A DNA stretch of 64,000 bases from Thermus brockianus (GTDB lineage: Bacteria; Deinococcota; Deinococci; Deinococcales; Thermaceae): assembly GCF_001880325.1 (NCBI RefSeq), contig NZ_CP016312.1, forward strand, positions 806,001 through 870,000, read 5' to 3'. How positions within the stretch are numbered: the first letter of the stretch is position 1; every line of letters begins with the position of its first letter. The notes under the pieces were generated by a model, which saw nothing but the letters and a program-made list of their open reading frames with translations, made no database searches and was not told where the DNA came from. Below are positions 1-64,000 of the stretch, piece by piece. The position numbers and the translations under genes are program-made.

Positions 1-533
1 CCACACCTGGGTCTTGTAGAGGTCGCCCAAGGGGTTCACCGGGGGGTGTCGTCCCCGTGCCAGGTGTAGTAGCCGAAAAGCCGCTCGGTTTTGTTGCCCG
101 TGCCCAAGGGGAGGGCCCTATAGGCCTCGGACTTATCAAAGAGGACGATCATGCGGGCCCGGGCCATGACGTTCCCCTTGCGGTGGGGGGTGAGGTCGGG
201 GGTGAGGGCGGCGTACCCCTCCACCATGGGGGTGATGTCCACCTCCTCCAGGGCCACGCCGAAGGCCCCCGCCACCAGATAGGCGTGCTCCCGGGAGAGG
301 GGGCTCGAGTCCCGGTGGGGCAGGAAGAGGGCGTGGACGTTCCCGGGCCCCAAGGCCCGCACCGCCAGGGCCAGGGTGGTGGCGGAGTCCACCCCTCCCG
401 AGACCGCCACGATGGCCTTGCTGTAGCCCCGCCAGGCGAGTTCCTCCCGGAGGAAGCGGGTGAGGAAGTCCGCCACCAGGGGCCAGTTGAGCTCCAACAC
501 CTCGTGCGCCTTGGGGGCCTCAAGGAGCTTCAT
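1..533 (-). CDS. nadE: NAD+ synthase NadE, partial and frameshifted
   Basis: ATP-dependent PP-loop ligase that converts deamido-NAD to NAD+, last step of NAD synthesis. Seen: PP-loop SGGVDS at residues 45-50, GTGNKTE at 144-150 and YYTWHGDD at 155-162, all family signatures. The frame starting at 533 stops at 36-38 after 165 codons, but the next frame beyond the C run at 41-46 reads PVNPLGDLYKTQVW, the expected continuation, and leaves the window. One extra C would restore the family sequence. The start lies 14 bp inside the upstream nitrilase-like gene, so the two are probably translationally coupled and form a two-polypeptide glutamine-dependent NAD synthetase. The 3' part lies outside the window. 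Confidence 0.88.
41..46 (-). other. Homopolymer frameshift site in nadE
   Basis: Run of six C on the minus strand (G on plus). The nadE reading frame needs seven here to continue into the conserved NPLGDLYKTQV block. It is either a sequencing/assembly deletion or a real mutation. Confidence 0.8.
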
Positions 534-1395
534 GCCGCCTCCCGTTCAGGACCCGGGTGAGGTCTTGGAGGAGAAGGGGAAGGCCCGCCTCGAGGTCGGA
601 GAGGAGGGGGCTATCGTAGCGCACGGGGGGAATCCTGTCCCGATCCAAGGAGAAGAGAAGGGCCGCCTCCTCAAAAAGGGGGGCCTCGGCCAGGATCCGC
701 CCCTCGGGGCCCGCCACCAAGCTTCCCCCGCTCATCCCCTTTCCTCCCTCAAACCCCACCAGGCTCGCCAGGACCACGTACACCCCGTGCTCCGCCGCCA
801 CCGCCTGGGCCAGGGTGCGCCAGCGGGCCACGTTCTCCGGGCGCTCCCCTTGGAAGCCCCGGGCCGGGCTCGCCGCCGGCACGTAGATGACCTCGGCCCC
901 GTCCAAGGCGGCGATGGTGGCGGTGACGGAGTGCCAGAAGTCCTCGCAGATGAGGATGGCCGCCCGGCCGAAGCGGGTGGTAAAGGCCTCCACCCGCCTC
1001 CCCCGGGCCAGGTAACGCTCCTCGTCAAAGACCCCGTAGGTGGGGAGGAAGACCTTGCGGTGCACGTGGACCACCCGGTGGGGAAGCTCTAGGTAGGCGG
1101 CGCTATTGTAGTAGGCCCCCTCGTCCCGCTCGTAAAACCCCACCACCACGTCCAATAGCCCCTCCCACCCCACCTCCTTGTGCACCTGGGAGAGGAGCTC
1201 TAAAAGCTCAAAGCGGGTGAGGGCGAGCTCCCGCACCCCCCCTTGCAGGAAGTACCCCGTGAGGGCGGCCTCGGGCAGGACCACCACCTCGGGGGCGTGG
1301 GGCTTTAGGAGGCGCAGGGCCTCGGCCAGGCGGGCCAGGCTTTCCCGAAGCCGCCCCTTCTCCGGCCGGAACTGCACGATGGCGTGCCGGACCAC
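520..1395 (-). CDS. Nitrilase-superfamily amidohydrolase, probable glutaminase partner of NadE
   Basis: 291-residue carbon-nitrogen hydrolase. The catalytic triad is visible: E42 in VVVLPEAALTGY, K114 in HVHRKVFLPTYGVFDE, C150 in ILICEDFWH. It matches the N-terminal glutamine amidotransferase domain of glutamine-dependent NAD synthetases, here a separate gene that overlaps nadE by 14 bp. The inferred role is to release ammonia from glutamine for NadE. It lies 15 bp downstream of the GH57 gene at the tail of the lysine operon. An independent omega-amidase role is possible, but the adjacency argues for NAD synthesis. Confidence 0.85.
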   Translation of the reverse strand: MVRHAIVQFRPEKGRLRESLARLAEALRLLKPHAPEVVVLPEAALTGYFLQGGVRELALTRFELLELLSQVHKEVGWEGLLDVVVGFYERDEGAYYNSAAYLELPHRVVHVHRKVFLPTYGVFDEERYLARGRRVEAFTTRFGRAAILICEDFWHSVTATIAALDGAEVIYVPAASPARGFQGERPENVARWRTLAQAVAAEHGVYVVLASLVGFEGGKGMSGGSLVAGPEGRILAEAPLFEEAALLFSLDRDRIPPVRYDSPLLSDLEAGLPLLLQDLTRVLNGRRHEAP

Positions 1396-1410
1396 GGCCT
1401 TATCCTACCC

Positions 1411-2967
1411 CTAAAGGCCCAGGTAGAGCCTAGGGTCGGCCTCGGGAAAGGGGTTGTCCTCCTCCTCCAAAGCCTTGAGCTCCTCTGGGGAAACCCCTTG
1501 GAGGAGGCGGAAAAACCGCTCCGCATGGGCCTTATACCGCTCCTCGGCGTACTCCCGGGCCTGGCCCGTATCTATAAGGAAGGGCCAGTCGGAGGCCTCG
1601 AGGAGGAGAAGCTCCCGCATGGCCTGCTGCAGGACCTTAGGGGGCAAAACCCCCCGCCGCACCGCCTCCCGCATGGCCCCCTCCGCCCGGTACACCCGCC
1701 GCCAGTAGTCCCGGGTAGCCTCGTTGAGCCAGACCCGGTGGTCCCCCCCCCGGCCCCAGGACCCCTCGGGCAAGGCGGCGCGGAGGGCAGGCCCCTGGAC
1801 CGCCTCCTTGGCCGTCACCGCCCGCACCCCTTCCTCCCGGACGAGAAGGCGCAGGACCTCCTCCAGCCACGCCACCCCCTCGTACCACCAGTGGCCGAAA
1901 AGCTCGGCGTCGTAGGGGGCGAGGATCACCCCTTCCGGGTGCCCCTGGGCAAGCCGCCTTACCAGGCCCACGAAGTGGGCCGCATGCTCCCGCGCCTTGG
2001 CGAAGGCCGCCTCGGGGTCATAGGGGGCCTTGGCGGCGAGGTCCGCCTTGCGGTGGGTCACCCGCCAGTGGTGGAGCCCGGAAAGGGGGTCCTTGCGGTG
2101 GAACTCCCGGTATAGCCCTTCCCCGGGGTAGCCGTAATCGGCGCTCCAGACCTGCAGGGCCGTCTCCTGGTTGCGGGCGAGCACCCTAAGGCCCGACTCC
2201 AGCTCGTGGACGTACAAGGTGGCTTCCCCGCTCTCCACGGGCCCCAAGCTGGCTTCCCCGTAAGGGGCAAGGGGCTTTCCCCCTTGGACCAGGTGGGCGT
2301 CCACGAAGGTGTAGCGGATGCCCGCCCGCATCAAAAGCTCGTCCACCCCTGCCCGAATTCCCTCCGGTGGGCCCTCCACCGGGGGCTTCCAAGGCCCCCT
2401 GGGGCGGTAGGCCATCTCCGGCAGCCAAAACCCCGTGGGGTGCTGGGCGAAGTGGCGGCGGTGGGTGGCCACCCCGGTCTTGATCTGGGCCCAAAGGGCC
2501 TCGTCGTAACCCAGAAGGGGCGAGTAGCCGTGGGTGGCGTTGGAGGTGATGAGCTCCACCTGGCCCCGGTCCTGGGCCCGGCGGAAGGCGGGGAGGATCT
2601 CCCCGGAAAGGGAGTGGAAGTGGTCCAGGGTGAGCTCCCAAAACCCCACCTGGTGGCGGGCGCTTTTCTCCAATTCCGTGCCCTGGTAGCGGAGGTAGTC
2701 CCCTTGGGCCCGCTCCAAGCGGTCCTGGGCGTAGGCCCAAAAGCCTTCCCGGATGCGGGCGTCCGCCAGTTGCTCCGCCAAAATGGGCGTGATGCCCAGG
2801 GTGAAGCGGGCCTCCACCCCTTCCTGCCAAAGCCTTTCCAAGGCCCTGAGAAGGGGCAGGTAGGTTTCGGCCATGGCCTCGTAGAGGGTCTCCTCCCCAA
2901 AGGGCCACATCCCGTGGGCCCGCACGTAGGGGAGGTGGCCGTGGAGGACCAGGGCAAAGCGCGCCAT
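1411..2967 (-). CDS. GH57 1,4-alpha-glucan branching enzyme
   Basis: 518 residues; makes alpha-1,6 branches in glycogen. Residue counting puts the nucleophile at E184 (GFWLPEMAY) and the acid/base at D353 ([12 protein letters not shown]), the positions I recall for the characterised Thermus thermophilus GH57 branching enzyme. N-terminal [11 protein letters not shown] is the first GH57 conserved region (His-Pro loop). The C-terminal third, with its Trp-rich helices, is the family C domain. It starts 4 bp after the lysZ stop, so it probably shares the lysine operon transcript, a link between amino-acid and storage metabolism that is not obvious biochemically. Confidence 0.93.
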
Positions 2968-2971
2968 GGGC

Positions 2972-3781
2972 CTAGCGTACCACGGTGCCTTCCCCGGCCA
3001 GGGCGCGCCGGATGGGGTTTTCCACCCGGGCGTCGGCGAAGACCACCCGCTTCACCCCGCCCCGCACCGCCTCCACCGCCCCCATGACCTTCCGCTTCAT
3101 CCGCCCCTGGGCCAGGGCCAGGTACTCGGGGTCCTCCACCCGGTCCACGGGGATTTCCCGCACCAGGCTCCCCTCGTCCGGGTAGCGGGCGAGAAGCCCC
3201 GGCACGTTGGAGAGGTACACCAAGGCCTCCGCCTGGTAGGTGGTGGCGAGGAGGGCGGCGATCTGGTCCCCGTCCGTGTTGATGGCCTCGTTCTCGTAGC
3301 TCAGGGCGGGGGGGGTGAGCACGGGAAGGTAGCCCGCCCCCAAAAGGAGGTCCAAAAGGGCCCGGTTCACCTCTTCCACCGTGCCCGTGTAGTCCCCGCG
3401 GTGGATCTTGACTTTCCCGTCTTCCACGTACTTCACCGCGGTCTTCCTACGCCCTACGAAAAGCCTCCCGTCCAGCCCGGAAAGCCCGATGGCGTTGGCC
3501 CCTTCCCGTTGGAGGAGCTCCACCAGGCGCTTGTTCACCAGGCCGCAGTAGACCATCTCAAAGATCTCCAAGGTCCTGCGGTCCGTGAGGCGGCTCACCT
3601 GCCCCCCAGGGTGGGTGAGGAAGCGGGGCGGGTGGCCCAGGGCCTCCGCCACCTTGTTGGTCTCGCTGCTCCCTCCGTGGACCAGGATAAGCCGCACCCC
3701 CTCCCGCCAAAGGGAGGCCGCATCCTTAGCCACCGCCTCGTAGGAGATGCCCTCGGCGCCGCCCACCTTGACCACGATCAC
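2972..3781 (-). CDS. lysZ: [LysW]-aminoadipate kinase LysZ
   Basis: 269-residue amino-acid kinase (ArgB family) that phosphorylates the gamma-carboxyl of aminoadipate carried on LysW. Seen: N-terminal VVKVGG phosphate loop, HGGSSETN substrate loop, [13 protein letters not shown] nucleotide region and the C-terminal [12 protein letters not shown] helix. GTG start at 3781. The context (LysW, X and Y immediately upstream) separates it from a true acetylglutamate kinase, although dual use in arginine synthesis has been described for related enzymes in other prokaryotes. Confidence 0.93.
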
Positions 3782-3791
3782 GGCGCACCTC

Positions 3792-5664
<1,873 letters not shown>

Positions 5665-5670
5665 GGTTCA

Positions 5671-5700
5671 GAAAAGGGGGAAGGCCAGGAAGCCTTCCCC
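5671..5700 (-). terminator. Hairpin with T tract between lysW and lysX
   Basis: On the minus strand, arms GGGGAAGGC (5700-5692) and GCCTTCCCC (5685-5677) with a 6-nt loop, followed by CTTTTC. This has the form of an intrinsic terminator inside the operon. Partial termination here would give more lysW than lysX transcript. Confidence 0.6.
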
Positions 5701-5715
5701 TAGGTCCTCAGGGCC

Positions 5716-5880
5716 TCACTCGCCCCAGTCCTCCGCTTCCTCGGGGGCGGGCTCGAGGCGCAAGGGGTCTAGCCCCACCACCTCAAGTTCCGCCCCGCAG
5801 TCCTCGCAGACCACCAGCTCGCCAAGCTCGGGGTTTTCCAGGCGAATCTCCGCACCGCATTCGGGACAGGTCGCTACCAT
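5716..5880 (-). CDS. lysW: Amino-group carrier protein LysW
   Basis: 54-residue acidic zinc-ribbon protein read directly from the sequence. It has CxxC pairs C5/C8 and C25/C28, the LDPLRLEP segment and the C-terminal EDWGE, whose terminal Glu gamma-carboxyl is the known attachment point for aminoadipate. It acts as carrier and recognition handle for LysX, LysZ, LysY and the later LysJ/LysK (not in this window). Its ATG overlaps the end of the upstream LysW-like gene by 7 bp. Confidence 0.95.
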
Positions 5881-6197
5881 TCCTCGTCCTCCTCTTCCAC
5901 TTCACTCCAATCGGGAACAAAGCCAAAGCCGCACTCGGGGCACTGCACCTCCTGGCCTTGGTCCTCCTCGGACACCTCAAAGGTGTAGCCGCAACGGGGG
6001 CAGTCCACGAAGAAGCCTTCCAGGCCCTCCTCCGTCACCTCCACCTCCAAGGGGTCCAGGGAAACCACCTCCAAAAAGGCCCCGCAGGCCTCGCACTCCA
6101 GGACATCCCCCACCTCGAGGGTCTCCAAATCCTCGGCCAACACCAGGCTGGCCTCGCCGCACACCGGACAGACGATCTCTAGGTCCTCCATGTCCAA
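5874..6197 (-). CDS. LysW paralogue with two zinc ribbons
   Basis: 107 residues. The first half (C10/C13, C35/C38, then SLDPLEVE) aligns with LysW; the second half repeats the fold with C66/C69 and C86/C89. It ends EEEDEEW, so it lacks the EDWGE carrier tail with a terminal Glu. It lies 3 bp after lysU and overlaps lysW, so it is co-translated with the pathway. It cannot be an amino-group carrier in the standard way; a regulatory, chaperone or LysT/LysU-associated role is inference only. Confidence 0.85.
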
Positions 6198-6200
6198 AGT

Positions 6201-6692
6201 TTACTCCCCCGGGAAGCGCCCGTGCTTCTTGTAGTAGTCCAGAAGCGAACCCTCCTTGAGCGCCTCCAGGAGAAAAGGGGGCGGGGGGCGGAGGGAAAAG
6301 GTTTGGTCCCCCTTCCGCAAAACCCCCCTTTCCAGGTCCAGGTCCACCTCGTCGCCGTCCTCTAGGGCATCCACCACCTCCTCCGCTTCAAAGGGGATAA
6401 TCCCCAGGTTCACCAGGTTGCGGAAGAAGATGCGGGCGTAGCTCTTGGCGATGACCGCCCGTATCCCGAGGCGCTTCAGGGCCTCGGGGGCGTACTCCCG
6501 GCTGGAGCCAAGCCCGGCGTTCCGGCCGAAAACCAGGATATCCCCAGGGCGCACCTCCTGGGCGAACTCGGGCCTCAGGTGGGCGAAGGCGAACCGGTGA
6601 AAGCGGTCCTCCCCCACCATGAAGGGGGCGTACTTCCCGGGAAGGATATCGTCCGTGTTGATCTGGTCGCCGAACTTCCACACCCTAGGCAT
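6201..6692 (-). CDS. lysU: Homoaconitase small subunit LysU
   Basis: 163-residue swivel-domain subunit of the heterodimeric homoaconitase that isomerises homocitrate to homoisocitrate. Seen: FGDQINTDDILPGKY near the N terminus, the substrate-specificity loop and the conserved GRNAGLGSSREYAPEAL loop carrying active-site Ser/Arg. Overlaps lysT by 8 bp, giving coupled translation and 1:1 subunits. It resembles LeuD, but the context assigns it to lysine. Confidence 0.93.
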   Translation of the reverse strand: MPRVWKFGDQINTDDILPGKYAPFMVGEDRFHRFAFAHLRPEFAQEVRPGDILVFGRNAGLGSSREYAPEALKRLGIRAVIAKSYARIFFRNLVNLGIIPFEAEEVVDALEDGDEVDLDLERGVLRKGDQTFSLRPPPPFLLEALKEGSLLDYYKKHGRFPGE

Positions 6693-7935
6693 GGGCCACC
6701 TCCAGCTCCTCCGGGGTGGTGAGGTACCCGGCCACGGCGCTCGCCGCCGCCACCCGGGGGCTTGCCAGGTAGATTTCGGCGTCGGGAGCCCCCATGCGCC
6801 CGCGGAAGTTGCGGTTGGAGGTGGAGACGCACACCTCCCCGGGGGCCAGGACCCCCATGTGCCGCCCCATGCAGGGGCCGCACCCCGGGGTGCCGATGGT
6901 GGCCCCCGCCTCCAGGAGGGTGAGGAGGGTGCCGTCCTTGGCCGCCTCCTCCAGGACCTGGCTTGAGGCGGGCACCACGAGGAGCCGCACCCAAGGGGCC
7001 ACCTTCCTGCCCCTTAGCACCTCCGCCGCCGCCCTCAGGTCCTCGAGGCGCCCGTTGGTGCAGGTGCCGATGAAGACCTGGTCCACCCGCTTCCCCTTCA
7101 CCGCCGCCACCTCGTGCACGTTGTCCACGTAGAAGGGCACGGAAACCCTGGGGGTAAGGGTGGAAAGGTCAATCTCCACCTCCCGGGCGTACTGGGCGTC
7201 GGGGTCGGGGTAGAGCCATTCGGGCACCCAGTACATCTCCAGTATCTCCCCGCTCGGCACCACAAGCCCCGCCTTGGCCCCCGCCTCCACCGTGAGGTTG
7301 GCCAGGGTCATGCGCTCCCCCCGGGAGAGAGCCTCCGCCCCGTCCAACAGGTGGATCTCCACCGCCATGTAGGTGGCGCCTTCGGCGGTGAGGAGCCGGA
7401 CCATCTCCAGGGCGGCGTCCTTGGCCGTGACCCCTTTGGGAAGCCTTCCCCGGAAGACCACCTTGACGCTCTCCGGCACCCTTAGCCAGGTGCGGCCGCT
7501 CGCCGCCGCCAGGGCGATGTCCGTGGCCCCCATGCCCGTGCCGAAGGCCCCCACGGCCCCGTAGGTGGTGGAGTGGGAGTCCGAGCCCACCACAATCCAG
7601 CCAGGCTGGGCCAGGCCCTCCTCCATGAGGACCTGGTGGCACACCCCCCGGCCCACGTCAAAGACCCGGATACCGTGCTGCCTGCCCCATTCCCGGATCT
7701 CCTTCTGCGCCTTGGCCACCTCCAGGTTGGCCGCCGGGGCCACGTGGTCAATGACGATGGAAACCCGCTCGGGGTAGCGGGGGGTGGCTTCCAGGTACGC
7801 TAGGCGCTTAAAGAAGCTTCCGGCGATGGAGTCCACCACCATCACCTGGTCCACCTCCACCACCACCAGTTCCCCCGCCCGCACCTGGCGCCCTGCCTTG
7901 TGGGAGAGGATCTTTTCCGCTAGGGTTAAGCCCAT
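6685..7935 (-). CDS. lysT: Homoaconitase large subunit LysT
   Basis: 416-residue 4Fe-4S aconitase-superfamily subunit. The cluster cysteines are visible in FIGTCTNGRLEDLR and TPGCGPCMGRHMG, with the substrate motifs GSDSHSTTYGA and TSNRNFRGRMGA. It partners with LysU. The start at 7935 faces the divergent hicB promoter; hcs lies 450 bp upstream on the same strand with the antisense hicBA between, so a transcript from the hcs promoter would have to cross hicBA. Confidence 0.94.
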   Translation of the reverse strand: MGLTLAEKILSHKAGRQVRAGELVVVEVDQVMVVDSIAGSFFKRLAYLEATPRYPERVSIVIDHVAPAANLEVAKAQKEIREWGRQHGIRVFDVGRGVCHQVLMEEGLAQPGWIVVGSDSHSTTYGAVGAFGTGMGATDIALAAASGRTWLRVPESVKVVFRGRLPKGVTAKDAALEMVRLLTAEGATYMAVEIHLLDGAEALSRGERMTLANLTVEAGAKAGLVVPSGEILEMYWVPEWLYPDPDAQYAREVEIDLSTLTPRVSVPFYVDNVHEVAAVKGKRVDQVFIGTCTNGRLEDLRAAAEVLRGRKVAPWVRLLVVPASSQVLEEAAKDGTLLTLLEAGATIGTPGCGPCMGRHMGVLAPGEVCVSTSNRNFRGRMGAPDAEIYLASPRVAAASAVAGYLTTPEELEVAHA

Positions 7936-7945
7936 TTTGCCCTCC

Positions 7946-7951
7946 TATACT
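7946..7951 (+). promoter_or_regulatory. -10 element of hicBA
   Basis: TATACT six nt upstream of the hicB ATG, the spacing of a leaderless Thermus transcript. It gives hicBA a promoter independent of the lysine operon and supports the start at 7958 over upstream in-frame starts. No convincing -35. Confidence 0.55.
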
Positions 7952-7957
7952 AAAGCC

Positions 7958-8185
7958 ATGGGACGGTATTGGATTCGCGTGTACCCAGACCCAGACGAAC
8001 CTGGCGTCTGGCTCGCCGAGGTGCCCGCCGTGCCCGGGGTGCGCTCCGATGGGGATACACGCGAGGAGGCCATCCGCAATGCCCAAGAAGCCCTCGAGGC
8101 CATGCTGGAAGCCCTAAAGGCCAAGGGCCTGCCCATCCCCGAACCCCAGGAAGAGTGGGTGGAAGCGGAGATCCATGCCGCCTAG
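7958..8185 (+). CDS. hicB: HicB-family antitoxin
   Basis: 75 residues of partial RNase H-like HicB fold: [44 protein letters not shown] is the family pattern. No separate DNA-binding domain is visible at the C terminus. It overlaps hicA by 11 bp, so the pair is coupled. Located on the opposite strand within the lysine operon, between lysT and hcs. The start was chosen from the -10 box six nt upstream. Confidence 0.85.
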
Positions 8186-8381
8186 GCCCGAAGAGGTGGT
8201 GCGGAAGCTCAAAAAGCTGGGCCTCGAGGAGGTAGGCGGTAAGGGAAGCGACCGGGTTCTCCTCCACCCCGACGGACGCCGTACCGTGGTTCCCTTCCAC
8301 CGCAAGGAGCTCAAGCGAGGCACCTTTCTCGGCATCCTCAAAGATGTAGGCCTCACCGAAGAGGAGTTCCGCCGCCTCTAA
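8175..8381 (+). CDS. hicA: HicA-family toxin, atypical active site
   Basis: 68 residues, dsRBD-like mRNA interferase: [34 protein letters not shown]. The catalytic His usually found in a GSH/GGH context upstream of HPDGR is here GSD, with no adjacent His, so RNase activity may be weak or lost. It ends 2 bp before the convergent hcs stop. I recall that Thermus thermophilus HB8 carries a HicA of the same type (TTHA1913) near its lysine genes, so the location may be ancestral; this was not checked. Confidence 0.82.
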
Positions 8382-8383
8382 GC

Positions 8384-9623
<1,240 letters not shown>

Positions 9624-9635
9624 CTTGCCTGTAAG

Positions 9636-9662
9636 GGTATACGAAACCCCGCCTTTTGTCAA
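9636..9662 (-). promoter_or_regulatory. Promoter of the lysine operon
   Basis: TTGACA (9662-9657) and TATACC (9641-9636) separated by 15 nt. The -35 overlaps the uppS stop codon (TGA at 9661-9659). It fires directly into the leader peptide. Confidence 0.7.
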
Positions 9663-10450
9663 CGCCCGAAGCGCCGCTCCCGGGCCTGGTAGCTCCTTAG
9701 GGCGCGCAGGAAGTCAATCTTGCGAAATTCGGGCCAAAGCACGTCGGCGAAGTAGAACTCGGAATAGGCGGACTGCCAGAGCAAAAACCCCGAAAGCCTT
9801 ATCTCCCCCGAGGTGCGGATGATGAAGTCGGGGTCGGGAAGCCCGGCGGTGTAAAGCCTTTTGGCGATCTCCTCGGGGGTGAGGGAGGCCGCCACCTGGC
9901 CCGGGCCAAGCCCTTTTTCCTCGGCCTCGAGGAGAAGCCTTTTCACCGCATCCACAATCTCCTCCCGCCCCCCATAGCCCATGGCGATGTTGAGCACCAT
10001 GCCCTGGTGGTGGCGGGTGCGCTCCTCCAGGCGCTCAAGGGCCCTTAGCACCTCCTCGGAAAACCCCTCCCGCCGCCCGATAACCCGCACCTGCACCTGG
10101 TGCTCCAGGATCCGGTGGTCCTCCGCCATCCTTTCCGCCTCCCGCACGAAGAGGCGCATGAGCTCCTCCACCTCCTCAGGGGGACGACGGAAGTTATCCG
10201 TGGAGAAGACCCAAACGGTAACCGTCTTTATGCCCATCTCCAGGCACCACTCCAGGACCTCGTAGGCCTTGTGCACCCCGAACTCGTGCCCCTTGGTGGG
10301 GGAAAGCCCAAGGGCCTTGGCGTAGCGGCGGTTCCCGTCCAGGATGAGGCCCAGGTGCCGGGGCATGGGCCCCCCCTTCACCTCCTTGAGGAGGCGGCGC
10401 TCGTAAAACCAGTAGAGGGGGCGGGTGAGGGAGAGGAGGCGGCGGAGCAT
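9659..10450 (-). CDS. uppS: Isoprenyl (undecaprenyl) diphosphate synthase
   Basis: 263-residue cis-prenyltransferase that makes the lipid carrier for peptidoglycan and other glycan synthesis. LGLILDGNRRYA (catalytic Asp), VTVWVFSTDNFRRP, and the C-terminal RTSGEIRLSGFLLWQSAYSEFYF signature are present. The hydrophobic N terminus suggests membrane association. The stop overlaps the lysine-operon -35 box. Confidence 0.93.
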   Translation of the reverse strand: MLRRLLSLTRPLYWFYERRLLKEVKGGPMPRHLGLILDGNRRYAKALGLSPTKGHEFGVHKAYEVLEWCLEMGIKTVTVWVFSTDNFRRPPEEVEELMRLFVREAERMAEDHRILEHQVQVRVIGRREGFSEEVLRALERLEERTRHHQGMVLNIAMGYGGREEIVDAVKRLLLEAEEKGLGPGQVAASLTPEEIAKRLYTAGLPDPDFIIRTSGEIRLSGFLLWQSAYSEFYFADVLWPEFRKIDFLRALRSYQARERRFGR

Positions 10451-10492
10451 ACCTTCCCCACCCTACGGGGGAAGGATGAGAAAGGGAAGGCC

Positions 10493-11035
10493 CTACTTGG
10501 CGTGGTCCTTGTAGGGCTCGCCCCGCAGGTCGGAGATGAGATGCACCGCCACGTAGGCCCCGTCCCCGGCGCTCACGATGGCGTGGCCCGGCACCTTGCC
10601 CCGGGCCACGCCGGCGGCGTACACCCGGGGGTAGCTGGTGCGCCCTCCCTCGTCGGTATCAATGAAGGTGCCCTTGCGGCTAAGGCCCAGGAGGGAGGGC
10701 AGGGTGGGGTCCTTGTGGGTGCAAAGGAGGAGCCTTTCCGCCTCCACCACCCCCTCTTCCGTTTCCACCTCAAACACCCCGCCCAGGTCCCTCACGCCCT
10801 TCACCACCCCGCGGCGCACCTCGGCCCCGTAGCGCTCGGCGTGGGCCTTTAAGCGGGCAAGGAGCTCCTCTCCCGAAGGCTCGTCCAGAAGCCCAGGATA
10901 GTTGGGCACCTGGCTCACCTGGAGGACCTGGGAACGCCCGCCATCCAACACCAAGGTCTTCAGGCCCGCCCGGGCCAGGAAAAGGGCCGCAGAAAGGCCC
11001 GAAGGTCCACCGCCTACCACCAGCACGTCCCACAT
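10493..11035 (-). CDS. Mini FAD-dependent oxidoreductase, thioredoxin-reductase-like
   Basis: 180 residues: only the FAD-binding half of the TrxR-type fold. Dinucleotide motif VVGGGPSGLSAA (8-17), middle VPNYPGL, and the C-terminal VYAAGVARGKVPGHAIVSAGDGAYVAVHLI FAD segment. The NADPH domain and the CxxC disulfide are absent, so it cannot be a thioredoxin reductase itself. Similar short proteins exist in Thermus; the electron donor is unknown. A TATACT -10 (11051-11046) sits 10 nt upstream, divergent from the PASTA gene. Confidence 0.78.
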   Translation of the reverse strand: MWDVLVVGGGPSGLSAALFLARAGLKTLVLDGGRSQVLQVSQVPNYPGLLDEPSGEELLARLKAHAERYGAEVRRGVVKGVRDLGGVFEVETEEGVVEAERLLLCTHKDPTLPSLLGLSRKGTFIDTDEGGRTSYPRVYAAGVARGKVPGHAIVSAGDGAYVAVHLISDLRGEPYKDHAK

Positions 11036-11045
11036 AGCCCTTTAG

Positions 11046-11081
11046 AGTATACGGGGCGGGGGCAAGGGCCAGGGGTATAAT
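11046..11081. promoter_or_regulatory. Divergent -10 boxes for the flavoprotein and PASTA genes
   Basis: TATACT on minus (11051-11046), 10 nt before the flavoprotein ATG, and TATAAT on plus (11076-11081), 9 nt before the PASTA-protein ATG. Both spacings fit leaderless or near-leaderless mRNAs. Confidence 0.55.
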
Positions 11082-11090
11082 CGGCGGCGC

Positions 11091-12418
11091 ATGGTCTTGG
11101 ACGACCGCTACCCGGTGCTGGAAACCTTGGAAAGCCGGGAGGGCATCACCCTCTACCGGGTGGAAGGCGGGTTCGTCTTCTTCTTTGACGTGAAGACCCC
11201 CGAGGACAAGGAGCGCTTTTACCGCTACCGGGCGGCCCTGAAACGCCTCATGGAGCTTGGGCTCCTCGAGGCCCACGTCTCCGCCAAACCCGGCCGCCAC
11301 TACGCCTTCTTCCCGGAAAAGACCCTTTCCCGCAAGGCCCCGCCCAGGAAAGCCCTGGAAGCCCTGGCCCCCTTGGGCTTCGGCCGGGAGCACCTGGCCA
11401 TGGCGGAGGAGGGGGTGGCCTACCTCGCCCCCTGGCCCCTGAGCGGGCGGGCCCCTTCCCTCAAGCCCAGGTCCCGGCCCCGCCTCCTGGGGGTGGCCCC
11501 CGGGGTCCTCCTCCTCGTCTTGGGGGTTTTCCTCCTCTCCCAGGGCCTCTACCGCTACTTCAACCCCCCTGAGTACACCGTGCCCGACCTGGTGGGCAAA
11601 ACCGCCCGGGAAGCCTTTCTCCTCCTGAAGGACACCGGGCTAACGCTGGCGGTGGAAGAGGGGAACGACCCCACCAAGCCCAAGGAAGTGGTCCTGGCCC
11701 AAGACCCCCCTCCCGGCACCCGCCTAAGGGCTGGCCGGACGGTGCGCCTCACCCTCAACCAAGCCCGGCTAAACCCCGTGCCCGGGCTCTCGGGCCTTAG
11801 GCGGGAAGAGGCGGAGGCCAGGCTTAGGGCGCTTGGCTTCCGGGTGGAGGGGGTGGCGGAGCTCCCAAGCCCGGAGCCCTTGGGTACGGTCCTCGCCACC
11901 TTCCCCCCGGCGGGCACCCCCTTGGCCCCCGGGGGCGGGGTGCGGCTCCTCCTTTCCCAAGGGGCCCCCTCTGGGCCCACCTGGCCCTTGCCCCGGCTGG
12001 TGGGGCTTTCCCGCAAGGAGGCCCTCTTCCTCCTCAACGCCGCCGGGCTCAAGGTGGAGGTGGAGGAGGTACCCTCCGGCGCCCCCCAGGACACCGTGAT
12101 CGCCCAGGAGCCCGCCCCCGGCACCCCCATGCCCGAAGGGAGCGGGGTGCGCCTCCGGGTGGCGGTCCAGGGGGAGGTGCTCCTGCCCCCCGCCCCTCCC
12201 CCGGGGCGGAAAGGAGCGTTTCCCTGGCCCTAGACCTTCCGCCGGAGGCGGAGGGGCGGGAGGTGCGCCTGGTCCTTTTGGACCAAAGCGGGGAACGGGT
12301 GGTCTACGAGGGGATGGGCCAAGCGGGGCTGAGGCTGGAAGGTACCTACCCCGTGCAAGGGGAGGCCCGTTTCCGGCTCTACCTGGACGGGGTGCTCTTC
12401 CAGGAGTGGGTGCCGTGA
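11091..12418 (+). CDS. Membrane PASTA-domain protein with kinase-like N-terminal remnant (frameshifted)
   Basis: About 442 residues once one base is restored. N-terminal ~140 cytoplasmic residues begin like a Ser/Thr kinase N-lobe ([19 protein letters not shown]) but carry no catalytic HRD/DFG lobe. A transmembrane helix follows (~145-165, [14 protein letters not shown]), then three PASTA repeats (~172-233, 237-301, 307-368), each with a PDL/PGL/PRL-V/SG start and a PxPGT motif, so it is probably extracytoplasmic and binds peptidoglycan. The frame from 11091 stops at 12231-12233, but the next frame continues as [19 protein letters not shown] to TGA at 12416-12418 with normal codon usage; one G or C is missing near 12190-12212. 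The stop overlaps the yraN GTG start. Confidence 0.78.
12190..12212 (+). other. Frameshift site in the PASTA gene
   Basis: C and G runs between codons for PPAPPP and the shifted continuation GAERSVSL. One additional G (or C) joins the two coding frames; the downstream frame stays open for a further ~70 codons. Confidence 0.75.
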
Positions 12419-12744
12419 AGGGGAAATGGGCGGAGGAGCTGGCCTTAGCCCACCTCCTGCAAAAGGGGTACCGGCTCCTTGGGCGAAACCGCCGCACCCC
12501 CTTTGGGGAGGTGGACCTCCTCATGGAAAAGGACGGGGTCTACGTGGTGGTGGAGGTGAAGCAACGGCGCACGGACCGCTTCGGCACCCCCCTCGAGGCC
12601 ATCACCCCCAGGAAGCTTTCCCGCCTCCTCCAAAGCGCCCGCTACCTTCTGGGCCGGGACGACCTCCCCGTGCGCCTGGAGGCGGTCCTGGTCCACGGGG
12701 ACCCCAAGGGCTTCCGCCTGGAGCACCGGGTGTTGGAGGTCTAG
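12415..12744 (+). CDS. yraN: YraN/UPF0102-family nuclease-fold protein
   Basis: 109 residues with the restriction-endonuclease-like core of the UPF0102 family: [40 protein letters not shown] (PD-ExK-type E..D..ExK). The GTG start at 12415 overlaps the TGA of the PASTA gene (GTGA); an upstream in-frame GTG at 12406 is less likely. Function unknown, possibly DNA processing. Confidence 0.85.
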
Positions 12745-12785
12745 ACCCCTTTTGTCCCCCTTGCCCTTTGGGTAAGCTTACGGGC

Positions 12786-14573
12786 GTGTTCAGGAACCTG
12801 CGGGCGTACCTGGAGGCCCTGGAAGCGCGGGGTGAGCTCAAGCGCATCCGGGTCCCGGTGAGCGCCGAGCTGGAGATCACCGAGATCGCCGACCGGATGG
12901 TGAAAGGAGGGGGCCCCGCCCTCCTCTTTGAGCGGGTCTTGGGCAAGGACTTCCCCGTGGCCATCGGCCTCTTCGGCACCCGGGAGCGCACGGCCTTTGC
13001 CCTGGGGGTGGAGGACCTGGACGAGCTGGCCCAAAAGGTGGAGGCCCTCCTGGCCCTGAACCCGGGCAAGGGGGGGCTTTCCGCCCTCATGGGGCTTCTC
13101 CCCAAGCTTCCCCTCCTCAAGGGCTTTTTCCCCAGGCGGGTGCGCCGCGCCCCGGTGCAGGAGGTGGTCCATAAGGGCGAGGCGGTGGACCTAAGCCGCC
13201 TCCCCATCCTCACGTGCTGGCCCCTGGACGGCGGGCCCTTCCTCACCCTGCCCCTCGTCATCACCAAGGACCCGGAGACGGGGGAAATCAACCTCGGCAT
13301 GTACCGCATGCAGGTGCTGGACCAAAGGAGCACCGCCATGCACTGGCAACTCCACAAGGTGGGCCGGCGCCACCTGGAGAAGGCCAAAAAACTGGGGAAA
13401 AAGCTGGAGGTGGCCGTGGCCCTTGGGGGGGATCCCGTCCTCACCTACGCCGCCACCGCCCCCCTCCCCCCCTTGCCGGGGGTGAGCGAGTTCCACCTGG
13501 CGGGCTTCCTCCGGGGAGCCCCTCTGGAGCTCGCCCGGGGGGTCACGGTGGACCTGCCGGTGCCGGCGGAGGCGGAGTTCGTCCTCGAGGGCTACATTGA
13601 CCCCGAAGAGCCCCTGGTGGAAGAGGGCCCCTTTGGCGACCACACGGGCTTCTACACCCCCGTGGACCTCTACCCCCGCTTCCACGTCACCGCCCTCACC
13701 CACCGCAAAGGGGCCATCTACCCCGCCACCATCGTGGGGGTACCCCCCATGGAGGACGCCTACCTGATCGAAGCCACGGAAAGGCTCTTCCTCCCCGCCC
13801 TGCGCCTCGTCCTGCCCGAGGTGGTGGACTACCACATGCCCCCCGAGGGGGTGGCCCACAACTGGGTGAACGTGAGCCTAAGGAAGGAGTACCCGGGCCA
13901 GGCCTACAAGGTGGCCTACGGGATGCTGGGCCTTGGGCAGATGATGTTCGCCAAGGTCATCGTGGCGGTGGACGGGGAGGTGCCCGTGAAGCCGGGCTTC
14001 GCTGCCCTCTTGGAGGCCCTCAAGCACGCCCTCCCCGGGCGGGACACCCTCCTCCTCCGGGGCCCCGTGGACGTCCTGGACCACAGCGCCCGCGCCTTCG
14101 CCTTCGGGGGGAAGCTCTTCCTAGACGGCACGCGCAAGCTTCCCGAAGAGGGAGGGGAAGTGCCCTTCACCCCCAAGGCCCACACCGCCCTCCCCGAGGA
14201 CCCGGAGGCCCTGGCCCAACGGCAGTGGCCCGGGCTTTGGGGGGTCACCTTGGAGAAGCGGCGGCCCCACCAGGCCTGGGAGGTGGCGGAAAGGCTCTTA
14301 AAGACGCCCCAAAGCGCCGGCATCCGCCTCCTCCTCCTCGCGGACGCCGACACCGCCTTGACCCCAGCGGAGCTCCTTTGGGCCGTGCTCAACAACATTG
14401 ACCCCGAGCGGGACGCCCGGGTGATGCCCGGGGCAGAAGGCCCCGTCTTGGTCCTGGACGGCACCCGGAAGCTCCCCGAAGAGGGCTTCCAGCGGGTCTG
14501 GCCCGAGCGGATCCGCATGGACCCCAAGGTCAAGGCCCTGGTGGAGGCCCGCTGGGAGGAGTACGGGTTTTAG
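12786..14573 (+). CDS. UbiD-family prenylated-FMN decarboxylase
   Basis: 595 residues. Begins at GTG 12786 (VFRNLRAYLEALEARGELKRI), the conserved UbiD N terminus; longer in-frame extensions upstream are not conserved-looking. Contains EINLGMYRMQV, EGPFGDHTGFYTP (catalytic E-D region) and LDGTRKLPEEG twice in the C-terminal half. Likely decarboxylates an aromatic acid in menaquinone (futalosine-route) synthesis or another quinone-like step; the substrate cannot be read from sequence. Ends convergent with the HD-GYP gene, overlapping 4 bp. Confidence 0.88.
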   Translation: MFRNLRAYLEALEARGELKRIRVPVSAELEITEIADRMVKGGGPALLFERVLGKDFPVAIGLFGTRERTAFALGVEDLDELAQKVEALLALNPGKGGLSALMGLLPKLPLLKGFFPRRVRRAPVQEVVHKGEAVDLSRLPILTCWPLDGGPFLTLPLVITKDPETGEINLGMYRMQVLDQRSTAMHWQLHKVGRRHLEKAKKLGKKLEVAVALGGDPVLTYAATAPLPPLPGVSEFHLAGFLRGAPLELARGVTVDLPVPAEAEFVLEGYIDPEEPLVEEGPFGDHTGFYTPVDLYPRFHVTALTHRKGAIYPATIVGVPPMEDAYLIEATERLFLPALRLVLPEVVDYHMPPEGVAHNWVNVSLRKEYPGQAYKVAYGMLGLGQMMFAKVIVAVDGEVPVKPGFAALLEALKHALPGRDTLLLRGPVDVLDHSARAFAFGGKLFLDGTRKLPEEGGEVPFTPKAHTALPEDPEALAQRQWPGLWGVTLEKRRPHQAWEVAERLLKTPQSAGIRLLLLADADTALTPAELLWAVLNNIDPERDARVMPGAEGPVLVLDGTRKLPEEGFQRVWPERIRMDPKVKALVEARWEEYGF

Positions 14574-15514
14574 CGGCGCAGAACGCGGTTTCGCAAAAGG
14601 GCGCTCCTAAAGGCCCGCACCACTTCCTGGGAAAGCCGGCCCTGGTCCGCCTCCTCCCTCAGGACCTCCAAGGCCTCCTCCGGTTTAGCGGGGTGGCGGT
14701 AGGTGCGCCTGCTGGTAAGGGCATCGTAGATGTCGGCGGCGGCCACCGCCTGGGCCAAGGGGGGCACCTCGGTGATCCCGTCGGGGTAGCCGGAGCCGTC
14801 CAGCTTCTCGTGGTGCCAGCGCACGTAAGGCCGGAGGCGGGGATGGGCCCTGAGGGGCTTAAGGATCTCATCCCCCTTCACCGGGTGCTCCCGGATAAGA
14901 CGCCACTCCGCCTCGGTGAGGGTGTAGCCGCCCTGCAGGATGTGGTCGGGGATGGCGATCTTCCCCACATCGTGCAGCAAGGCCCCCAGGTAGAGGTCCC
15001 TCAGCACCTCCTCCCGGACCCCCAGCTCCTCCGCCGTCCAAAGGGCGTAGCGGGCCACCCTTTCCCCATGGCCGGCGGTGTAGGTGTCCTTCATCTCCAC
15101 CGCCCGCATGAGGGCGAGGAGGGTGCGTTCCAAGTCCTCCAAGCGCTCCTGCAGGCGCCGCCTCTCCAGATGCCCTTTCACCCGCAGGCGGAGCTCCGCC
15201 AGGTCCACGGGGCGGTTCAGGAAGTCGTCCGCCCCCGCCTCAATCCCCTTCAGGCGCACCTCCCGCTCCCCATCGGCGGTGAGGAGGATGACGGGAAGAA
15301 GGGGGTCCAGGGCCTTGACCCGCCGCGTGAGCTCCAGCCCGTCCATCACGGGCATGTGAAGGTCGGTGAGGACCGCGTGGGGAAAGCCGTCCTTGAAGAG
15401 GTCCAGGGCTTCTTGCCCGTTCCTGGCCTCCACCACCTCGGCCTCCAAGGGGGCCAGGGCCCGCATGAGGAGGCGGCGCTGTAAGGGGTCGTCGTCCACC
15501 ACCATGAGGCGCAT
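14570..15514 (-). CDS. Response regulator with HD-GYP cyclic-di-GMP phosphodiesterase domain
   Basis: 314 residues. REC domain 1-115 with DDD at 7-9 and phosphoacceptor D51 (VLTDLHMP); the usual switch Lys before Pro is Arg (LNRPVD, R101). HD-GYP domain ~130-300 with HDVGK at 181-185 and HHEKLDGSGYP at 234-244, so the GYP motif is complete and phosphodiesterase activity is expected. Last gene of the DUF4388-GTPase-CZB-roadblock operon (9 bp after roadblock), suggesting a c-di-GMP output of that switch. Confidence 0.92.
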   Translation of the reverse strand: MRLMVVDDDPLQRRLLMRALAPLEAEVVEARNGQEALDLFKDGFPHAVLTDLHMPVMDGLELTRRVKALDPLLPVILLTADGEREVRLKGIEAGADDFLNRPVDLAELRLRVKGHLERRRLQERLEDLERTLLALMRAVEMKDTYTAGHGERVARYALWTAEELGVREEVLRDLYLGALLHDVGKIAIPDHILQGGYTLTEAEWRLIREHPVKGDEILKPLRAHPRLRPYVRWHHEKLDGSGYPDGITEVPPLAQAVAAADIYDALTSRRTYRHPAKPEEALEVLREEADQGRLSQEVVRAFRSALLRNRVLRR

Positions 15515-15523
15515 GGCTCCCCC

Positions 15524-15886
15524 TCAGAGAAGGTCCTTGAGGTGGCGGGCGGCCTCCCGGGCCTCGAGGTGAACCAGACCCAGGTTGGCCCCCGTGGGAA
15601 GCGCCAGCGCCAGCACCCCCTTCTCCCCCGCCTCATAGACCACGAAGTAGCCGTTTTGGCCCCGGATCACCGTCTCCTGAAACTCCCCCAGGCGCAAGGT
15701 GGTGGCGATGCGCTTGCCAAGCCCCAAGGAAGTGGCGGCCATGGCGGCGATCCTGGCCGCTTCCCCTTCGGGAAAGTCGTGCACCATGGGCAGCCCATCC
15801 GCCGAGGCCACCATCACGCCGGAAACCTCGGGAACCGCCTGCCTCAGACTGCGAATGAGGGTCTGAATCTCTTCTTGCCTGGTCAT
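15524..15886 (-). CDS. Roadblock/LC7-domain protein (MglB-like)
   Basis: 120-residue roadblock fold: VSGVMVASADGLPMV, IAAMAATSLGLGKRIA, YFVVYEAGEKGVLALALP. In bacteria such proteins act as GAPs or scaffolds for MglA/Ras-like GTPases. The neighbouring GTPase gene (16221-16733) is the probable partner. Confidence 0.88.
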   Translation of the reverse strand: MTRQEEIQTLIRSLRQAVPEVSGVMVASADGLPMVHDFPEGEAARIAAMAATSLGLGKRIATTLRLGEFQETVIRGQNGYFVVYEAGEKGVLALALPTGANLGLVHLEAREAARHLKDLL

Positions 15887-15900
15887 CCTCGTACCTCCCT

Positions 15901-16224
15901 TTACTGACCTAGGGTCAAGAGCAGGTGCTCTATCCTGCCAAAAAGCCGGTAAGCCTCGTTCATCCTCTCCCTGGCCTCAGCTTCCCGCCCCTCCTTCTTC
16001 AGGCTCACCGCCTGGGCGGTGAGGGCGTGGAAGGCTTCGTGCAGAGGGCCGATCTCCCGGAAAGCGGGAAGGTGGCCATAGACCTTCTCCCCTTCCCCGT
16101 GGTACCAGCGGCCCAAGGAACACTCCGTGGGCGGAGTGAGGGGCGGTTCCTCCCCTCCTTCCAAGAACTTCTCCACGTTTTCCAGATACCGCAGGTGCGC
16201 AAGGACGATGGCTTCCAGCATCAT
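15901..16224 (-). CDS. CZB (chemoreceptor zinc-binding) domain protein
   Basis: 107 residues. Standalone CZB domain: H10, the CSLGRWYHGEG signature with C35, and H62/H66, the expected His-Cys-His-His zinc set. CZB domains usually sit at the C terminus of chemoreceptors or in diguanylate cyclases and sense zinc or hypochlorite. Here it is a separate gene whose ATG overlaps the GTPase stop (ATGA), so it is a candidate sensor input to the GTPase/roadblock pair. Confidence 0.87.
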   Translation of the reverse strand: MMLEAIVLAHLRYLENVEKFLEGGEEPPLTPPTECSLGRWYHGEGEKVYGHLPAFREIGPLHEAFHALTAQAVSLKKEGREAEARERMNEAYRLFGRIEHLLLTLGQ

Positions 16225-16733
16225 TCCCCTCCTGTGGCTAGCTCCACAAGGCGAGCAAGCGCCCGAAAGGCCTCCTCCCGCTTCCTGGCGTCCAGCCCCA
16301 TCACCCGCTCCTCCGGCAGGCGCAGGTAGAGGGCCACCTCCCCCGGGGTCCAGGCCCGGCCCAGGTCCAGGCGCGTTACCCCCACCAGGTAGGGAACGGG
16401 GTGCCGCGAGAGAAAATAGTCCAGCATCCTGCGCGCCTCGGGGAGATGGTGGGGCCGGTCCCCCGCCACGAGGAAGAGGAGGCCCAAAGCGCCCTCGGCC
16501 AACACGTCCCACATGAAGTCAAAGCGCTCCTGCCCCGGAACGCCGAAGAGGTGGACCCGGTAAGGCCCCACCGCCAGGGTCCCGAAGTCCAGGGCCACGG
16601 TGGTGGTTTCCTTGCCCAGGTCCTCGCTGGCCTTGGCCTCCGTGGTCAGGGCCTCCTCCCCCAGGAGGCTTTTGGCCAAGGCGGTCTTCCCCGCCCCCAC
16701 GGGCCCGGCCACCAGCACCTTCAGCGGCTCCAT
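16221..16733 (-). CDS. Ras-like small GTPase (MglA/SRPRB-like)
   Basis: 170 residues. G1 GPVGAGKT, G3-like FGVPGQERFDFMWDVL (Gly in place of the classical DxxG Asp), and TRLD in the place of NKxD. The start at 16733 (MEPLKVLVAG) is preferred; a GTG two codons upstream is possible. Overlaps DUF4388 at its start and the CZB gene at its end. The altered G3 suggests slow intrinsic hydrolysis, as in bacterial MglA-type switches that need a roadblock partner. Confidence 0.87.
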   Translation of the reverse strand: MEPLKVLVAGPVGAGKTALAKSLLGEEALTTEAKASEDLGKETTTVALDFGTLAVGPYRVHLFGVPGQERFDFMWDVLAEGALGLLFLVAGDRPHHLPEARRMLDYFLSRHPVPYLVGVTRLDLGRAWTPGEVALYLRLPEERVMGLDARKREEAFRALARLVELATGGE

Positions 16734-17335
16734 AGCCACCTAAGCTGGGCCAGGAGGCCCCGGGCCAAGGGATGGGCCCTGGCCTTCCTCTCCAGCCGCT
16801 TCACCGCCCCCAAAAGCTGAAGCCGGTAAAGGTAGAGGCGCACCTGGTCCAGGGGCAGGTGGAGCTTTTCCGCCAGCTCCTTGGCCGAGGCCCCCCGCTT
16901 AAGGTAGGGCAGGGCGAGGCGGAAGAAGTCCCGGAAGCGAGGGTCCTCGGGGGAGCTTCCCGCCGCCTGGAAGACCGCCTCGGGGTGGGGGAGGTAGGGG
17001 CGGTAGCGCTCCAGCTCGTCCTGCAGGGTCATCAGGCCCAGGAGGACCTTCTGCACGGGCAGGTTCAGGCGCACCCCGTGCTTGGGCCTCACCCCCGGAA
17101 GGAACTCAAAGCTTCCCTGCCGGGCCAAGAGGAGGGCGTGGAGGACAGCCTTGGCCGCCATGGGGTCCAGGGGCTCGCCCCGCTGCTCCAAGGAGCGGAT
17201 GAAACCCGGCTCCAGGTGGATGGTGGTGGGAGGAATTTCCTTCAGGTTCCAAAGCTCCAACGCCCCCTCCTTCTGGGAAAGCATCTGCAAGAGCTCCTCC
17301 AGGGGCAGGGAATCCAGGCTTCCGAATAGGGCCAT
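16721..17335 (-). CDS. DUF4388-domain protein with C-terminal winged-helix-like region
   Basis: 204 residues. N-terminal DUF4388 (PatA N-terminal type: FGSLDSLPLEELLQMLSQKEGALELW) ~1-100, then ~135-195 with KELAEKLHLPLDQVRLYLYRLQLLGAV, which reads like a winged helix. First gene of the signalling operon, preceded by SD GGGAGG. DUF4388 proteins commonly occur next to roadblock/GTPase and response-regulator genes. Specific role unknown. Confidence 0.85.
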   Translation of the reverse strand: MALFGSLDSLPLEELLQMLSQKEGALELWNLKEIPPTTIHLEPGFIRSLEQRGEPLDPMAAKAVLHALLLARQGSFEFLPGVRPKHGVRLNLPVQKVLLGLMTLQDELERYRPYLPHPEAVFQAAGSSPEDPRFRDFFRLALPYLKRGASAKELAEKLHLPLDQVRLYLYRLQLLGAVKRLERKARAHPLARGLLAQLRWLWSR

Positions 17336-17391
17336 AACCGCCTCCCACCCTTAGCCTGGCAGCTCCCTGTGAAAAGGGTTTGAAAAGGCCG

Positions 17392-17397
17392 TATAAT
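17392..17397 (+). promoter_or_regulatory. -10 box of trmB
   Basis: TATAAT eight nt upstream of the GTG start at 17406, matching a leaderless transcript. The -35 is weak (GTGAAA at 17369-17374). Confidence 0.6.
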
Positions 17398-17405
17398 GCC
17401 CCCTC

Positions 17406-18341
17406 GTGCTGGTGCGCCCCGCCCTCCTTCCCGCTTGGCCCCCCTCCCCCCGGGACCTCTTTGGCCGGGAAGGCCCCCTGGTGCTGGAGATCGGCTTCGG
17501 GGACGGGCGCTTCACCCTGGAGCTGGCCCAGGCCCACCCCGACTGGCTCATCCTGGGGGCCGAGGTTTCGGCGGCGAGCGTCCTACGGGCCTACAAGAAG
17601 ATGCGCCGCCACGGGGTGGAAAACGTGCGCCTTTACCACGGGGAAGGCCCCTTTGCCCTGCGGAACCTGGTGCCGGCGGGAGGCCTCGAGGCGGTCATCG
17701 TGAACTTCCCCGACCCCTGGCCCAAGAAGCGGCACCAGGAAAGGCGGCTTCTCCAGGAGGGCTTTTTCCGCAAACTTTCCACCCGGCTCAGGGAAGGAGG
17801 AAGCCTCCTCCTCACCACGGACCACGAGGGCTACTTCCGCTTCGCCCTGGAGGAGGCGGCCAAAACGGGGCTTTACCGGGTGGAGGTGAAGCCGCCCCCG
17901 GAGGCCCACCTGAGGACCAAGTACGCCCTCAAGTGGCGGGAGGCCGGGCGCCCCTTCTTCCACGCCGTCTTCACCAAGGTGGGGGAGGACCCCCACCCCT
18001 GGCCCCCCCTAAGGAGGTACGCCGTGGCCCACGCCCTACTGGAAGGAAACCTACCCGAAGCCCTGGAGCTAGGGAAAACCCCCGTGCCCCTCTCGGGCGG
18101 GGTGGCGGTGTTTTTGGAAACCGCCAAGGGGGAGAAGGGGTTTTACGTTCTCACCCACGTGGAGGAGGAGGACCTCACCCAAGACCTCCTCCTGGAGGTG
18201 CGGCCAAGCGCCCACGGGGTCTACGCCGGGGTGAGCCGCTTCGGGAGTCCCCTCATCACCGAGGGGGTGAAGGGGGCGGTGCGGGCTTTGGTGGAACGCT
18301 TGGAAGCCTTGGGCCTTAGGGTGGTCCAGGACCACACCTAG
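17406..18341 (+). CDS. trmB: tRNA (guanine-N7-)-methyltransferase with C-terminal extension
   Basis: 311 residues. SAM-binding [15 protein letters not shown], conserved [15 protein letters not shown] catalytic/tRNA motif and [14 protein letters not shown] identify TrmB, which makes m7G46. Residues ~210-311 are an extra C-terminal domain beyond the usual ~210-240, as also described for some thermophile TrmBs. GTG start supported by TATAAT eight nt upstream. Confidence 0.93.
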
Positions 18342-18360
18342 GCCCCGGTAAGATAAACCC

Positions 18361-19431
18361 ATGACGCTACCCCCCCGCAAGGACTCCCTGAAGTGGGGCA
18401 CCTACCCCGAGGACGTCTTGCCCCTTTGGGTGGCGGACATGGACTTCCCCGTGGCCGAGCCCATCGTGCGGGCCCTGAAGGAGCGGGCGGAAGGCTTTTT
18501 GGGCTACCCGCCCCGGGAGGGGGATTGGGAGCTCAAGGCCCTCCTCCTGGAGAGCACGGGCCTCGAGGGAGAGGTGGCCTTCCTGCCCGGGGTGGTGGTG
18601 GGGCTTTACGCCGCCGTGGCCGCCTTCACCGCCCCCGGGCAAGGGGTCTTGACCCAGCTTCCCATCTACCCCCCCTTCCTCGCCGCCATCCGCGAGCAGA
18701 AGCGCACCCTCCTGGCCAACCCCTTGCGGGAAACGGAGGAGGGCTACCGCCTGGACCTCCCCGGTTTGGAACGCCTGGCCTTCGCCAGCCGCCTCCTCCT
18801 CTTCTGCCACCCGCAAAACCCCACAGGCCGGGTCTTCACCGAGGAGGAGCTTTCCGCCCTGGCCGCCATCGCCCGCAAGCACGACCTCATCGTGGTTTCC
18901 GACGAACTCCACGCCCCCCTCACCTACGAAAGGCCCCACGTGCCCCTGGCCCGCTTCCTTCCCGAGCGTACCCTCACCCTCTTGGGCCCGGGCAAGGCCT
19001 ACAACCTGGCGGGGCTCCCCATGGGGGCCGTGGTGGGGCCCAAGCCCTTGGTGGAAGCCCTGAAGCGCCACCTCCCCCACACCTTCCCCAACGTCCTCGC
19101 CATGGCCGCCTGGAAGGCGGCCCTAAGGGAAGGGGGGCCCTGGCTTCGGGAAACCCTGGCCCTCTTGAAGGCCAACCGGGAGCGGGTGGCCGCCTGGGCC
19201 AAGGAACTGGGCCTGGTCCACTTCCCCCCGGAGGGGACCTACCTGGCCTGGCTGGGCACGGGGATCCCCAAGGCCGCCGCCCACCTCCTTAAAGAGGCCC
19301 GGGTGGCCTTGAACCCCGGGGAGAGCTTCGGGGAAGGGTACGAGCGCTACGTGCGCCTCAACTTCGCCACCTACCCCGAGGTCCTGGAGGAGGCCTTAAA
19401 GCGCCTCGCCGAGGCCCTGCGGAAAGCCTAA
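18361..19431 (+). CDS. MalY/PatB-type PLP aminotransferase or C-S lyase
   Basis: 356-residue fold-type I PLP enzyme. Signature WVADMDFP (23-30), [16 protein letters not shown] with D181, and the PLP Lys K212 in [12 protein letters not shown]. Homologues are cystathionine beta-lyases or class I/II aminotransferases, and sequence alone does not separate them. It starts 19 bp after trmB and ends at a strong bidirectional hairpin. Confidence 0.88.
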
Positions 19432-19457
19432 GGCCCCCGGGCTTCCCCGGGGGCCTT
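19430..19457. terminator. Bidirectional terminator hairpin
   Basis: Perfect 12-bp stem AAGGCCCCCGGG / CCCGGGGGCCTT with loop CTTC between the convergent aminotransferase and hsp20 genes. It has no long T tract. Confidence 0.7.
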
Positions 19458-19471
19458 AGCCCTTTAGGCCC

Positions 19472-19936
19472 TTACTGGACCACCTGGATGGGGATCCGCT
19501 TGGCCCGGGCCTCCGCCACCTTGGGCAGGGTGAGCCGGAGGATGCCGTGGCGGAACTCCGCCTTAGCCTCGTCCCCCTTGACCTCCACGGGAAGGGTGAA
19601 GGTGCGGACGAAGGAGCCGTGGGGGATCTCCTGGAGGTAGTAGCGGCGCGCCTGGGCATCCTGAGCCGGCTTCACCTGGCCCCGGATGGTGAGCTTGTTG
19701 CCCTCGAGGCTCACCTCCAAATCCTCCGGGGCGAGGCCCGGCACCGCCATCTCCAGGACCAAGGCCTCGTCCGTCTCGTAGAGATCGGCGGGGGCCACGT
19801 AGGTCACCACGGGCCGGCCGAAGTCGCCCAAGACCTCCTCAAAGAGCCGGTTGGCCTCCTCCAGGAGGGAGAGGGGACCCCAGGTCCTAAAGGGCGTGAT
19901 CTCCAGAGGACGAGCGTCCCTACGCACCAGGGCCAT
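19472..19936 (-). CDS. Small heat-shock protein, Hsp20/alpha-crystallin family
   Basis: 154 residues from the ATG at 19936, chosen because SD GGAGGTG sits 8 nt upstream; in-frame starts at 19942 and 19951 are closer to or inside the SD. Alpha-crystallin domain ~45-140: ADLYETDEALVLEMAVPGLAPEDLEVSLEGNKLTIRGQV, GSFVRTFTLPVEV, and the C-terminal GILRLTLPKV with an IPIQV (IxI/V) tail motif for oligomer contacts. ATP-independent holdase. Confidence 0.92.
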   Translation of the reverse strand: MALVRRDARPLEITPFRTWGPLSLLEEANRLFEEVLGDFGRPVVTYVAPADLYETDEALVLEMAVPGLAPEDLEVSLEGNKLTIRGQVKPAQDAQARRYYLQEIPHGSFVRTFTLPVEVKGDEAKAEFRHGILRLTLPKVAEARAKRIPIQVVQ

Positions 19937-19956
19937 ACTCATCACCTCCACTTACA

Positions 19957-19985
19957 CTTATATCACTTGCGCCTTCCTTTGTCAA
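19957..19985 (-). promoter_or_regulatory. Promoter of hsp20
   Basis: TTGACA (19985-19980), 17-nt spacer, TATAAG (19962-19957): a near-consensus housekeeping promoter followed by an SD-led mRNA, unlike most leaderless genes here. Confidence 0.8.
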
Positions 19986-20020
19986 GTATCCTCATCCAAA
20001 GCGCCTACCCCTGCGCCCCC

Positions 20021-20026
20021 TATAAT
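20021..20026 (+). promoter_or_regulatory. -10 box of the rhodanese gene
   Basis: TATAAT seven nt upstream of the ATG at 20034; leaderless arrangement. Confidence 0.6.
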
Positions 20027-20033
20027 CAAGGGC

Positions 20034-20726
20034 ATGGAGCTTCCCCAAAACGCCCTCTTCGTGGACACCCGGCCCCGGCCCGCCTACGAGGCCGGGCACC
20101 TCCCGGGGGCCCGCCACCTGGACCTCTCCGCGCCCAAGCTCCGCCTGCGGGAGGAGGCGGAGCTTAGGGCGCTGGAGGCGGGCCTCACCGAGCTTTTCCA
20201 AAGCCTCGGCCTCCAAAGCCCCGTGGTCCTCTACGACGAGGGGCTCACGAGCCGGCTTTGCCGCACCGCCTTCTTCCTGGGCCTCGGGGGGCTTGAGGTA
20301 CAGCTTTGGACAGAAGGCTGGGAGCCCTACGCCACGGAAACGGAGGAACCCAAGCCCGGGCGCACCCCGGTGGAGGCCCGCCTAAGGCGGGACTGGCTTC
20401 TCACCGCCGACGAGGCCGCCCGCCACCCCCTCCTCCTGGACGTGCGGAGCCCCGAGGAGTACCAGGGAAAGGTCCACCCCCCCTGCTGCCCCCGGGGCGG
20501 GCGCATTCCTGGAAGCCAAAACGTTCCCCTGGAGCACTTCCTTAACCCCGAAGGCCTCCTAGAACGGCTCGGCCTGGAACCTGGGCAGGAGGTGGGGGTC
20601 TACTGCCACTCCGGGGCCCGGAGCGCCGTGGCCTTCTTCGTCCTGCGAAGCCTCGGGGTGAGGGCGCGGAACTACCTGGGCTCCATGCACGAGTGGCTCC
20701 AGGAGGGGCTACCCACCGAGCCGTAA
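20034..20726 (+). CDS. Tandem-domain rhodanese sulfurtransferase
   Basis: 230 residues, thiosulfate or mercaptopyruvate:acceptor sulfurtransferase type. N-terminal inactive rhodanese domain (ALFVDTRPRPAYEAGHLPGARHLDL), C-terminal active domain (LLLDVRSPEEYQG.. RIPGSQNVPL) with the catalytic loop VYCHSGARSA. HPPCCPRGGRIPG adds a Cys pair before the active domain. The start follows a TATAAT seven nt upstream; longer upstream frames run through hsp20 and are rejected. Likely sulfur transfer or cyanide detoxification. Confidence 0.9.
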   Translation: MELPQNALFVDTRPRPAYEAGHLPGARHLDLSAPKLRLREEAELRALEAGLTELFQSLGLQSPVVLYDEGLTSRLCRTAFFLGLGGLEVQLWTEGWEPYATETEEPKPGRTPVEARLRRDWLLTADEAARHPLLLDVRSPEEYQGKVHPPCCPRGGRIPGSQNVPLEHFLNPEGLLERLGLEPGQEVGVYCHSGARSAVAFFVLRSLGVRARNYLGSMHEWLQEGLPTEP

Positions 20727-21319
20727 ACCGCCCCACCCAAGCGCCAAGGCGCTCCGGTTGGGGCTTTCCGAGGGAGGAGGATGCAGAGAGGATACCCTCA
20801 GCATCCGGGCCGGTTTATCACGGCCCTCACCCAACGAGCCCCCTCTCCGGGCGACGATCCCCTGCGGAAGAGCCCGCAGCCCTGCGCGCATGGCGATGTT
20901 GTAGGCCGCCAGGCGGTCGGCGTTGTGCTGGAAGCCGCACCGCTGGCAGCGGAAAAGCGCCTGGCTCTGCCGGTGGGCGCGCCCTGGGGGGCCGTAGCGG
21001 GGACATACCTGACGGGTGTGCCGCGGGCTAACGGCCACCCCCCGCACCCCCTCGAGCCCGGCCAGGTCCTCCACCGCCAGGATGTCCCGGGGAGGAACGT
21101 CAAGGCGAAGGGTGAGGTGGATCCACCGCTTTCCCTCCTTCTTGAGAGGGTACCCGCCCCGGACGCCCTTGGCCCTTGCCCAAAGGTCCCGCTAGGGGGC
21201 CCCAAGCCTCTGGGGGCGGGGTTGCACGCCTCGGCGAGGCGCCCTACGCTGGCCTCCAGCGCCCTCTCCTTCGGGGGGCTCGAGGGTGCACCGGAGGGTG
21301 AGAGCTTGCACGGAAACAT
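20709..21319 (-). pseudogene. Decayed TnpB (IS200/IS605-family) remnant
   Basis: Reading the minus strand across frames gives pieces of TnpB: an N-terminal-like KERALEASVGRLAEACN, then KKEGKRWIHLTLRLDVPP, DILAVEDLAGLEGVRGVAV (RuvC-II Glu), a zinc-finger stretch with CPRYG where CxxC is expected, CQRCGFQHNADRLAAYNIAMRAG (RuvC-III Asp), then a run-on tail. The RuvC-I Asp region and most of the middle (~200 of ~400 residues) are deleted and at least one frameshift separates the parts. No tnpA is nearby. It is a dead element. Confidence 0.8.
20730..20764 (-). repeat. Hairpin at the right end of the TnpB element
   Basis: Interrupted palindrome with outer arms GCCCC/GGGGC and inner AGCGCC AA GGCGCT, at the tnpB 3' end, where IS605-type right ends and omega-RNA scaffolds lie. 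It may now serve as terminator for the rhodanese gene, whose stop is 4 bp away. Confidence 0.55.
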
Positions 21320-21324
21320 TCTAA

Positions 21325-21441
21325 CTAAACCCGGAAAGGAGGTGTGCGGGTTTAGCCGCCTATGGGCGGCCTGGGGCTATTCCGCAGGGCGTGTTTGCCC
21401 TTCGGGCCAAGCCATCCCGACCAAACGGAAGTTTGGTCGGG
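21325..21441. other. Cluster of stem-loops between the TnpB remnant and the MBL gene
   Basis: CTAAACCCG(21325-21333)/CGGGTTTAG(21347-21355) with an AGGAGGTG loop; GCCGCC(21355-21360)/GGCGGC(21365-21370); GGGC/GCCC around 21387-21400; and a perfect 11-bp stem CCCGACCAAAC/GTTTGGTCGGG with GGAA loop (21416-21441). This fills a stretch of about 740 bp without an intact gene together with the TnpB remnant. It could be the left end of the old IS or a 5' leader of the MBL gene. Confidence 0.5.
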
Positions 21442-21466
21442 GTCTTTCGCCCCAGACCCTAACCCC

Positions 21467-22093
21467 ATGATGAAGGCCCACCGTCTGGTCCTAGGCCCCC
21501 TCCAGGAAAACGGCTACCTGGTGGAGACCCCCGAAGGGGCGGTCCTTATAGACCCGGGGGACGAGCCCGAACGGATCCTGGCCCTCCTCGCCCAAACGGG
21601 CCTCGCCCCCAAGGCCATCCTCCTCACCCACGCCCACTTTGACCACGTGGGGGCCGTGGCCCCCCTGGTGGCCGCCTACGGCTTACCCGTCTTCCTCCAC
21701 CCCCTGGACCTCCCCCTTTACGAGCGGGCGGCGGAGGCGGCCCAGGCCTGGGGCTTCGCCATCCCCAAGCCCCCCCTGCCCGTGGAACCCCTGGCGGAGG
21801 GGATGGAACTCTTTGGCTTTAAGGTCCTCCACCTCCCCGGGCACAGCCCCGGGCACGTGGCCTTCTGGGACCCCATAGGCCAGAGGGTCTTCTCCGGGGA
21901 CCTCCTCTTCCGGGGAAGCATCGGCCGCTACGACCTGCCCGGGGCTGACCCCAAAGCCCTTTTCGCCTCCCTAAGGCGCCTCCTCGCCCTCCCCCCGGAC
22001 ACCCTGGTCCACCCGGGGCACGGACCCTCCACCACCTTGGGCCTCGAGGCCCACACGAACCCCTTCCTCACGGGGTTAGAATGGGAAACGTGA
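21467..22093 (+). CDS. Metallo-beta-lactamase-fold hydrolase (glyoxalase II-like)
   Basis: 208 residues. THAHFDHVG zinc motif, LPGHSPGHVAFW, SGDLLFRGSIGR and the C-terminal HPGHGPSTTLGLE are the glyoxalase II-type MBL set. Starts at ATGATG 21467; an open in-frame extension to 21362 runs through the stem-loops and is not protein-like. Substrate unknown: lactoylglutathione is unlikely in an organism lacking glutathione, so another thioester or a persulfide-type substrate is possible. Overlaps the next gene by 13 bp. Confidence 0.88.
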   Translation: MMKAHRLVLGPLQENGYLVETPEGAVLIDPGDEPERILALLAQTGLAPKAILLTHAHFDHVGAVAPLVAAYGLPVFLHPLDLPLYERAAEAAQAWGFAIPKPPLPVEPLAEGMELFGFKVLHLPGHSPGHVAFWDPIGQRVFSGDLLFRGSIGRYDLPGADPKALFASLRRLLALPPDTLVHPGHGPSTTLGLEAHTNPFLTGLEWET

Positions 22094-22836
22094 ACGGGCC
22101 GGACGCTCCCCACAGGGGACAACTCGAGGCGCTCAAGGCCCTCTTCGGGCTCCAAGAGAAGGATTTGGAAATAGATCGGCTCCAGCAAGAGGCGGAGAGC
22201 CTCCCCGAGGAGTTGCTTTCCGTCAAGTCCCAGGTGGAGGCCCTAGAAAGGGAGTTGGAAGACCTCCTAGAGCGCCAGGCGGAGTTAAGGAAGGAGTACA
22301 ACCGCCACAGCCTGGACATAGAGGACCTCACCGCCAAGGAAAAGCAGGCGGAGGCCGAGCAGCGCCAGGCGCAAAGCGCCCGGGAGCAGACCCAGTACGA
22401 GAACCGCATCCAGCAGATCAAAGACCGGATCCGCGAACTTTTAGAGCTCTCCACCCCCATCATGGAGGCCATGGAGAACCTGGAGGCGGAGATCGCCCGC
22501 CTGGAAGCGGAGCTCGCCCAGCTAAGGCCCAGGCTGGAGGAACTCCTGGAGGCCAACCGGGTGCGGGTGGAGGCCCTCCAGGCGGAGATTAGGGCCAGGC
22601 TAGAGGAGCGGGCGGCCTTGGCCCACGGCATCCCCGCCCCCGTCCTCAAGGAGTACGAGGCCATCCGCCGGGCCCGCAAGGGCATGGGCATCGTGCGCAT
22701 GGCCCGGCAAGGCCAGGTCTTCCGCTGCGAGGGGTGCAACGTGGTCCTGCCCACCCACGTGGCGCAAAAGGTCATTCAGGGGCAGCTCACCCGCTGCCCC
22801 TCCTGCGGCCGCCTCCTCTGGAAAGGGGAAGCCTAG
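22081..22836 (+). CDS. Coiled-coil protein with C4 zinc ribbon
   Basis: 251 residues: long antiparallel-type coiled coil ~25-190 rich in Leu/Glu heptads, then a C-terminal zinc ribbon (CEGC at ~220, CPSC near the end). This matches the C4-type zinc ribbon family (CT398-like), thought to bind nucleic acid or partner proteins; exact function unknown. The start lies within the end of the MBL gene. It ends convergent with and overlapping the OsmC gene by 4 bp (CTAG). Confidence 0.85.
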   Translation: MGNVNGPDAPHRGQLEALKALFGLQEKDLEIDRLQQEAESLPEELLSVKSQVEALERELEDLLERQAELRKEYNRHSLDIEDLTAKEKQAEAEQRQAQSAREQTQYENRIQQIKDRIRELLELSTPIMEAMENLEAEIARLEAELAQLRPRLEELLEANRVRVEALQAEIRARLEERAALAHGIPAPVLKEYEAIRRARKGMGIVRMARQGQVFRCEGCNVVLPTHVAQKVIQGQLTRCPSCGRLLWKGEA

Positions 22837-23261
22837 ACCAGCTTGGCCTGAAGGGTAATCTCCTTCACCCCCGCTAGCGCCCGGGAAACGGCGCAACCCT
22901 CCTTGGCCGCCTGGGCAATCTCTTGGAATTTCTCCGGGCTAATCCCGGGCACCTCCGCCTCGGTCAGGAGCTCAATCCGGGCAAGGGTAGGCTTCCCCTC
23001 CACCATCTCCAGGTGCACCCGGGCCTCAGTGGCCACCCGCTTGGGGGTATACCCCTCCCGCTCCAGGCTGGCGGCGAGGGCCATGGAGAAGCAGCCCGCA
23101 TGGGCCGCGGCGATGAGCTCTTCCGGGTTCGTGCCCTCGCCTTCCTCAAAGCGCGAGGGGAAGGAATAGGGCCCCTCAAAGGCCTGGCTCTGGAGCCGCA
23201 TGATACCCTTGCCCTGACGGAGACCGCCTTCCCATACCGCATTGGCTTTGCGCACCGGCAT
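22833..23261 (-). CDS. OsmC/Ohr-family peroxiredoxin
   Basis: 142 residues. Two reactive cysteines: HAGCFSMAL (peroxidatic, ~C57) and KEGCAVSRAL (resolving, ~C122). NPEELIAAAHAGCFSMAL and FEGPYSFPSRFEEGEGTNPEEL are OsmC signatures. Thiol-dependent hydroperoxide reduction, cytoplasmic. SD GGAGGT upstream of the ATG. Confidence 0.92.
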   Translation of the reverse strand: MPVRKANAVWEGGLRQGKGIMRLQSQAFEGPYSFPSRFEEGEGTNPEELIAAAHAGCFSMALAASLEREGYTPKRVATEARVHLEMVEGKPTLARIELLTEAEVPGISPEKFQEIAQAAKEGCAVSRALAGVKEITLQAKLV

Positions 23262-23335
23262 CGCTTTACCTCCGGTTCCAGGATACCGAACTATCGCAAG
23301 CCCATAGAAAGGCAGGGCACCTTTACACTGGCCTT

Positions 23336-24112
23336 GTGCTCTTCCTCTTCGTGGACGGCCTGGGCTTAGGGGAGGCGCTAGGGGACCTCTTTCCCCGCCT
23401 TTTAGACCTTTCCCCCAGGCCCCTGGACGCCACCTTGGGGGTGGAGGGCCTCCCCCAGTCGGGCACGGGGCAGACCACCCTCCTCACCGGGGTCAACGCC
23501 GCCCAGCTCCTCGGCCATCACCAGGGGCCCTTTCCGAGCCCTAGGCTTAAGCCCCTCCTCCGGCGAAGCCTTTACGCTTGGGCCAGGGAAGTAGGCCTAA
23601 CCGTCCTTCACGCCAACGCCTACCGGCCGGAATACCTCAGGCGGGCCACGGAAGGGAGGAGGCTTCTCCTTTCCGCCTTCGCCCAGGCGGCAGGCCTGGC
23701 TGGCCTTTCCCTCCTCCCCCTGGGCCACCCCCTAGCCCTTCCCCCCGCTTTCTGGGAAGACCCTTACGGCATGGGCGCGCGGGCGGCCAGCCTATCCCGG
23801 GCCTTTGACCTTGTGGTCCTGGAGTACTGGGCCTTGGACCTCGCGGCCCACCGGGCGCCCGAAACCCTTCCCGAACGCTTCTGGGAGCTTTCCCTTTTTC
23901 TAGAAGGCTTCCTGGCGGAAGGGGGGGAGCTTCTTCTCACCTCGGACCACGGCAACGCCGAGGAACCCTGGCACCCCAGGCATACCCGGAACCCTGTGCC
24001 CCTCGTCTACACGGGGGAAGCCCCCTTCTGGCCGCAGGACCTTGCGGAGGTCCTCCCCTGGTTGCAAGCGATTATCGCTTCTAAATATAGAAAATCCGAC
24101 CGGAATACTTGA
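23336..24112 (+). CDS. Alkaline-phosphatase-superfamily metalloenzyme
   Basis: 258 residues. LFVDGLGLGE (metal Asp), SGTGQTTLLTG (nucleophile Ser/Thr), LTSDHGNAEE and RHTRNPVPLV are the superfamily's two-metal site residues; closest in layout to cofactor-independent phosphoglycerate mutase-like enzymes but half their length. GTG start 6 nt after a TACACT -10 box (23324-23329). Substrate unknown. The AT-rich 3' end overlaps the upstream control region of fbpA. Confidence 0.82.
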   Translation: MLFLFVDGLGLGEALGDLFPRLLDLSPRPLDATLGVEGLPQSGTGQTTLLTGVNAAQLLGHHQGPFPSPRLKPLLRRSLYAWAREVGLTVLHANAYRPEYLRRATEGRRLLLSAFAQAAGLAGLSLLPLGHPLALPPAFWEDPYGMGARAASLSRAFDLVVLEYWALDLAAHRAPETLPERFWELSLFLEGFLAEGGELLLTSDHGNAEEPWHPRHTRNPVPLVYTGEAPFWPQDLAEVLPWLQAIIASKYRKSDRNT

Positions 24113-24137
24113 CTTTATCCCCCGGATGGGCTAGCCT
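24079..24137 (+). promoter_or_regulatory. fbpA promoter with upstream AT-rich inverted repeat
   Basis: Promoter TTGACT (24109-24114), 17-nt spacer, TAGCCT (24132-24137). Just upstream, TTCTAAATATAGAA (24079-24092) is 12/14 palindromic and strikingly AT-rich for this genome, a candidate operator for an iron-responsive repressor (inference). Confidence 0.55.
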
Positions 24138-24190
24138 ACCCAGGCGGAGGGCGCCCTCGCCCCCGGAGGCATCCGGGGAAAGGAGGCTGG

Positions 24191-25180
24191 ATGCGAAAGA
24201 GCATTGTTCTCACCCTCATCGGCATAACGGCCCTGAGCTTCGCCCAGGCCCAAACCCTGACCCTTTACTCCGGCCGGGGTCAAAGCCTGGTGGAGCCCTT
24301 GGTCAAGCAGTTCCAGGAGGAAACCGGGATCCGGGTTCAGGTGCGCTACGGTTCCGACGCCCAGATCCTGGCCGCCTTGCAGGAGGAGGGAAGCCGCTCC
24401 CCGGCGGACATTTTCTGGGCCAACACCGCTGGGGCCCTGGGCCAGGCGGCGGCGCGGGGGCTTCTTAGGCCTTTAGGGGAAACCCTCCTCCGGCAACCCC
24501 AGGCCTTCGTGCCCGCTTCCAAGGCCTGGGTACCGGTGACCGTGCGCCTGCGGGTCCTGGCCTATAATCCGCAGAAGTTCAAGCCGGAAGAGCTGCCGCA
24601 AAGCCTTCTAGACCTCCCCCGCTTCGCCCAGGAGAAAGGCCTCCAGGGCCGGGTGGGTTGGACCCCTACCTACTCCAGCTTCCAGGACATGGTGGCGGGG
24701 ATGATCGCCCTTTACGGGGAAGCCAAGACCCGGGAGTGGCTCCTCGCCATGAAGGCCCTGAACCCCAAGGCCTACGCCTCCAACCCCGCCATGCTGGACG
24801 CCATCCGGGCGGGAGAGGTGGACCTGGGCTCCACCAACCACTACTACGTGGTCCGCTTCCGCCGGGCCGGGTACAACCTGGGGATGCACCATTTCCAGGA
24901 TGGGGACGTGGGCAACCTGGCCTTGGTAACGGGAGCGGGAATCCTCAAGACCTCCAAGAACCTGGTGGCCGCCAACCGCTTCCTCACCTACCTCCTTTCC
25001 CCCAAGGGGCAGCAGTACTTTGTGGGCAACGTGGGGGAGTACCCCTTGGTGAAAGGGGTGGTGGTGGACCCGAACCTTCTCCCCTTGGACCAGGCCCTGC
25101 GGAAAAGCCCCAAGCTGGACTTTGAGCGCCTGCCCATGGACCAGGCCCTGAGACTCCTGCGCGATCTGGGCATCCTGTAG
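24191..25180 (+). CDS. fbpA: Fe3+ ABC transporter substrate-binding protein
   Basis: 329 residues. Signal peptide ~1-20 (MRKSIVLTLIGITALSFAQA), then LTLYSGRGQSLVEPLVKQFQEETGI, typical of FbpA/FutA. Tyrosines likely to bind ferric iron: TPTYSSFQD, NHYYVVRF, GEYPLVKG. Periplasmic. The stop is immediately followed by the permease ATG. SD AAAGGAGG upstream. Homologous FbpA has been studied in T. thermophilus as I recall. Confidence 0.92.
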   Translation: MRKSIVLTLIGITALSFAQAQTLTLYSGRGQSLVEPLVKQFQEETGIRVQVRYGSDAQILAALQEEGSRSPADIFWANTAGALGQAAARGLLRPLGETLLRQPQAFVPASKAWVPVTVRLRVLAYNPQKFKPEELPQSLLDLPRFAQEKGLQGRVGWTPTYSSFQDMVAGMIALYGEAKTREWLLAMKALNPKAYASNPAMLDAIRAGEVDLGSTNHYYVVRFRRAGYNLGMHHFQDGDVGNLALVTGAGILKTSKNLVAANRFLTYLLSPKGQQYFVGNVGEYPLVKGVVVDPNLLPLDQALRKSPKLDFERLPMDQALRLLRDLGIL

Positions 25181-26734
25181 ATGGTCCGCCCTCGAGGCCT
25201 CCACCACCTGCCCGGGCTCCTGCCCTTCCTGGTGCCCGCCCTCCTCACGGGGGGCGGGGTGGCCCTGCCCTTGGTCTACTTGGTCCTGCGGGCCCTGGAG
25301 GCCGAACCCGGCGCCCTAAGGGAAATCCTCCTTCGTCCCAAGAACCTGGAGCTTCTCCTCAACACCCTGGCCCTCCTCCTGGGCGTGCTCGCCCTCACCA
25401 CCCTCCTCGCCCTGCCCCTCGCCTTCCTCACCACCCGCACGAACCTCAAGGGCAAGCGGCTCCTTTCCCTCCTCCTCACCCTGCCCCTCGCCATCCCCGG
25501 GTACGTGGGGGCTTATGTCCTCCTGGCCGCCACCGGGCCCGGGGGCATCCTACCCTTGCCCCGCCTCGAGGGGTACGTGGGGGCCCTTTTCGTCCTTTCC
25601 TTCATCACCTACCCCTACCTCTTCCTCTCCTTGCGCGCCGCCTTTTTGGGCCTGGACCCCGCCTTGGAGGAGGCGGCGAGGACCCTGGGGATGGGCCCTT
25701 GGCGGGCCTTCTTCCGGGCCGCTTTCCCCCAGCTTCTGCCCGCCTTGCTCTCGGGCTACCTGGTGGTGGGCCTCCACGTCCTGGGAGACTTCGGCACGGT
25801 GAGCCTCCTGCGCTACGAAACCTTCTCCTACGCCATCTACCTGCAGTACAGCGCCGCCTTTGACCGGGTGTACGCCGCCTGGCTGGCCCTGCTGCTCCTC
25901 CTTCTCACCGGGGGGCTTTTGTGGCTGGAGGGCCTTCTCCTCCGCCGCCTCACCCTGGCCCGCACCGGAAAGGGAGCAAGCCGGCACCATAAGCCCCTTC
26001 GCCTGGGACCCTTCGCCCCCTTGGGCTACGCCCTAGCCCTCCTCCCCCCTCTTGTCGCCTTGGCCCTTCCCCTCTATGCCCTCTTCCACCTGGCCCGCCG
26101 CTTTCCCCAGGAGGGGCTTAGCGGGCTCTGGGAGGCTTTAGGGCATTCCGCCTTGGCCGCGGCCCCCGCCGCCTTCTTGGCCGTGGGGATGGCCCTGCCC
26201 TTGGCCTACCTGGCGGTGCGCCTTCCCTCCCCCGCCTCCCGCTTCCTGGAGCGCCTGGCCTACCTGGGGTACGCCATCCCCCCCTTGGCCTTCGCCCTGG
26301 CCTGGATCTTCTTCAGCCTCCGGAGCCTTCCCTTCCTCTACGGCACCCTGCCCCTTTTGGTCCTGGTCCTCGCCTTCCACTTCCTGGCGGAGAGCCTGGG
26401 CCCGGTGCGGGGAGCGCTTTTCCAGGTGCCAAGGCGCCTGGAGGAAGCGGCGAGGACCCTGGGGGAAACCCCCACGGGGGCCTTCTTCCGCGTCACCTTC
26501 CCCCTCCTTTGGCGGGGGGCGGTGGCGGGGGGAGCCTTGGCCTTCATCGGGGCGGTGAAGGAACTCCCCATCACCCTCCTCCTGGCCCCCATGGGCTACG
26601 CCACCTTGGCCACCCGGGTTTTCAGCTACACTCAAGAGGCCATGTTCGCTGAGGCCGCCCCCTTCGCCCTCCTCATCGCCCTTCTTTCGGCGGCCTTTGT
26701 GGGGGTGCTGCTTTGGACCGAGCGCCGCTTTTAG
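25181..26734 (+). CDS. fbpB: Fe3+ ABC transporter permease
   Basis: 517 residues, about 12 transmembrane helices in two homologous halves, each with a permease EAA-type loop (EEAARTLGMGPWRAFFRAAFPQL and EEAARTLGETPTGAFFRVTFPLL). ATG directly follows the fbpA stop. A fused dimeric permease of the ThiP/FbpB type. Confidence 0.93.
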   Translation: MVRPRGLHHLPGLLPFLVPALLTGGGVALPLVYLVLRALEAEPGALREILLRPKNLELLLNTLALLLGVLALTTLLALPLAFLTTRTNLKGKRLLSLLLTLPLAIPGYVGAYVLLAATGPGGILPLPRLEGYVGALFVLSFITYPYLFLSLRAAFLGLDPALEEAARTLGMGPWRAFFRAAFPQLLPALLSGYLVVGLHVLGDFGTVSLLRYETFSYAIYLQYSAAFDRVYAAWLALLLLLLTGGLLWLEGLLLRRLTLARTGKGASRHHKPLRLGPFAPLGYALALLPPLVALALPLYALFHLARRFPQEGLSGLWEALGHSALAAAPAAFLAVGMALPLAYLAVRLPSPASRFLERLAYLGYAIPPLAFALAWIFFSLRSLPFLYGTLPLLVLVLAFHFLAESLGPVRGALFQVPRRLEEAARTLGETPTGAFFRVTFPLLWRGAVAGGALAFIGAVKELPITLLLAPMGYATLATRVFSYTQEAMFAEAAPFALLIALLSAAFVGVLLWTERRF

Positions 26735-27762
26735 CCCTAAAGGGCATCCGCAAACGCTTCGGGGAGCACGAGGTGCTGAAGGGGATAGACCTCGCCGTCT
26801 ACCCCGGGGAGATCTTGGCCTTGCTTGGGCCTTCGGGTTGCGGCAAGACCACCCTCCTTAGGGTCATCGCCGGCCTGGAAAGCCCCGACGGGGGAAGGGT
26901 GGTTCTGGAGGGCCAAGACATCACCCACCTTCCCCCAGAAAGGCGGGGCATCGGCTTCGTCTTCCAGGACTACGCCCTCTTTCCCCACCTCACCGCCTTG
27001 GGCAACGTGGCCTTCGGGCTCAAGGGGAAAGACCGCCTGCTCCGGGCGCAGAAGGCCCTGGAACGGGTGGGCATGACCCTCTTCCAGCACCGCAAGCCCC
27101 AGGAGCTTTCCGGCGGGCAACAGCAGCGGGTGGCCTTGGCCCGGGCCCTGGCCCCCGGCCCCAAGCTGGTCCTCCTGGACGAGCCCTTCTCCAGCCTGGA
27201 CGCAAGCCTCCGGGCCGCCACCCGGGAAGAGGTGCGCAAGGTGCTCAAAGAGACGGGCACCACCGCCCTCCTGGTCACCCACGACCAAGAGGAGGCCCTT
27301 TCCTTCGCCGACCGCCTGGGGGTGATGCGGGACGGAAAGCTCTTGCAGGTGGACACCCCCGAGGCGGTCTACCTTAGGCCCAAGACCCCCTTTGTGGCCC
27401 AGTTCCTGGGGCGCACCAACCTCCTTTCCGGGGAGGGGAAGGGGCGCTACGCCGAAACCTGCCTTGGCCCCGTGGCCTTGGCCGAGCCCGCCCACGGACC
27501 CCTTCTCCTTTCCCTGCGCCCCGAGGCCTTGCGGCTCGCCCCCCCGGAGGCGGGCGGGGCCTTAGGTCGGGTGGTGGCCCGGGAGTTCAAGGGGCACGAC
27601 CTCACCTACCGGGTGCGCCTCCTGGCCCCGGAGCGGGAGGTCCTGGTGCAAGAGGGGCCGGAAAGCCCCTTCCGGGTGGGGGATGTGGTGGCGGTACAGG
27701 TGGTGGGGGAAGGGGTGGCCTTGGAAGGCCAAAGCCCCAAGGCCCCCGTGGGCACCGACTAA
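26713..27762 (+). CDS. fbpC: Fe3+ ABC transporter ATPase
   Basis: 349 residues. Walker A GPSGCGKTT, Q-loop VFQDYALFPHLT, signature LSGGQQQRVALARAL, Walker B LVLLDEPFSSLD, H-loop LLVTHDQEEAL; the C-terminal ~110 residues are a TOBE-like regulatory domain. TTG start at 26713 overlaps the permease end by 22 bp. Energises ferric uptake with FbpA/FbpB. Confidence 0.92.
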   Translation: MDRAPLLALKGIRKRFGEHEVLKGIDLAVYPGEILALLGPSGCGKTTLLRVIAGLESPDGGRVVLEGQDITHLPPERRGIGFVFQDYALFPHLTALGNVAFGLKGKDRLLRAQKALERVGMTLFQHRKPQELSGGQQQRVALARALAPGPKLVLLDEPFSSLDASLRAATREEVRKVLKETGTTALLVTHDQEEALSFADRLGVMRDGKLLQVDTPEAVYLRPKTPFVAQFLGRTNLLSGEGKGRYAETCLGPVALAEPAHGPLLLSLRPEALRLAPPEAGGALGRVVAREFKGHDLTYRVRLLAPEREVLVQEGPESPFRVGDVVAVQVVGEGVALEGQSPKAPVGTD

Positions 27763-27771
27763 GCTTAGGGC

Positions 27772-28536
27772 GTGCGCCGCATCCTCCTCCTCGCCGAATA
27801 CGACGGCACCCACTTCGCCGGGCTCCAGCGGCAACGGGAGGGCTTGCGCACGGTGCAGGGGGAGCTGGAGAAGGTCCTTCCCGCCATCGGGGCCCTCCCC
27901 AAGGCGGTGGCCGCAGGCCGCACGGACGCTGGGGTCCACGCCTTGGCCATGCCCTTCCACGCCGACCTCCTCGGCTCCATCCCCGTGGAACGGGTCCCCG
28001 AGGCCCTAAACCGCCTCCTCCCGGAGGACCTCAAGGTCCTCGCCGCCAGGGAAGTGGCCCAGGACTTCCACGCCCGCAAGGACGCCCTTTGGCGCGCCTA
28101 CCGCTACCGGGTCCTCGTAAGGCCCCACCCCTCCCCCCTCCTGCGCCACCGGGTCCTATGGCTTCGGCGCCCCTTGGACCTGAAGGCCCTGGAGGAAGCC
28201 CTGCCCCTCCTCCTAGGGCGGCACAACTTCCTGGGCTTCGCCAAGGAGGAGGTGCGGGAGGGGGTTAGGGAGCTCTTGGAAGCCCGGCTCTTTGTGGTGG
28301 AGGGGGAGGGGGGCCTCGAGGTCCACTTCTATTTCAGGGGCACCAGCTTCCTCAGGGGCCAGGTGCGGGGGATGGTGGGCACCCTCCTGGAGGTGGGCCT
28401 GGGGAAGCGCCCCCCGGAAAGCCTAAAGGCCATCCTGGAAACCCAAGACCGCCGCCTCGCCGGCCCCTCGGCTCCTCCCCAAGGGCTTTACTTCGTGGAG
28501 GCAGCCTACCCGGAAGAGCGCCTGATGCCAAGGTAA
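27772..28536 (+). CDS. truA: tRNA pseudouridine(38-40) synthase
   Basis: 254 residues. Catalytic Asp in [27 protein letters not shown] at the N terminus and [22 protein letters not shown] near the C terminus are TruA hallmarks. GTG start 10 bp after fbpC. Modifies the anticodon arm of tRNAs. Confidence 0.94.
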
Positions 28537-28538
28537 AA

Positions 28539-28559
28539 GGGACCGGCTTAGCCGGTCCC
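28539..28559. terminator. Bidirectional terminator hairpin
   Basis: Perfect 9-bp stem GGGACCGGC / GCCGGTCCC with TTA loop between convergent truA and the peptide permease gene. Confidence 0.7.
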
Positions 28560-28574
28560 TAAGCCCTAAGGCTC

Positions 28575-29762
28575 CTAAAGCCGGCTCCTCGGGTCCAAGG
28601 CGTCCCGCAGGCCGTCCCCCAGGTAGTTAAAGGCCAAGACGGTGATGAAGATCATGAAGCCCGGGGGCAGGGCCAACCACGGGGCGGTGAAGATGTACTC
28701 CTGGGCGTTGGTCAGCATGTTGCCCCAGGTGGCCACCGGGGGCTGGATGCCAAAGCCCAGGAAGGAAAGCGCCGCCTCCGTAAGGATCGCCCCACCCACT
28801 TGCAGGGTAGCCTGGACGATGAGGGGGGCCAAGGTGTTGGGCACCAGGTGGCGGAACATGATGCGGGCGTCCGTGGCCCCCAGGGCCTGGGCGGCGGTGG
28901 CGTAGTCCTGCTCCCGCAAGGAGAGGATGTTCCCCCGCACCAGCCTCGCCGTGCCCAGCCAACCGAAAAGCACCAAGATGGCGATGATGATGAAAACGCT
29001 CGCCGCATCCCCAAACACCCCTTGCGCCCACTGCCCCACCTTGACCCCAGGGTCCCGGAGGAGGGCGGAAAGCACCAGGAGGAGGGGCAGGGTGGGGATG
29101 GTGAGCATGAAGTCAATGAGCCGGCTGATGAGGATGTCCAGGTCCAGGCGGATCTCGCCTTTGAGGCCGTACCAGGCGGCCCAGAGCCCCAGGGCCAGGG
29201 CCAGGCCAAAGCCCAGGTAGCTCCCCAGGCTCCCCGCCTGGATCCCGTCTTTAGCCAGGGCCCAGGCGATGGAAAGGGCCAGGTAGAGCACCCCGTAGTA
29301 GAGGACCCAGGAGAAGACCCGCCAAAGGGCAAAGCTCCAGGGGTAAAACCCCTCCCGCTCCCGGCGCAGGGGACCCAGGTAGAAGCGCAGGGGACGCCCG
29401 GAGAAGTACCCCGCCAGCGTCCCCATGATGGTCCCCAGGATCACGCTGGAGAAGGCCACGGCAAAGCCCACCAGCAAGGAGATGCGGGAGCCATAGATGA
29501 TGCGGGAAAGCACATCCCGCCCCAGGTCGTCCGTGCCCAGGGGGTGCTCCCGGGAAGGGGGGTTGAAGTAGTACTGGCCCACGTCCTCCCCCGTGGGCTG
29601 GGCCGTGGGGTCGTAGGGCGCAAGCCAGGGGGCAAAAATGGCCATAAGGATGAGGAGGAGGATGACCACCAGCCCCGCCATGGCCATCTTGTGCCGCCGC
29701 AAGCGGCGCCAAAAGAGGCTAAAGAAGGTCCTGGGCTTAGCGGATGCGGTTGCGGTCGCCAT
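28575..29762 (-). CDS. Peptide ABC transporter permease (DppC-like) with an internal insertion
   Basis: 395 residues against the usual ~300. N-terminal TM helix then HPLGTDDLGRDVLSRIIYGSRISL (family signature); EAA loop YATAAQALGATDARIMFRHLVPN. Residues ~121-207 form an insertion containing two extra hydrophobic segments between GYFSG and LDILISRLIDFML, which are contiguous in typical DppC. Nine bp after dppB. Substrate not readable from sequence. Confidence 0.9.
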   Translation of the reverse strand: MATATASAKPRTFFSLFWRRLRRHKMAMAGLVVILLLILMAIFAPWLAPYDPTAQPTGEDVGQYYFNPPSREHPLGTDDLGRDVLSRIIYGSRISLLVGFAVAFSSVILGTIMGTLAGYFSGRPLRFYLGPLRREREGFYPWSFALWRVFSWVLYYGVLYLALSIAWALAKDGIQAGSLGSYLGFGLALALGLWAAWYGLKGEIRLDLDILISRLIDFMLTIPTLPLLLVLSALLRDPGVKVGQWAQGVFGDAASVFIIIAILVLFGWLGTARLVRGNILSLREQDYATAAQALGATDARIMFRHLVPNTLAPLIVQATLQVGGAILTEAALSFLGFGIQPPVATWGNMLTNAQEYIFTAPWLALPPGFMIFITVLAFNYLGDGLRDALDPRSRL

Positions 29763-29771
29763 GGTTCACCT

Positions 29772-30782
29772 CTAGCTGTAGCGAATGCGGGGGTCCACCA
29801 CCGCGTAGGCAAGGTCCGCCAACAGGTTGAAAAGGGCGGTCATCAAGGCCAAGAAGGCCAAGGCGGCCATGGCCACGTTGTAGTCCTTCTCCACCAAGGC
29901 GTCAAAGATGGCCCGTCCCATGCCCGGGTAGCTGAAGATGGTCTCGGTGATGGTGGCCCCGCCCAAAACCCCCGGGATGGCCAAGCCCACCAGGGTGACG
30001 ATGGGGATGAGGGCGTTCCTTAGGGCATGTTTGTAGAGCACCACCCGCTCGGAAAGCCCCTTGGCCCGGGCGGTGCGGATATAGTCCTGGGAGAGAACCT
30101 CCAGAAGGGAAGCCCGCATGAACCGGGTCCACTCCGCCATCTGCAAGGAGGAAAGGGCGATGACCGGCAGGATGAGGTGCCAGGCCCATTGCCCCAGGAA
30201 GTACCAAAAGCTTATCGCCCCCGAGCGCACGTCCTCCCAAAGCACCCCAGGAACCCCTCCCGTGGGGAAGCGGGGGAAGCCCGGGATGTGGTCGGGTAAC
30301 CAGATGGCGAAGAGGTAGAGGAGCAGGATACCCAGGAAGAAGACCGGCATGGAGAAGCCCACGAAGGAGAGGAAGGTGATGGCATAGTCTGCCAGGGAGT
30401 ACTGGCGCACCGCGGAGAAAATCCCCACGGGGATGGCCACCAGAAGGGCCAGGGTCAGGGCCAGCCCCGAGAGGAGGAGGGTCTTGGGCAGGCGCTGCAC
30501 GAAGATGTACTCCGCCGCGGAAATCCCGTAGGTGCGGCTATACCCCAAGTCCCCCTGGACCGCCCGGGAAAGCCACTTGAAGTAGCGGATGTGGATGGGC
30601 TGGTCCAGCCCGTAGGCCCGCTTCAAGGCCTCAAACTGCTCGGCGGTGATGCGGGGGTTCTGCCGCCTGAGCTCGTCCAAAGGATCCCCCGGCTGCAGGG
30701 CCAGAAGCGCATAGATGACCACGCTGGCCGCCAGGAGCAGGGGGACCATCTGCAAAAGCCTGCGCACCGTGTAGGCAAACAC
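29772..30782 (-). CDS. Peptide ABC transporter permease (DppB-like)
   Basis: 336 residues, six TM helices. N-terminal RRLLQMVPLLLAASVVIYALLALQPGDPLD and EAA loop DYIRTARAKGLSERVVLYKHALRNALIP are DppB signatures. Separated from the upstream binding-protein gene by an intrinsic terminator, so it is probably made in lower amount. No ATPase gene in this cluster, so it must share one encoded elsewhere. Confidence 0.93.
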   Translation of the reverse strand: MFAYTVRRLLQMVPLLLAASVVIYALLALQPGDPLDELRRQNPRITAEQFEALKRAYGLDQPIHIRYFKWLSRAVQGDLGYSRTYGISAAEYIFVQRLPKTLLLSGLALTLALLVAIPVGIFSAVRQYSLADYAITFLSFVGFSMPVFFLGILLLYLFAIWLPDHIPGFPRFPTGGVPGVLWEDVRSGAISFWYFLGQWAWHLILPVIALSSLQMAEWTRFMRASLLEVLSQDYIRTARAKGLSERVVLYKHALRNALIPIVTLVGLAIPGVLGGATITETIFSYPGMGRAIFDALVEKDYNVAMAALAFLALMTALFNLLADLAYAVVDPRIRYS

Positions 30783-30807
30783 CCTTTTACCTCCCGTTTA
30801 TGCCATT

Positions 30808-30836
30808 AAAAAGCCCGCTGGGAAACCCCAGCGGGC
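30808..30836 (-). terminator. Intercistronic terminator between the binding protein and DppB
   Basis: 10-bp stem (GCCCGCTGGG and its complement) with 4-nt loop followed by TTTTT on the minus strand. Expected to terminate most transcripts after the binding-protein gene. Confidence 0.8.
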
Positions 30837-30854
30837 CCCACTATACCACCCGGG

Positions 30855-32723
30855 CTAGCGGATGGAAAGCGCGTACTTCGCCTGGTCCCACTTCTTCACG
30901 GCGCCGCGGCTTTCCCAGCCGATCTCCCAGGCGTTCCAGCCGGGGTAACCGTAGCCGCCCGCGTAAGCGCTGGCCACGTAGTTGACCAGGCCCTTCCGCA
31001 CCACGTAGGGGTTGGCCCGGAAGTAGAGGGGCAGGGCGGGCAGCTCCTCGGCCCAGATCTCCTGGGCCCTCCAGAAGAGCTGCTTCCGCCTGGCCTCGTC
31101 AAACTCCAGGACACCCTGGCTCGTCAGACGGTCAAACTCGTCGTTGCGCCAGCCGCCGATGTTCTGGCCCTGGTAGTTGTTCTCCTTGGTGGGCACCATG
31201 ATGGCCCCGGTGTTCAGGTTCTTGTACTGGAAGAGGGAGCCGTCCTCGCGCAGGTTGGACACCCAGGCGAACTCAAACAGCCCCGTCCACTTGCACTCGC
31301 TCGCCCTCTGGATGAACTCGTCGGCGAAGACCACGGCGGAGGGGGCGTTGTTGATCTTCACCGCGATGCCGATCTTCTTCAGGTCCTCGGCGAAGAACTG
31401 CTGCGTGCGCTCGCGGATGGCGTTGCCGGCGGTGGTCACGTACTCAATCTCAAAGCGCACGGTACGCCCGCCCACGGTGCGCTGCAGGATGCCGTCCGGC
31501 CCCTTCCTCCAGCCCATCTCCGCCAGGAGCGCCTCCGCCTTCTTCAGGTCAAACTCGTACTTCCGCACATTGGGGTTGAAGAGGGGGTTGACGGGGGCGA
31601 TCCAGGTGTGGGCCACGGGCTGGAGGCCGTCAAAGAAGGCCTTCACCAACCCTTCGCGGTTCAGAGCGTGGAGGAGGGCCCGGCGGGTGCGGACGTCGTT
31701 CAGGCCCAGATCGCGGACCGCCTGGCAGTTCTCAAACTTGTTGATGTCGATGTGCTCCCAAATGGCCCCGGGCACGAACCAGATGTCAAAGCGGCCGGGG
31801 GCCCGGGAGGTCAGCTGACGGCTACGGCCCTGGTCAAAGGTGAGGGCCACGCCGGAGGTGGCGTCAATGGAGCCACCGATCACCGCCACCAGCAGGGAGT
31901 TGGTGTTCTGGATGAAGCGGTAGACCACCCTCTGCACGTACTTGCTCTCCCCACCCTCCGGCTTGATGGGGAAGTTGGGGTTCCGCTCCATCTCAATGGA
32001 GTTCCCCGGCACCCAGCGCTTCAACTTGAAGGCGCCCGAGTAGACCATGGTGCCCTTGTTGAGCTCCGCCGGGGTGGCGAACTTGAGGAAGAAGTTGCGG
32101 TAGAGCTCGTTGAGGCGCTGGGCGTCCTTGTCGGGGTCCAGGCCCCGGGCCGCCGCCTTCACCTTCTCCCACTCGGGCCCCATGATGTGCTTGGGGGCGT
32201 AGCCGATGGGGGAGCCGTAGGTGTCGTAGTAGTAGGCGGGCTCAAAGGCCACGGTGAAGTTGCGGGCGTCCTTTACCTGGAGCTGGACCCGCTCCCAGTA
32301 GTCGGGGTTCAGGACGGGCATCCCCTTGGCCTTGCCCACCTCGTAGTAGAAGGCCACATCCTCGGTGGTGATGGGCTTGCCGTCGGACCAGCGAGCATCG
32401 GAGCGGATGGTGAGGTCCATCTCCAGCCGCTTCTTGCCGCCGCCGATGTCCCGGACCCGCAGGCGCCCGTTCTGCTGGGTGGGCACCTCGGTGGCCAGCA
32501 CGGGGAAGTTCTGGCTGTCGGCGTTGAAGCCGATCAGGGGAGCGAAGAGGTACTGCTCAATCTCGGTCTTGATGGACTGGTTGGAAATGACGTTGAGGAA
32601 GTCCCCCGCCAGCACCCGGGGCTCCTGGGAAGAGCCGATCACCAGGCTGTTGTCCTGGGGCCCCGCCAGGGCCAAGCCCAGGGCGGCTAAACCGAGTACA
32701 GCCAGCTTGCCTACTTTTCTCAT
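30855..32723 (-). CDS. Peptide ABC transporter substrate-binding protein
   Basis: 622-residue family-5 solute-binding protein. Signal peptide ~1-20 (KLAVLGLAALGLALA) without a lipobox Cys; SDARWSDGKPITTEDVAFYYEV is the family motif, RRALLHALNREGLVKAFFDG the second. Periplasmic. Preceded by AGGAGG SD and a strong promoter (TTGACC-16-TATAAT). Confidence 0.92.
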   Translation of the reverse strand: MRKVGKLAVLGLAALGLALAGPQDNSLVIGSSQEPRVLAGDFLNVISNQSIKTEIEQYLFAPLIGFNADSQNFPVLATEVPTQQNGRLRVRDIGGGKKRLEMDLTIRSDARWSDGKPITTEDVAFYYEVGKAKGMPVLNPDYWERVQLQVKDARNFTVAFEPAYYYDTYGSPIGYAPKHIMGPEWEKVKAAARGLDPDKDAQRLNELYRNFFLKFATPAELNKGTMVYSGAFKLKRWVPGNSIEMERNPNFPIKPEGGESKYVQRVVYRFIQNTNSLLVAVIGGSIDATSGVALTFDQGRSRQLTSRAPGRFDIWFVPGAIWEHIDINKFENCQAVRDLGLNDVRTRRALLHALNREGLVKAFFDGLQPVAHTWIAPVNPLFNPNVRKYEFDLKKAEALLAEMGWRKGPDGILQRTVGGRTVRFEIEYVTTAGNAIRERTQQFFAEDLKKIGIAVKINNAPSAVVFADEFIQRASECKWTGLFEFAWVSNLREDGSLFQYKNLNTGAIMVPTKENNYQGQNIGGWRNDEFDRLTSQGVLEFDEARRKQLFWRAQEIWAEELPALPLYFRANPYVVRKGLVNYVASAYAGGYGYPGWNAWEIGWESRGAVKKWDQAKYALSIR

Positions 32724-32768
32724 ACGGCCTCCTTTCGTGGTCGCGGCACTATCTTAGTGGCCAAGGGT

Positions 32769-32796
32769 ATTATAAGGCCCCTTCCCGATAGGTCAA
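32769..32796 (-). promoter_or_regulatory. Promoter of the peptide transporter operon
   Basis: TTGACC (32796-32791), 16-nt spacer, TATAAT (32774-32769); about 40 nt leader with AGGAGG SD before the ATG at 32723. Confidence 0.8.
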
Positions 32797-32830
32797 TGGG
32801 AAAAGGGTAAGGGGGATGGGAAAAGGTTAA

Positions 32831-32852
32831 GGGGGCCTTGACCCAGGCCCCC
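32831..32852 (-). terminator. Terminator of the A-type carrier gene
   Basis: Stem GGGGGCCT / AGGCCCCC with 6-nt loop, followed on minus by TTAACCTTTTCCC. Confidence 0.65.
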
Positions 32853-32870
32853 CACCCCTTCCAGGAACAC

Positions 32871-33251
32871 TCAGTGGCCGCAGGTACGGGCCTCCCCTTC
32901 CTGGTCCTTGGTGCGGAAGGAGTGGCCGCAACCGCAGGTGCTGGCGGCGTTGGGGTTGTGCACGGTGAACCCACCGCCCATGAGGCTTTCCACCCAGTCG
33001 ATCTCCGAGCCCACCAGGTAGGGCAGGGACATGGGGTCCACCACCAGGCGCACCCCGTGCATCTCCACGAGGGTATCCCCCTCGAGCTCCCTCTCGTCCA
33101 CGGCCATGCCGTACTGGAAGCCCGAGCACCCGCCGGACTTGATGTAGACCCGGATGGCCGCGTGCTCCTTGTTGTAGCGGGCCAGGATCTCCTTGGCCTT
33201 TTCCGCCGCCAGCGGGGTGATGCGGATAACCGCTTCCTGCGTTTCTACCAT
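32871..33251 (-). CDS. A-type iron-sulfur carrier (ErpA/SufA-like)
   Basis: 126 residues, HesB family. The three conserved cysteines are in [10 protein letters not shown] and STCGCG; the first ~15 residues are variable. Delivers Fe-S clusters to apoproteins such as LysT or LipA. The C-terminal tail GEARTCGH adds a fourth Cys beyond the family core. Single-gene unit with its own terminator. Confidence 0.92.
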
Positions 33252-33324
33252 CCCCCAACCTCCTTACCCCGTAGCCTAGCATGACAGGGGTAGGACAAGG
33301 TGTCATAGCTCCCATACCCGGGCG

Positions 33325-33330
33325 TATATT
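33325..33330 (+). promoter_or_regulatory. -10 box of the MscS gene
   Basis: TATATT six nt upstream of the ATG at 33337, leaderless spacing. Confidence 0.5.
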
Positions 33331-33336
33331 GGCAGC

Positions 33337-34389
33337 ATGTTCTGGCACCTGGTGGTGGTTTTGGTGCTGGTGGGGGTCCTGGGCCACCTGGGGGGAAGGC
33401 TCTCCGCCGCCTTGGCCCAAGCGGTGCCCGGAAGCCGGGACGACGCCTTTTTCCGGCTTTTGGGCTTCCTTTGGTGGGGGTTTTTGGCCGTGGCGGGGGC
33501 TTCTTACCTGGTCCACGCCCTGGGGCTTCCCCACGAGCCCTTCCGCACCTGGGGCGAAAGCCTAGTGCGCTGGGCCGGGGCCAAGGGAGTGGCGGCCCTA
33601 GGTGCCCTGGCCCTCACCTATTTGGGCTACCGCCTCACCCCTTTCCTCCTCGGCCAGCTCCCCGTGCCGGAAACAGGGGAGCACACCCGGGAGGCGGTCC
33701 GGCGGAAAACCCTCAGGGCCGTAGCCGAATCCGCCTTGCGGGTGGGCATCCTGGTCTTGGGAGGGCTCTTCTTTCTCTCCAACCTGGGCCTCAACGTCAC
33801 CGCCCTCCTGGCGGGGGCCGGGGTGGCGGGGCTTGCGGTGAGCTTCGCGGCGCAGAACCTGATCCGCGACTTCATCAACGGCTTTTTCATCCTCCTAGAG
33901 GACCAGTACGGGGTGGGGGATATCGTCCAGATCGGCAATGTGGGGGGACAGGTGGAGCGCTTCACCCTAAGGATCACGGTCCTGAGGGACCTCGAGGGCC
34001 GCGTCCACTTCTTCCCCAACTCCGAGGTGCGCCAGGTCACCGTCCTCACCCAGGAGTGGAGCCGGGCCGTGGTGGACGTGGGTGTGGCCTACAAGGAAGA
34101 CATTGACCGGGTCCTTAGGGTCTTCCAGGACGAGGTGGAGCGCTTCCACCAAGACCCCGAGTGGCAGGAGCGCTTCACCTCCCCTCCCGAGGTCTTGGGC
34201 GTGCAGGCCCTGGGGGACTCCTCGGTCGTGATCCGCGTCCTCTTCAACACCAAGCCCGCCCAGCAGTGGGCCGTGGCCCGGGAGTTCCGCCGCCGCATCA
34301 AAAAGCGCCTGGACCAGGAGGGGATAGAAATTCCCTACCCCCACCAGAAGCTCTACTTTGGAGAACCCTTGCGGCTAGAGAGGGTGTAG
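33337..34389 (+). CDS. MscS-family mechanosensitive channel
   Basis: 350 residues. TM segments ~1-20, 40-60, 80-100 and 130-150, then the pore helix GVAGLAVSFAAQNLIRDFINGFFILLEDQYGVGDIV (TM3 and beta domain signature), HFFPNSEVRQVTVL and a C-terminal alpha/beta vestibule domain. Inner-membrane osmotic safety valve. The pore Gly/Ala pattern GAGVAGLAVSFAAQN fits MscS. Confidence 0.93.
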   Translation: MFWHLVVVLVLVGVLGHLGGRLSAALAQAVPGSRDDAFFRLLGFLWWGFLAVAGASYLVHALGLPHEPFRTWGESLVRWAGAKGVAALGALALTYLGYRLTPFLLGQLPVPETGEHTREAVRRKTLRAVAESALRVGILVLGGLFFLSNLGLNVTALLAGAGVAGLAVSFAAQNLIRDFINGFFILLEDQYGVGDIVQIGNVGGQVERFTLRITVLRDLEGRVHFFPNSEVRQVTVLTQEWSRAVVDVGVAYKEDIDRVLRVFQDEVERFHQDPEWQERFTSPPEVLGVQALGDSSVVIRVLFNTKPAQQWAVAREFRRRIKKRLDQEGIEIPYPHQKLYFGEPLRLERV

Positions 34390-34399
34390 GCTAAGGGGG

Positions 34400-36643
34400 A
34401 TGCCGGAGGTTTACAAGGAGATCCTAGAAGCCCTCCAGCCCCATCTGGGCCCCAGGGCCGAGGTGGTGCTGGACGAGGGCCTCAAGCGCTTGGGCAAGCG
34501 CCCTGCAGAGCTCACCCCCAAGGACGGGGAGTTCCTCCTGAAAGGCCTCGTCTTCCGCGAGCTCCAGGCCCGGCTAAGGCCGGAGGAGGCCCGGCGGGTG
34601 GTGGAAAACACCTTGGAAAGGATACGGGAAGCCCCCCTGGCCCTCGAGGACCTGGAGCGGGGGCTAAAGCGCTTCGGGCTTTACGTGGACTGGCCGGAGG
34701 TGGCCCGGCTTCGGGCGCTCATGGGCCGCCTCCGCCAAAGCCCCGACCCCGCCCTCCTCGCCGAGGCCAAGGCCCTGCTGGAGGCCCTGGAGGAAAAACA
34801 GGAAGAGGCGCTCCTACGCCAGGCCAAAGACCTGGCCCATCTGGAGGAAAGCCTGGAAAGGGTGCGCCACCTGGGCGGGCCCAAGGTGCGGAGGCTGGAA
34901 AGCCTCCTGGAGACCATCCGCCAAGCCCACGCAGAAGGGGTATGGGCCCAAGCGGAGGTGGAGCGGGCGAGGGCGCTGGCCTTAGAGCTCCGGAAGTTTC
35001 TGGAGTCCAGCGCCGTACGGGCCCCCACCCTGCCCGAGATGGTCTTTGAAACCCAAGAAAGCCCCCCTGAGGCCTCCGAAGACGTCTTCCTCACCGTGGA
35101 GGAGGCCAGCGAGCTGGAAGGGGAACTGGTCATTGACCTAGGCCCCTTATCCGAAGAGGCAAGCCAGCGCATCCAAGCCCTGGAGGTGGAAGAGGAAAGG
35201 CGCCGGTTGGAAGACCTCCTCGCCCGCCATGCCCACCTCCTGGAAAGGACCACGGTGAGCCCCTTGTTGGCCGAGGTCCAGGCCCTATTGGAGGCGGGCA
35301 CCCCCGCCGGGGAAAGGCTAAAGGCCTTGGAAGAAGCCCTGGCCGAGGCGGAAAAAAACCTCCGGGCGGAGAAGCGGGCCCGGCTTATCCAGCTGGCGGA
35401 GGCCCTTAGGGCGCTTCCCCTTCCCGAGGCGGCCAAAGCCCCCTTGGAAAGCGCCCTGCGCCTGGCGGAGGAAACCCTCCAGGAAGGGGGCTACCCCGAC
35501 CTCACGCCCCTGGAGGAGGGCCTAAGGCGCCTGGAGGAGGAGGCCCGGAGAAAGGCGGAGGAAGAAGCCCGCCTGGAAGAGGAACGGGAAACCCTCCTAA
35601 AGGAGCTTTCCCAAAGGGGAGAGGCCTTCGCCCCCCTGGCGGAGGAACTGAGAACCCTGCCCAAGGAACGCCTGGCGGAAGCTTTGCCGGAGATCCGCAC
35701 CCGGTACGCCGAGCTGCTAAAGGCCCAGGGGGAGAGCGAGGCCCTCAAGGCCAAGCTGGAAGAGGCCCAAAGGGCCCTCCTCGCCCTCAAGCCCGAGGCT
35801 GAGGCCCTGGGGCTTGGGGAGGCGGTGGCGGAGGCGGAGCGGCTTCTCGCCGAGGGCAAGCTCCCCGACCTTCCCCACCTGCAAAGCCGCCTGGCCCAGG
35901 CCCAGGCGGAGGCCCGGGAAAGGGCCTTGGCAGAGCTTGCTCGCCTCCAGGTGCTGGCGGAGCGCTTCGGGGGCTTCGGCGGTGAAGCGGTCCTAAAGGC
36001 CATAGAGGAGGAAAAGCGCAAAGCCCTCCCTGACCCCACCCCCATCGCCCGGGCCCTGCAGGCCTTAAGGCGAAAGCTAGAGGCCAAGCGGGAGGAGCTT
36101 CTCACCCGCCTCACCGCCTTCTTCCAAAAGGAGGCCCAGCTCCAGGGGTTTGAAAGCGAAACCCGGCGCCGCCTCAAACCCCTCCTCGCCTTCTTGCAAG
36201 GCGCCAAGGAGAGGCTTCCCCTCTTGGGGCCCAAGGGGCTACTGCAGGTGGAGAAGACCCTGAACGAGGCGGAAGGCCTCCTAAGGGAGCTGGAGCGGGA
36301 GAAGGAAGCGGCCCAGGCCGTGCTCAAGGAGATTGGGCGGGAGGACCTGGAGGCCCTCCTCGGGGCCCTGGCTCCGGGAGAGGACCCCCTGGCCCGGCTC
36401 CGCCTGCCCGGGGTGGAGGTCCTAGGCTTCCTGGAAGACCCCCTGCCCCTGCCCAAGGAACCCCTCCTGGGCCTGATGGATGCCCTGGACCGCATGGACC
36501 AAAGCCTCGGGCTCAAGCGGGGACCCGTGGCCGTGCTCTTCGGGGAAAAGGCCTTGGTCCTCGCCCCGAAAGCCGGAAAGACCCTGGTGGCCATCCTGGA
36601 GAGGCCCAGCCTTTCCGCCTTCCTCCTGGAGCTTTCCGGCTAG
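34400..36643 (+). CDS. Large coiled-coil protein of unknown function
   Basis: 747 residues. N-terminal ~115 residues look globular (KEILEALQPHLGPRAEVVLDEGLKRLGKRP), an acidic linker lies around 205-250, then some 400 residues of Leu/Glu/Ala/Arg coiled coil (e.g. ARRKAEEEARLEEERETLL). The last ~60 residues (MDALDRMDQSLGLKRGPVAVLFGEKALVLAPKAGKTLVAI) again read as a small alpha/beta domain, somewhat like a roadblock fold. No signal peptide or TM. Ten bp after mscS and 20 bp before relA. I do not recognise the family. Confidence 0.8.
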   Translation: MPEVYKEILEALQPHLGPRAEVVLDEGLKRLGKRPAELTPKDGEFLLKGLVFRELQARLRPEEARRVVENTLERIREAPLALEDLERGLKRFGLYVDWPEVARLRALMGRLRQSPDPALLAEAKALLEALEEKQEEALLRQAKDLAHLEESLERVRHLGGPKVRRLESLLETIRQAHAEGVWAQAEVERARALALELRKFLESSAVRAPTLPEMVFETQESPPEASEDVFLTVEEASELEGELVIDLGPLSEEASQRIQALEVEEERRRLEDLLARHAHLLERTTVSPLLAEVQALLEAGTPAGERLKALEEALAEAEKNLRAEKRARLIQLAEALRALPLPEAAKAPLESALRLAEETLQEGGYPDLTPLEEGLRRLEEEARRKAEEEARLEEERETLLKELSQRGEAFAPLAEELRTLPKERLAEALPEIRTRYAELLKAQGESEALKAKLEEAQRALLALKPEAEALGLGEAVAEAERLLAEGKLPDLPHLQSRLAQAQAEARERALAELARLQVLAERFGGFGGEAVLKAIEEEKRKALPDPTPIARALQALRRKLEAKREELLTRLTAFFQKEAQLQGFESETRRRLKPLLAFLQGAKERLPLLGPKGLLQVEKTLNEAEGLLRELEREKEAAQAVLKEIGREDLEALLGALAPGEDPLARLRLPGVEVLGFLEDPLPLPKEPLLGLMDALDRMDQSLGLKRGPVAVLFGEKALVLAPKAGKTLVAILERPSLSAFLLELSG

Positions 36644-36650
36644 GGGGTGC

Positions 36651-36656
36651 TAGACT
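36651..36656 (+). promoter_or_regulatory. -10 box of relA/spoT
   Basis: TAGACT seven nt upstream of the GTG at 36664. Confidence 0.45.
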
Positions 36657-36663
36657 AAAAATA

Positions 36664-38843
36664 GTGGTCAGCGCCCCGGCCCTTTGGGAAAAGCTGGAAC
36701 CTTACCTAGAATACCTTCCCCCGGAGGACCGGGCGAAGGTGAGGGAAGCTTACCTTTTCGCCGAAGAGGCCCACCGGGGGCAGGTGCGCAGAAGCGGGGA
36801 GCCCTACATCACCCACCCGGTGGCGGTGGCGGAGATACTGGCCTCCTTGCGCATGGACGCCGACACCGTGGCGGCGGGGCTCCTCCACGACACCCTGGAG
36901 GACTGCGGCGTGGCCCCGGAGGAGCTGGAAAGGCGCTTCGGAGCCGGGGTGCGCCGCATCGTGGAGGGAGAGACCAAGGTCAGCAAGCTGTACAAGCTGG
37001 CCAACCTCGAGGGGGAGGAAAAGCGGGCCGAAGACCTCCGCCAGATGTTCATCGCCATGGCAGAGGACGTGCGCATCATCATCGTGAAGCTGGCCGACCG
37101 CCTGCACAACCTGCGCACCCTGGAGTTCATGCCCCCGGAAAAGCAGAAGCGCATCGCCCAGGAAACCCTGGAGATCTACGCCCCCCTGGCCCACCGCCTG
37201 GGGATGGGGCAGCTGAAGTGGGAGCTGGAGGACCTCTCCTTCCGCTACCTCCACCCCGAGGCCTACCAGGCCCTCCTCTCCCGCATCCAGGAAACCCAGG
37301 AGGCCCGGGAGCGCCTGGTCAAAAAGGCCATGGATGCCTTGGAGGAGGCCCTGAGGCGGGACGAGCTCCTCCAGGCCCAGCTTCAGGGCTTTGAGGTCAC
37401 GGGCCGGCCCAAGCACCTCTACTCCATCTGGAAGAAGATGGAGCGGGAAAACAAAGCCCTGGAGCAAATCTACGATCTCCTGGCGGTGCGGGTCATCCTG
37501 GACCCCAAGCCAAGCCCCACGGAGGAAGGGCGGACCTTAAGGGAAAAGCAGGTCTGCTACCACGTCTTGGGCCTGGTCCACGCCCTTTGGCAACCCATCC
37601 CGGGCCGGGTCAAGGACTACATCGCCGTGCCCAAGCCCAACGGCTACCAGAGCCTCCATACCACGGTCATCGCCCTGGAAGGCCTTCCCCTGGAGGTGCA
37701 GATCCGCACCCGGGAGATGCACCGCATCGCCGAGTACGGCATCGCCGCCCACTGGCTCTACAAGGAGGGCCTCACCGACCCCGAGGAGATCAAGCGCCGG
37801 GTTTCCTGGCTCAAGAGCATCCAGGAGTGGCAGCAGGAGTTCAGCAGCTCCCGGGAGTTCGTGGAGGCGGTAACCCGGGACCTTTTGGGAGGCCGGGTCT
37901 TCGTCTTCACGCCCAAGGGGCGGATCATCAACCTGCCCAAGGGGGCCACCCCCGTGGACTTCGCCTACCACATCCACACCGAGGTGGGGCACCACATGGT
38001 GGGGGCCAAGGTCAACGGGCGCATCGTCCCCCTTTCCTACGAGCTGCAAAACGGGGAGATTGTGGAGATCCTCACCGCCAAAAACGCCCACCCCTCCAAG
38101 GGCTGGCTGGAGTTCGCCAAAACCCGGAGCGCCAAAAGCAAGATCCGGCAGTACTTCCGCGCCCAAGAGCGCCAGGAAACCCTGGAGCGGGGCCAAAGCC
38201 TCTTGGAGCGCTACCTGAAGCGCAAAGGGCTTCCCAAGCCCACGGATAGCCAGCTGGAGGAGGCGGCCAAACGCCTGGGCCTCCCCCTTCCCCGGAGGAG
38301 CTCTACCTGGCCCTGGCCCTAAACCGCCTCACCCCCAAGCAGGTGGCGGAAAAGCTCTATCCCCAGGCCCTCCTCAAGCCGGAAAAGCCCAAGCCTACTC
38401 CCAAGAACGAGTGGGGCATCCGCCTGGAGCAGGACCTCCAGGCCCCCATCCGCCTGGCCTCTTGCTGCGAACCCATGAAGGGGGATGCCATCCTGGGCTT
38501 CGTCACCCGGGGCCGGGGGGTCACGGTGCACCGGGCGGACTGCCCCAACCTAAGGCGGATCCTCCAGGGCCCGGAGGCGGACCGGGTCATCGGAGCCTAC
38601 TGGGAAGGGGTGGGGGGGAAGGTGGCTACCCTCGAGGTCCTGGCCCAGGACCGGGCGGGCCTTCTGAGGGACGTGATGCAGGTGGTGGCGGAAGCGGGGA
38701 AAAGCGCCCTGGGCTCGGAAACCCGCATCCTGGGCCCCATCGCCCGCATCCGGCTCCGCCTTACCGTGCAGGATGGGGAGCGGGAAACCCTCTTGGAAGC
38801 CATCCGGGGCGTGAAGAGCGTGCAGGAGGCAAAGTGGTTGTGA
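36664..38843 (+). CDS. Bifunctional (p)ppGpp synthetase/hydrolase RelA/SpoT (frameshifted)
   Basis: RSH enzyme, about 726 residues when one base is restored. HD hydrolase domain (YITHPVAVAEIL, AAGLLHDTLED), synthetase domain (GRPKHLYSIWKKM, PKPNGYQSLHTTV), TGS domain (VFVFTPKGRIINLPKGATPVDFAYHIHTEVGHHMVGAKV), then zinc-finger/ACT region (RLASCCEPMKGDAILGFVTRGRGVTVHRADCPNL; KVATLEVLAQDRAGLLRDV). The first frame stops at 38320-38322; the second resumes with PEELYLALALNRLTPKQVAEKLYPQ, giving a natural junction if one C is added in 38286-38297. GTG start, leaderless after TAGACT. Confidence 0.88.
38286..38297 (+). other. Frameshift site in relA/spoT
   Basis: C-rich run after GLPLP; adding one C gives GLPLPPEELYLALALNRLT and joins the TGS half to the ACT half. 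Confidence 0.8.
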
Positions 38844-38867
38844 AGAAAATCCATATACCCCCTCTCG

Positions 38868-38896
38868 TTGACATGCTTCTAGTTGTATCTTACAAT
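38868..38896 (+). promoter_or_regulatory. Strong promoter cut off from its gene by an IS
   Basis: TTGACA (38868-38873), exact 17-nt spacer, TACAAT (38891-38896), followed by a small hairpin GAGGCT-G-AGCCTC. Without the IS it would sit about 60 nt upstream of the lipoprotein ATG. Confidence 0.75.
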
Positions 38897-38931
38897 CCCA
38901 AACCGAGGCTGAGCCTCAAAAGAAGAAAAAA

Positions 38932-39968
38932 CCCCCTTTTCGGATATTCACCTGCGTACTCACCTCACGCCACCGCCCGCAACACCCGGGTGATGGGCAG
39001 ACCCGCCTGCCCAAGAAGCTGGGCCACCACGCTCCAGGCCATCACCCAAGCTTCCACTTGCAGGGCCACCGCCTTCAGCCCCCGTACCCTCCCCACCGCC
39101 CCCACCAGCCCCATCGGCCCCTTCAGCAGACCAAAGACCGTCTCCAGCTCCCACCGCCGCCCCAAAAGCCTCCGGTACGCACCTCTCCCCCGCCGCCGCA
39201 GGTTCAAAAGCCGCCCCCTCCCCTTTGGCCTTCCCCGTCTCCGGTTATGCCCCGTCACCAGAAGCATCCCTCGCCTCCTCGTCAACCGAAAGTTGGCTTC
39301 CCCCTCGTAGGCCGCGTCCGCCACCACCACGGGGGGCTTCTCCCCAGGAAACCTCTCCACCCCCCAGAGCATCCCCCGCCCCACCGGGGAGTCGTGCCAT
39401 GAGGCCGGGGTCACCCGTAGGGCCAGCACCTCCCCCGTGTCCAGGTCCACGAGGAGGTGGAGCTTGTACCCATAAACCCAGCCCCCATCCGAGCCCACGC
39501 CCCAAGCCGCCTCCCCATCCGACCTCTGGGCGGGGAGAAGGGTGGCGTCCATGGCCAGCACCCGCCTCCCCCGGCCCACCCGCTTCCCTCCCCGCAGGAG
39601 GGGCCAGGGTAGCTTCCGGCTCCGCTCGCTGAGGGTGGCAGAGGAGGGAACGCGCTCTAGACCGAGGCGCTTGCGGAGCCTAGGGTTGCGGGCCAGTTCC
39701 CGGCGCATGCGTTCGCTGGAGAAGCCCAGGAGGGCGCGGACCAGGTGGAAGAGAAAGAGGCTGAGGTCGGAGAAGGTCCTGGGCCTGCCGGGTTTTCTCT
39801 CCCCTTCTGGCAAGCGGGCTTGGAGCCATGCCTGGAGCAGGGGGACCAGTTCCTCCAGGGGCAGGGGTAGGATGGAAGGGGGCGTCTGGTGTTCTTCCAC
39901 AGCTCACCAAGCGCCCCCTTTTCCTTTGGCTTGTCAAGGGGGTATGCATTGAATATCCGAAAGGGGGG
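38932..39968 (-). mobile_element. IS5/IS4-superfamily insertion sequence, complete (1037 bp)
   Basis: Terminal inverted repeats CCCCCTTTTCGGATATTCA (38932-38950) and, reversed, CCCCCCTTTCGGATATTCA (39968-39950), one transposase gene, and a 9-bp AAGAAAAAA duplication. The intact ends and duplication suggest a recent insertion. A 9-bp duplication fits the IS903-like branch of IS5 or an IS4-type element. Confidence 0.88.
38965..39900 (-). CDS. DDE transposase of the 1037-bp IS
   Basis: 311 residues, GTG start at 39900. DDE features: VLAMDATLLPA (first Asp), VVVADAAYEGEANFRLTRRRG (second Asp), RRLLGRRWELETVFGLLKG (Y/R-E-K type third motif with E). Helix-rich DNA-binding N terminus (FSDLSLFLFHLVRALLGFSSERMRRELARNPRLRKRLGL). 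Uninterrupted frame, so potentially active. Confidence 0.9.
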   Translation of the reverse strand: MEEHQTPPSILPLPLEELVPLLQAWLQARLPEGERKPGRPRTFSDLSLFLFHLVRALLGFSSERMRRELARNPRLRKRLGLERVPSSATLSERSRKLPWPLLRGGKRVGRGRRVLAMDATLLPAQRSDGEAAWGVGSDGGWVYGYKLHLLVDLDTGEVLALRVTPASWHDSPVGRGMLWGVERFPGEKPPVVVADAAYEGEANFRLTRRRGMLLVTGHNRRRGRPKGRGRLLNLRRRGRGAYRRLLGRRWELETVFGLLKGPMGLVGAVGRVRGLKAVALQVEAWVMAWSVVAQLLGQAGLPITRVLRAVA

Positions 39969-39991
39969 AAGAAAAAAGGGGGAAATGGGCT

Positions 39992-40776
39992 ATGAAAGGG
40001 CGCTTCCTAGGTGTAGGAGTTTTGCTGATCCTGCTCCTTGCGGCCTGTGGCGGCCAAGGAGGGGGTACCCGCACAGCCAACGCCACGGTGGGGACGTGGA
40101 ATTATGGTGGCCAGAACGTAGGTATTGCCCTCGTGCTCTGGACGGTGCTCCCTGAACCTACCCATCCTGACGGATTTGTCATTAATGTTACAGGCCCGAA
40201 CAACCTTTCCTGGTCTGCTGGCCCAAATCGCTCTTCTGTTGTCGGGCCTGCCTTCTGGTGGTGGAGGAACAGCTCTCTTATACCCTCTTCTGGAGAGTAC
40301 CGCATCGCAGCTTCCCTACCAGGAAACCCCAATTTCAGCCGCACCCTGCAGGTGGACGCCACTGCCACCCTACCCCAGCCGCAGGGCGTCACACTCCAAG
40401 CCACGACCAACACCGCCACCATCAGCTGGCAGGCCGTAAGCGGAGCCCAGTCTTACTATGTGGAGCTATGGCAGCTGGATAACAACAACAACCTTTCCGC
40501 ACTTAGGTTTTCGTGGTATACCACCGCCACCCAAGTCCAGTTCACCCAAGCGGCCCAGATCACCCTACCCCCGGCAACTACCGGGCCAGGGTCTTCGCCG
40601 CCAACGTGGACTTTACAAAGTTCGGTAACCTAGACCAAGCGGCCCAACTAGACCCACAGTTTAAGCTCTCCTCGGCTCTGAGTAGCTCCGCTATCCAGGT
40701 GCAGTCCACAGGAACCCTGCGGGTGCTAGAGTTGCCGCATCAGGGTCCTGAACCCGATGCCGGAACGAGCGACTAG
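39992..40776 (+). CDS. Lipoprotein with FN3-like domain (frameshifted)
   Basis: About 261 residues after restoring one base. Lipoprotein signal MKGRFLGVGVLLILLLAAC with lipobox LAAC. Then a Trp/Asn-rich beta domain (~25-130) and an FN3-like domain (GVTLQATTNTATISWQAVSGAQSYYVELWQL ... GNYRARVFAANVD). The frame from 39992 stops at 40631-40633; the shifted frame carries GNYRARVFAANVDFTKFGNLDQAAQLDP to 40776. One C is missing in the run at ~40567-40572. G+C and codon usage are lower than neighbours, suggesting transfer. Its native promoter lies on the far side of the IS. Confidence 0.78.
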
Positions 40777-40801
40777 CTAAGGCCCAGCTTGGAGGACTAA
40801 G

Positions 40802-40823
40802 GGGCCGCCTTTAGGGGCGGCCC
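40802..40823. terminator. Bidirectional hairpin between the lipoprotein and YjbQ genes
   Basis: Stem GGGCCGCC / GGCGGCCC with a 6-nt TTTAGG loop between convergent genes. Confidence 0.65.
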
Positions 40824-40830
40824 TGAACCC

Positions 40831-41211
40831 TTAAAGGAACCCCACCCACACCTCCCGCATCCTCGGCCCGTCAAACTCCGCCAGGAAGACCTGCTGCCAG
40901 CGCCCCAGGCGGAGCCTGCCCCCCTCAGCGAAAAGGAGGAGGTGGACCCCGGTGAGGAGGCTTTTCAGGTGGGCGTGGGTGTTGCCCTCGGCGTGGCGGT
41001 CCTTGGGGTGGAAGCGGGGGGCAAGCTCGTCCAAGCGGGCGAGGAGGTCGCGGGCCACATCGGGGTCCGCCCCCTCCTGGACCAGGAGGCCGCAGGTGGT
41101 GTGGGGCACGAAGAGGTAGACGAGGCCCGTGTGCCCCTCCAAGGCCGCCTCCACCAGCCCCGTGATGTTCACCAGGCCCTCCGCAGGCGTGCGCACGCTC
41201 AGCTTCCGCAT
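40831..41211 (-). CDS. YjbQ/UPF0047-family protein
   Basis: 126 residues. FVPHTTCGLLVQEGADPDVARDLLARLDELAP, GNTHAHLKSLLTG and GRWQQVFLAEFDGPRMREVWV are the family signatures; the conserved His/Cys/Glu cluster may form a metal site. Reported activity for relatives is secondary thiamine-phosphate synthase; the physiological role is uncertain. Co-directional with the methyltransferase 13 bp upstream. Confidence 0.88.
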   Translation of the reverse strand: MRKLSVRTPAEGLVNITGLVEAALEGHTGLVYLFVPHTTCGLLVQEGADPDVARDLLARLDELAPRFHPKDRHAEGNTHAHLKSLLTGVHLLLFAEGGRLRLGRWQQVFLAEFDGPRMREVWVGFL

Positions 41212-41224
41212 AAGGCCAGGATAC

Positions 41225-42016
41225 CTAGCCGAGGCGGGTCACCCGCAGGAAAAAGCGCTTTTCCACAGGGAAGGTGCGGTCCAGGCTGCCCCACTCCGCC
41301 TCAGCCCAGGCCTTGAGCCTGGAGACTACCCGGGCATGCACCGCCTCGGGCACGGCCTGGGTGAAGGAGTAAAGCCGCTCCTCCAGGGCCTCCAAGGCCT
41401 CCCGCAGCGTGCGCTCCTCCCGCCAGGCCACCACCTGCCGGGATTTGGGCTTCAGGCCTAGGCGCTTTAGGGCCTCCTCCACCTCGGCAAGGCGCCTTTG
41501 GTGCAGGCCCCTCTCCACCCGTACGCCCTCTTCCGCCACCAGGGCCCGCCAGCGCTCCTGGAGGGCGCACTCCGCTTCCGCCTCCACCTGGTCCCAGCCC
41601 TCGAGAAGGGCTCCCCCCGGCTTCAGCACCCTTAGGGCCTCCGCCAGGGCCTTGGGCCAGTCGGGGAGGAGGTGCCAAAGGTGGACCACGATGACCCCGT
41701 GGACGCTCTCCTCCGGCAGGGGAATGGCCCGGGCGTCCGCCTGAAGGAGCCGCACCTTGCGCATGACCCCCGCCGCCTTCTGGCGGAAGACCTCCAGCAT
41801 GGCGGGGTTCACGTCCAAAGCGATGTAGGGAAAGCCCCGGGCGATGAGGGGCAGGGCGATGCGCCCCGTGCCCACCCCGAGCTCCAGCAGGACGGGCTCC
41901 TCCCCCCGGCCGGAAACGGCGCTGGCCATGGCGGTAGCGATGCGGCCCGCCACCTCGGGCGGGTAGGCCCTGAGCCGGTCGTAGGCGTAGGCCACCCGGG
42001 TAAGGGCGCTGGACAT
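41225..42016 (-). CDS. Class I SAM-dependent methyltransferase
   Basis: 263 residues from the ATG at 42016. Motif I VLLELGVGTGRIALPLIARG, acidic IALDVNPAMLEVF, VIVVHLWHLLPDW and LRVLKPGGALLEGWD. UbiE/SmtA-like core with a ~90-residue C-terminal helical extension. Substrate unknown. TACAAT -10 (42032-42027) ten nt upstream supports the start; longer frames to 42151 run into the neighbour's promoter. Confidence 0.85.
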   Translation of the reverse strand: MSSALTRVAYAYDRLRAYPPEVAGRIATAMASAVSGRGEEPVLLELGVGTGRIALPLIARGFPYIALDVNPAMLEVFRQKAAGVMRKVRLLQADARAIPLPEESVHGVIVVHLWHLLPDWPKALAEALRVLKPGGALLEGWDQVEAEAECALQERWRALVAEEGVRVERGLHQRRLAEVEEALKRLGLKPKSRQVVAWREERTLREALEALEERLYSFTQAVPEAVHARVVSRLKAWAEAEWGSLDRTFPVEKRFFLRVTRLG

Positions 42017-42026
42017 GTCCCCCTTT

Positions 42027-42043
42027 ATTGTACGGGGTATACT
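42027..42043. promoter_or_regulatory. Divergent, nearly abutting -10 boxes
   Basis: TACAAT on minus (42032-42027) for the methyltransferase and TATACT on plus (42038-42043) for the nucleotidyltransferase, 5 bp apart. Both ATGs are 7-10 nt away. Polymerases could not occupy both at once. Confidence 0.6.
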
Positions 42044-42050
42044 TCGGCCC

Positions 42051-43097
42051 ATGAAGGGGCTTATCCTGGCCGCTGGGCGGGGCACGAGGCTCCGCCCCCT
42101 CACCCACACCCGCCCGAAACCCGTGATCCGGGTGGCTGGCCGGCCCATCATCCACTACGCCGTGGAGAACCTAAGGGAGGCGGGCATAGGGGAGATCGGG
42201 GTGGTGGTCTCCCCGGAAACGGAGAAGGACATCCGCGAGGCCCTTGCGGGCTACGGGGTGCGCTACGTGCTCCAAGAGGAGCCCCAAGGCCTGGCCCACG
42301 CCGTGGCCGTGGCCCGGGAGTTCCTGGGGGATAGCCCTTTCGTCCTCTACCTGGGGGATAACCTTTTCCAAAAGGGCATCCGCCCCTTTGTGGCGGCCTT
42401 CCGGGATGGGGTGAGCGCCGTCATCGCCCTGGTGCGGGTGGAGGACCCGAGGCAGTTCGGCGTGGCGGTGCTAGAGGGAGAGCGCATCGTAAGGCTACTG
42501 GAAAAGCCCCAAAACCCGCCCTCGGACCTGGCGGTGGCCGGGGTCTACGTCTTCGCCCCCGAGGTCCTCGAGGTCATCCAGGACCTCAAGCCCTCCGCCC
42601 GGGGGGAGTACGAGATCACGGACGCCATCCAGGGCCTCATTGACCGGGGCAGGGAGGTGGTGGGGGTGGAGGTCTCGGGCTGGTGGAAGGACACGGGCCG
42701 CCCCAAGGACCTCCTGGACGCCAACCGCCTCCTTTTGGAGGAGCTTTCCCCGAGGGTGGAGGGGGAGGTGGAGGGGAGCGAGCTCACGGGCCGGGTGGTG
42801 GTGGAGAAGGGGGCGAGGGTGGTCCGGAGCACCGTCATCGGCCCCGCCTTTATCGGGGAAGGGGCGGTGGTGGAGGAGGCCTACGTGGGGCCCTTCACCT
42901 CCTTGGGGCCGGGGGCACGGGTGGTGCGCTCGGAGGTGGAGTACTCCATCCTCGAGGACCACGCCGCCCTAGAGGACGTGGCCCTGCGCCTCCAGGAGAG
43001 CATCCTGGGCGTGGGGGCGAGGGTGCAAAGCCGCAACGGGCTTCCCCGGGCCCACCGCCTGATCCTCGGGGACCTCTCCCAGGTGGAACTGGCCTAG
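42051..43097 (+). CDS. Sugar-1-phosphate nucleotidyltransferase (RmlA-long type)
   Basis: 348 residues. Nucleotidyltransferase domain 1-235: LILAAGRGTRLRPLTHTRPKPVI, YLGDNLF, FGVAVLEGERIVRLLEKP, GYWWKDTGRP-like SGWWKDTGRP. C-terminal left-handed beta-helix ~245-345 (STVIGPAFIGEGAVVEEAYVGPFTSLGPGARV). Glucose-1-phosphate thymidylyltransferase or a related NDP-sugar enzyme for surface polysaccharide. Start set by TATACT seven nt upstream. Confidence 0.88.
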   Translation: MKGLILAAGRGTRLRPLTHTRPKPVIRVAGRPIIHYAVENLREAGIGEIGVVVSPETEKDIREALAGYGVRYVLQEEPQGLAHAVAVAREFLGDSPFVLYLGDNLFQKGIRPFVAAFRDGVSAVIALVRVEDPRQFGVAVLEGERIVRLLEKPQNPPSDLAVAGVYVFAPEVLEVIQDLKPSARGEYEITDAIQGLIDRGREVVGVEVSGWWKDTGRPKDLLDANRLLLEELSPRVEGEVEGSELTGRVVVEKGARVVRSTVIGPAFIGEGAVVEEAYVGPFTSLGPGARVVRSEVEYSILEDHAALEDVALRLQESILGVGARVQSRNGLPRAHRLILGDLSQVELA

Positions 43098-43982
43098 ATG
43101 CCGGCGCTCCTTTCCCTTCTCACGGAGGAGTTCCAAAGCGGCGAGGCCTTGGCCCGGCGCCTCGGGGTGAGCCGGGCCGCCATCTCCAAGGAGGCCAAAC
43201 GCCTCCGGGAAGAGGGCTTCCCCGTGGAGGTCTCCCGCCAAGGCTACCGCATCCTCCCCGGCACCCCCCTCCCCCACCTCTTCCGCCCCCCAGGGAGGCT
43301 GGGGAAGCCCTACCGCTACCTGGGCCGGGTGGGGAGCACCCAGGACGTCCTCCGGGCCTGGGCCGAGGCGGGGGCCCCCGAGGGGGCCCTGGTCCTGGCC
43401 GAAGTCCAGGAAAGGGGGAGGGGGCGCCGGGGCCGCGCGTGGGAAAGCCGCCCCGGGGCAAGCCTCACCTTCTCCCTCCTCCTAAGGCCCCACCTCCCCC
43501 TCCCCGCCCTGGGGCTCCTCCCCCTCCTGGCGGGCCTCGCCCTCGTTGAGGCGGTGGGGGTGGGAGGGCTTAAGTGGCCCAACGACCTCCTGAGCCCCGA
43601 TGGCCGCAAGCTGGCCGGGGTGCTCCTCGAGGCCAGGGCGGAGGGGGAGGAGGTGGTCTACGCCCTCTTGGGCGTGGGGGTGAACGTGGCCTGGGCCCCG
43701 GAAGGGGCGGCCTTCTTAGAGGAGTTCCTCCCCCTTTCCCGGCGGGAGGTGCTGGAGAGGTTCTTAGCCCGCCTGGAGGCCCTCCTCCCCCTCTTGGAAG
43801 ACCCAGAGGCCTTCCTCCCCCGCTACGCCCAGGCCTCCTACACCCTGGGCCGCCGGGTGCGGGTGGAAACCCCCAAGGGCCCCGTGGAAGGCGTGGCGGA
43901 GGCCGTCCTCCCCGACGGGAGCCTCCTCGTGGGGGGGGTGCGGGTAGGGGCGGGGGAGGTGGCCCTCCTAGGCCTTGAGTGA
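43098..43982 (+). CDS. birA: Biotin--[acetyl-CoA carboxylase] ligase with HTH domain
   Basis: 294 residues. N-terminal winged HTH (1-60: SGEALARRLGVSRAAISKEAKRLREEGF), biotin-binding VQERGRGRRGRAWES, LKWPNDLLSPDGRKLAGVLLEA, and a C-terminal SH3-like domain (GPVEGVAEAVLPDGSLLVGGVRV). Probably a bifunctional ligase/repressor. ATG directly follows the nucleotidyltransferase stop. Confidence 0.93.
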   Translation: MPALLSLLTEEFQSGEALARRLGVSRAAISKEAKRLREEGFPVEVSRQGYRILPGTPLPHLFRPPGRLGKPYRYLGRVGSTQDVLRAWAEAGAPEGALVLAEVQERGRGRRGRAWESRPGASLTFSLLLRPHLPLPALGLLPLLAGLALVEAVGVGGLKWPNDLLSPDGRKLAGVLLEARAEGEEVVYALLGVGVNVAWAPEGAAFLEEFLPLSRREVLERFLARLEALLPLLEDPEAFLPRYAQASYTLGRRVRVETPKGPVEGVAEAVLPDGSLLVGGVRVGAGEVALLGLE

Positions 43983-44017
43983 GCCACGCTTAGATTTTCC
44001 TCATTCTTTGTGCTAGG

Positions 44018-44455
44018 ATGAGGGCAGGTATGTTCGCCCGCATCTTCACCAAGGAAGAGGCGGACGCCCTCCTGCCGGAGATCCGCCGGGTCCTGGCCCA
44101 GATGCGCAAGGCCCGGACGGAGCTCCAGGAGGTGCAGGGCCGGCTTCCCGAGGCCCGAGGGCTCACGCGCAGGACCCTGGAGGAGGAGGCCCGCTTCCTC
44201 CTAGGCTCCTTGGAGGCGGATGCCCGCTACCTGGCCTCCTTAGGGGTCCTCCTCAAGGACCTGGACCGGGGCCTGGTGGACTTCCCTGCCCGGGTAGGGG
44301 GGGAGGTGGTCTTCCTCTGCTGGCAAGAAGGGGAGCCGGAGGTGGCCCACTACCATCCCCTCTCCGGGGGCTTCGCCGAGCGACGCCCCTTGGGGAAGGC
44401 CTCTAGCCTCCCCCCTCCGGAGGCCCGCCCCGGCGAAAGGCGTCCAGGCGCCTAA
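44018..44455 (+). CDS. DUF2203-domain protein
   Basis: 145 residues (141 if the second ATG at 44030 is used; SD-like GAGGG lies between the two). IFTKEEADALLPEIRRVLAQMR, VLLKDLDRGLVDFPA and GGEVVFLCWQEGEPEVAHYHP are DUF2203 features; mostly helical with a C-terminal beta region. Function unknown. The last 53 bp overlap the convergent metallopeptidase gene. Confidence 0.85.
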   Translation: MRAGMFARIFTKEEADALLPEIRRVLAQMRKARTELQEVQGRLPEARGLTRRTLEEEARFLLGSLEADARYLASLGVLLKDLDRGLVDFPARVGGEVVFLCWQEGEPEVAHYHPLSGGFAERRPLGKASSLPPPEARPGERRPGA

Positions 44456-44794
44456 GGTCCTCCCGGACCAGGTCGTCCCGCCCCGCCAGGGACTCCAGGT
44501 GGTGGCGGAGCTCGTGGAGGAGGGTTTCCCACACCTCCCCTTCCCAGTCAAACCCGGGCCCCGCCACCGCCCGGAAGGAGCCGTGGTAAAGGGCAATGTG
44601 CCGCCCGAGGCCCTCAAAGCCTCCCAGGGCGCTTGGGGGGCCTGGGTCCAGGTACTCCCCAAGCCGCCACACCCCGGGAAGCCCGGATTCGGGCTTGGCC
44701 TCGGGGAGGACGTGCACCCCCTGTAGCCCCCGCTTGAACTCGGGCGGGATCTCCTCCCAAAGCCTCTCCACAAGCCGCACGAAGGCCTCGTAGG

Positions 44795-44798
<4 letters not shown>
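44403..44798 (-). CDS. Zincin-like metallopeptidase family protein
   Basis: 131 residues, Zincin_1 type small family. HELRHHLE supplies HExxH; the N terminus YEAFVRLVERLWEEIPPEFKRGLQGVHV is typical. Substrate unknown. ATG overlaps the rlmH stop by 4 bp (ATGA). Converges on DUF2203 with a 53-bp coding overlap. Confidence 0.85.
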
Positions 44799-46440
<1,642 letters not shown>

Positions 46441-46448
46441 GAGGCGGC

Positions 46449-47423
46449 ATGGCCCTCATGACCATGGTACAGGCCCTGAACCGGGCCCTGGACGAGGAAA
46501 TGGCCAAGGACCCCCGGGTGGTGGTCCTGGGGGAGGACGTGGGGAAAAGGGGCGGGGTCTTTTTGGTCACGGAAGGGCTTTTGCAGAAATACGGCCCCGA
46601 CCGGGTCATGGACACCCCCCTTTCCGAGGCGGCCATCGTGGGAGCCGCCTTGGGTATGGCCGCCCACGGCCTAAGGCCCGTGGCGGAGATCCAGTTCGCC
46701 GACTACATCTTCCCCGGCTTTGACCAGCTGGTGAGCCAGGTGGCCAAGCTCCGCTACCGCTCCGGGGGGCAGTTCACCGCTCCCCTGGTGATCCGCATGC
46801 CCTCTGGGGGCGGGGTGAAGGGCGGGCACCACCACTCCCAAAGCCCCGAGGCCCACTTCGTCCACACCGCCGGGCTCAAGGTGGTGGCCGTCTCCACCCC
46901 CTATGACGCCAAGGGCCTCCTCAAGGCCGCCATCCGCGACGAGGACCCCGTGGTCTTCCTGGAGCCCAAGAGGCTCTACCGCTCGGTGAAGGAGGAGGTG
47001 CCCGAGGAGGACTACACCCTCCCCATCGGGAAAGCGGCCCTAAGGCGCGAGGGGAAGGACCTCACCCTCATCGGCTACGGCACCGTGATGCCCGAGGTGC
47101 TGCAGGCGGCGGAAGAGCTCGCCAAGGCGGGGGTTTCCGCCGAGGTGTTGGACCTCCGTGCCCTCATGCCCTGGGACTACGAGGCGGTGATGAACTCCGT
47201 GGCCAAGACGGGGAGGGTGGTCCTGGTCTCCGACGCGCCCAGGCACGCCAGCTTCGTGAGCGAGGTGGCCGCCACCATCGCCGAGGACATCCTGGACATG
47301 CTCCTCGCCCCTCCCATCCGGGTCACGGGGTTTGACACCCCTTACCCCTACGCCCAGGACAAGCTCTATCTGCCCACCGTCACCCGCATCCTCAACGCCG
47401 CCAAGCGGGCGCTAGACTACTGA
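46449..47423 (+). CDS. 2-oxoacid dehydrogenase E1 beta
   Basis: 324 residues. [57 protein letters not shown] and [19 protein letters not shown] are E1-beta signatures. Forms the alpha2beta2 decarboxylase with E1 alpha; genes are 8 bp apart. Confidence 0.94.
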
Positions 47424-47431
47424 GGAGACCT

Positions 47432-48796
47432 ATGCCCAAAGAAATCCTTATGCCCGAACTGGCCGAAAGCGTGGTGGAAGGGGAGATCCTGAAGTGGCTG
47501 GTGGAGGAAGGGGACTACCTCAAGAAGGACCAGCCCTTCGTGGAGGTGATGACGGACAAGGTCACCGTGGAGCTCCCTTCCCCCTACGAGGGGGTCCTCC
47601 TGAAGAAGCTCGCCAAGGAGGGAGAGGTGGTGAAGGTCCACGCCCCCATCGCCCTCATCGCCGAGCCCGGGGAGAGGACGGCCAAGGAACCCCCTCCCGT
47701 GCAGGCGGCGGAGGAACGCTCCATCGTGGAGCCGGGCCTTCCCCCCAAGGAGGAGAAGGAGGACCTCTCCCTCTTCAAGCCGGACACCACCCAGGTGGCG
47801 GTGAAAAACCCTTTCCTTGAAAGCCAAAGGGAGGAAGCCCCCACCCCAGGCCCAAGGGGCCGGGTCCTGGCGGTGCCCGCCGCCCGCAAGCTTGCCCGGG
47901 AGCTGGGCATCCCCATTGAGGAGGTGCCGGGCTCGGGGCCCTTGGGCCGGGTGCGGGTGGAGGACGTGCGGGCCTACGCCGAAAGGCGCAAGGTCCCTGC
48001 CCCAGCCCCCCAGGAAGCGGCCCCCGGGGAAGCCCCCTCCCCCACCCCCTTCCCCCCACCCCCCCGCTACACCCCGCCCAAGGGCTACGAGCACCTGGAA
48101 GAGCGCGTGCCCCTTAGGGGGGTGCGCCGGGCCATCGCCCAGGGGCTATGGCAGAGCCACCTCTACACCGTGCGCACCCTGAACGTGGACGAGGCGGACC
48201 TCACGGAGCTGGTGGCCCTCCGGGAACGGCTTAAGCCCGAGGCGGAAGCCCAGGGGGTCAAGCTCACCTACCTCCCCTTCATCGTCAAGGCGGTGGTCCG
48301 GGCCCTGAAGAAATACCCCATGCTCAACGCCAGCCTGGACGAGGAGCGGCAGGAAATCGTCTACAAGCGCTACTACCACATCGGCCTGGCGGTGGCCACG
48401 GAGAGGGGGCTTATCGTCCCCGTGGTGCGGGACGCCGACCGGAAGAGCGTCCTGGAGCTGGCCCAGGAGATCGCCGAGCTTTCCGACAAGGCCCGGGAAG
48501 GGCGCCTAAGCCCGGAGGAGGTTACGGGCTCATGTTTTACCATCACCAACATCGGCTCCGTGGGGGCCACTTTAAGCTTCCCCATCATCCACCTGCCCGA
48601 TGCCGCCATCCTGGGGGTGCACTCCATCCGCAAGCGGCCCTGGGTCATGCCGGACGGCTCCATCCAGGCGCGGGACATCATGTTCCTCTCCCTCTCCTTT
48701 GACCACCGCCTGGTGGACGGGGCCGAGGCGGCCCTCTTCACCCGGGAGGTGATCCGGCTTTTGGAAAACCCCGACCTCCTCCTTCTGGAAATGTAG
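47432..48796 (+). CDS. Dihydrolipoyl acyltransferase E2
   Basis: 454 residues. N-terminal lipoyl domain 1-80 with the target Lys in EVMTDKVTVELPSPYEG; Pro-rich linkers; E1/E3-binding domain ~148-185 (AVPAARKLARELGIPIEEVPGSGPLGRV); C-terminal catalytic domain with SFDHRLVDGAEAA (His/Asp). Needs lipoylation, for which LipA and LipB are encoded at 60-62 kb. Eight bp after E1 beta. Confidence 0.94.
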   Translation: MPKEILMPELAESVVEGEILKWLVEEGDYLKKDQPFVEVMTDKVTVELPSPYEGVLLKKLAKEGEVVKVHAPIALIAEPGERTAKEPPPVQAAEERSIVEPGLPPKEEKEDLSLFKPDTTQVAVKNPFLESQREEAPTPGPRGRVLAVPAARKLARELGIPIEEVPGSGPLGRVRVEDVRAYAERRKVPAPAPQEAAPGEAPSPTPFPPPPRYTPPKGYEHLEERVPLRGVRRAIAQGLWQSHLYTVRTLNVDEADLTELVALRERLKPEAEAQGVKLTYLPFIVKAVVRALKKYPMLNASLDEERQEIVYKRYYHIGLAVATERGLIVPVVRDADRKSVLELAQEIAELSDKAREGRLSPEEVTGSCFTITNIGSVGATLSFPIIHLPDAAILGVHSIRKRPWVMPDGSIQARDIMFLSLSFDHRLVDGAEAALFTREVIRLLENPDLLLLEM

Positions 48797-48805
48797 GATA
48801 GCGCC

Positions 48806-50191
48806 ATGAAGACCTACGACCTCATCGTCATCGGCACGGGGCCTGGGGGCTACCACGCCGCCATCCGGGGAGCGCAGCTAGGGCTAAAGGTTTTGGCGGT
48901 GGAGGCCGCCGAGGTGGGGGGGGTGTGCCTGAACGTGGGTTGCATCCCCACCAAAGCCCTCCTCCACGCCGCCGAAACCCTGCACCACCTGAAGGTAGGG
49001 GAGGGGTTCGGCCTAAAGGCCGCCCCCGAGCTGGACCTCAAGAAGCTTGGGGCCTGGCGGGAAAGCGTGGTGAAGAAGCTCACCGGCGGGGTGGCAAGCC
49101 TCCTCAAGGGGAACAAGGTGGAGCTGGTGCGGGGCTTCGCCCGCCTCACGGGACCCAAGGAGATAGAGGTCAACGGCGAGCGCTACGGCGCCCAAAGCCT
49201 CATCCTGGCCACGGGGAGCGAGCCCGCAAGCCTCCCCGGTTTTCCCTTTGGGGAAGACGTCTGGGACTCCACCCGGGCCCTAAGGGTGGAGGAGGGTATC
49301 CCTGGGCGCCTCCTCGTCATCGGGGGCGGGGCGGTGGGGCTGGAGCTCGGCCAGGTCTACCACCGCCTGGGGGCCCAGGTGACCCTCATTGAGTACATGC
49401 CGGAAATCCTCCCCGCCGGCGACCCGGAAACGGCCGCCCTCCTCCGCCGGGCCCTGGAAAAGGAGGGCCTAAGGGTGCGCACCGGCACCAAGGCCGTGGG
49501 GTACGAGAAGAAAAAGGATGGCCTCCACGTCCTCCTGGAGCCCGCCCAAGGGGGTAAGCAGGAGGAGGTGGTGGTGGACAAGATCCTGGTGGCCGTGGGG
49601 CGCAAGCCCCGCACGGAGGGCCTGGGCCTGGAAAGGGCGGGCGTGGCCCTGGACGCCAAGGGCTTCGTCAAGGTGAACGCCCGGATGGAAACCACCGTAC
49701 CCGGGGTCTACGCCATCGGGGACGTGGCCCGCCCTCCCCTCCTCGCCCACAAGGCCATGAAGGAGGGCCTGGTGGCGGCGGAAAACGCCGCCAGCAAGGA
49801 CAGCGCCTTTGACTATCAGGTGCCGAGCGTGGTCTACACCTCCCCCGAGTGGGCCGGGGTAGGCCTCACCGAGGAAGAGGCCAGGAAGGCAGGCTACAAG
49901 GTGAAGGTGGGGAAGTTTCCCTTCTCCGCCAGCGGCCGGGCCCTCACCCTAGGCGGGGCCGAGGGGATGGTGAAGGTGGTGGGGGATGCCGAGACCGACC
50001 TTCTCCTCGGGGTCTTCATCGTGGGCCCCCAGGCGGGGGAGCTCATCGCCGAGGCCACCTTGGCCCTGGAGATGGCGGCCACGGTTTCCGACCTCGCCCT
50101 CACCGTCCACCCCCACCCCACCCTCTCGGAAAGCCTCATGGAGGCGGCGGAGGCCTTCCACAAGCAGGCCATCCACATCCTGAACCGCTAG
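48806..50191 (+). CDS. lpd: Dihydrolipoamide dehydrogenase E3
   Basis: 461 residues. [18 protein letters not shown], redox disulfide [16 protein letters not shown] domain [19 protein letters not shown], and the C-terminal His-Glu [17 protein letters not shown]. Completes the E1-E2-E3 complex. The stop shares a CTAG with the convergent azlD stop. Confidence 0.95.
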
Positions 50192-50460
50192 AGAAGGCCC
50201 AGAAGCCCGTAAAGCCCCGCCCCCAGGAAGACGGCAAGGCCCAGATTTCCCGTGAGGCGCGCCCCAATGTAGGTGCCGAGAAGGGCCAAGAGGGCGCGGA
50301 GCCACTCGGGAGAGGGGGGCGGGCCGAAGGCGGAAACCAGAAAGAGGGCCACCACCAAGGCGGGCCCCGCCTGGCCCGCCCTTAGGCCTTTTTCCGCCCG
50401 CCAGGGCAGGAACCGGAGGAGAAAGGTGCCCAGGGCCAGAAGGAGAAGGGCCAAGGTCAT
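50188..50460 (-). CDS. azlD: AzlD-type branched-chain amino-acid exporter subunit
   Basis: 90 residues, four short TM helices; [10 protein letters not shown] near the N terminus is the AzlD signature. Overlaps azlC by 4 bp (ATGA). Works with AzlC to export branched-chain amino acids or analogues. Confidence 0.87.
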
Positions 50461-51107
50461 GGACGCCTCCTTTCGCCAAATCCCTCTCCAAGGAGCCCGG
50501 TGACCCCTGCCAGGAAGAGGCCCCAGGCCGTCTGGCCCAGGAGGTGGAAGCCCAGGGCCACCCCGCCCGCCAGCAGGGCCACGGGGTTCTTCAGGTTGGG
50601 CAGGGCCAGGAGGAAGAAAAGGGCGGGAAGGGCGAAGGAAAGGGCCTCCCCCAAACCCGGAAAGGCCAAGAGCCCCTGGGCCCCCAAAACCCCGAGGGCG
50701 GTGCCCAGGTTCCAGGAGAGGTAGGCCCCGAGGCCCAAGCCCAGGAAGTAGCCCCGCCTTTCCCCTGGGGGAAGGCCCGGGAGGGCCCTCAAAGCCACGG
50801 CGAAGACCTCATCGGTGAGAAAGAAGGCCTCTAGGGGACCTCCCCTCAGGTAGGGCCTCAGGGCGGGGCCGTAGAAGGCGTGGCGCAGGTTGAGGAGAAG
50901 CCCCAAAAGGGCCGCCAACAAGGGCGGGACCCCCTGGGCCAAAAGCCCCACCAGGGCGAACTGGCTGGCCCCGGCGAAGACCAGGAGAGAGGTGAGCTGG
51001 ATCCAAAGGGGGCTGAGCCCCGCCTGCGCCCCCAAAGCGCCGAAGGCCACGGCCACGGGGAAATACCCCAAGGCGATGGGCCAAGCTGCCCGTAGCCCCC
51101 GCTTCAT
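50457..51107 (-). CDS. azlC: AzlC-type branched-chain amino-acid exporter subunit
   Basis: 216 residues, multi-spanning. ALGYFPVAVAFGALGAQAGLSP, FAGASQFALVGLL and LNLRHAFYGPAL are AzlC motifs. Start at 51107, chosen because its ATGA overlaps the stop of the upstream XRE-methyltransferase gene; the longer frame to 51149 is rejected. Its position next to the branched-chain dehydrogenase operon may be functional. Confidence 0.88.
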   Translation of the reverse strand: MKRGLRAAWPIALGYFPVAVAFGALGAQAGLSPLWIQLTSLLVFAGASQFALVGLLAQGVPPLLAALLGLLLNLRHAFYGPALRPYLRGGPLEAFFLTDEVFAVALRALPGLPPGERRGYFLGLGLGAYLSWNLGTALGVLGAQGLLAFPGLGEALSFALPALFFLLALPNLKNPVALLAGGVALGFHLLGQTAWGLFLAGVTGLLGEGFGERRRP

Positions 51108-52819
51108 TTGGGCCTCCTCAGGAGGAAGAGGTGGGTGCCCCCGTCCCAAGAACCGCGGCCATGGGTGGCAAACAAACGGTGGTGGTGCTCCAGCTCAAAG
51201 CCCACGGCAAAGGCCAGCTCCAAAAAACGGCGGGGATAGGTCTTGGTCTCCACCTCGTAGTCCAGCCCGGCCAGAAGGGCCTGGAGCTCCAGCCGCGCAA
51301 AGGTAGCGAAGGCATCGGAACGCGTTTCAAGGTCTTGCAGAGCCTCCTCGGCCAAGGCCCTAAGGCCTCGGGACTTTCCTTGCAAGGCTAGCAGGCGTAA
51401 AGCCCAAAGGGCCTCCGTTTCCTCCAAGGGAAAGGGGAGCAGGTAGGCCGTGTGGTGAAGCACCAGGTTCCGGGCCCGCTCCTCTCGGGTGGTGAAGGGA
51501 CGCAAAAACTCGTCCGCCACCGCCAAAAGGCCCCCAGGGCGCAGAAGCCGGTAAGCCTTCTCTAAGAAGCGCCACGTGGACATGTGGTGGCTGGCCCCCA
51601 CGCAGACGATCAAGGGAAAGGTTTCCTCCGAATCCAAAAGGGTGAAATCCTCAGGCAACACCTCCACGCCTGGGATCAACTGGGCCAGGGCTTGCCTCGA
51701 GGCCGGACTGGGTTCCACCGCCACCGGCTCCAAATGGGGCAACAGCTCCAAGAGCAGGAGAAGGTGATGCCCAGGCCCCGTGCCCACGTCCAAAAACCTT
51801 TCCTTCTCCAGGCCCACGGCCTGCAACCCATAGGCCAGAAAAAGGGGCTGCCTGGCGTAGCCGGGATGGAGGAGTTCCACCCGGGCGTAGAGGTCCACCG
51901 AGATGCGACTTTCCCAATCCTCTTCCTTTGAAGAGCCCACAGGAGACCGCGCGGTTTGGACGAGAAGGGGGGCCGGGTCGGCCACTTCCCCCTTAAGGAG
52001 CAACCCCTCCCAAGCCAGGGTGCGTAGGAGGAGGCTGGGGCTTTGCCCATGGGACCTCAGATCTTCTTTAGGGGCATGGAGGAGGGCCAAGGCCTCGCCC
52101 AAAAGCCCCTGGGCCTCGAGGCGGGGTAAGGGGGCCAAAGGGAGGCTAAAGAGGTAGGTGCGGTTTGCGCCCCAACGAACAAAAACCCCTTCCTGGAACC
52201 CCGGCGCAAGCCAGCGGCCTTCCAAGGCCAGACCCCCCACCCCTAGGCTCACCTCCCGCAGGGCCAAGGAGGCCTTCTCCGGGCTACCGGCCTCCCCTTG
52301 CGGCCGGGGAGGCAGTGGGTAGTGCAGGAAAACCAGAAGGCTCGCCCCCTCCTCGCTGGCGTACACATGGGGTTCATCCCCAGCGAACTCCACCTCTTCC
52401 CCCGGCCCCACCTCCCTGCCTGGAGGCGGTCCCACCCTGGCCTTCCCCCTTAGGCCGATGACCCGCTCACGAAGCCCCCGCTCGTGCGCCTCCGCCCAAC
52501 GCACAGAACAGGGGGAGAGGTCCATACGGTACACCTCCAGCGGCTCACCCGACCGCCCTCGGGTTCGTTCAATAAGTTGAACCGTAACGCCCTCATCGCC
52601 TACAGGGCGGGCTTGGACCAACTCACCAAAGGGCACCTCCAGGGCCTGGGCCAAGGCCCAAAGGGTGGCCAAGGTGGGGTTGGCGCGTCCCGCTTCCAAG
52701 GCGTGAAGAAGCGATTTCGCCACCCCGGCTTTGGCCGCCAAGCCAGACAGGGTCAGCCCCTTGGCCTGGCGCAACCGGCGGAGGTTTTGCCCCACTTCGT
52801 AGAACAGATCGTTCTTCAT
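51104..52819 (-). CDS. XRE regulator fused to cupin-like and SAM-methyltransferase domains
   Basis: 571 residues from ATG 52819, chosen because a TTGACC-17-TAAGGT promoter ends 7 nt upstream. HTH_XRE ~7-65 (NLRRLRQAKGLTLSGLAAKAGVAKSLLHALEAGRANPT); a cupin-like segment ~75-170 with degenerate metal ligands; ~190-300 unassigned; class I methyltransferase ~310-500 with motif I FLDVGTGPG (342-350), EPSPASRQAL, CVGASHHMSTW and LRPGGLLAVADEF. XRE-cupin regulators often neighbour azlCD; the methyltransferase fusion is unusual. Heads the azlCD operon. Probably autoregulated through the palindrome at 52833-52846. Confidence 0.85.
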   Translation of the reverse strand: MKNDLFYEVGQNLRRLRQAKGLTLSGLAAKAGVAKSLLHALEAGRANPTLATLWALAQALEVPFGELVQARPVGDEGVTVQLIERTRGRSGEPLEVYRMDLSPCSVRWAEAHERGLRERVIGLRGKARVGPPPGREVGPGEEVEFAGDEPHVYASEEGASLLVFLHYPLPPRPQGEAGSPEKASLALREVSLGVGGLALEGRWLAPGFQEGVFVRWGANRTYLFSLPLAPLPRLEAQGLLGEALALLHAPKEDLRSHGQSPSLLLRTLAWEGLLLKGEVADPAPLLVQTARSPVGSSKEEDWESRISVDLYARVELLHPGYARQPLFLAYGLQAVGLEKERFLDVGTGPGHHLLLLLELLPHLEPVAVEPSPASRQALAQLIPGVEVLPEDFTLLDSEETFPLIVCVGASHHMSTWRFLEKAYRLLRPGGLLAVADEFLRPFTTREERARNLVLHHTAYLLPFPLEETEALWALRLLALQGKSRGLRALAEEALQDLETRSDAFATFARLELQALLAGLDYEVETKTYPRRFLELAFAVGFELEHHHRLFATHGRGSWDGGTHLFLLRRPK

Positions 52820-52826
52820 ACAGAAC

Positions 52827-52855
52827 ACCTTAGGGGGACGTCCCCCAAAGGTCAA
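52827..52855 (-). promoter_or_regulatory. Promoter of the XRE-methyltransferase/azlCD operon
   Basis: TTGACC (52855-52850), exact 17-nt spacer, TAAGGT (52832-52827), ATG 7 nt downstream, leaderless. Confidence 0.75.
52833..52846. promoter_or_regulatory. Candidate operator GGGGGACGTCCCCC
   Basis: Perfect 14-bp palindrome filling the promoter spacer. A repressor bound here would block polymerase. The XRE protein encoded immediately downstream is the obvious candidate. Confidence 0.7.
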
Positions 52856-52860
52856 CCCTT

Positions 52861-52883
52861 CCCCTTCTCCCAGGGAGAAGGGG
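52861..52883. repeat. Perfect 23-bp palindrome upstream of the XRE promoter
   Basis: CCCCTTCTCCC (52861-52871), a central A, GGGAGAAGGGG (52873-52883), starting 5 bp from the -35 box. Either a second operator or a terminator for vapBC read-through; no T tract follows. Confidence 0.6.
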
Positions 52884-52980
52884 CCCCCAACCTGGTTTTC
52901 CGGCGAATCTAAGGCGGGGTATAGGGCCGACCCAGCGGACCTGAGGAGAGAACCCGGGGTCTTTTCCCCGTACAGCGCAT

Positions 52981-53388
52981 TTAACCTGAGGGGCGGAAGC
53001 TCCGGATGAAGTCGCCGGGGGTGAGGACCCTTAGGGGGAGATCCTGGCGGGCCATCAAGGGACCGAAGTGGCGGGTATCCCCGGTGAGGAGAACAGAAGC
53101 CCCTGCGGCCACGGCGGCGGCGAGGACGGGAAGGTCTTTTTCGGGCACCAGGCCCTCCATCCAAGCTTCCCCATTGGCTTCCGGCACCAAGCGCACCACC
53201 TTGAGCCGGTCCTTGAGCCCTCTAAGGGCTTGGGGTCGTTTGCGCGCGAGGTTTTCCCGGGCCTCCAGCAAGCAGTAGGGGCTTGTGGCCAGCCGGTACC
53301 TTCCCTTCCTGGCCCCCAGCCAGATCGCCTCAAACACCTCCCCCCCGAGGCTTGCCGAGAAAAGGACGTTGGCGTCCAAAAAGACCAA
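52981..53388 (-). CDS. PIN-domain ribonuclease (VapC-like toxin)
   Basis: 135 residues from TTG 53388. VFLDANVLFSA (first Asp), ...PYCLLEARENL (Glu), GASVLLTGDTRHFGPL (Asp pair) supply the PIN metal site. Starts 1 bp after the AbrB-type gene, the order typical of vapBC. Nearest class is the PIN family with the VLTGD-type third motif, so a toxin role is likely but not certain. Confidence 0.82.
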   Translation of the reverse strand: MVFLDANVLFSASLGGEVFEAIWLGARKGRYRLATSPYCLLEARENLARKRPQALRGLKDRLKVVRLVPEANGEAWMEGLVPEKDLPVLAAAVAAGASVLLTGDTRHFGPLMARQDLPLRVLTPGDFIRSFRPSG

Positions 53389-53389
53389 C

Positions 53390-53635
53390 TCAGAGGCCCC
53401 AGGCCCGGCGGAAGGCATCCAGCTCCTCCGGGGTAGCCTGGGCGTTTTCGGCGAACTCCCGGATGCGCTCCTCCGTGTAGAGCTCCACGGGCAACACCAC
53501 CGCAGGCTCCAAGACAACCCGGCCCGCTTCCACCCGGACCACCAAGGTGTCCCCCGGCTTCAAGCCCAAGGCCCGGCGTACCTCCGCAGGGAGGGTGATC
53601 TGGCCCCGTTTGGAGAGGGAGGTAAGCGCCTTCAT
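53390..53635 (-). CDS. AbrB/SpoVT-type antitoxin (VapB-like)
   Basis: 81 residues. SLSKRGQITLPAEVRRALGLKPGDTLVVRVEAGRVVLEP is the swapped-hairpin AbrB DNA-binding domain; the C-terminal YTEERIREFAENAQATPEELDAF would wrap the PIN toxin. A TATACT -10 (53647-53642) six nt upstream supports the start; the frame to 53809 is rejected. Confidence 0.87.
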   Translation of the reverse strand: MKALTSLSKRGQITLPAEVRRALGLKPGDTLVVRVEAGRVVLEPAVVLPVELYTEERIREFAENAQATPEELDAFRRAWGL

Positions 53636-53641
53636 GTTTTC

Positions 53642-53647
53642 AGTATA
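53642..53647 (-). promoter_or_regulatory. -10 box of the vapBC-type pair
   Basis: TATACT, six nt before the antitoxin ATG. Confidence 0.5.
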
Positions 53648-53716
53648 TCCGAAGACCGGAAATACAGAAGACCCCTCACAATAGCTCCCCGAGGGCCGAG
53701 ACGTCTTTGCAGGGTA

Positions 53717-53745
53717 TTGATGAACCAATTCCCCACCATTAGCAT
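53717..53745 (+). promoter_or_regulatory. Promoter of the DndC-like/NurA/HerA operon
   Basis: TTGATG (53717-53722), 17-nt spacer, TAGCAT (53740-53745). The predicted transcription start falls at the ATG of a 33-codon upstream ORF. Confidence 0.6.
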
Positions 53746-53751
53746 TGCGCC

Positions 53752-53853
53752 ATGAGGCGAACCGAGCACACTCCTTTGCTGGAACACACGCCCAAGGCGG
53801 GATGGGCAAAGTTCTGGATGCTTAAAGGAGGAGGCGATGCAGGTTTCCCTTGA
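53752..53853 (+). CDS. Possible leaderless 33-residue upstream ORF
   Basis: ATG six nt after the -10 box; reads MRRTEHTPLLEHTPKAGW and on to GGGDAGFP before TGA at 53851-53853, overlapping the start of the DndC-like gene by 17 bp in another frame. It contains that gene's SD (AAAGGAGGAGG). It could couple translation to the downstream gene. No homology recognised. Confidence 0.4.
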   Translation: MRRTEHTPLLEHTPKAGWAKFWMLKGGGDAGFP

Positions 53854-54871
53854 AGCGCTGGCCGCGGGGATAGGGGAACCCTTTGGGTCTTTCGACCTCA
53901 AAGAGGCCACAGACCTGGCCGAGCGCGCCCTCGAGGCCGCCCTCGCCCAGGGGGCCGAGGCCTTCGTCCTCACCTACTCGGGGGGCAAGGACTCCACCGC
54001 CACCACCGTCCTCACCCTGGAGTGGTGGAAGCGCAAGGGGAAGCCCGTGGAGATCCACGTGGTCTACGCCGACACGGGGCTGGAGATCCCCACCCTCCAC
54101 GCCCAGGCCCTGGCCTTCCTGGAGGCGGTGAAGAGGCTCCACCCCGGGGTCCACGTTCACACCGCCCGCCCCCGCCCCGAGGAGAGCTTCTGGGTCCAAA
54201 TCATCGGCAAGGGCTACCCCCCGCCCCACAACCGCTTCCGCTGGTGCACCCGCAGGTTGAAGATCGCCCCCATGGACCGCCTGGTCCAGAGCCTTCCCGG
54301 GAAGAAGGCCATCCTCACGGGGGTGCGCTTCGGGGAGTCGGACGCCCGGGACCAGAGGCTCATCCTCTCTTGCTCCCGGGGCGGGGAGTGCGGCCAGGGG
54401 GTGCTCTTCCAGGAGGCCAAGCGCCTGAATGCCCTCTACGTGGCCCCCATCGCCTTCTGGCGGGAGTGCTTCGTGTGGGACTACCTGAACTTCGTGGCCC
54501 CCTCCCTGGGCTACCCCACGGAGGGCCTGGAGGCGGTCTACGGGGGCCGGGACACCCGCTTCGGGTGCTGGACCTGCACCGTGGTGCGGCGGGACAAGGC
54601 CATGGCGCGGGCCCTGGAGAACGGCCACGCCCACCTCCTCCCCCTCTACGAGTTCCGGGAGTGGCTTTGGGCGTGGACCCGGGATCCCCGGACCCGGGAG
54701 AAGCGGAAGGACGGCAAGCCCGGGAGGCTCACCCTGGAGGCCAGGCGGGAGGTGTACCGGAGGTTGAAGGAGGTGGAGGCGAAGCTCGGGATGGAGTTCC
54801 TCACTTCCGAGGAGGAGGCGCTCATTCAGAAGCTGTGGCGTTCCGGGAGGTACAATGGAAAACGCAGGTGA
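53837..54871 (+). CDS. DndC-like PP-loop (PAPS-reductase family) protein
   Basis: 344 residues. PP-loop SGGKDS at 48-53, VVYADTGLEIP, FRWCTRRLKI with C137, GVRFGESDARDQR, C179/C185 in SCSRGGECG, and RFGCWTCTVVRRDKA with C244/C247, the DndC Fe-S cysteine pattern. Canonical DndC (DNA phosphorothioation) is longer (~500). No dndB, dndD or dndE beside it; instead nurA follows 6 bp downstream and herA after that. Likely activates sulfate/sulfur or adenylates a substrate on nucleic acid; exact reaction unknown. SD AAAGGAGGAGG seven nt upstream of the ATG. Confidence 0.85.
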   Translation: MQVSLEALAAGIGEPFGSFDLKEATDLAERALEAALAQGAEAFVLTYSGGKDSTATTVLTLEWWKRKGKPVEIHVVYADTGLEIPTLHAQALAFLEAVKRLHPGVHVHTARPRPEESFWVQIIGKGYPPPHNRFRWCTRRLKIAPMDRLVQSLPGKKAILTGVRFGESDARDQRLILSCSRGGECGQGVLFQEAKRLNALYVAPIAFWRECFVWDYLNFVAPSLGYPTEGLEAVYGGRDTRFGCWTCTVVRRDKAMARALENGHAHLLPLYEFREWLWAWTRDPRTREKRKDGKPGRLTLEARREVYRRLKEVEAKLGMEFLTSEEEALIQKLWRSGRYNGKRR

Positions 54872-55427
54872 ACTCCTATGCCGTATGCGGGAGAAGGAAG
54901 CAACCCCCTTGGCCTCAAGGACTTCCTTGACGATCTCAGGCTAGACCACTACCAGGATCTCCTGCGCGAGCTAGACGAGCTTTACCAAAAACTCAAGCAG
55001 GAGCGCCAAGTGCCCTTGCACGGGGACGGGGAGGCCTACCCTCTCCTCACCCTCACCGTGGACGGAGGCGAGGGACGCGCCTTCGAAGAGCTTCCGCTCC
55101 TCTCCTTCGGCCTCGTGCGCGTTGCCGCAGTGGGGGTGAAGGGTTTCCGCCTACCCTCCATCGCCCACCTCCTCCCTGGGTATGAAGTCCTACGGGATCC
55201 CAAGGGCTACCTGGAAGGTCTCCTCGAGCGCTCCGAAGAAAGCCCCGCCGCTGATGCTTTGAAGACCTTCTTCCGGGCCACAGGCATCTCCCTGGAGGAT
55301 CTGGGAGAATACTACACCAAGGACCTCAGGGCCTTCATGGGGATCTTCCGGGACGTCCTGGAGTGGGCCTACCTGGTTTGGGGGGTGGAGAAGGTCTTGC
55401 AGGAAAGTTACAAAGACTACCTTTTCA

Positions 55428-56606
55428 CTCAGTACACGTCAAAACGTGGGACCACCCCTTTAGGATGGACCTGCGCCCACGTGGATGGGCAGGTACCCAT
55501 AGGAGGTGGTCCCCATGGAACAGCTTACCCCACTCATCAACGCCTTGAAGCGATACTGGAAGGCCGACCTCAGGCGCCTCACCTTCCTGGCCGCCCTGGT
55601 GATGGCTCTGGTCACCGCCCGCACCACAAGCGGCCCCAGACTCGCTCTTTCCCTCGGCTCCATAGCCAGCCCTGACCCCCGCTCCGCCTACCGAAGGTTC
55701 CAGCGGTTCTTGGCCTGGCCGGGGCTGGACGGGGAGGGCTATGCCCGCTTCATCTTCGCCCTCCTCCGACCCCAAGGGCTCCTCCTGGTCATGGACCGGA
55801 CCGAGTGGGAGCTGGGGAAGAGCAAGGTCAACCTCCTGATGCTGGCCTTCCTGTACCAAGGCCTGGCCGTCCCCCTGTTCTGGAGCTTCCTTCCCCACGA
55901 CGGCAACTCCTCCACCCCCGAACGCATCGCCCTGATGGAGAGGGCCTTGGCTTTCCTGAGGGCCCACTTCCCCCACCTCCGGGTGGAGGGGTTCCTGGCG
56001 GATCGGGAGTTCATAGGGGAGGCGTGGTTCCGGTACCTGGAGGAGAAGGGCATCCCCCGGTGCATCCGAATCAAGGCCAACACCCGGATGTGGCGGTTGG
56101 GCTCGGGCCCTCGGGCCTGGGAGCTCTTTGCCTCCCTGAAGGTGGGAGAGAGCCGGGTGCCCAGGCGGCGGTACTGGGTCTACGGGCGGCGCATGTGGGT
56201 GGTGGGGTTGCGCCTTGGGGTCCGGGAGTGGCTGATTGTGGCTACGGACCTGGACCCTCACCGGGTGCTGGAGGTGTACGGGCTCAGGTGGGGGATAGAG
56301 CGGCTCTTTGGGGCCCTGAAGGGGCGGGGATTTGACCTGGAGGCCACGCACGTGACGCGGGGGGAGAGGCTTTCGCGGCTTTTGGTCCCCTTGAGCCTGG
56401 CCTTCGTGTGGGCGTTTCGGACGGGGCTTGTGCTGCACCGGGTGCGTCCGGTGAGGCCCAAGAAGCACGGGAGGCTGGGACAGAGCCTCTTCCGGGCGGG
56501 GCTGGACCTGCTCACCCTTTGGGCGCTTGCCCTCTGGGGTGCAGGGGGAGGAAGGCGTGGAAGTCCCTTGGGGTTATGCCCTATGGAGGTTTTGACGTGT
56601 ACATAG
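55428..56606 (+). mobile_element. IS4-family insertion sequence (1179 bp) in nurA
   Basis: Ends CTCAGTACACGTCAAAAC (left) and, reversed, CTATGTACACGTCAAAAC (right), 16/18 matching inverted repeats, with a 9-bp ACCTTTTCA duplication. One intact transposase gene whose TAG stop is the last three bases of the element. Confidence 0.9.
55515..56606 (+). CDS. IS4-family DDE transposase
   Basis: 363 residues from ATG 55515, SD AGGAGG eight nt upstream (an upstream in-frame start at 55506 is less likely). LLVMDRTEWELGK (first Asp), VEGFLADREFIGE (second Asp), and the IS4 YREK-type VYGLRWGIERLFGALKGRGFDLE (third acidic residue). Uninterrupted, hence probably active. Confidence 0.92.
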   Translation: MEQLTPLINALKRYWKADLRRLTFLAALVMALVTARTTSGPRLALSLGSIASPDPRSAYRRFQRFLAWPGLDGEGYARFIFALLRPQGLLLVMDRTEWELGKSKVNLLMLAFLYQGLAVPLFWSFLPHDGNSSTPERIALMERALAFLRAHFPHLRVEGFLADREFIGEAWFRYLEEKGIPRCIRIKANTRMWRLGSGPRAWELFASLKVGESRVPRRRYWVYGRRMWVVGLRLGVREWLIVATDLDPHRVLEVYGLRWGIERLFGALKGRGFDLEATHVTRGERLSRLLVPLSLAFVWAFRTGLVLHRVRPVRPKKHGRLGQSLFRAGLDLLTLWALALWGAGGGRRGSPLGLCPMEVLTCT

Positions 56607-57194
56607 ACCTTTTCATCAAAGACGGGCGCCTTGCGCAATTGGGCGTCAGAGAGAGTTTCCGCTCTAAACTACAGAACTACTTCGCAAGGAAGCACCTCCT
56701 TCTTGCTGGGGTCACCAAACGCTCCCGCCTCCTCGCTGAAGGCCTCACCTCCTTGGTGATGGCGAGGCTTTTCGCCGAAGCCAGGGGAACCTTCGTGCTC
56801 CAGGTCCCCCAGGAACTCATGGAGAAGGCTTACCGCTACGAGCGCCAGTGGAACGCCGACCTCGAGGGAGCCTTCGTCATGGGCAGGCGTTACGTGGCGC
56901 GCCTCCTTGAGGACACCTTTAGACCTCAGGAGGGTGTGGCCATCTTTGATCTCCCCCCCTACTTGGGGGAGGAGGATGCCGTTAAGGTAGCCCGAAGCCT
57001 AAGGGCACACCGTAGCGTCCTCTATGGGGGGAGTGTGGGAACGGTGGTAGAGGCCCACGGGAGGGCCTCCGTGGCCAGGTCCATCCCTCGCAGGATGGAG
57101 GAGGAGATCCTCGCTCGGTTCAGAAAGGCCTTTGGCGAAGATCTCGCCAAGAAGCTCACTGAATGGCTCAGGCTGGCAGACAGGGAGGACTGAG

Positions 57195-58955
57195 ATGGCC
57201 GAAAGCCCCATCGGCGTGGTGGTGTCTTCCAGGCGGAACGGCCCTTGGGCGGAGCTCACCTTAGTGCTCACCCCCCAGGAGCTGGACCAAGGCAAGCGCC
57301 TCCTCCTAGGCGAACTCGTTCGCGTTTCTTCTGGCGGGAAAGACTACGTGGGCATGGTTTTAGACGGCTACTACGAGCCCGTGGGGCGTAGCGACCCCAC
57401 CTATACCCTCGCTCTGGCCCACATCAATCAGGTGGACCTGGAGAAGGAGGACCCTTGGGCGCGAAAGGAAGTCAACTTCTACCACCACCGGATCGTCCTC
57501 CTAGGGAGGGTCGTGCAGGGAGGGCTCTTCGCCCCCTCCACCCGCCTGCTCCCCCCCGTGGTGGAGGCTCGGGTCTACCGCATGACGGAGGAGGAACTCC
57601 AAAGGTTGCTCGCCGCCGAGGTCAGAACCTCAGGGAGCGTTAAGGCCGAGGGGAAGAGGAGGTACGCCTTCGGCCACCTGGCCTACGGCCTAGAAGAAGG
57701 CGGGGAGTATCCAGAGGTGGTGAAGGAGGTGGACCCCGCCCTCTTCGTGGGCAGAAGGACGGCCAACTTCGGCAAGACGGGCTTCGGGAAGAGCAACGAG
57801 AACAAGGTCATCCTCACCCTTTTGGCCCACGCCTTTCCCCGGGTGGGGATGTTGATCCTGGACCAGAACGCCGAGTACCTCCTCCAGACGGAGGCCACCA
57901 CCTCCCCGGGCCTCGCCCAGGCCTTCAAGGCGCTGGGGATTCGGGGCCGGATCCGCTTCTACACCGCCAGGGAGGAGGCCTGGGCGAGGAGGTTGAAGGA
58001 ACACCTGGGGACGGAGTGGAGGGAGTACGTGGAGGTCTTGCCCCTTAAAGTGGACTTCTACCACTTCCCCGAGCTGGCCGTGGCCCTCGCCTACCAGAGG
58101 CGTCGCCTCCAGGGGGCAGAGCCTCCCCAGTACCTGGAGAACGCCTTTTACAACCTCGAGGACTGGAAGCATATCCCCGACCGCATGGCCTACGTCTACG
58201 GGGCGCTTCGGAAAGCGGGCCTCACCCCTCGCAAGGGCCTCAAAATAAAGTACAAGAACGAAAACTACGACATATCCGAAGAGAAGTCTTGGGGCAACCT
58301 CCAAGAGGCCATGGAGAACAACAGCCAGCGAGGGGACAATAAGGGAGGGGCGAGGGAGCTCTACAGCCGGGCCAAGGTCTTCTCTTTCCTCCGCGCTTTC
58401 CACGCGCCTGGAAAGGAGGCGAACTTCCTCGAAACTATCAAAGAGGATCTCCTCGGGGAGAAAACCGAGGGAGAAGGTAAGGTGGTCATCCTCGACCTTC
58501 CTTCCCTGGGCGAGGCCGCCGACTTCTTCACCTTGCGCCTCATGGACCTCCTTTTCGACAGGGCCGTAGAACTCTACGGCAAGCGCCAGGCCAACTTCCT
58601 CGTGGTCCTGGAAGAGGCCCACAACTTCCTGGAGGACAAGGCAGGGATCTTCTACCGCGTGGCCAAGGAGGGGAGGAAGTACGGCATAGGAATGCTGTAC
58701 TCCACTCAGTCCCCCGCCAGCATCCCCATGGAGATACTCTCCCAGACGGAAAACTTTCTGGTGAAGCACCTCTCCAGCGAGGAGGACGTGAAAGTCCTCA
58801 AGAGGGCTAAAGCTCCTTTTGCCTTTGTGGCCGACTTTCTCCTCTCTGAGCCCATAATAGGCTACTCCTATGTTTACTTCGAGCCTTATCAGCCTTTCGT
58901 GGTCCCACTGCGGGTCAAACTCTTGGAGCATGTCCTCAAAAGCCTCGACTCGTGA
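57195..58955 (+). CDS. herA: HerA-type hexameric ATPase/translocase
   Basis: 586 residues from ATG 57195, 1 bp after the nurA stop. N-terminal HAS-barrel ~5-60 (IGVVVSSRRNGPWAELTLVL, GELVRVSSG), Walker A GKTGFGKS at 193-200, MLILDQNAEYLL, a ~150-residue helical insertion with AT-rich codons (KIKYKNENYDISEEKSWGN), Walker B FLVVLEEAHNFL, sensor STQSPASIP. Bidirectional DNA translocase that drives NurA; also used in defence systems. Codon usage is more AT-rich than neighbours, suggesting transfer. Confidence 0.9.
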   Translation: MAESPIGVVVSSRRNGPWAELTLVLTPQELDQGKRLLLGELVRVSSGGKDYVGMVLDGYYEPVGRSDPTYTLALAHINQVDLEKEDPWARKEVNFYHHRIVLLGRVVQGGLFAPSTRLLPPVVEARVYRMTEEELQRLLAAEVRTSGSVKAEGKRRYAFGHLAYGLEEGGEYPEVVKEVDPALFVGRRTANFGKTGFGKSNENKVILTLLAHAFPRVGMLILDQNAEYLLQTEATTSPGLAQAFKALGIRGRIRFYTAREEAWARRLKEHLGTEWREYVEVLPLKVDFYHFPELAVALAYQRRRLQGAEPPQYLENAFYNLEDWKHIPDRMAYVYGALRKAGLTPRKGLKIKYKNENYDISEEKSWGNLQEAMENNSQRGDNKGGARELYSRAKVFSFLRAFHAPGKEANFLETIKEDLLGEKTEGEGKVVILDLPSLGEAADFFTLRLMDLLFDRAVELYGKRQANFLVVLEEAHNFLEDKAGIFYRVAKEGRKYGIGMLYSTQSPASIPMEILSQTENFLVKHLSSEEDVKVLKRAKAPFAFVADFLLSEPIIGYSYVYFEPYQPFVVPLRVKLLEHVLKSLDS

Positions 58956-59060
58956 CGAATACCCTTTTCCCCTGTTTCGTTTGCTCGCCTACCACCGGAA
59001 GTCTCCGCTAAGGCTTTTCCCCAGGACCCCCGTGCGGGCTTGCGCCGGTATGGGGTGGTA
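58956..59060. other. Intergenic region after herA
   Basis: 105 bp between convergent herA and the dehydrogenase gene. I see no clear terminator, repeat or ORF. Confidence 0.5.
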
Positions 59061-59930
59061 TCAGCGGATCTCCACCCCGCCCCAGCGCTCCAAAAGCCTC
59101 AGGGCCTCCACGTGGTCCGCATCCGGGCCCAGCTCCCGCTTGGCCATCTCGTAGACCTCCCGGGCGAGGCGGAGGAGGGGGCTTGGGGCCTTCTCCCCGT
59201 CCAAAACCCCCATGGCGATCCCCAGGTCCTTCACCAATAGCCCCAAGGCGAAGGTCTTGGGGAAGGCCCGGGTGAGGACCCTTTGGGGAATGAGGTTCTC
59301 CGTGGCGTTGGAGCGGCCCGAGGAGGCGTTGATGACCTCGAGGGCCTTCTCCGCGGAAACCCCCTGCTTCACCAGGGCCAAAAGCCCCTCCCCCGCCGCC
59401 CAGAGGTTCACGGCGAGGAGGGCGTTGTTGATAGCCTTCACCGCATGCCCCGCCCCCACGGGGCCCACGTGCACCACTTTGCCGGCGTAGGCCAAATACG
59501 GCCTGACCCATTCCACCGCCTCCTCCGGCCCCCCCATCATCACCGTGAGGGTGCCCCTTTGGGCCCCCAGGGTACCGCCGGATACCGGGGCGTCCAGGTA
59601 GGTCACCCCCTTTTCCAGAAGGCGCTCCGCCAGAAGGCGGCTTGCCTCGGGCTCGCCGCTGGTGGCGTCCACCCAGTAGGTGCCCTCCCTGAGGTAGGGG
59701 TAGAGGGCCTCGGCCACCTCGTAGACCTCCCGGGTGGTGGGAAGGCAGGTGAAGATCACCCGGGCCTCGGCCACCCTCTCCAAGGGCACGGCCTCGGAGC
59801 CGAACTCCTCCTGGTGCCTCAGGGCCTTTTCAAAGGTGCGGTTCCAGACCAGGGTGGGGAAACGCCGCGCCAGGTGCCCCGCCATGGGGTAGCCCATGGC
59901 CCCAAGACCGATGAAGGCCACCTTTTCCAT
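59061..59930 (-). CDS. 3-hydroxyisobutyrate dehydrogenase-family oxidoreductase
   Basis: 289 residues. NAD(P)-binding [38 protein letters not shown] (substrate loop), catalytic Lys in [15 protein letters not shown]. Beta-hydroxyacid dehydrogenase family; a valine-degradation role would fit the branched-chain dehydrogenase in this window, but 6-phosphogluconate-like or tartronate substrates are possible. Confidence 0.9.
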
Positions 59931-59939
59931 GGCTTTTTT

Positions 59940-60295
59940 TTACCAGAGGCGAAGCCCCTTGGCGAGGCCCCTTAGGAGAAGGAGGAAAAGGAGGCTGAAC
60001 CCCATGGCCACGCCCAAGAAGACGAAGAACCCCACCCCGAAAGCCCCGCCCAAGACCATCTGCCTCAGCCATAGCCCCGCGGGGAAGGCGAAGAGCCAGG
60101 TGAGGAGGAGGTTTTTCCAGGTGGGCCTCCTGTAGGTGCCGAGGAAGGGAGCAAGGAGGAGCCAGACGAAGAGGACGGGGAGGACGTTCCGGGCGAGGCC
60201 TCCCAAGGAGAGGGGAAGCCCGTGGGAAAGGAGGCCCACCCCGGCGAAGAGGAGGAGGGCGAGGAGGTCCAGGAGGAAAAGGGCCGTCTTTCGGC

Positions 60296-60299
<4 letters not shown>
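59940..60299 (-). CDS. DUF3054-family membrane protein
   Basis: 119 residues, four hydrophobic segments (~6-24, 35-53, 63-82, 88-110). N-terminal [19 protein letters not shown] matches the DUF3054 pattern. ATG overlaps the lipA stop by 4 bp, so co-translated with lipoate synthesis. Function unknown. Confidence 0.75.
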
Positions 60300-62788
<2,489 letters not shown>

Positions 62789-62798
62789 TTGGACGGAG

Positions 62799-62804
62799 TA
62801 TAAT
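62799..62804 (+). promoter_or_regulatory. -10 box of the FMN oxidase gene
   Basis: TATAAT 12 nt upstream of the ATG at 62817; TTGCCT (62777-62782) is a possible -35 with 16-nt spacing, lying inside the start region of the divergent SDR gene. Confidence 0.5.
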
Positions 62805-62816
62805 CCGGGCAAACCC

Positions 62817-64000
62817 ATGTGGGGAAGAAGCGTGCAACAGGCCATCTACCTGCGGGGCTTCCTGGGGGAAAGGCCGCCTTTGCCCCTGCACCCCGAGGCC
62901 CTGGAGGAGGCGGCGAAAAAGCGCATGTCCCCCGAGGCCTTCGCCTACGTGGCGGGCGGGGCGGGCGCGGAGGCCACCATGGTGCAAAACCGAAAGGCCT
63001 TCACCGAGATCGCCCTCTGGCCCAGGATGCTCCGGGGGGTCCCGCCCCCGGACCTCAAAACCATCCTTTGGCACAAGACCTGGTCCGCCCCCCTCTTCCT
63101 CGCCCCCATCGGCGTTTTGGAACTCGCCCACCCCCAGGCGGAGCTGGCGGCGGCGCGGGCCGCGGCCCGGAGGGGAATCCCCCTCATGGTCTCCAACCAG
63201 GCCTCTTACCCCTTGGAGCAGGTGGTGGAGGCCGCCAAGGGGGTGAACCCGGAGGCCAGCGTCTTCTTCCAGCTCTACCACTCCACGGACGCCCGCGTGG
63301 TGGAAAGCTTCCTCCGGCGGGCGGAGCAAGCAGGGTGCGCCGGGGTGGTCCTCACCGTGGACACGGTGCAGCTCGGCTGGCGCCCTAGGGACCTCGCCCT
63401 AGGCCACCTCCCCTTCCTCAAGGGGCAGGGCCTGGCCATCTACCTCACCGACCCCGCCTTCCTAAGGGCCTTGGAAGAACCCCTGGAGGGGCCTGCCCTG
63501 CGCCCCAGGCCCACCTTGGCCCTCCTCAAGAACCTCCTCGCCCTCCGGCGGACGGGGAGGCGCTTCGGCCTAAGCCTCACCCAGATGCAAAAGGCGGTGC
63601 GCCGCTTCGTGGCCACCTACTCCTTCCCCGAGCTCTCCTGGGAGGAGGTGCGCCGGGTGCGGGAGGCCACTTCCCTTCCCCTCCTCCTCAAGGGCCTCCT
63701 CCACCCCGAGGACGTGGCCAAGGCGGTGGCCCTCGGGGTGGACGGGGTCTACGTCTCAAACCACGGAGGGCGGCAGGTGGACGGGAGCATAGCCGCCCTA
63801 AAGGCCCTTCCCCTGGCGGTGGAAGCGGCCGAGGGCAAGGTCCCCGTTCTGATGGATAGCGGCGTCCGCACCGGGGCGGACGCGGTCAAAGCCCTGGCCC
63901 TGGGGGCCAAGGCGGTGGGGCTGGGGCGGCCCTACGTCTACGCCCTGGCCCTGAAGGGGGAGGAAGGGGTGGGGGCCCTCTTGGACCACTTCCTGGCGGA
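62817..64000 (+). CDS. FMN-dependent alpha-hydroxyacid dehydrogenase/oxidase, partial
   Basis: 394 residues visible; runs off the window without a stop. Starts MWGRSVQQAIYLRGFLGE. FMN site residues: AYVAGGAGAEAT, FLAPIGVLELAHPQAE, VFFQLYHS, VLTVDT, LLLKGLLHPED (catalytic Lys), VSNHGGRQVDGS (His/Arg for substrate), VLMDSGVRTGADAVKALALGA. Resembles lactate 2-monooxygenase or lactate oxidase more than glycolate oxidase because of its long N-terminal region. The substrate is probably L-lactate or a similar acid. Confidence 0.9.
   Translation, partial: MWGRSVQQAIYLRGFLGERPPLPLHPEALEEAAKKRMSPEAFAYVAGGAGAEATMVQNRKAFTEIALWPRMLRGVPPPDLKTILWHKTWSAPLFLAPIGVLELAHPQAELAAARAAARRGIPLMVSNQASYPLEQVVEAAKGVNPEASVFFQLYHSTDARVVESFLRRAEQAGCAGVVLTVDTVQLGWRPRDLALGHLPFLKGQGLAIYLTDPAFLRALEEPLEGPALRPRPTLALLKNLLALRRTGRRFGLSLTQMQKAVRRFVATYSFPELSWEEVRRVREATSLPLLLKGLLHPEDVAKAVALGVDGVYVSNHGGRQVDGSIAALKALPLAVEAAEGKVPVLMDSGVRTGADAVKALALGAKAVGLGRPYVYALALKGEEGVGALLDHFLA

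Follow-up and report, generated by a model that had tools for sequence, protein, structure and literature searches.

An antisense slot for hicBA toxin–antitoxin alleles in the lysine operon of Thermus and other Thermaceae

The lysine operon of Thermus brockianus raises the question of what a toxin–antitoxin (TA) pair is doing on the opposite strand between two of its genes. In the window (the whole 64,000-nucleotide stretch of DNA analysed), the first operon gene, hcs (homocitrate synthase; 8384–9514, minus strand; TIGR02146, 543 bits against a cut-off of 413.55), is separated from the next, lysT (homoaconitase large subunit; 6685–7935, minus strand; TIGR02086 and hacA_fam, above cut-offs), by two plus-strand genes: hicB (7958–8185; 75 aa from an ATG start; PF15919, 35.2 bits, cut-off 27) and hicA (8175–8381; 68 aa with the loop KGSDR; PF07927, 57.5 bits, cut-off 27). 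A preliminary description of this DNA had placed a hicBA pair antisense between hcs and lysT, and the coordinates, strands and Pfam matches bear this out. The fit is tight: hicB shares its last 11 nt with hicA, the hicA stop codon is 2 nt from that of hcs, 22 nt lie between the start codons of hicB and lysT, and a −10 hexamer for hicB (TATACT, 7946–7951, plus strand) has one base in common with the lysT ribosome-binding site (AGGAGG, 7941–7946, minus strand).

The pair resembles the class 2 modules described by Gerdes 2024 (PMC10865869), in which hicB comes first, the genes overlap, HicB is small and without a DNA-binding domain, and HicA has a dsRBD fold. A domain search of the 75 residues of window HicB returned PF15919 and a UPF0150 match below its cut-off and nothing else, with no DNA-binding domain, and hicA matches PDB 1whz over its full length (E 1e-22); unlike the class 2 modules, however, the window HicA has no catalytic His. 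The slot copy is the only HicA match in the whole genome. Neither HicA nor HicB of the window matched a PADLOC defence family up to E 0.1, and no Rfam match exceeded gathering scores in window positions 1–20000. Gene order and domains mark this as a class 2 pair, and low pairwise dN/dS together with recurrence across Thermaceae, both set out below, indicate that the arrangement is not due to chance.

Upstream of hcs, the operon carries the signals expected of an attenuated transcript. The hcs promoter (TTGACA-15-TATACC, or 17-TACCCT; 9636–9662, minus strand) has a TTGACA/TA-type equivalent at the corresponding position in all 25 genomes read, with slight variation in the second hexamer and the spacing. 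A Lys/Arg-rich leader peptide of 14 residues (9579–9623, minus strand) follows; a short leader ORF 5' of hcs is found in all 25 genomes, and the C-terminus of its product is KKLGRRG(V/L)G in all but G009, which has KKLRRGGAG. A G+C hairpin with a T-run after the leader ORF was seen by eye in each of the 25, and that of the window (9537–9556, minus strand) was found by a terminator scan (leader fold z-score −4.50). Leader-peptide attenuation of hcs has reportedly been published for T. thermophilus, and the window too has a leader peptide and terminator 5' of hcs; that work is said to concern the hcs promoter and not hicBA. Elsewhere in the operon, a 107-aa protein encoded between lysU and lysW (window 5874–6197) has LysW-like zinc ribbons and scores below the LysW equivalog cut-off. 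In T. parvatiensis RL, hcs is split in two frames near residue 236 (L058/L120), perhaps by sequencing error, and lysJ is likewise split.

The preliminary description held that a transcript from the hcs promoter must cross hicBA to reach lysT, so that lysine-pathway transcription could repress hicBA or hicBA transcription could interfere with lysT; a strong lysT promoter combined with termination before hicBA would speak against this. A terminator scan gave no candidate site in the window slot or in that of one locus with the second allele type (type B, below); in G049, where the slot is about 215 nt longer, there is a weak terminator-like site on the operon strand between hcs and hicA. A generic promoter scan of the window slot gave no promoter, a silence that carries little weight since the same scan misses the hcs promoter, and a stricter scan was discarded because it failed its own positive controls. 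The relaxed scan used instead recovered the hcs promoter at each of 24 loci and returned 11 lysT-strand promoter-like matches in the slots of 26 loci, against 8.6 by chance. In two Thermus genomes with empty slots only 15 and 11 nt separate hcs from lysT, so lysT is probably transcribed from upstream. With no slot terminator, near-chance lysT promoter matches and these short empty sites, transcription from hcs across hicBA to lysT is likely. The earlier interpretation is partly supported: its anatomical part stands, co-transcription across the slot is predicted from sequence, and repression of hicBA by lysine transcription, or the reverse, would be a possible consequence. No terminator-like site appeared in the window slot, and the 26-locus scan gave no convincing lysT promoter.

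A different reading of this junction is that lysT has its own promoter over the hicB start, the two units forming an ordinary divergent pair under a shared regulator such as TTHB099, with read-through from hcs being unimportant. TTHB099 binds the TTHA1911/1912 junction of T. thermophilus with a KD of 65.6 nM (PMC7662524), a weak TACCCT or TATCCT is present 20–21 nt 5' of the lysT ATG in 9 of the 26 loci, and the terminator-like site of G049 would also suit such an arrangement. These hexamers, however, are the reverse complement of the sequence that precedes the hicB ATG and are missing in the window, and the total of lysT-strand matches is the near-chance figure given above. BPROM gave no promoter for TTHA1911, in a study whose authors caution about E. 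coli models (PMC7662524), and the 11–15 nt between hcs and lysT at empty sites also argue against a separate lysT promoter. We regard this reading as unlikely.

A start signal is recognisable for hicBA itself. The preliminary description had credited the pair with its own −10, and the TATACT of the window, 6 nt 5' of the hicB ATG, is conserved as TATACT or TATAAT in 22 of the 23 Thermus copies that are either proximal to hcs or alone in the slot (G012 left out; G014 is the exception), with no good −35 seen in the window slot. Because the hexamer is so close to the ATG, the hicBA mRNA is probably leaderless, beginning at or next to the start codon. Opposite-strand genes within an operon, with a promoter of their own seen only as a conserved −10, fit the anatomy of a noncontiguous operon. 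In the examples from S. aureus (menE-menC-MW1733-ytkD-MW1731) and the prophage ith/tha genes, as presented in PMC7154746 and PMC11087260, an antisense gene with its own promoter likewise lies inside a same-strand operon; the window differs from them in having a TA pair as the antisense unit, one spread across a family and swappable, for which co-transcription and any reciprocal control would be predictions.

The same place has been encountered in T. thermophilus. By locus order, the divergent region between TTHA1911 and TTHA1912-1913 of strain HB8 in PMC7662524 corresponds to the window slot, TTHA1911 being a subunit of lysT type and TTHA1912-1913 the operon next to it; in that paper TTHA1912 and TTHA1913 are hypothetical proteins, and its main text does not use the word "toxin". 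TTHA1913 is shown as HicA by Gerdes 2024 (PMC10865869). Since TTHA1912-1913 adjoins a lysT-type gene, and 67 of 68 aligned residues of 1WHZ are identical to slot HicA of G006, G016 and G026, the lysine-operon slot is the apparent source of the T. thermophilus HicA structure 1WHZ (TTHA1913). The antisense position in the lysine operon and allele swapping do not feature in the first third of the results and other passages of Gerdes 2024. Among the papers listed on hicBA, Thermus or Meiothermus, lysine and noncontiguous operons, no title or abstract opening describes the arrangement, and no mapping of Thermus transcription starts was recognisable by title.

Comparison of the interval across Thermus strains, the check proposed in the preliminary description, showed a shared slot with differing alleles and with empty, remnant and tandem states. 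Of 27 Thermus genomes, 24 have an intact or broken hicBA in the antisense slot. As judged by reading, 19 of these copies are intact, the window copy is intact apart from its Asp mutation, and those of G003, G012, G014 and G015 are broken or altered, the G012 slot being divided between two contigs. A gap of 2 nt separates the stop codons of hicA and hcs in 23 of the 24 genomes; in G014 the gap is 11 nt. Slots are empty in G009 and G019, and G021 has a 113-nt hcs–lysT interval with a hicA remnant that is type-A-like by eye. Three genomes (G001, G002 and G023) carry tandems of two cassettes of different type, divided by a duplicated hcs end of about 70–100 nt with similar junctions, and the lysT-adjoining copy is broken in all three. 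The occurrence of the slot across the family and the exchange of its alleles go beyond what the window alone could reveal.

In Thermaceae genera besides Thermus, hicA is again found head-to-head with lysT. We found lysT in 23 such genomes and examined 21, excluding G044 and G046, where it lies at a contig edge; ten (G027, G028, G029, G030, G038, G039, G040, G042, G047 and G049) have hicBA or a broken form of it in the slot. The remaining 11 comprise two with short remnants (G033, and G045 by eye), seven with only 25–56 nt and two with about 880 nt of other sequence. This longer content in some Thermaceae includes, on the same strand as the operon, a dapF/phzF-like gene (L157 337–1359), which also occurs at L080 3906–4727 (both named by reading); L161 and L163 are grouped with these by interval length. 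The synthase gene that precedes the slot outside Thermus is about 31% identical to hcs, and for three of these synthases TIGR02146 is the best model, below its cut-off. In L152–L171 the homocitrate-synthase-like gene is an apparent non-orthologous replacement beside a retained slot. Outside the family, lysT was present in 28 searched genomes and its upstream side was examined in 20; one, G057 (L080), has the pair, 2.7 kb from hcs. An insertion confined to Thermus is ruled out by G057 and by the lysT-linked hicBA of other Thermaceae genera. The tight fit is not universal, since about 0.9 kb separates the G038 pair from lysT and that of G057 is distant from hcs. In all 35 occupied slots hicBA runs antisense to lysT; because these slots share descent they are not independent events, and the uniform orientation may result from descent rather than selection.

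Slot copies fall into two allele families, A (the window, G001, G004, G005 and G022) and B, each of which occurs in more than one genus. Relative to the window, other A copies are 84–87% identical in HicB and 87–91% in HicA, and the aligned B copies 44–53% and 54–69% respectively. Between the window and T. brockianus YIM 77927 (L063) the flanks are 94.7% identical over 9,654 positions and the slot (7936–8381) 61.2%, and in 100-nt bins the slot gives 58–73% and the flanks 80–100%. A tree of hcs and lysT from 24 genomes requires five A/B changes for five type-A rows among 21 rows, and a single type-A clade on this flank tree is rejected (p-AU 1.5e-29). On that tree, which is built on operon genes that may themselves have recombined, type A sits on scattered branches. 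The hicB and hicA gene trees, with 68–75 columns, leave many forks without resolution. Two chimeras were found, G014, in which hicB begins as A and continues as B, and G027, with an A-type hicB and a B-type hicA. These comparisons indicate replacement of A by B alleles and the reverse, with the operon genes on either side left in place, and some of the switches could have come from loss of one copy in an A/B tandem. As for a phage or plasmid origin, tblastn with the window (type-A) HicA alone as query gave no matches at E 1e-5 among 50,697 records of phages and 72,556 of plasmids.

The pairwise rates point to purifying selection on both genes: dN/dS among type-A copies (five genomes, 10 pairs for each gene) is 0.06–0.16 for hicB and 0.01–0.07 for hicA, and the type-B medians are 0.16 for hicB (87 of 91 pairs) and 0.11 for hicA (89 of 91 pairs), the dropped pairs having small or undefined dS. 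The window toxin itself departs from its relatives. The HicA catalytic loop has His in 32 of 34 slot sequences (read by eye in G015 and G030; the count leaves out G012, G021 and the tandem copies next to lysT), Asp only in the window (KGSDR), and the His is missing in G027; in the lysT-proximal tandem copy of G002 this position is Gln. In Burkholderia pseudomallei HicA, H24A abolishes toxicity (PMC3969222). With Asp in place of the catalytic His, the window toxin is probably dead; the pair would be class 2 by descent and probably not an active toxin module, and a strong toxin effect in this strain is disfavoured. A sequencing error in the Asp codon is unlikely though possible, the genome of T. 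brockianus GE-1 having a reported quality of QV50. It could be proposed on these grounds that the window hicBA is a decaying, functionless TA remnant, as would agree with the remnants, stops and other damage in G003, G012, G014, G021, G027, G029, G030, G033, G042 and G045 (the last by eye). Both window frames are nevertheless open, the hicB −10 is retained, and dN/dS between the window genes and other type-A genes is 0.03–0.13, and we consider general decay possible but less probable than not.

Thermus has hicBA at other sites. Seven of the 27 Thermus genomes have a second, different hicBA beside lysK and co-directional with it (L204 464–3079, from T. parvatiensis; also L196, L197, L201, L205, L214 and L215), and G013 has a damaged copy; lysJ is on the other side in all six loci read, and the lysJ–lysK junction of the window genome is empty (L212). 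A third hicBA, in G018 (L193 112–2999), is co-directional between hemL-like aminotransferase and mnmE/trmE-like genes (names by reading), of which the hemL-like side alone is seen in G006 (L192). Among the modules looked at, placement at operon junctions is a habit and the antisense case an exception. The site beside an mnmE/trmE-like gene weakens the idea of a lysine-specific habit.

These sites bear on the proposal that the antisense position was selected as a regulator, with attenuator-set lysine transcription repressing hicBA by polymerase collision and dsRNA and hicBA rising when lysine is plentiful. As these HicB proteins have no DNA-binding domain, lysine transcription could serve as the controller, and how modules of this kind are controlled is posed as an open question by Gerdes (PMC10865869). 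The same antisense slot beside two only distantly related synthase genes, a slot without a terminator or a convincing lysT promoter, and the reciprocal control known in noncontiguous operons elsewhere are all in keeping with it. So are arrays of a T. thermophilus TTHB099 mutant, in which log2 changes are opposite in sign: −0.82 for lysT and −1.14 for lysU, +0.35 for hicB and +0.72 for hicA (PMC7662524). These directions fit opposed expression, whether by antisense interference or through a shared regulator; the study itself describes the shifts as small and non-significant, and binding of the shared region by TTHB099 could explain them. Moreover, 3 Thermus and 11 other examined Thermaceae genomes are without the pair or have remnants, the co-directional hicBA of other sites suggest that junction placement may be a general habit, and the window toxin looks dead. 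We regard selection for such a regulator as doubtful.

We favour, at a probability of roughly 0.7, the reading that the cassette is a class 2 hicBA whose antisense slot has a fixed place, after the homocitrate-synthase gene and before lysT, with alleles swapped via conserved flanks, an overlap of incidental or mild effect, and a probably dead toxin in the window. Thermus is naturally competent; DNA from relatives would enter and recombine through the conserved flanks, exchanging or removing the cassette. The pair would be retained as an ordinary TA module, selfish or defensive, and since the hcs stop codon adjoins it on one side and the lysT ribosome-binding site on the other, its imprecise deletion would be expected to damage lysine synthesis. 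A leaderless hicBA transcript and the attenuated hcs–lysT transcript should overlap in the manner of a noncontiguous operon, and we propose that some mutual damping of the two is likely. In the window, the His-to-Asp change probably killed the toxin, and both reading frames persist. We rank this swappable slot above a selected lysine gate, although the two are compatible.

Control of hicBA modules without a DNA-binding antitoxin has been raised as an open question (PMC10865869). It is an improbable idea that lysine-operon transcription is the missing regulator of such HicBA, coupling a TA pair to amino-acid supply and kept family-wide despite allele exchange. Slots that are empty, of type A or B, tandem, chimeric or dead in closely related thermophiles, of which many are named strains, form a natural series, which could be used to test the control of a TA module by antisense transcription of a biosynthetic operon and could show by what route TA alleles spread when no mobile element is obvious.
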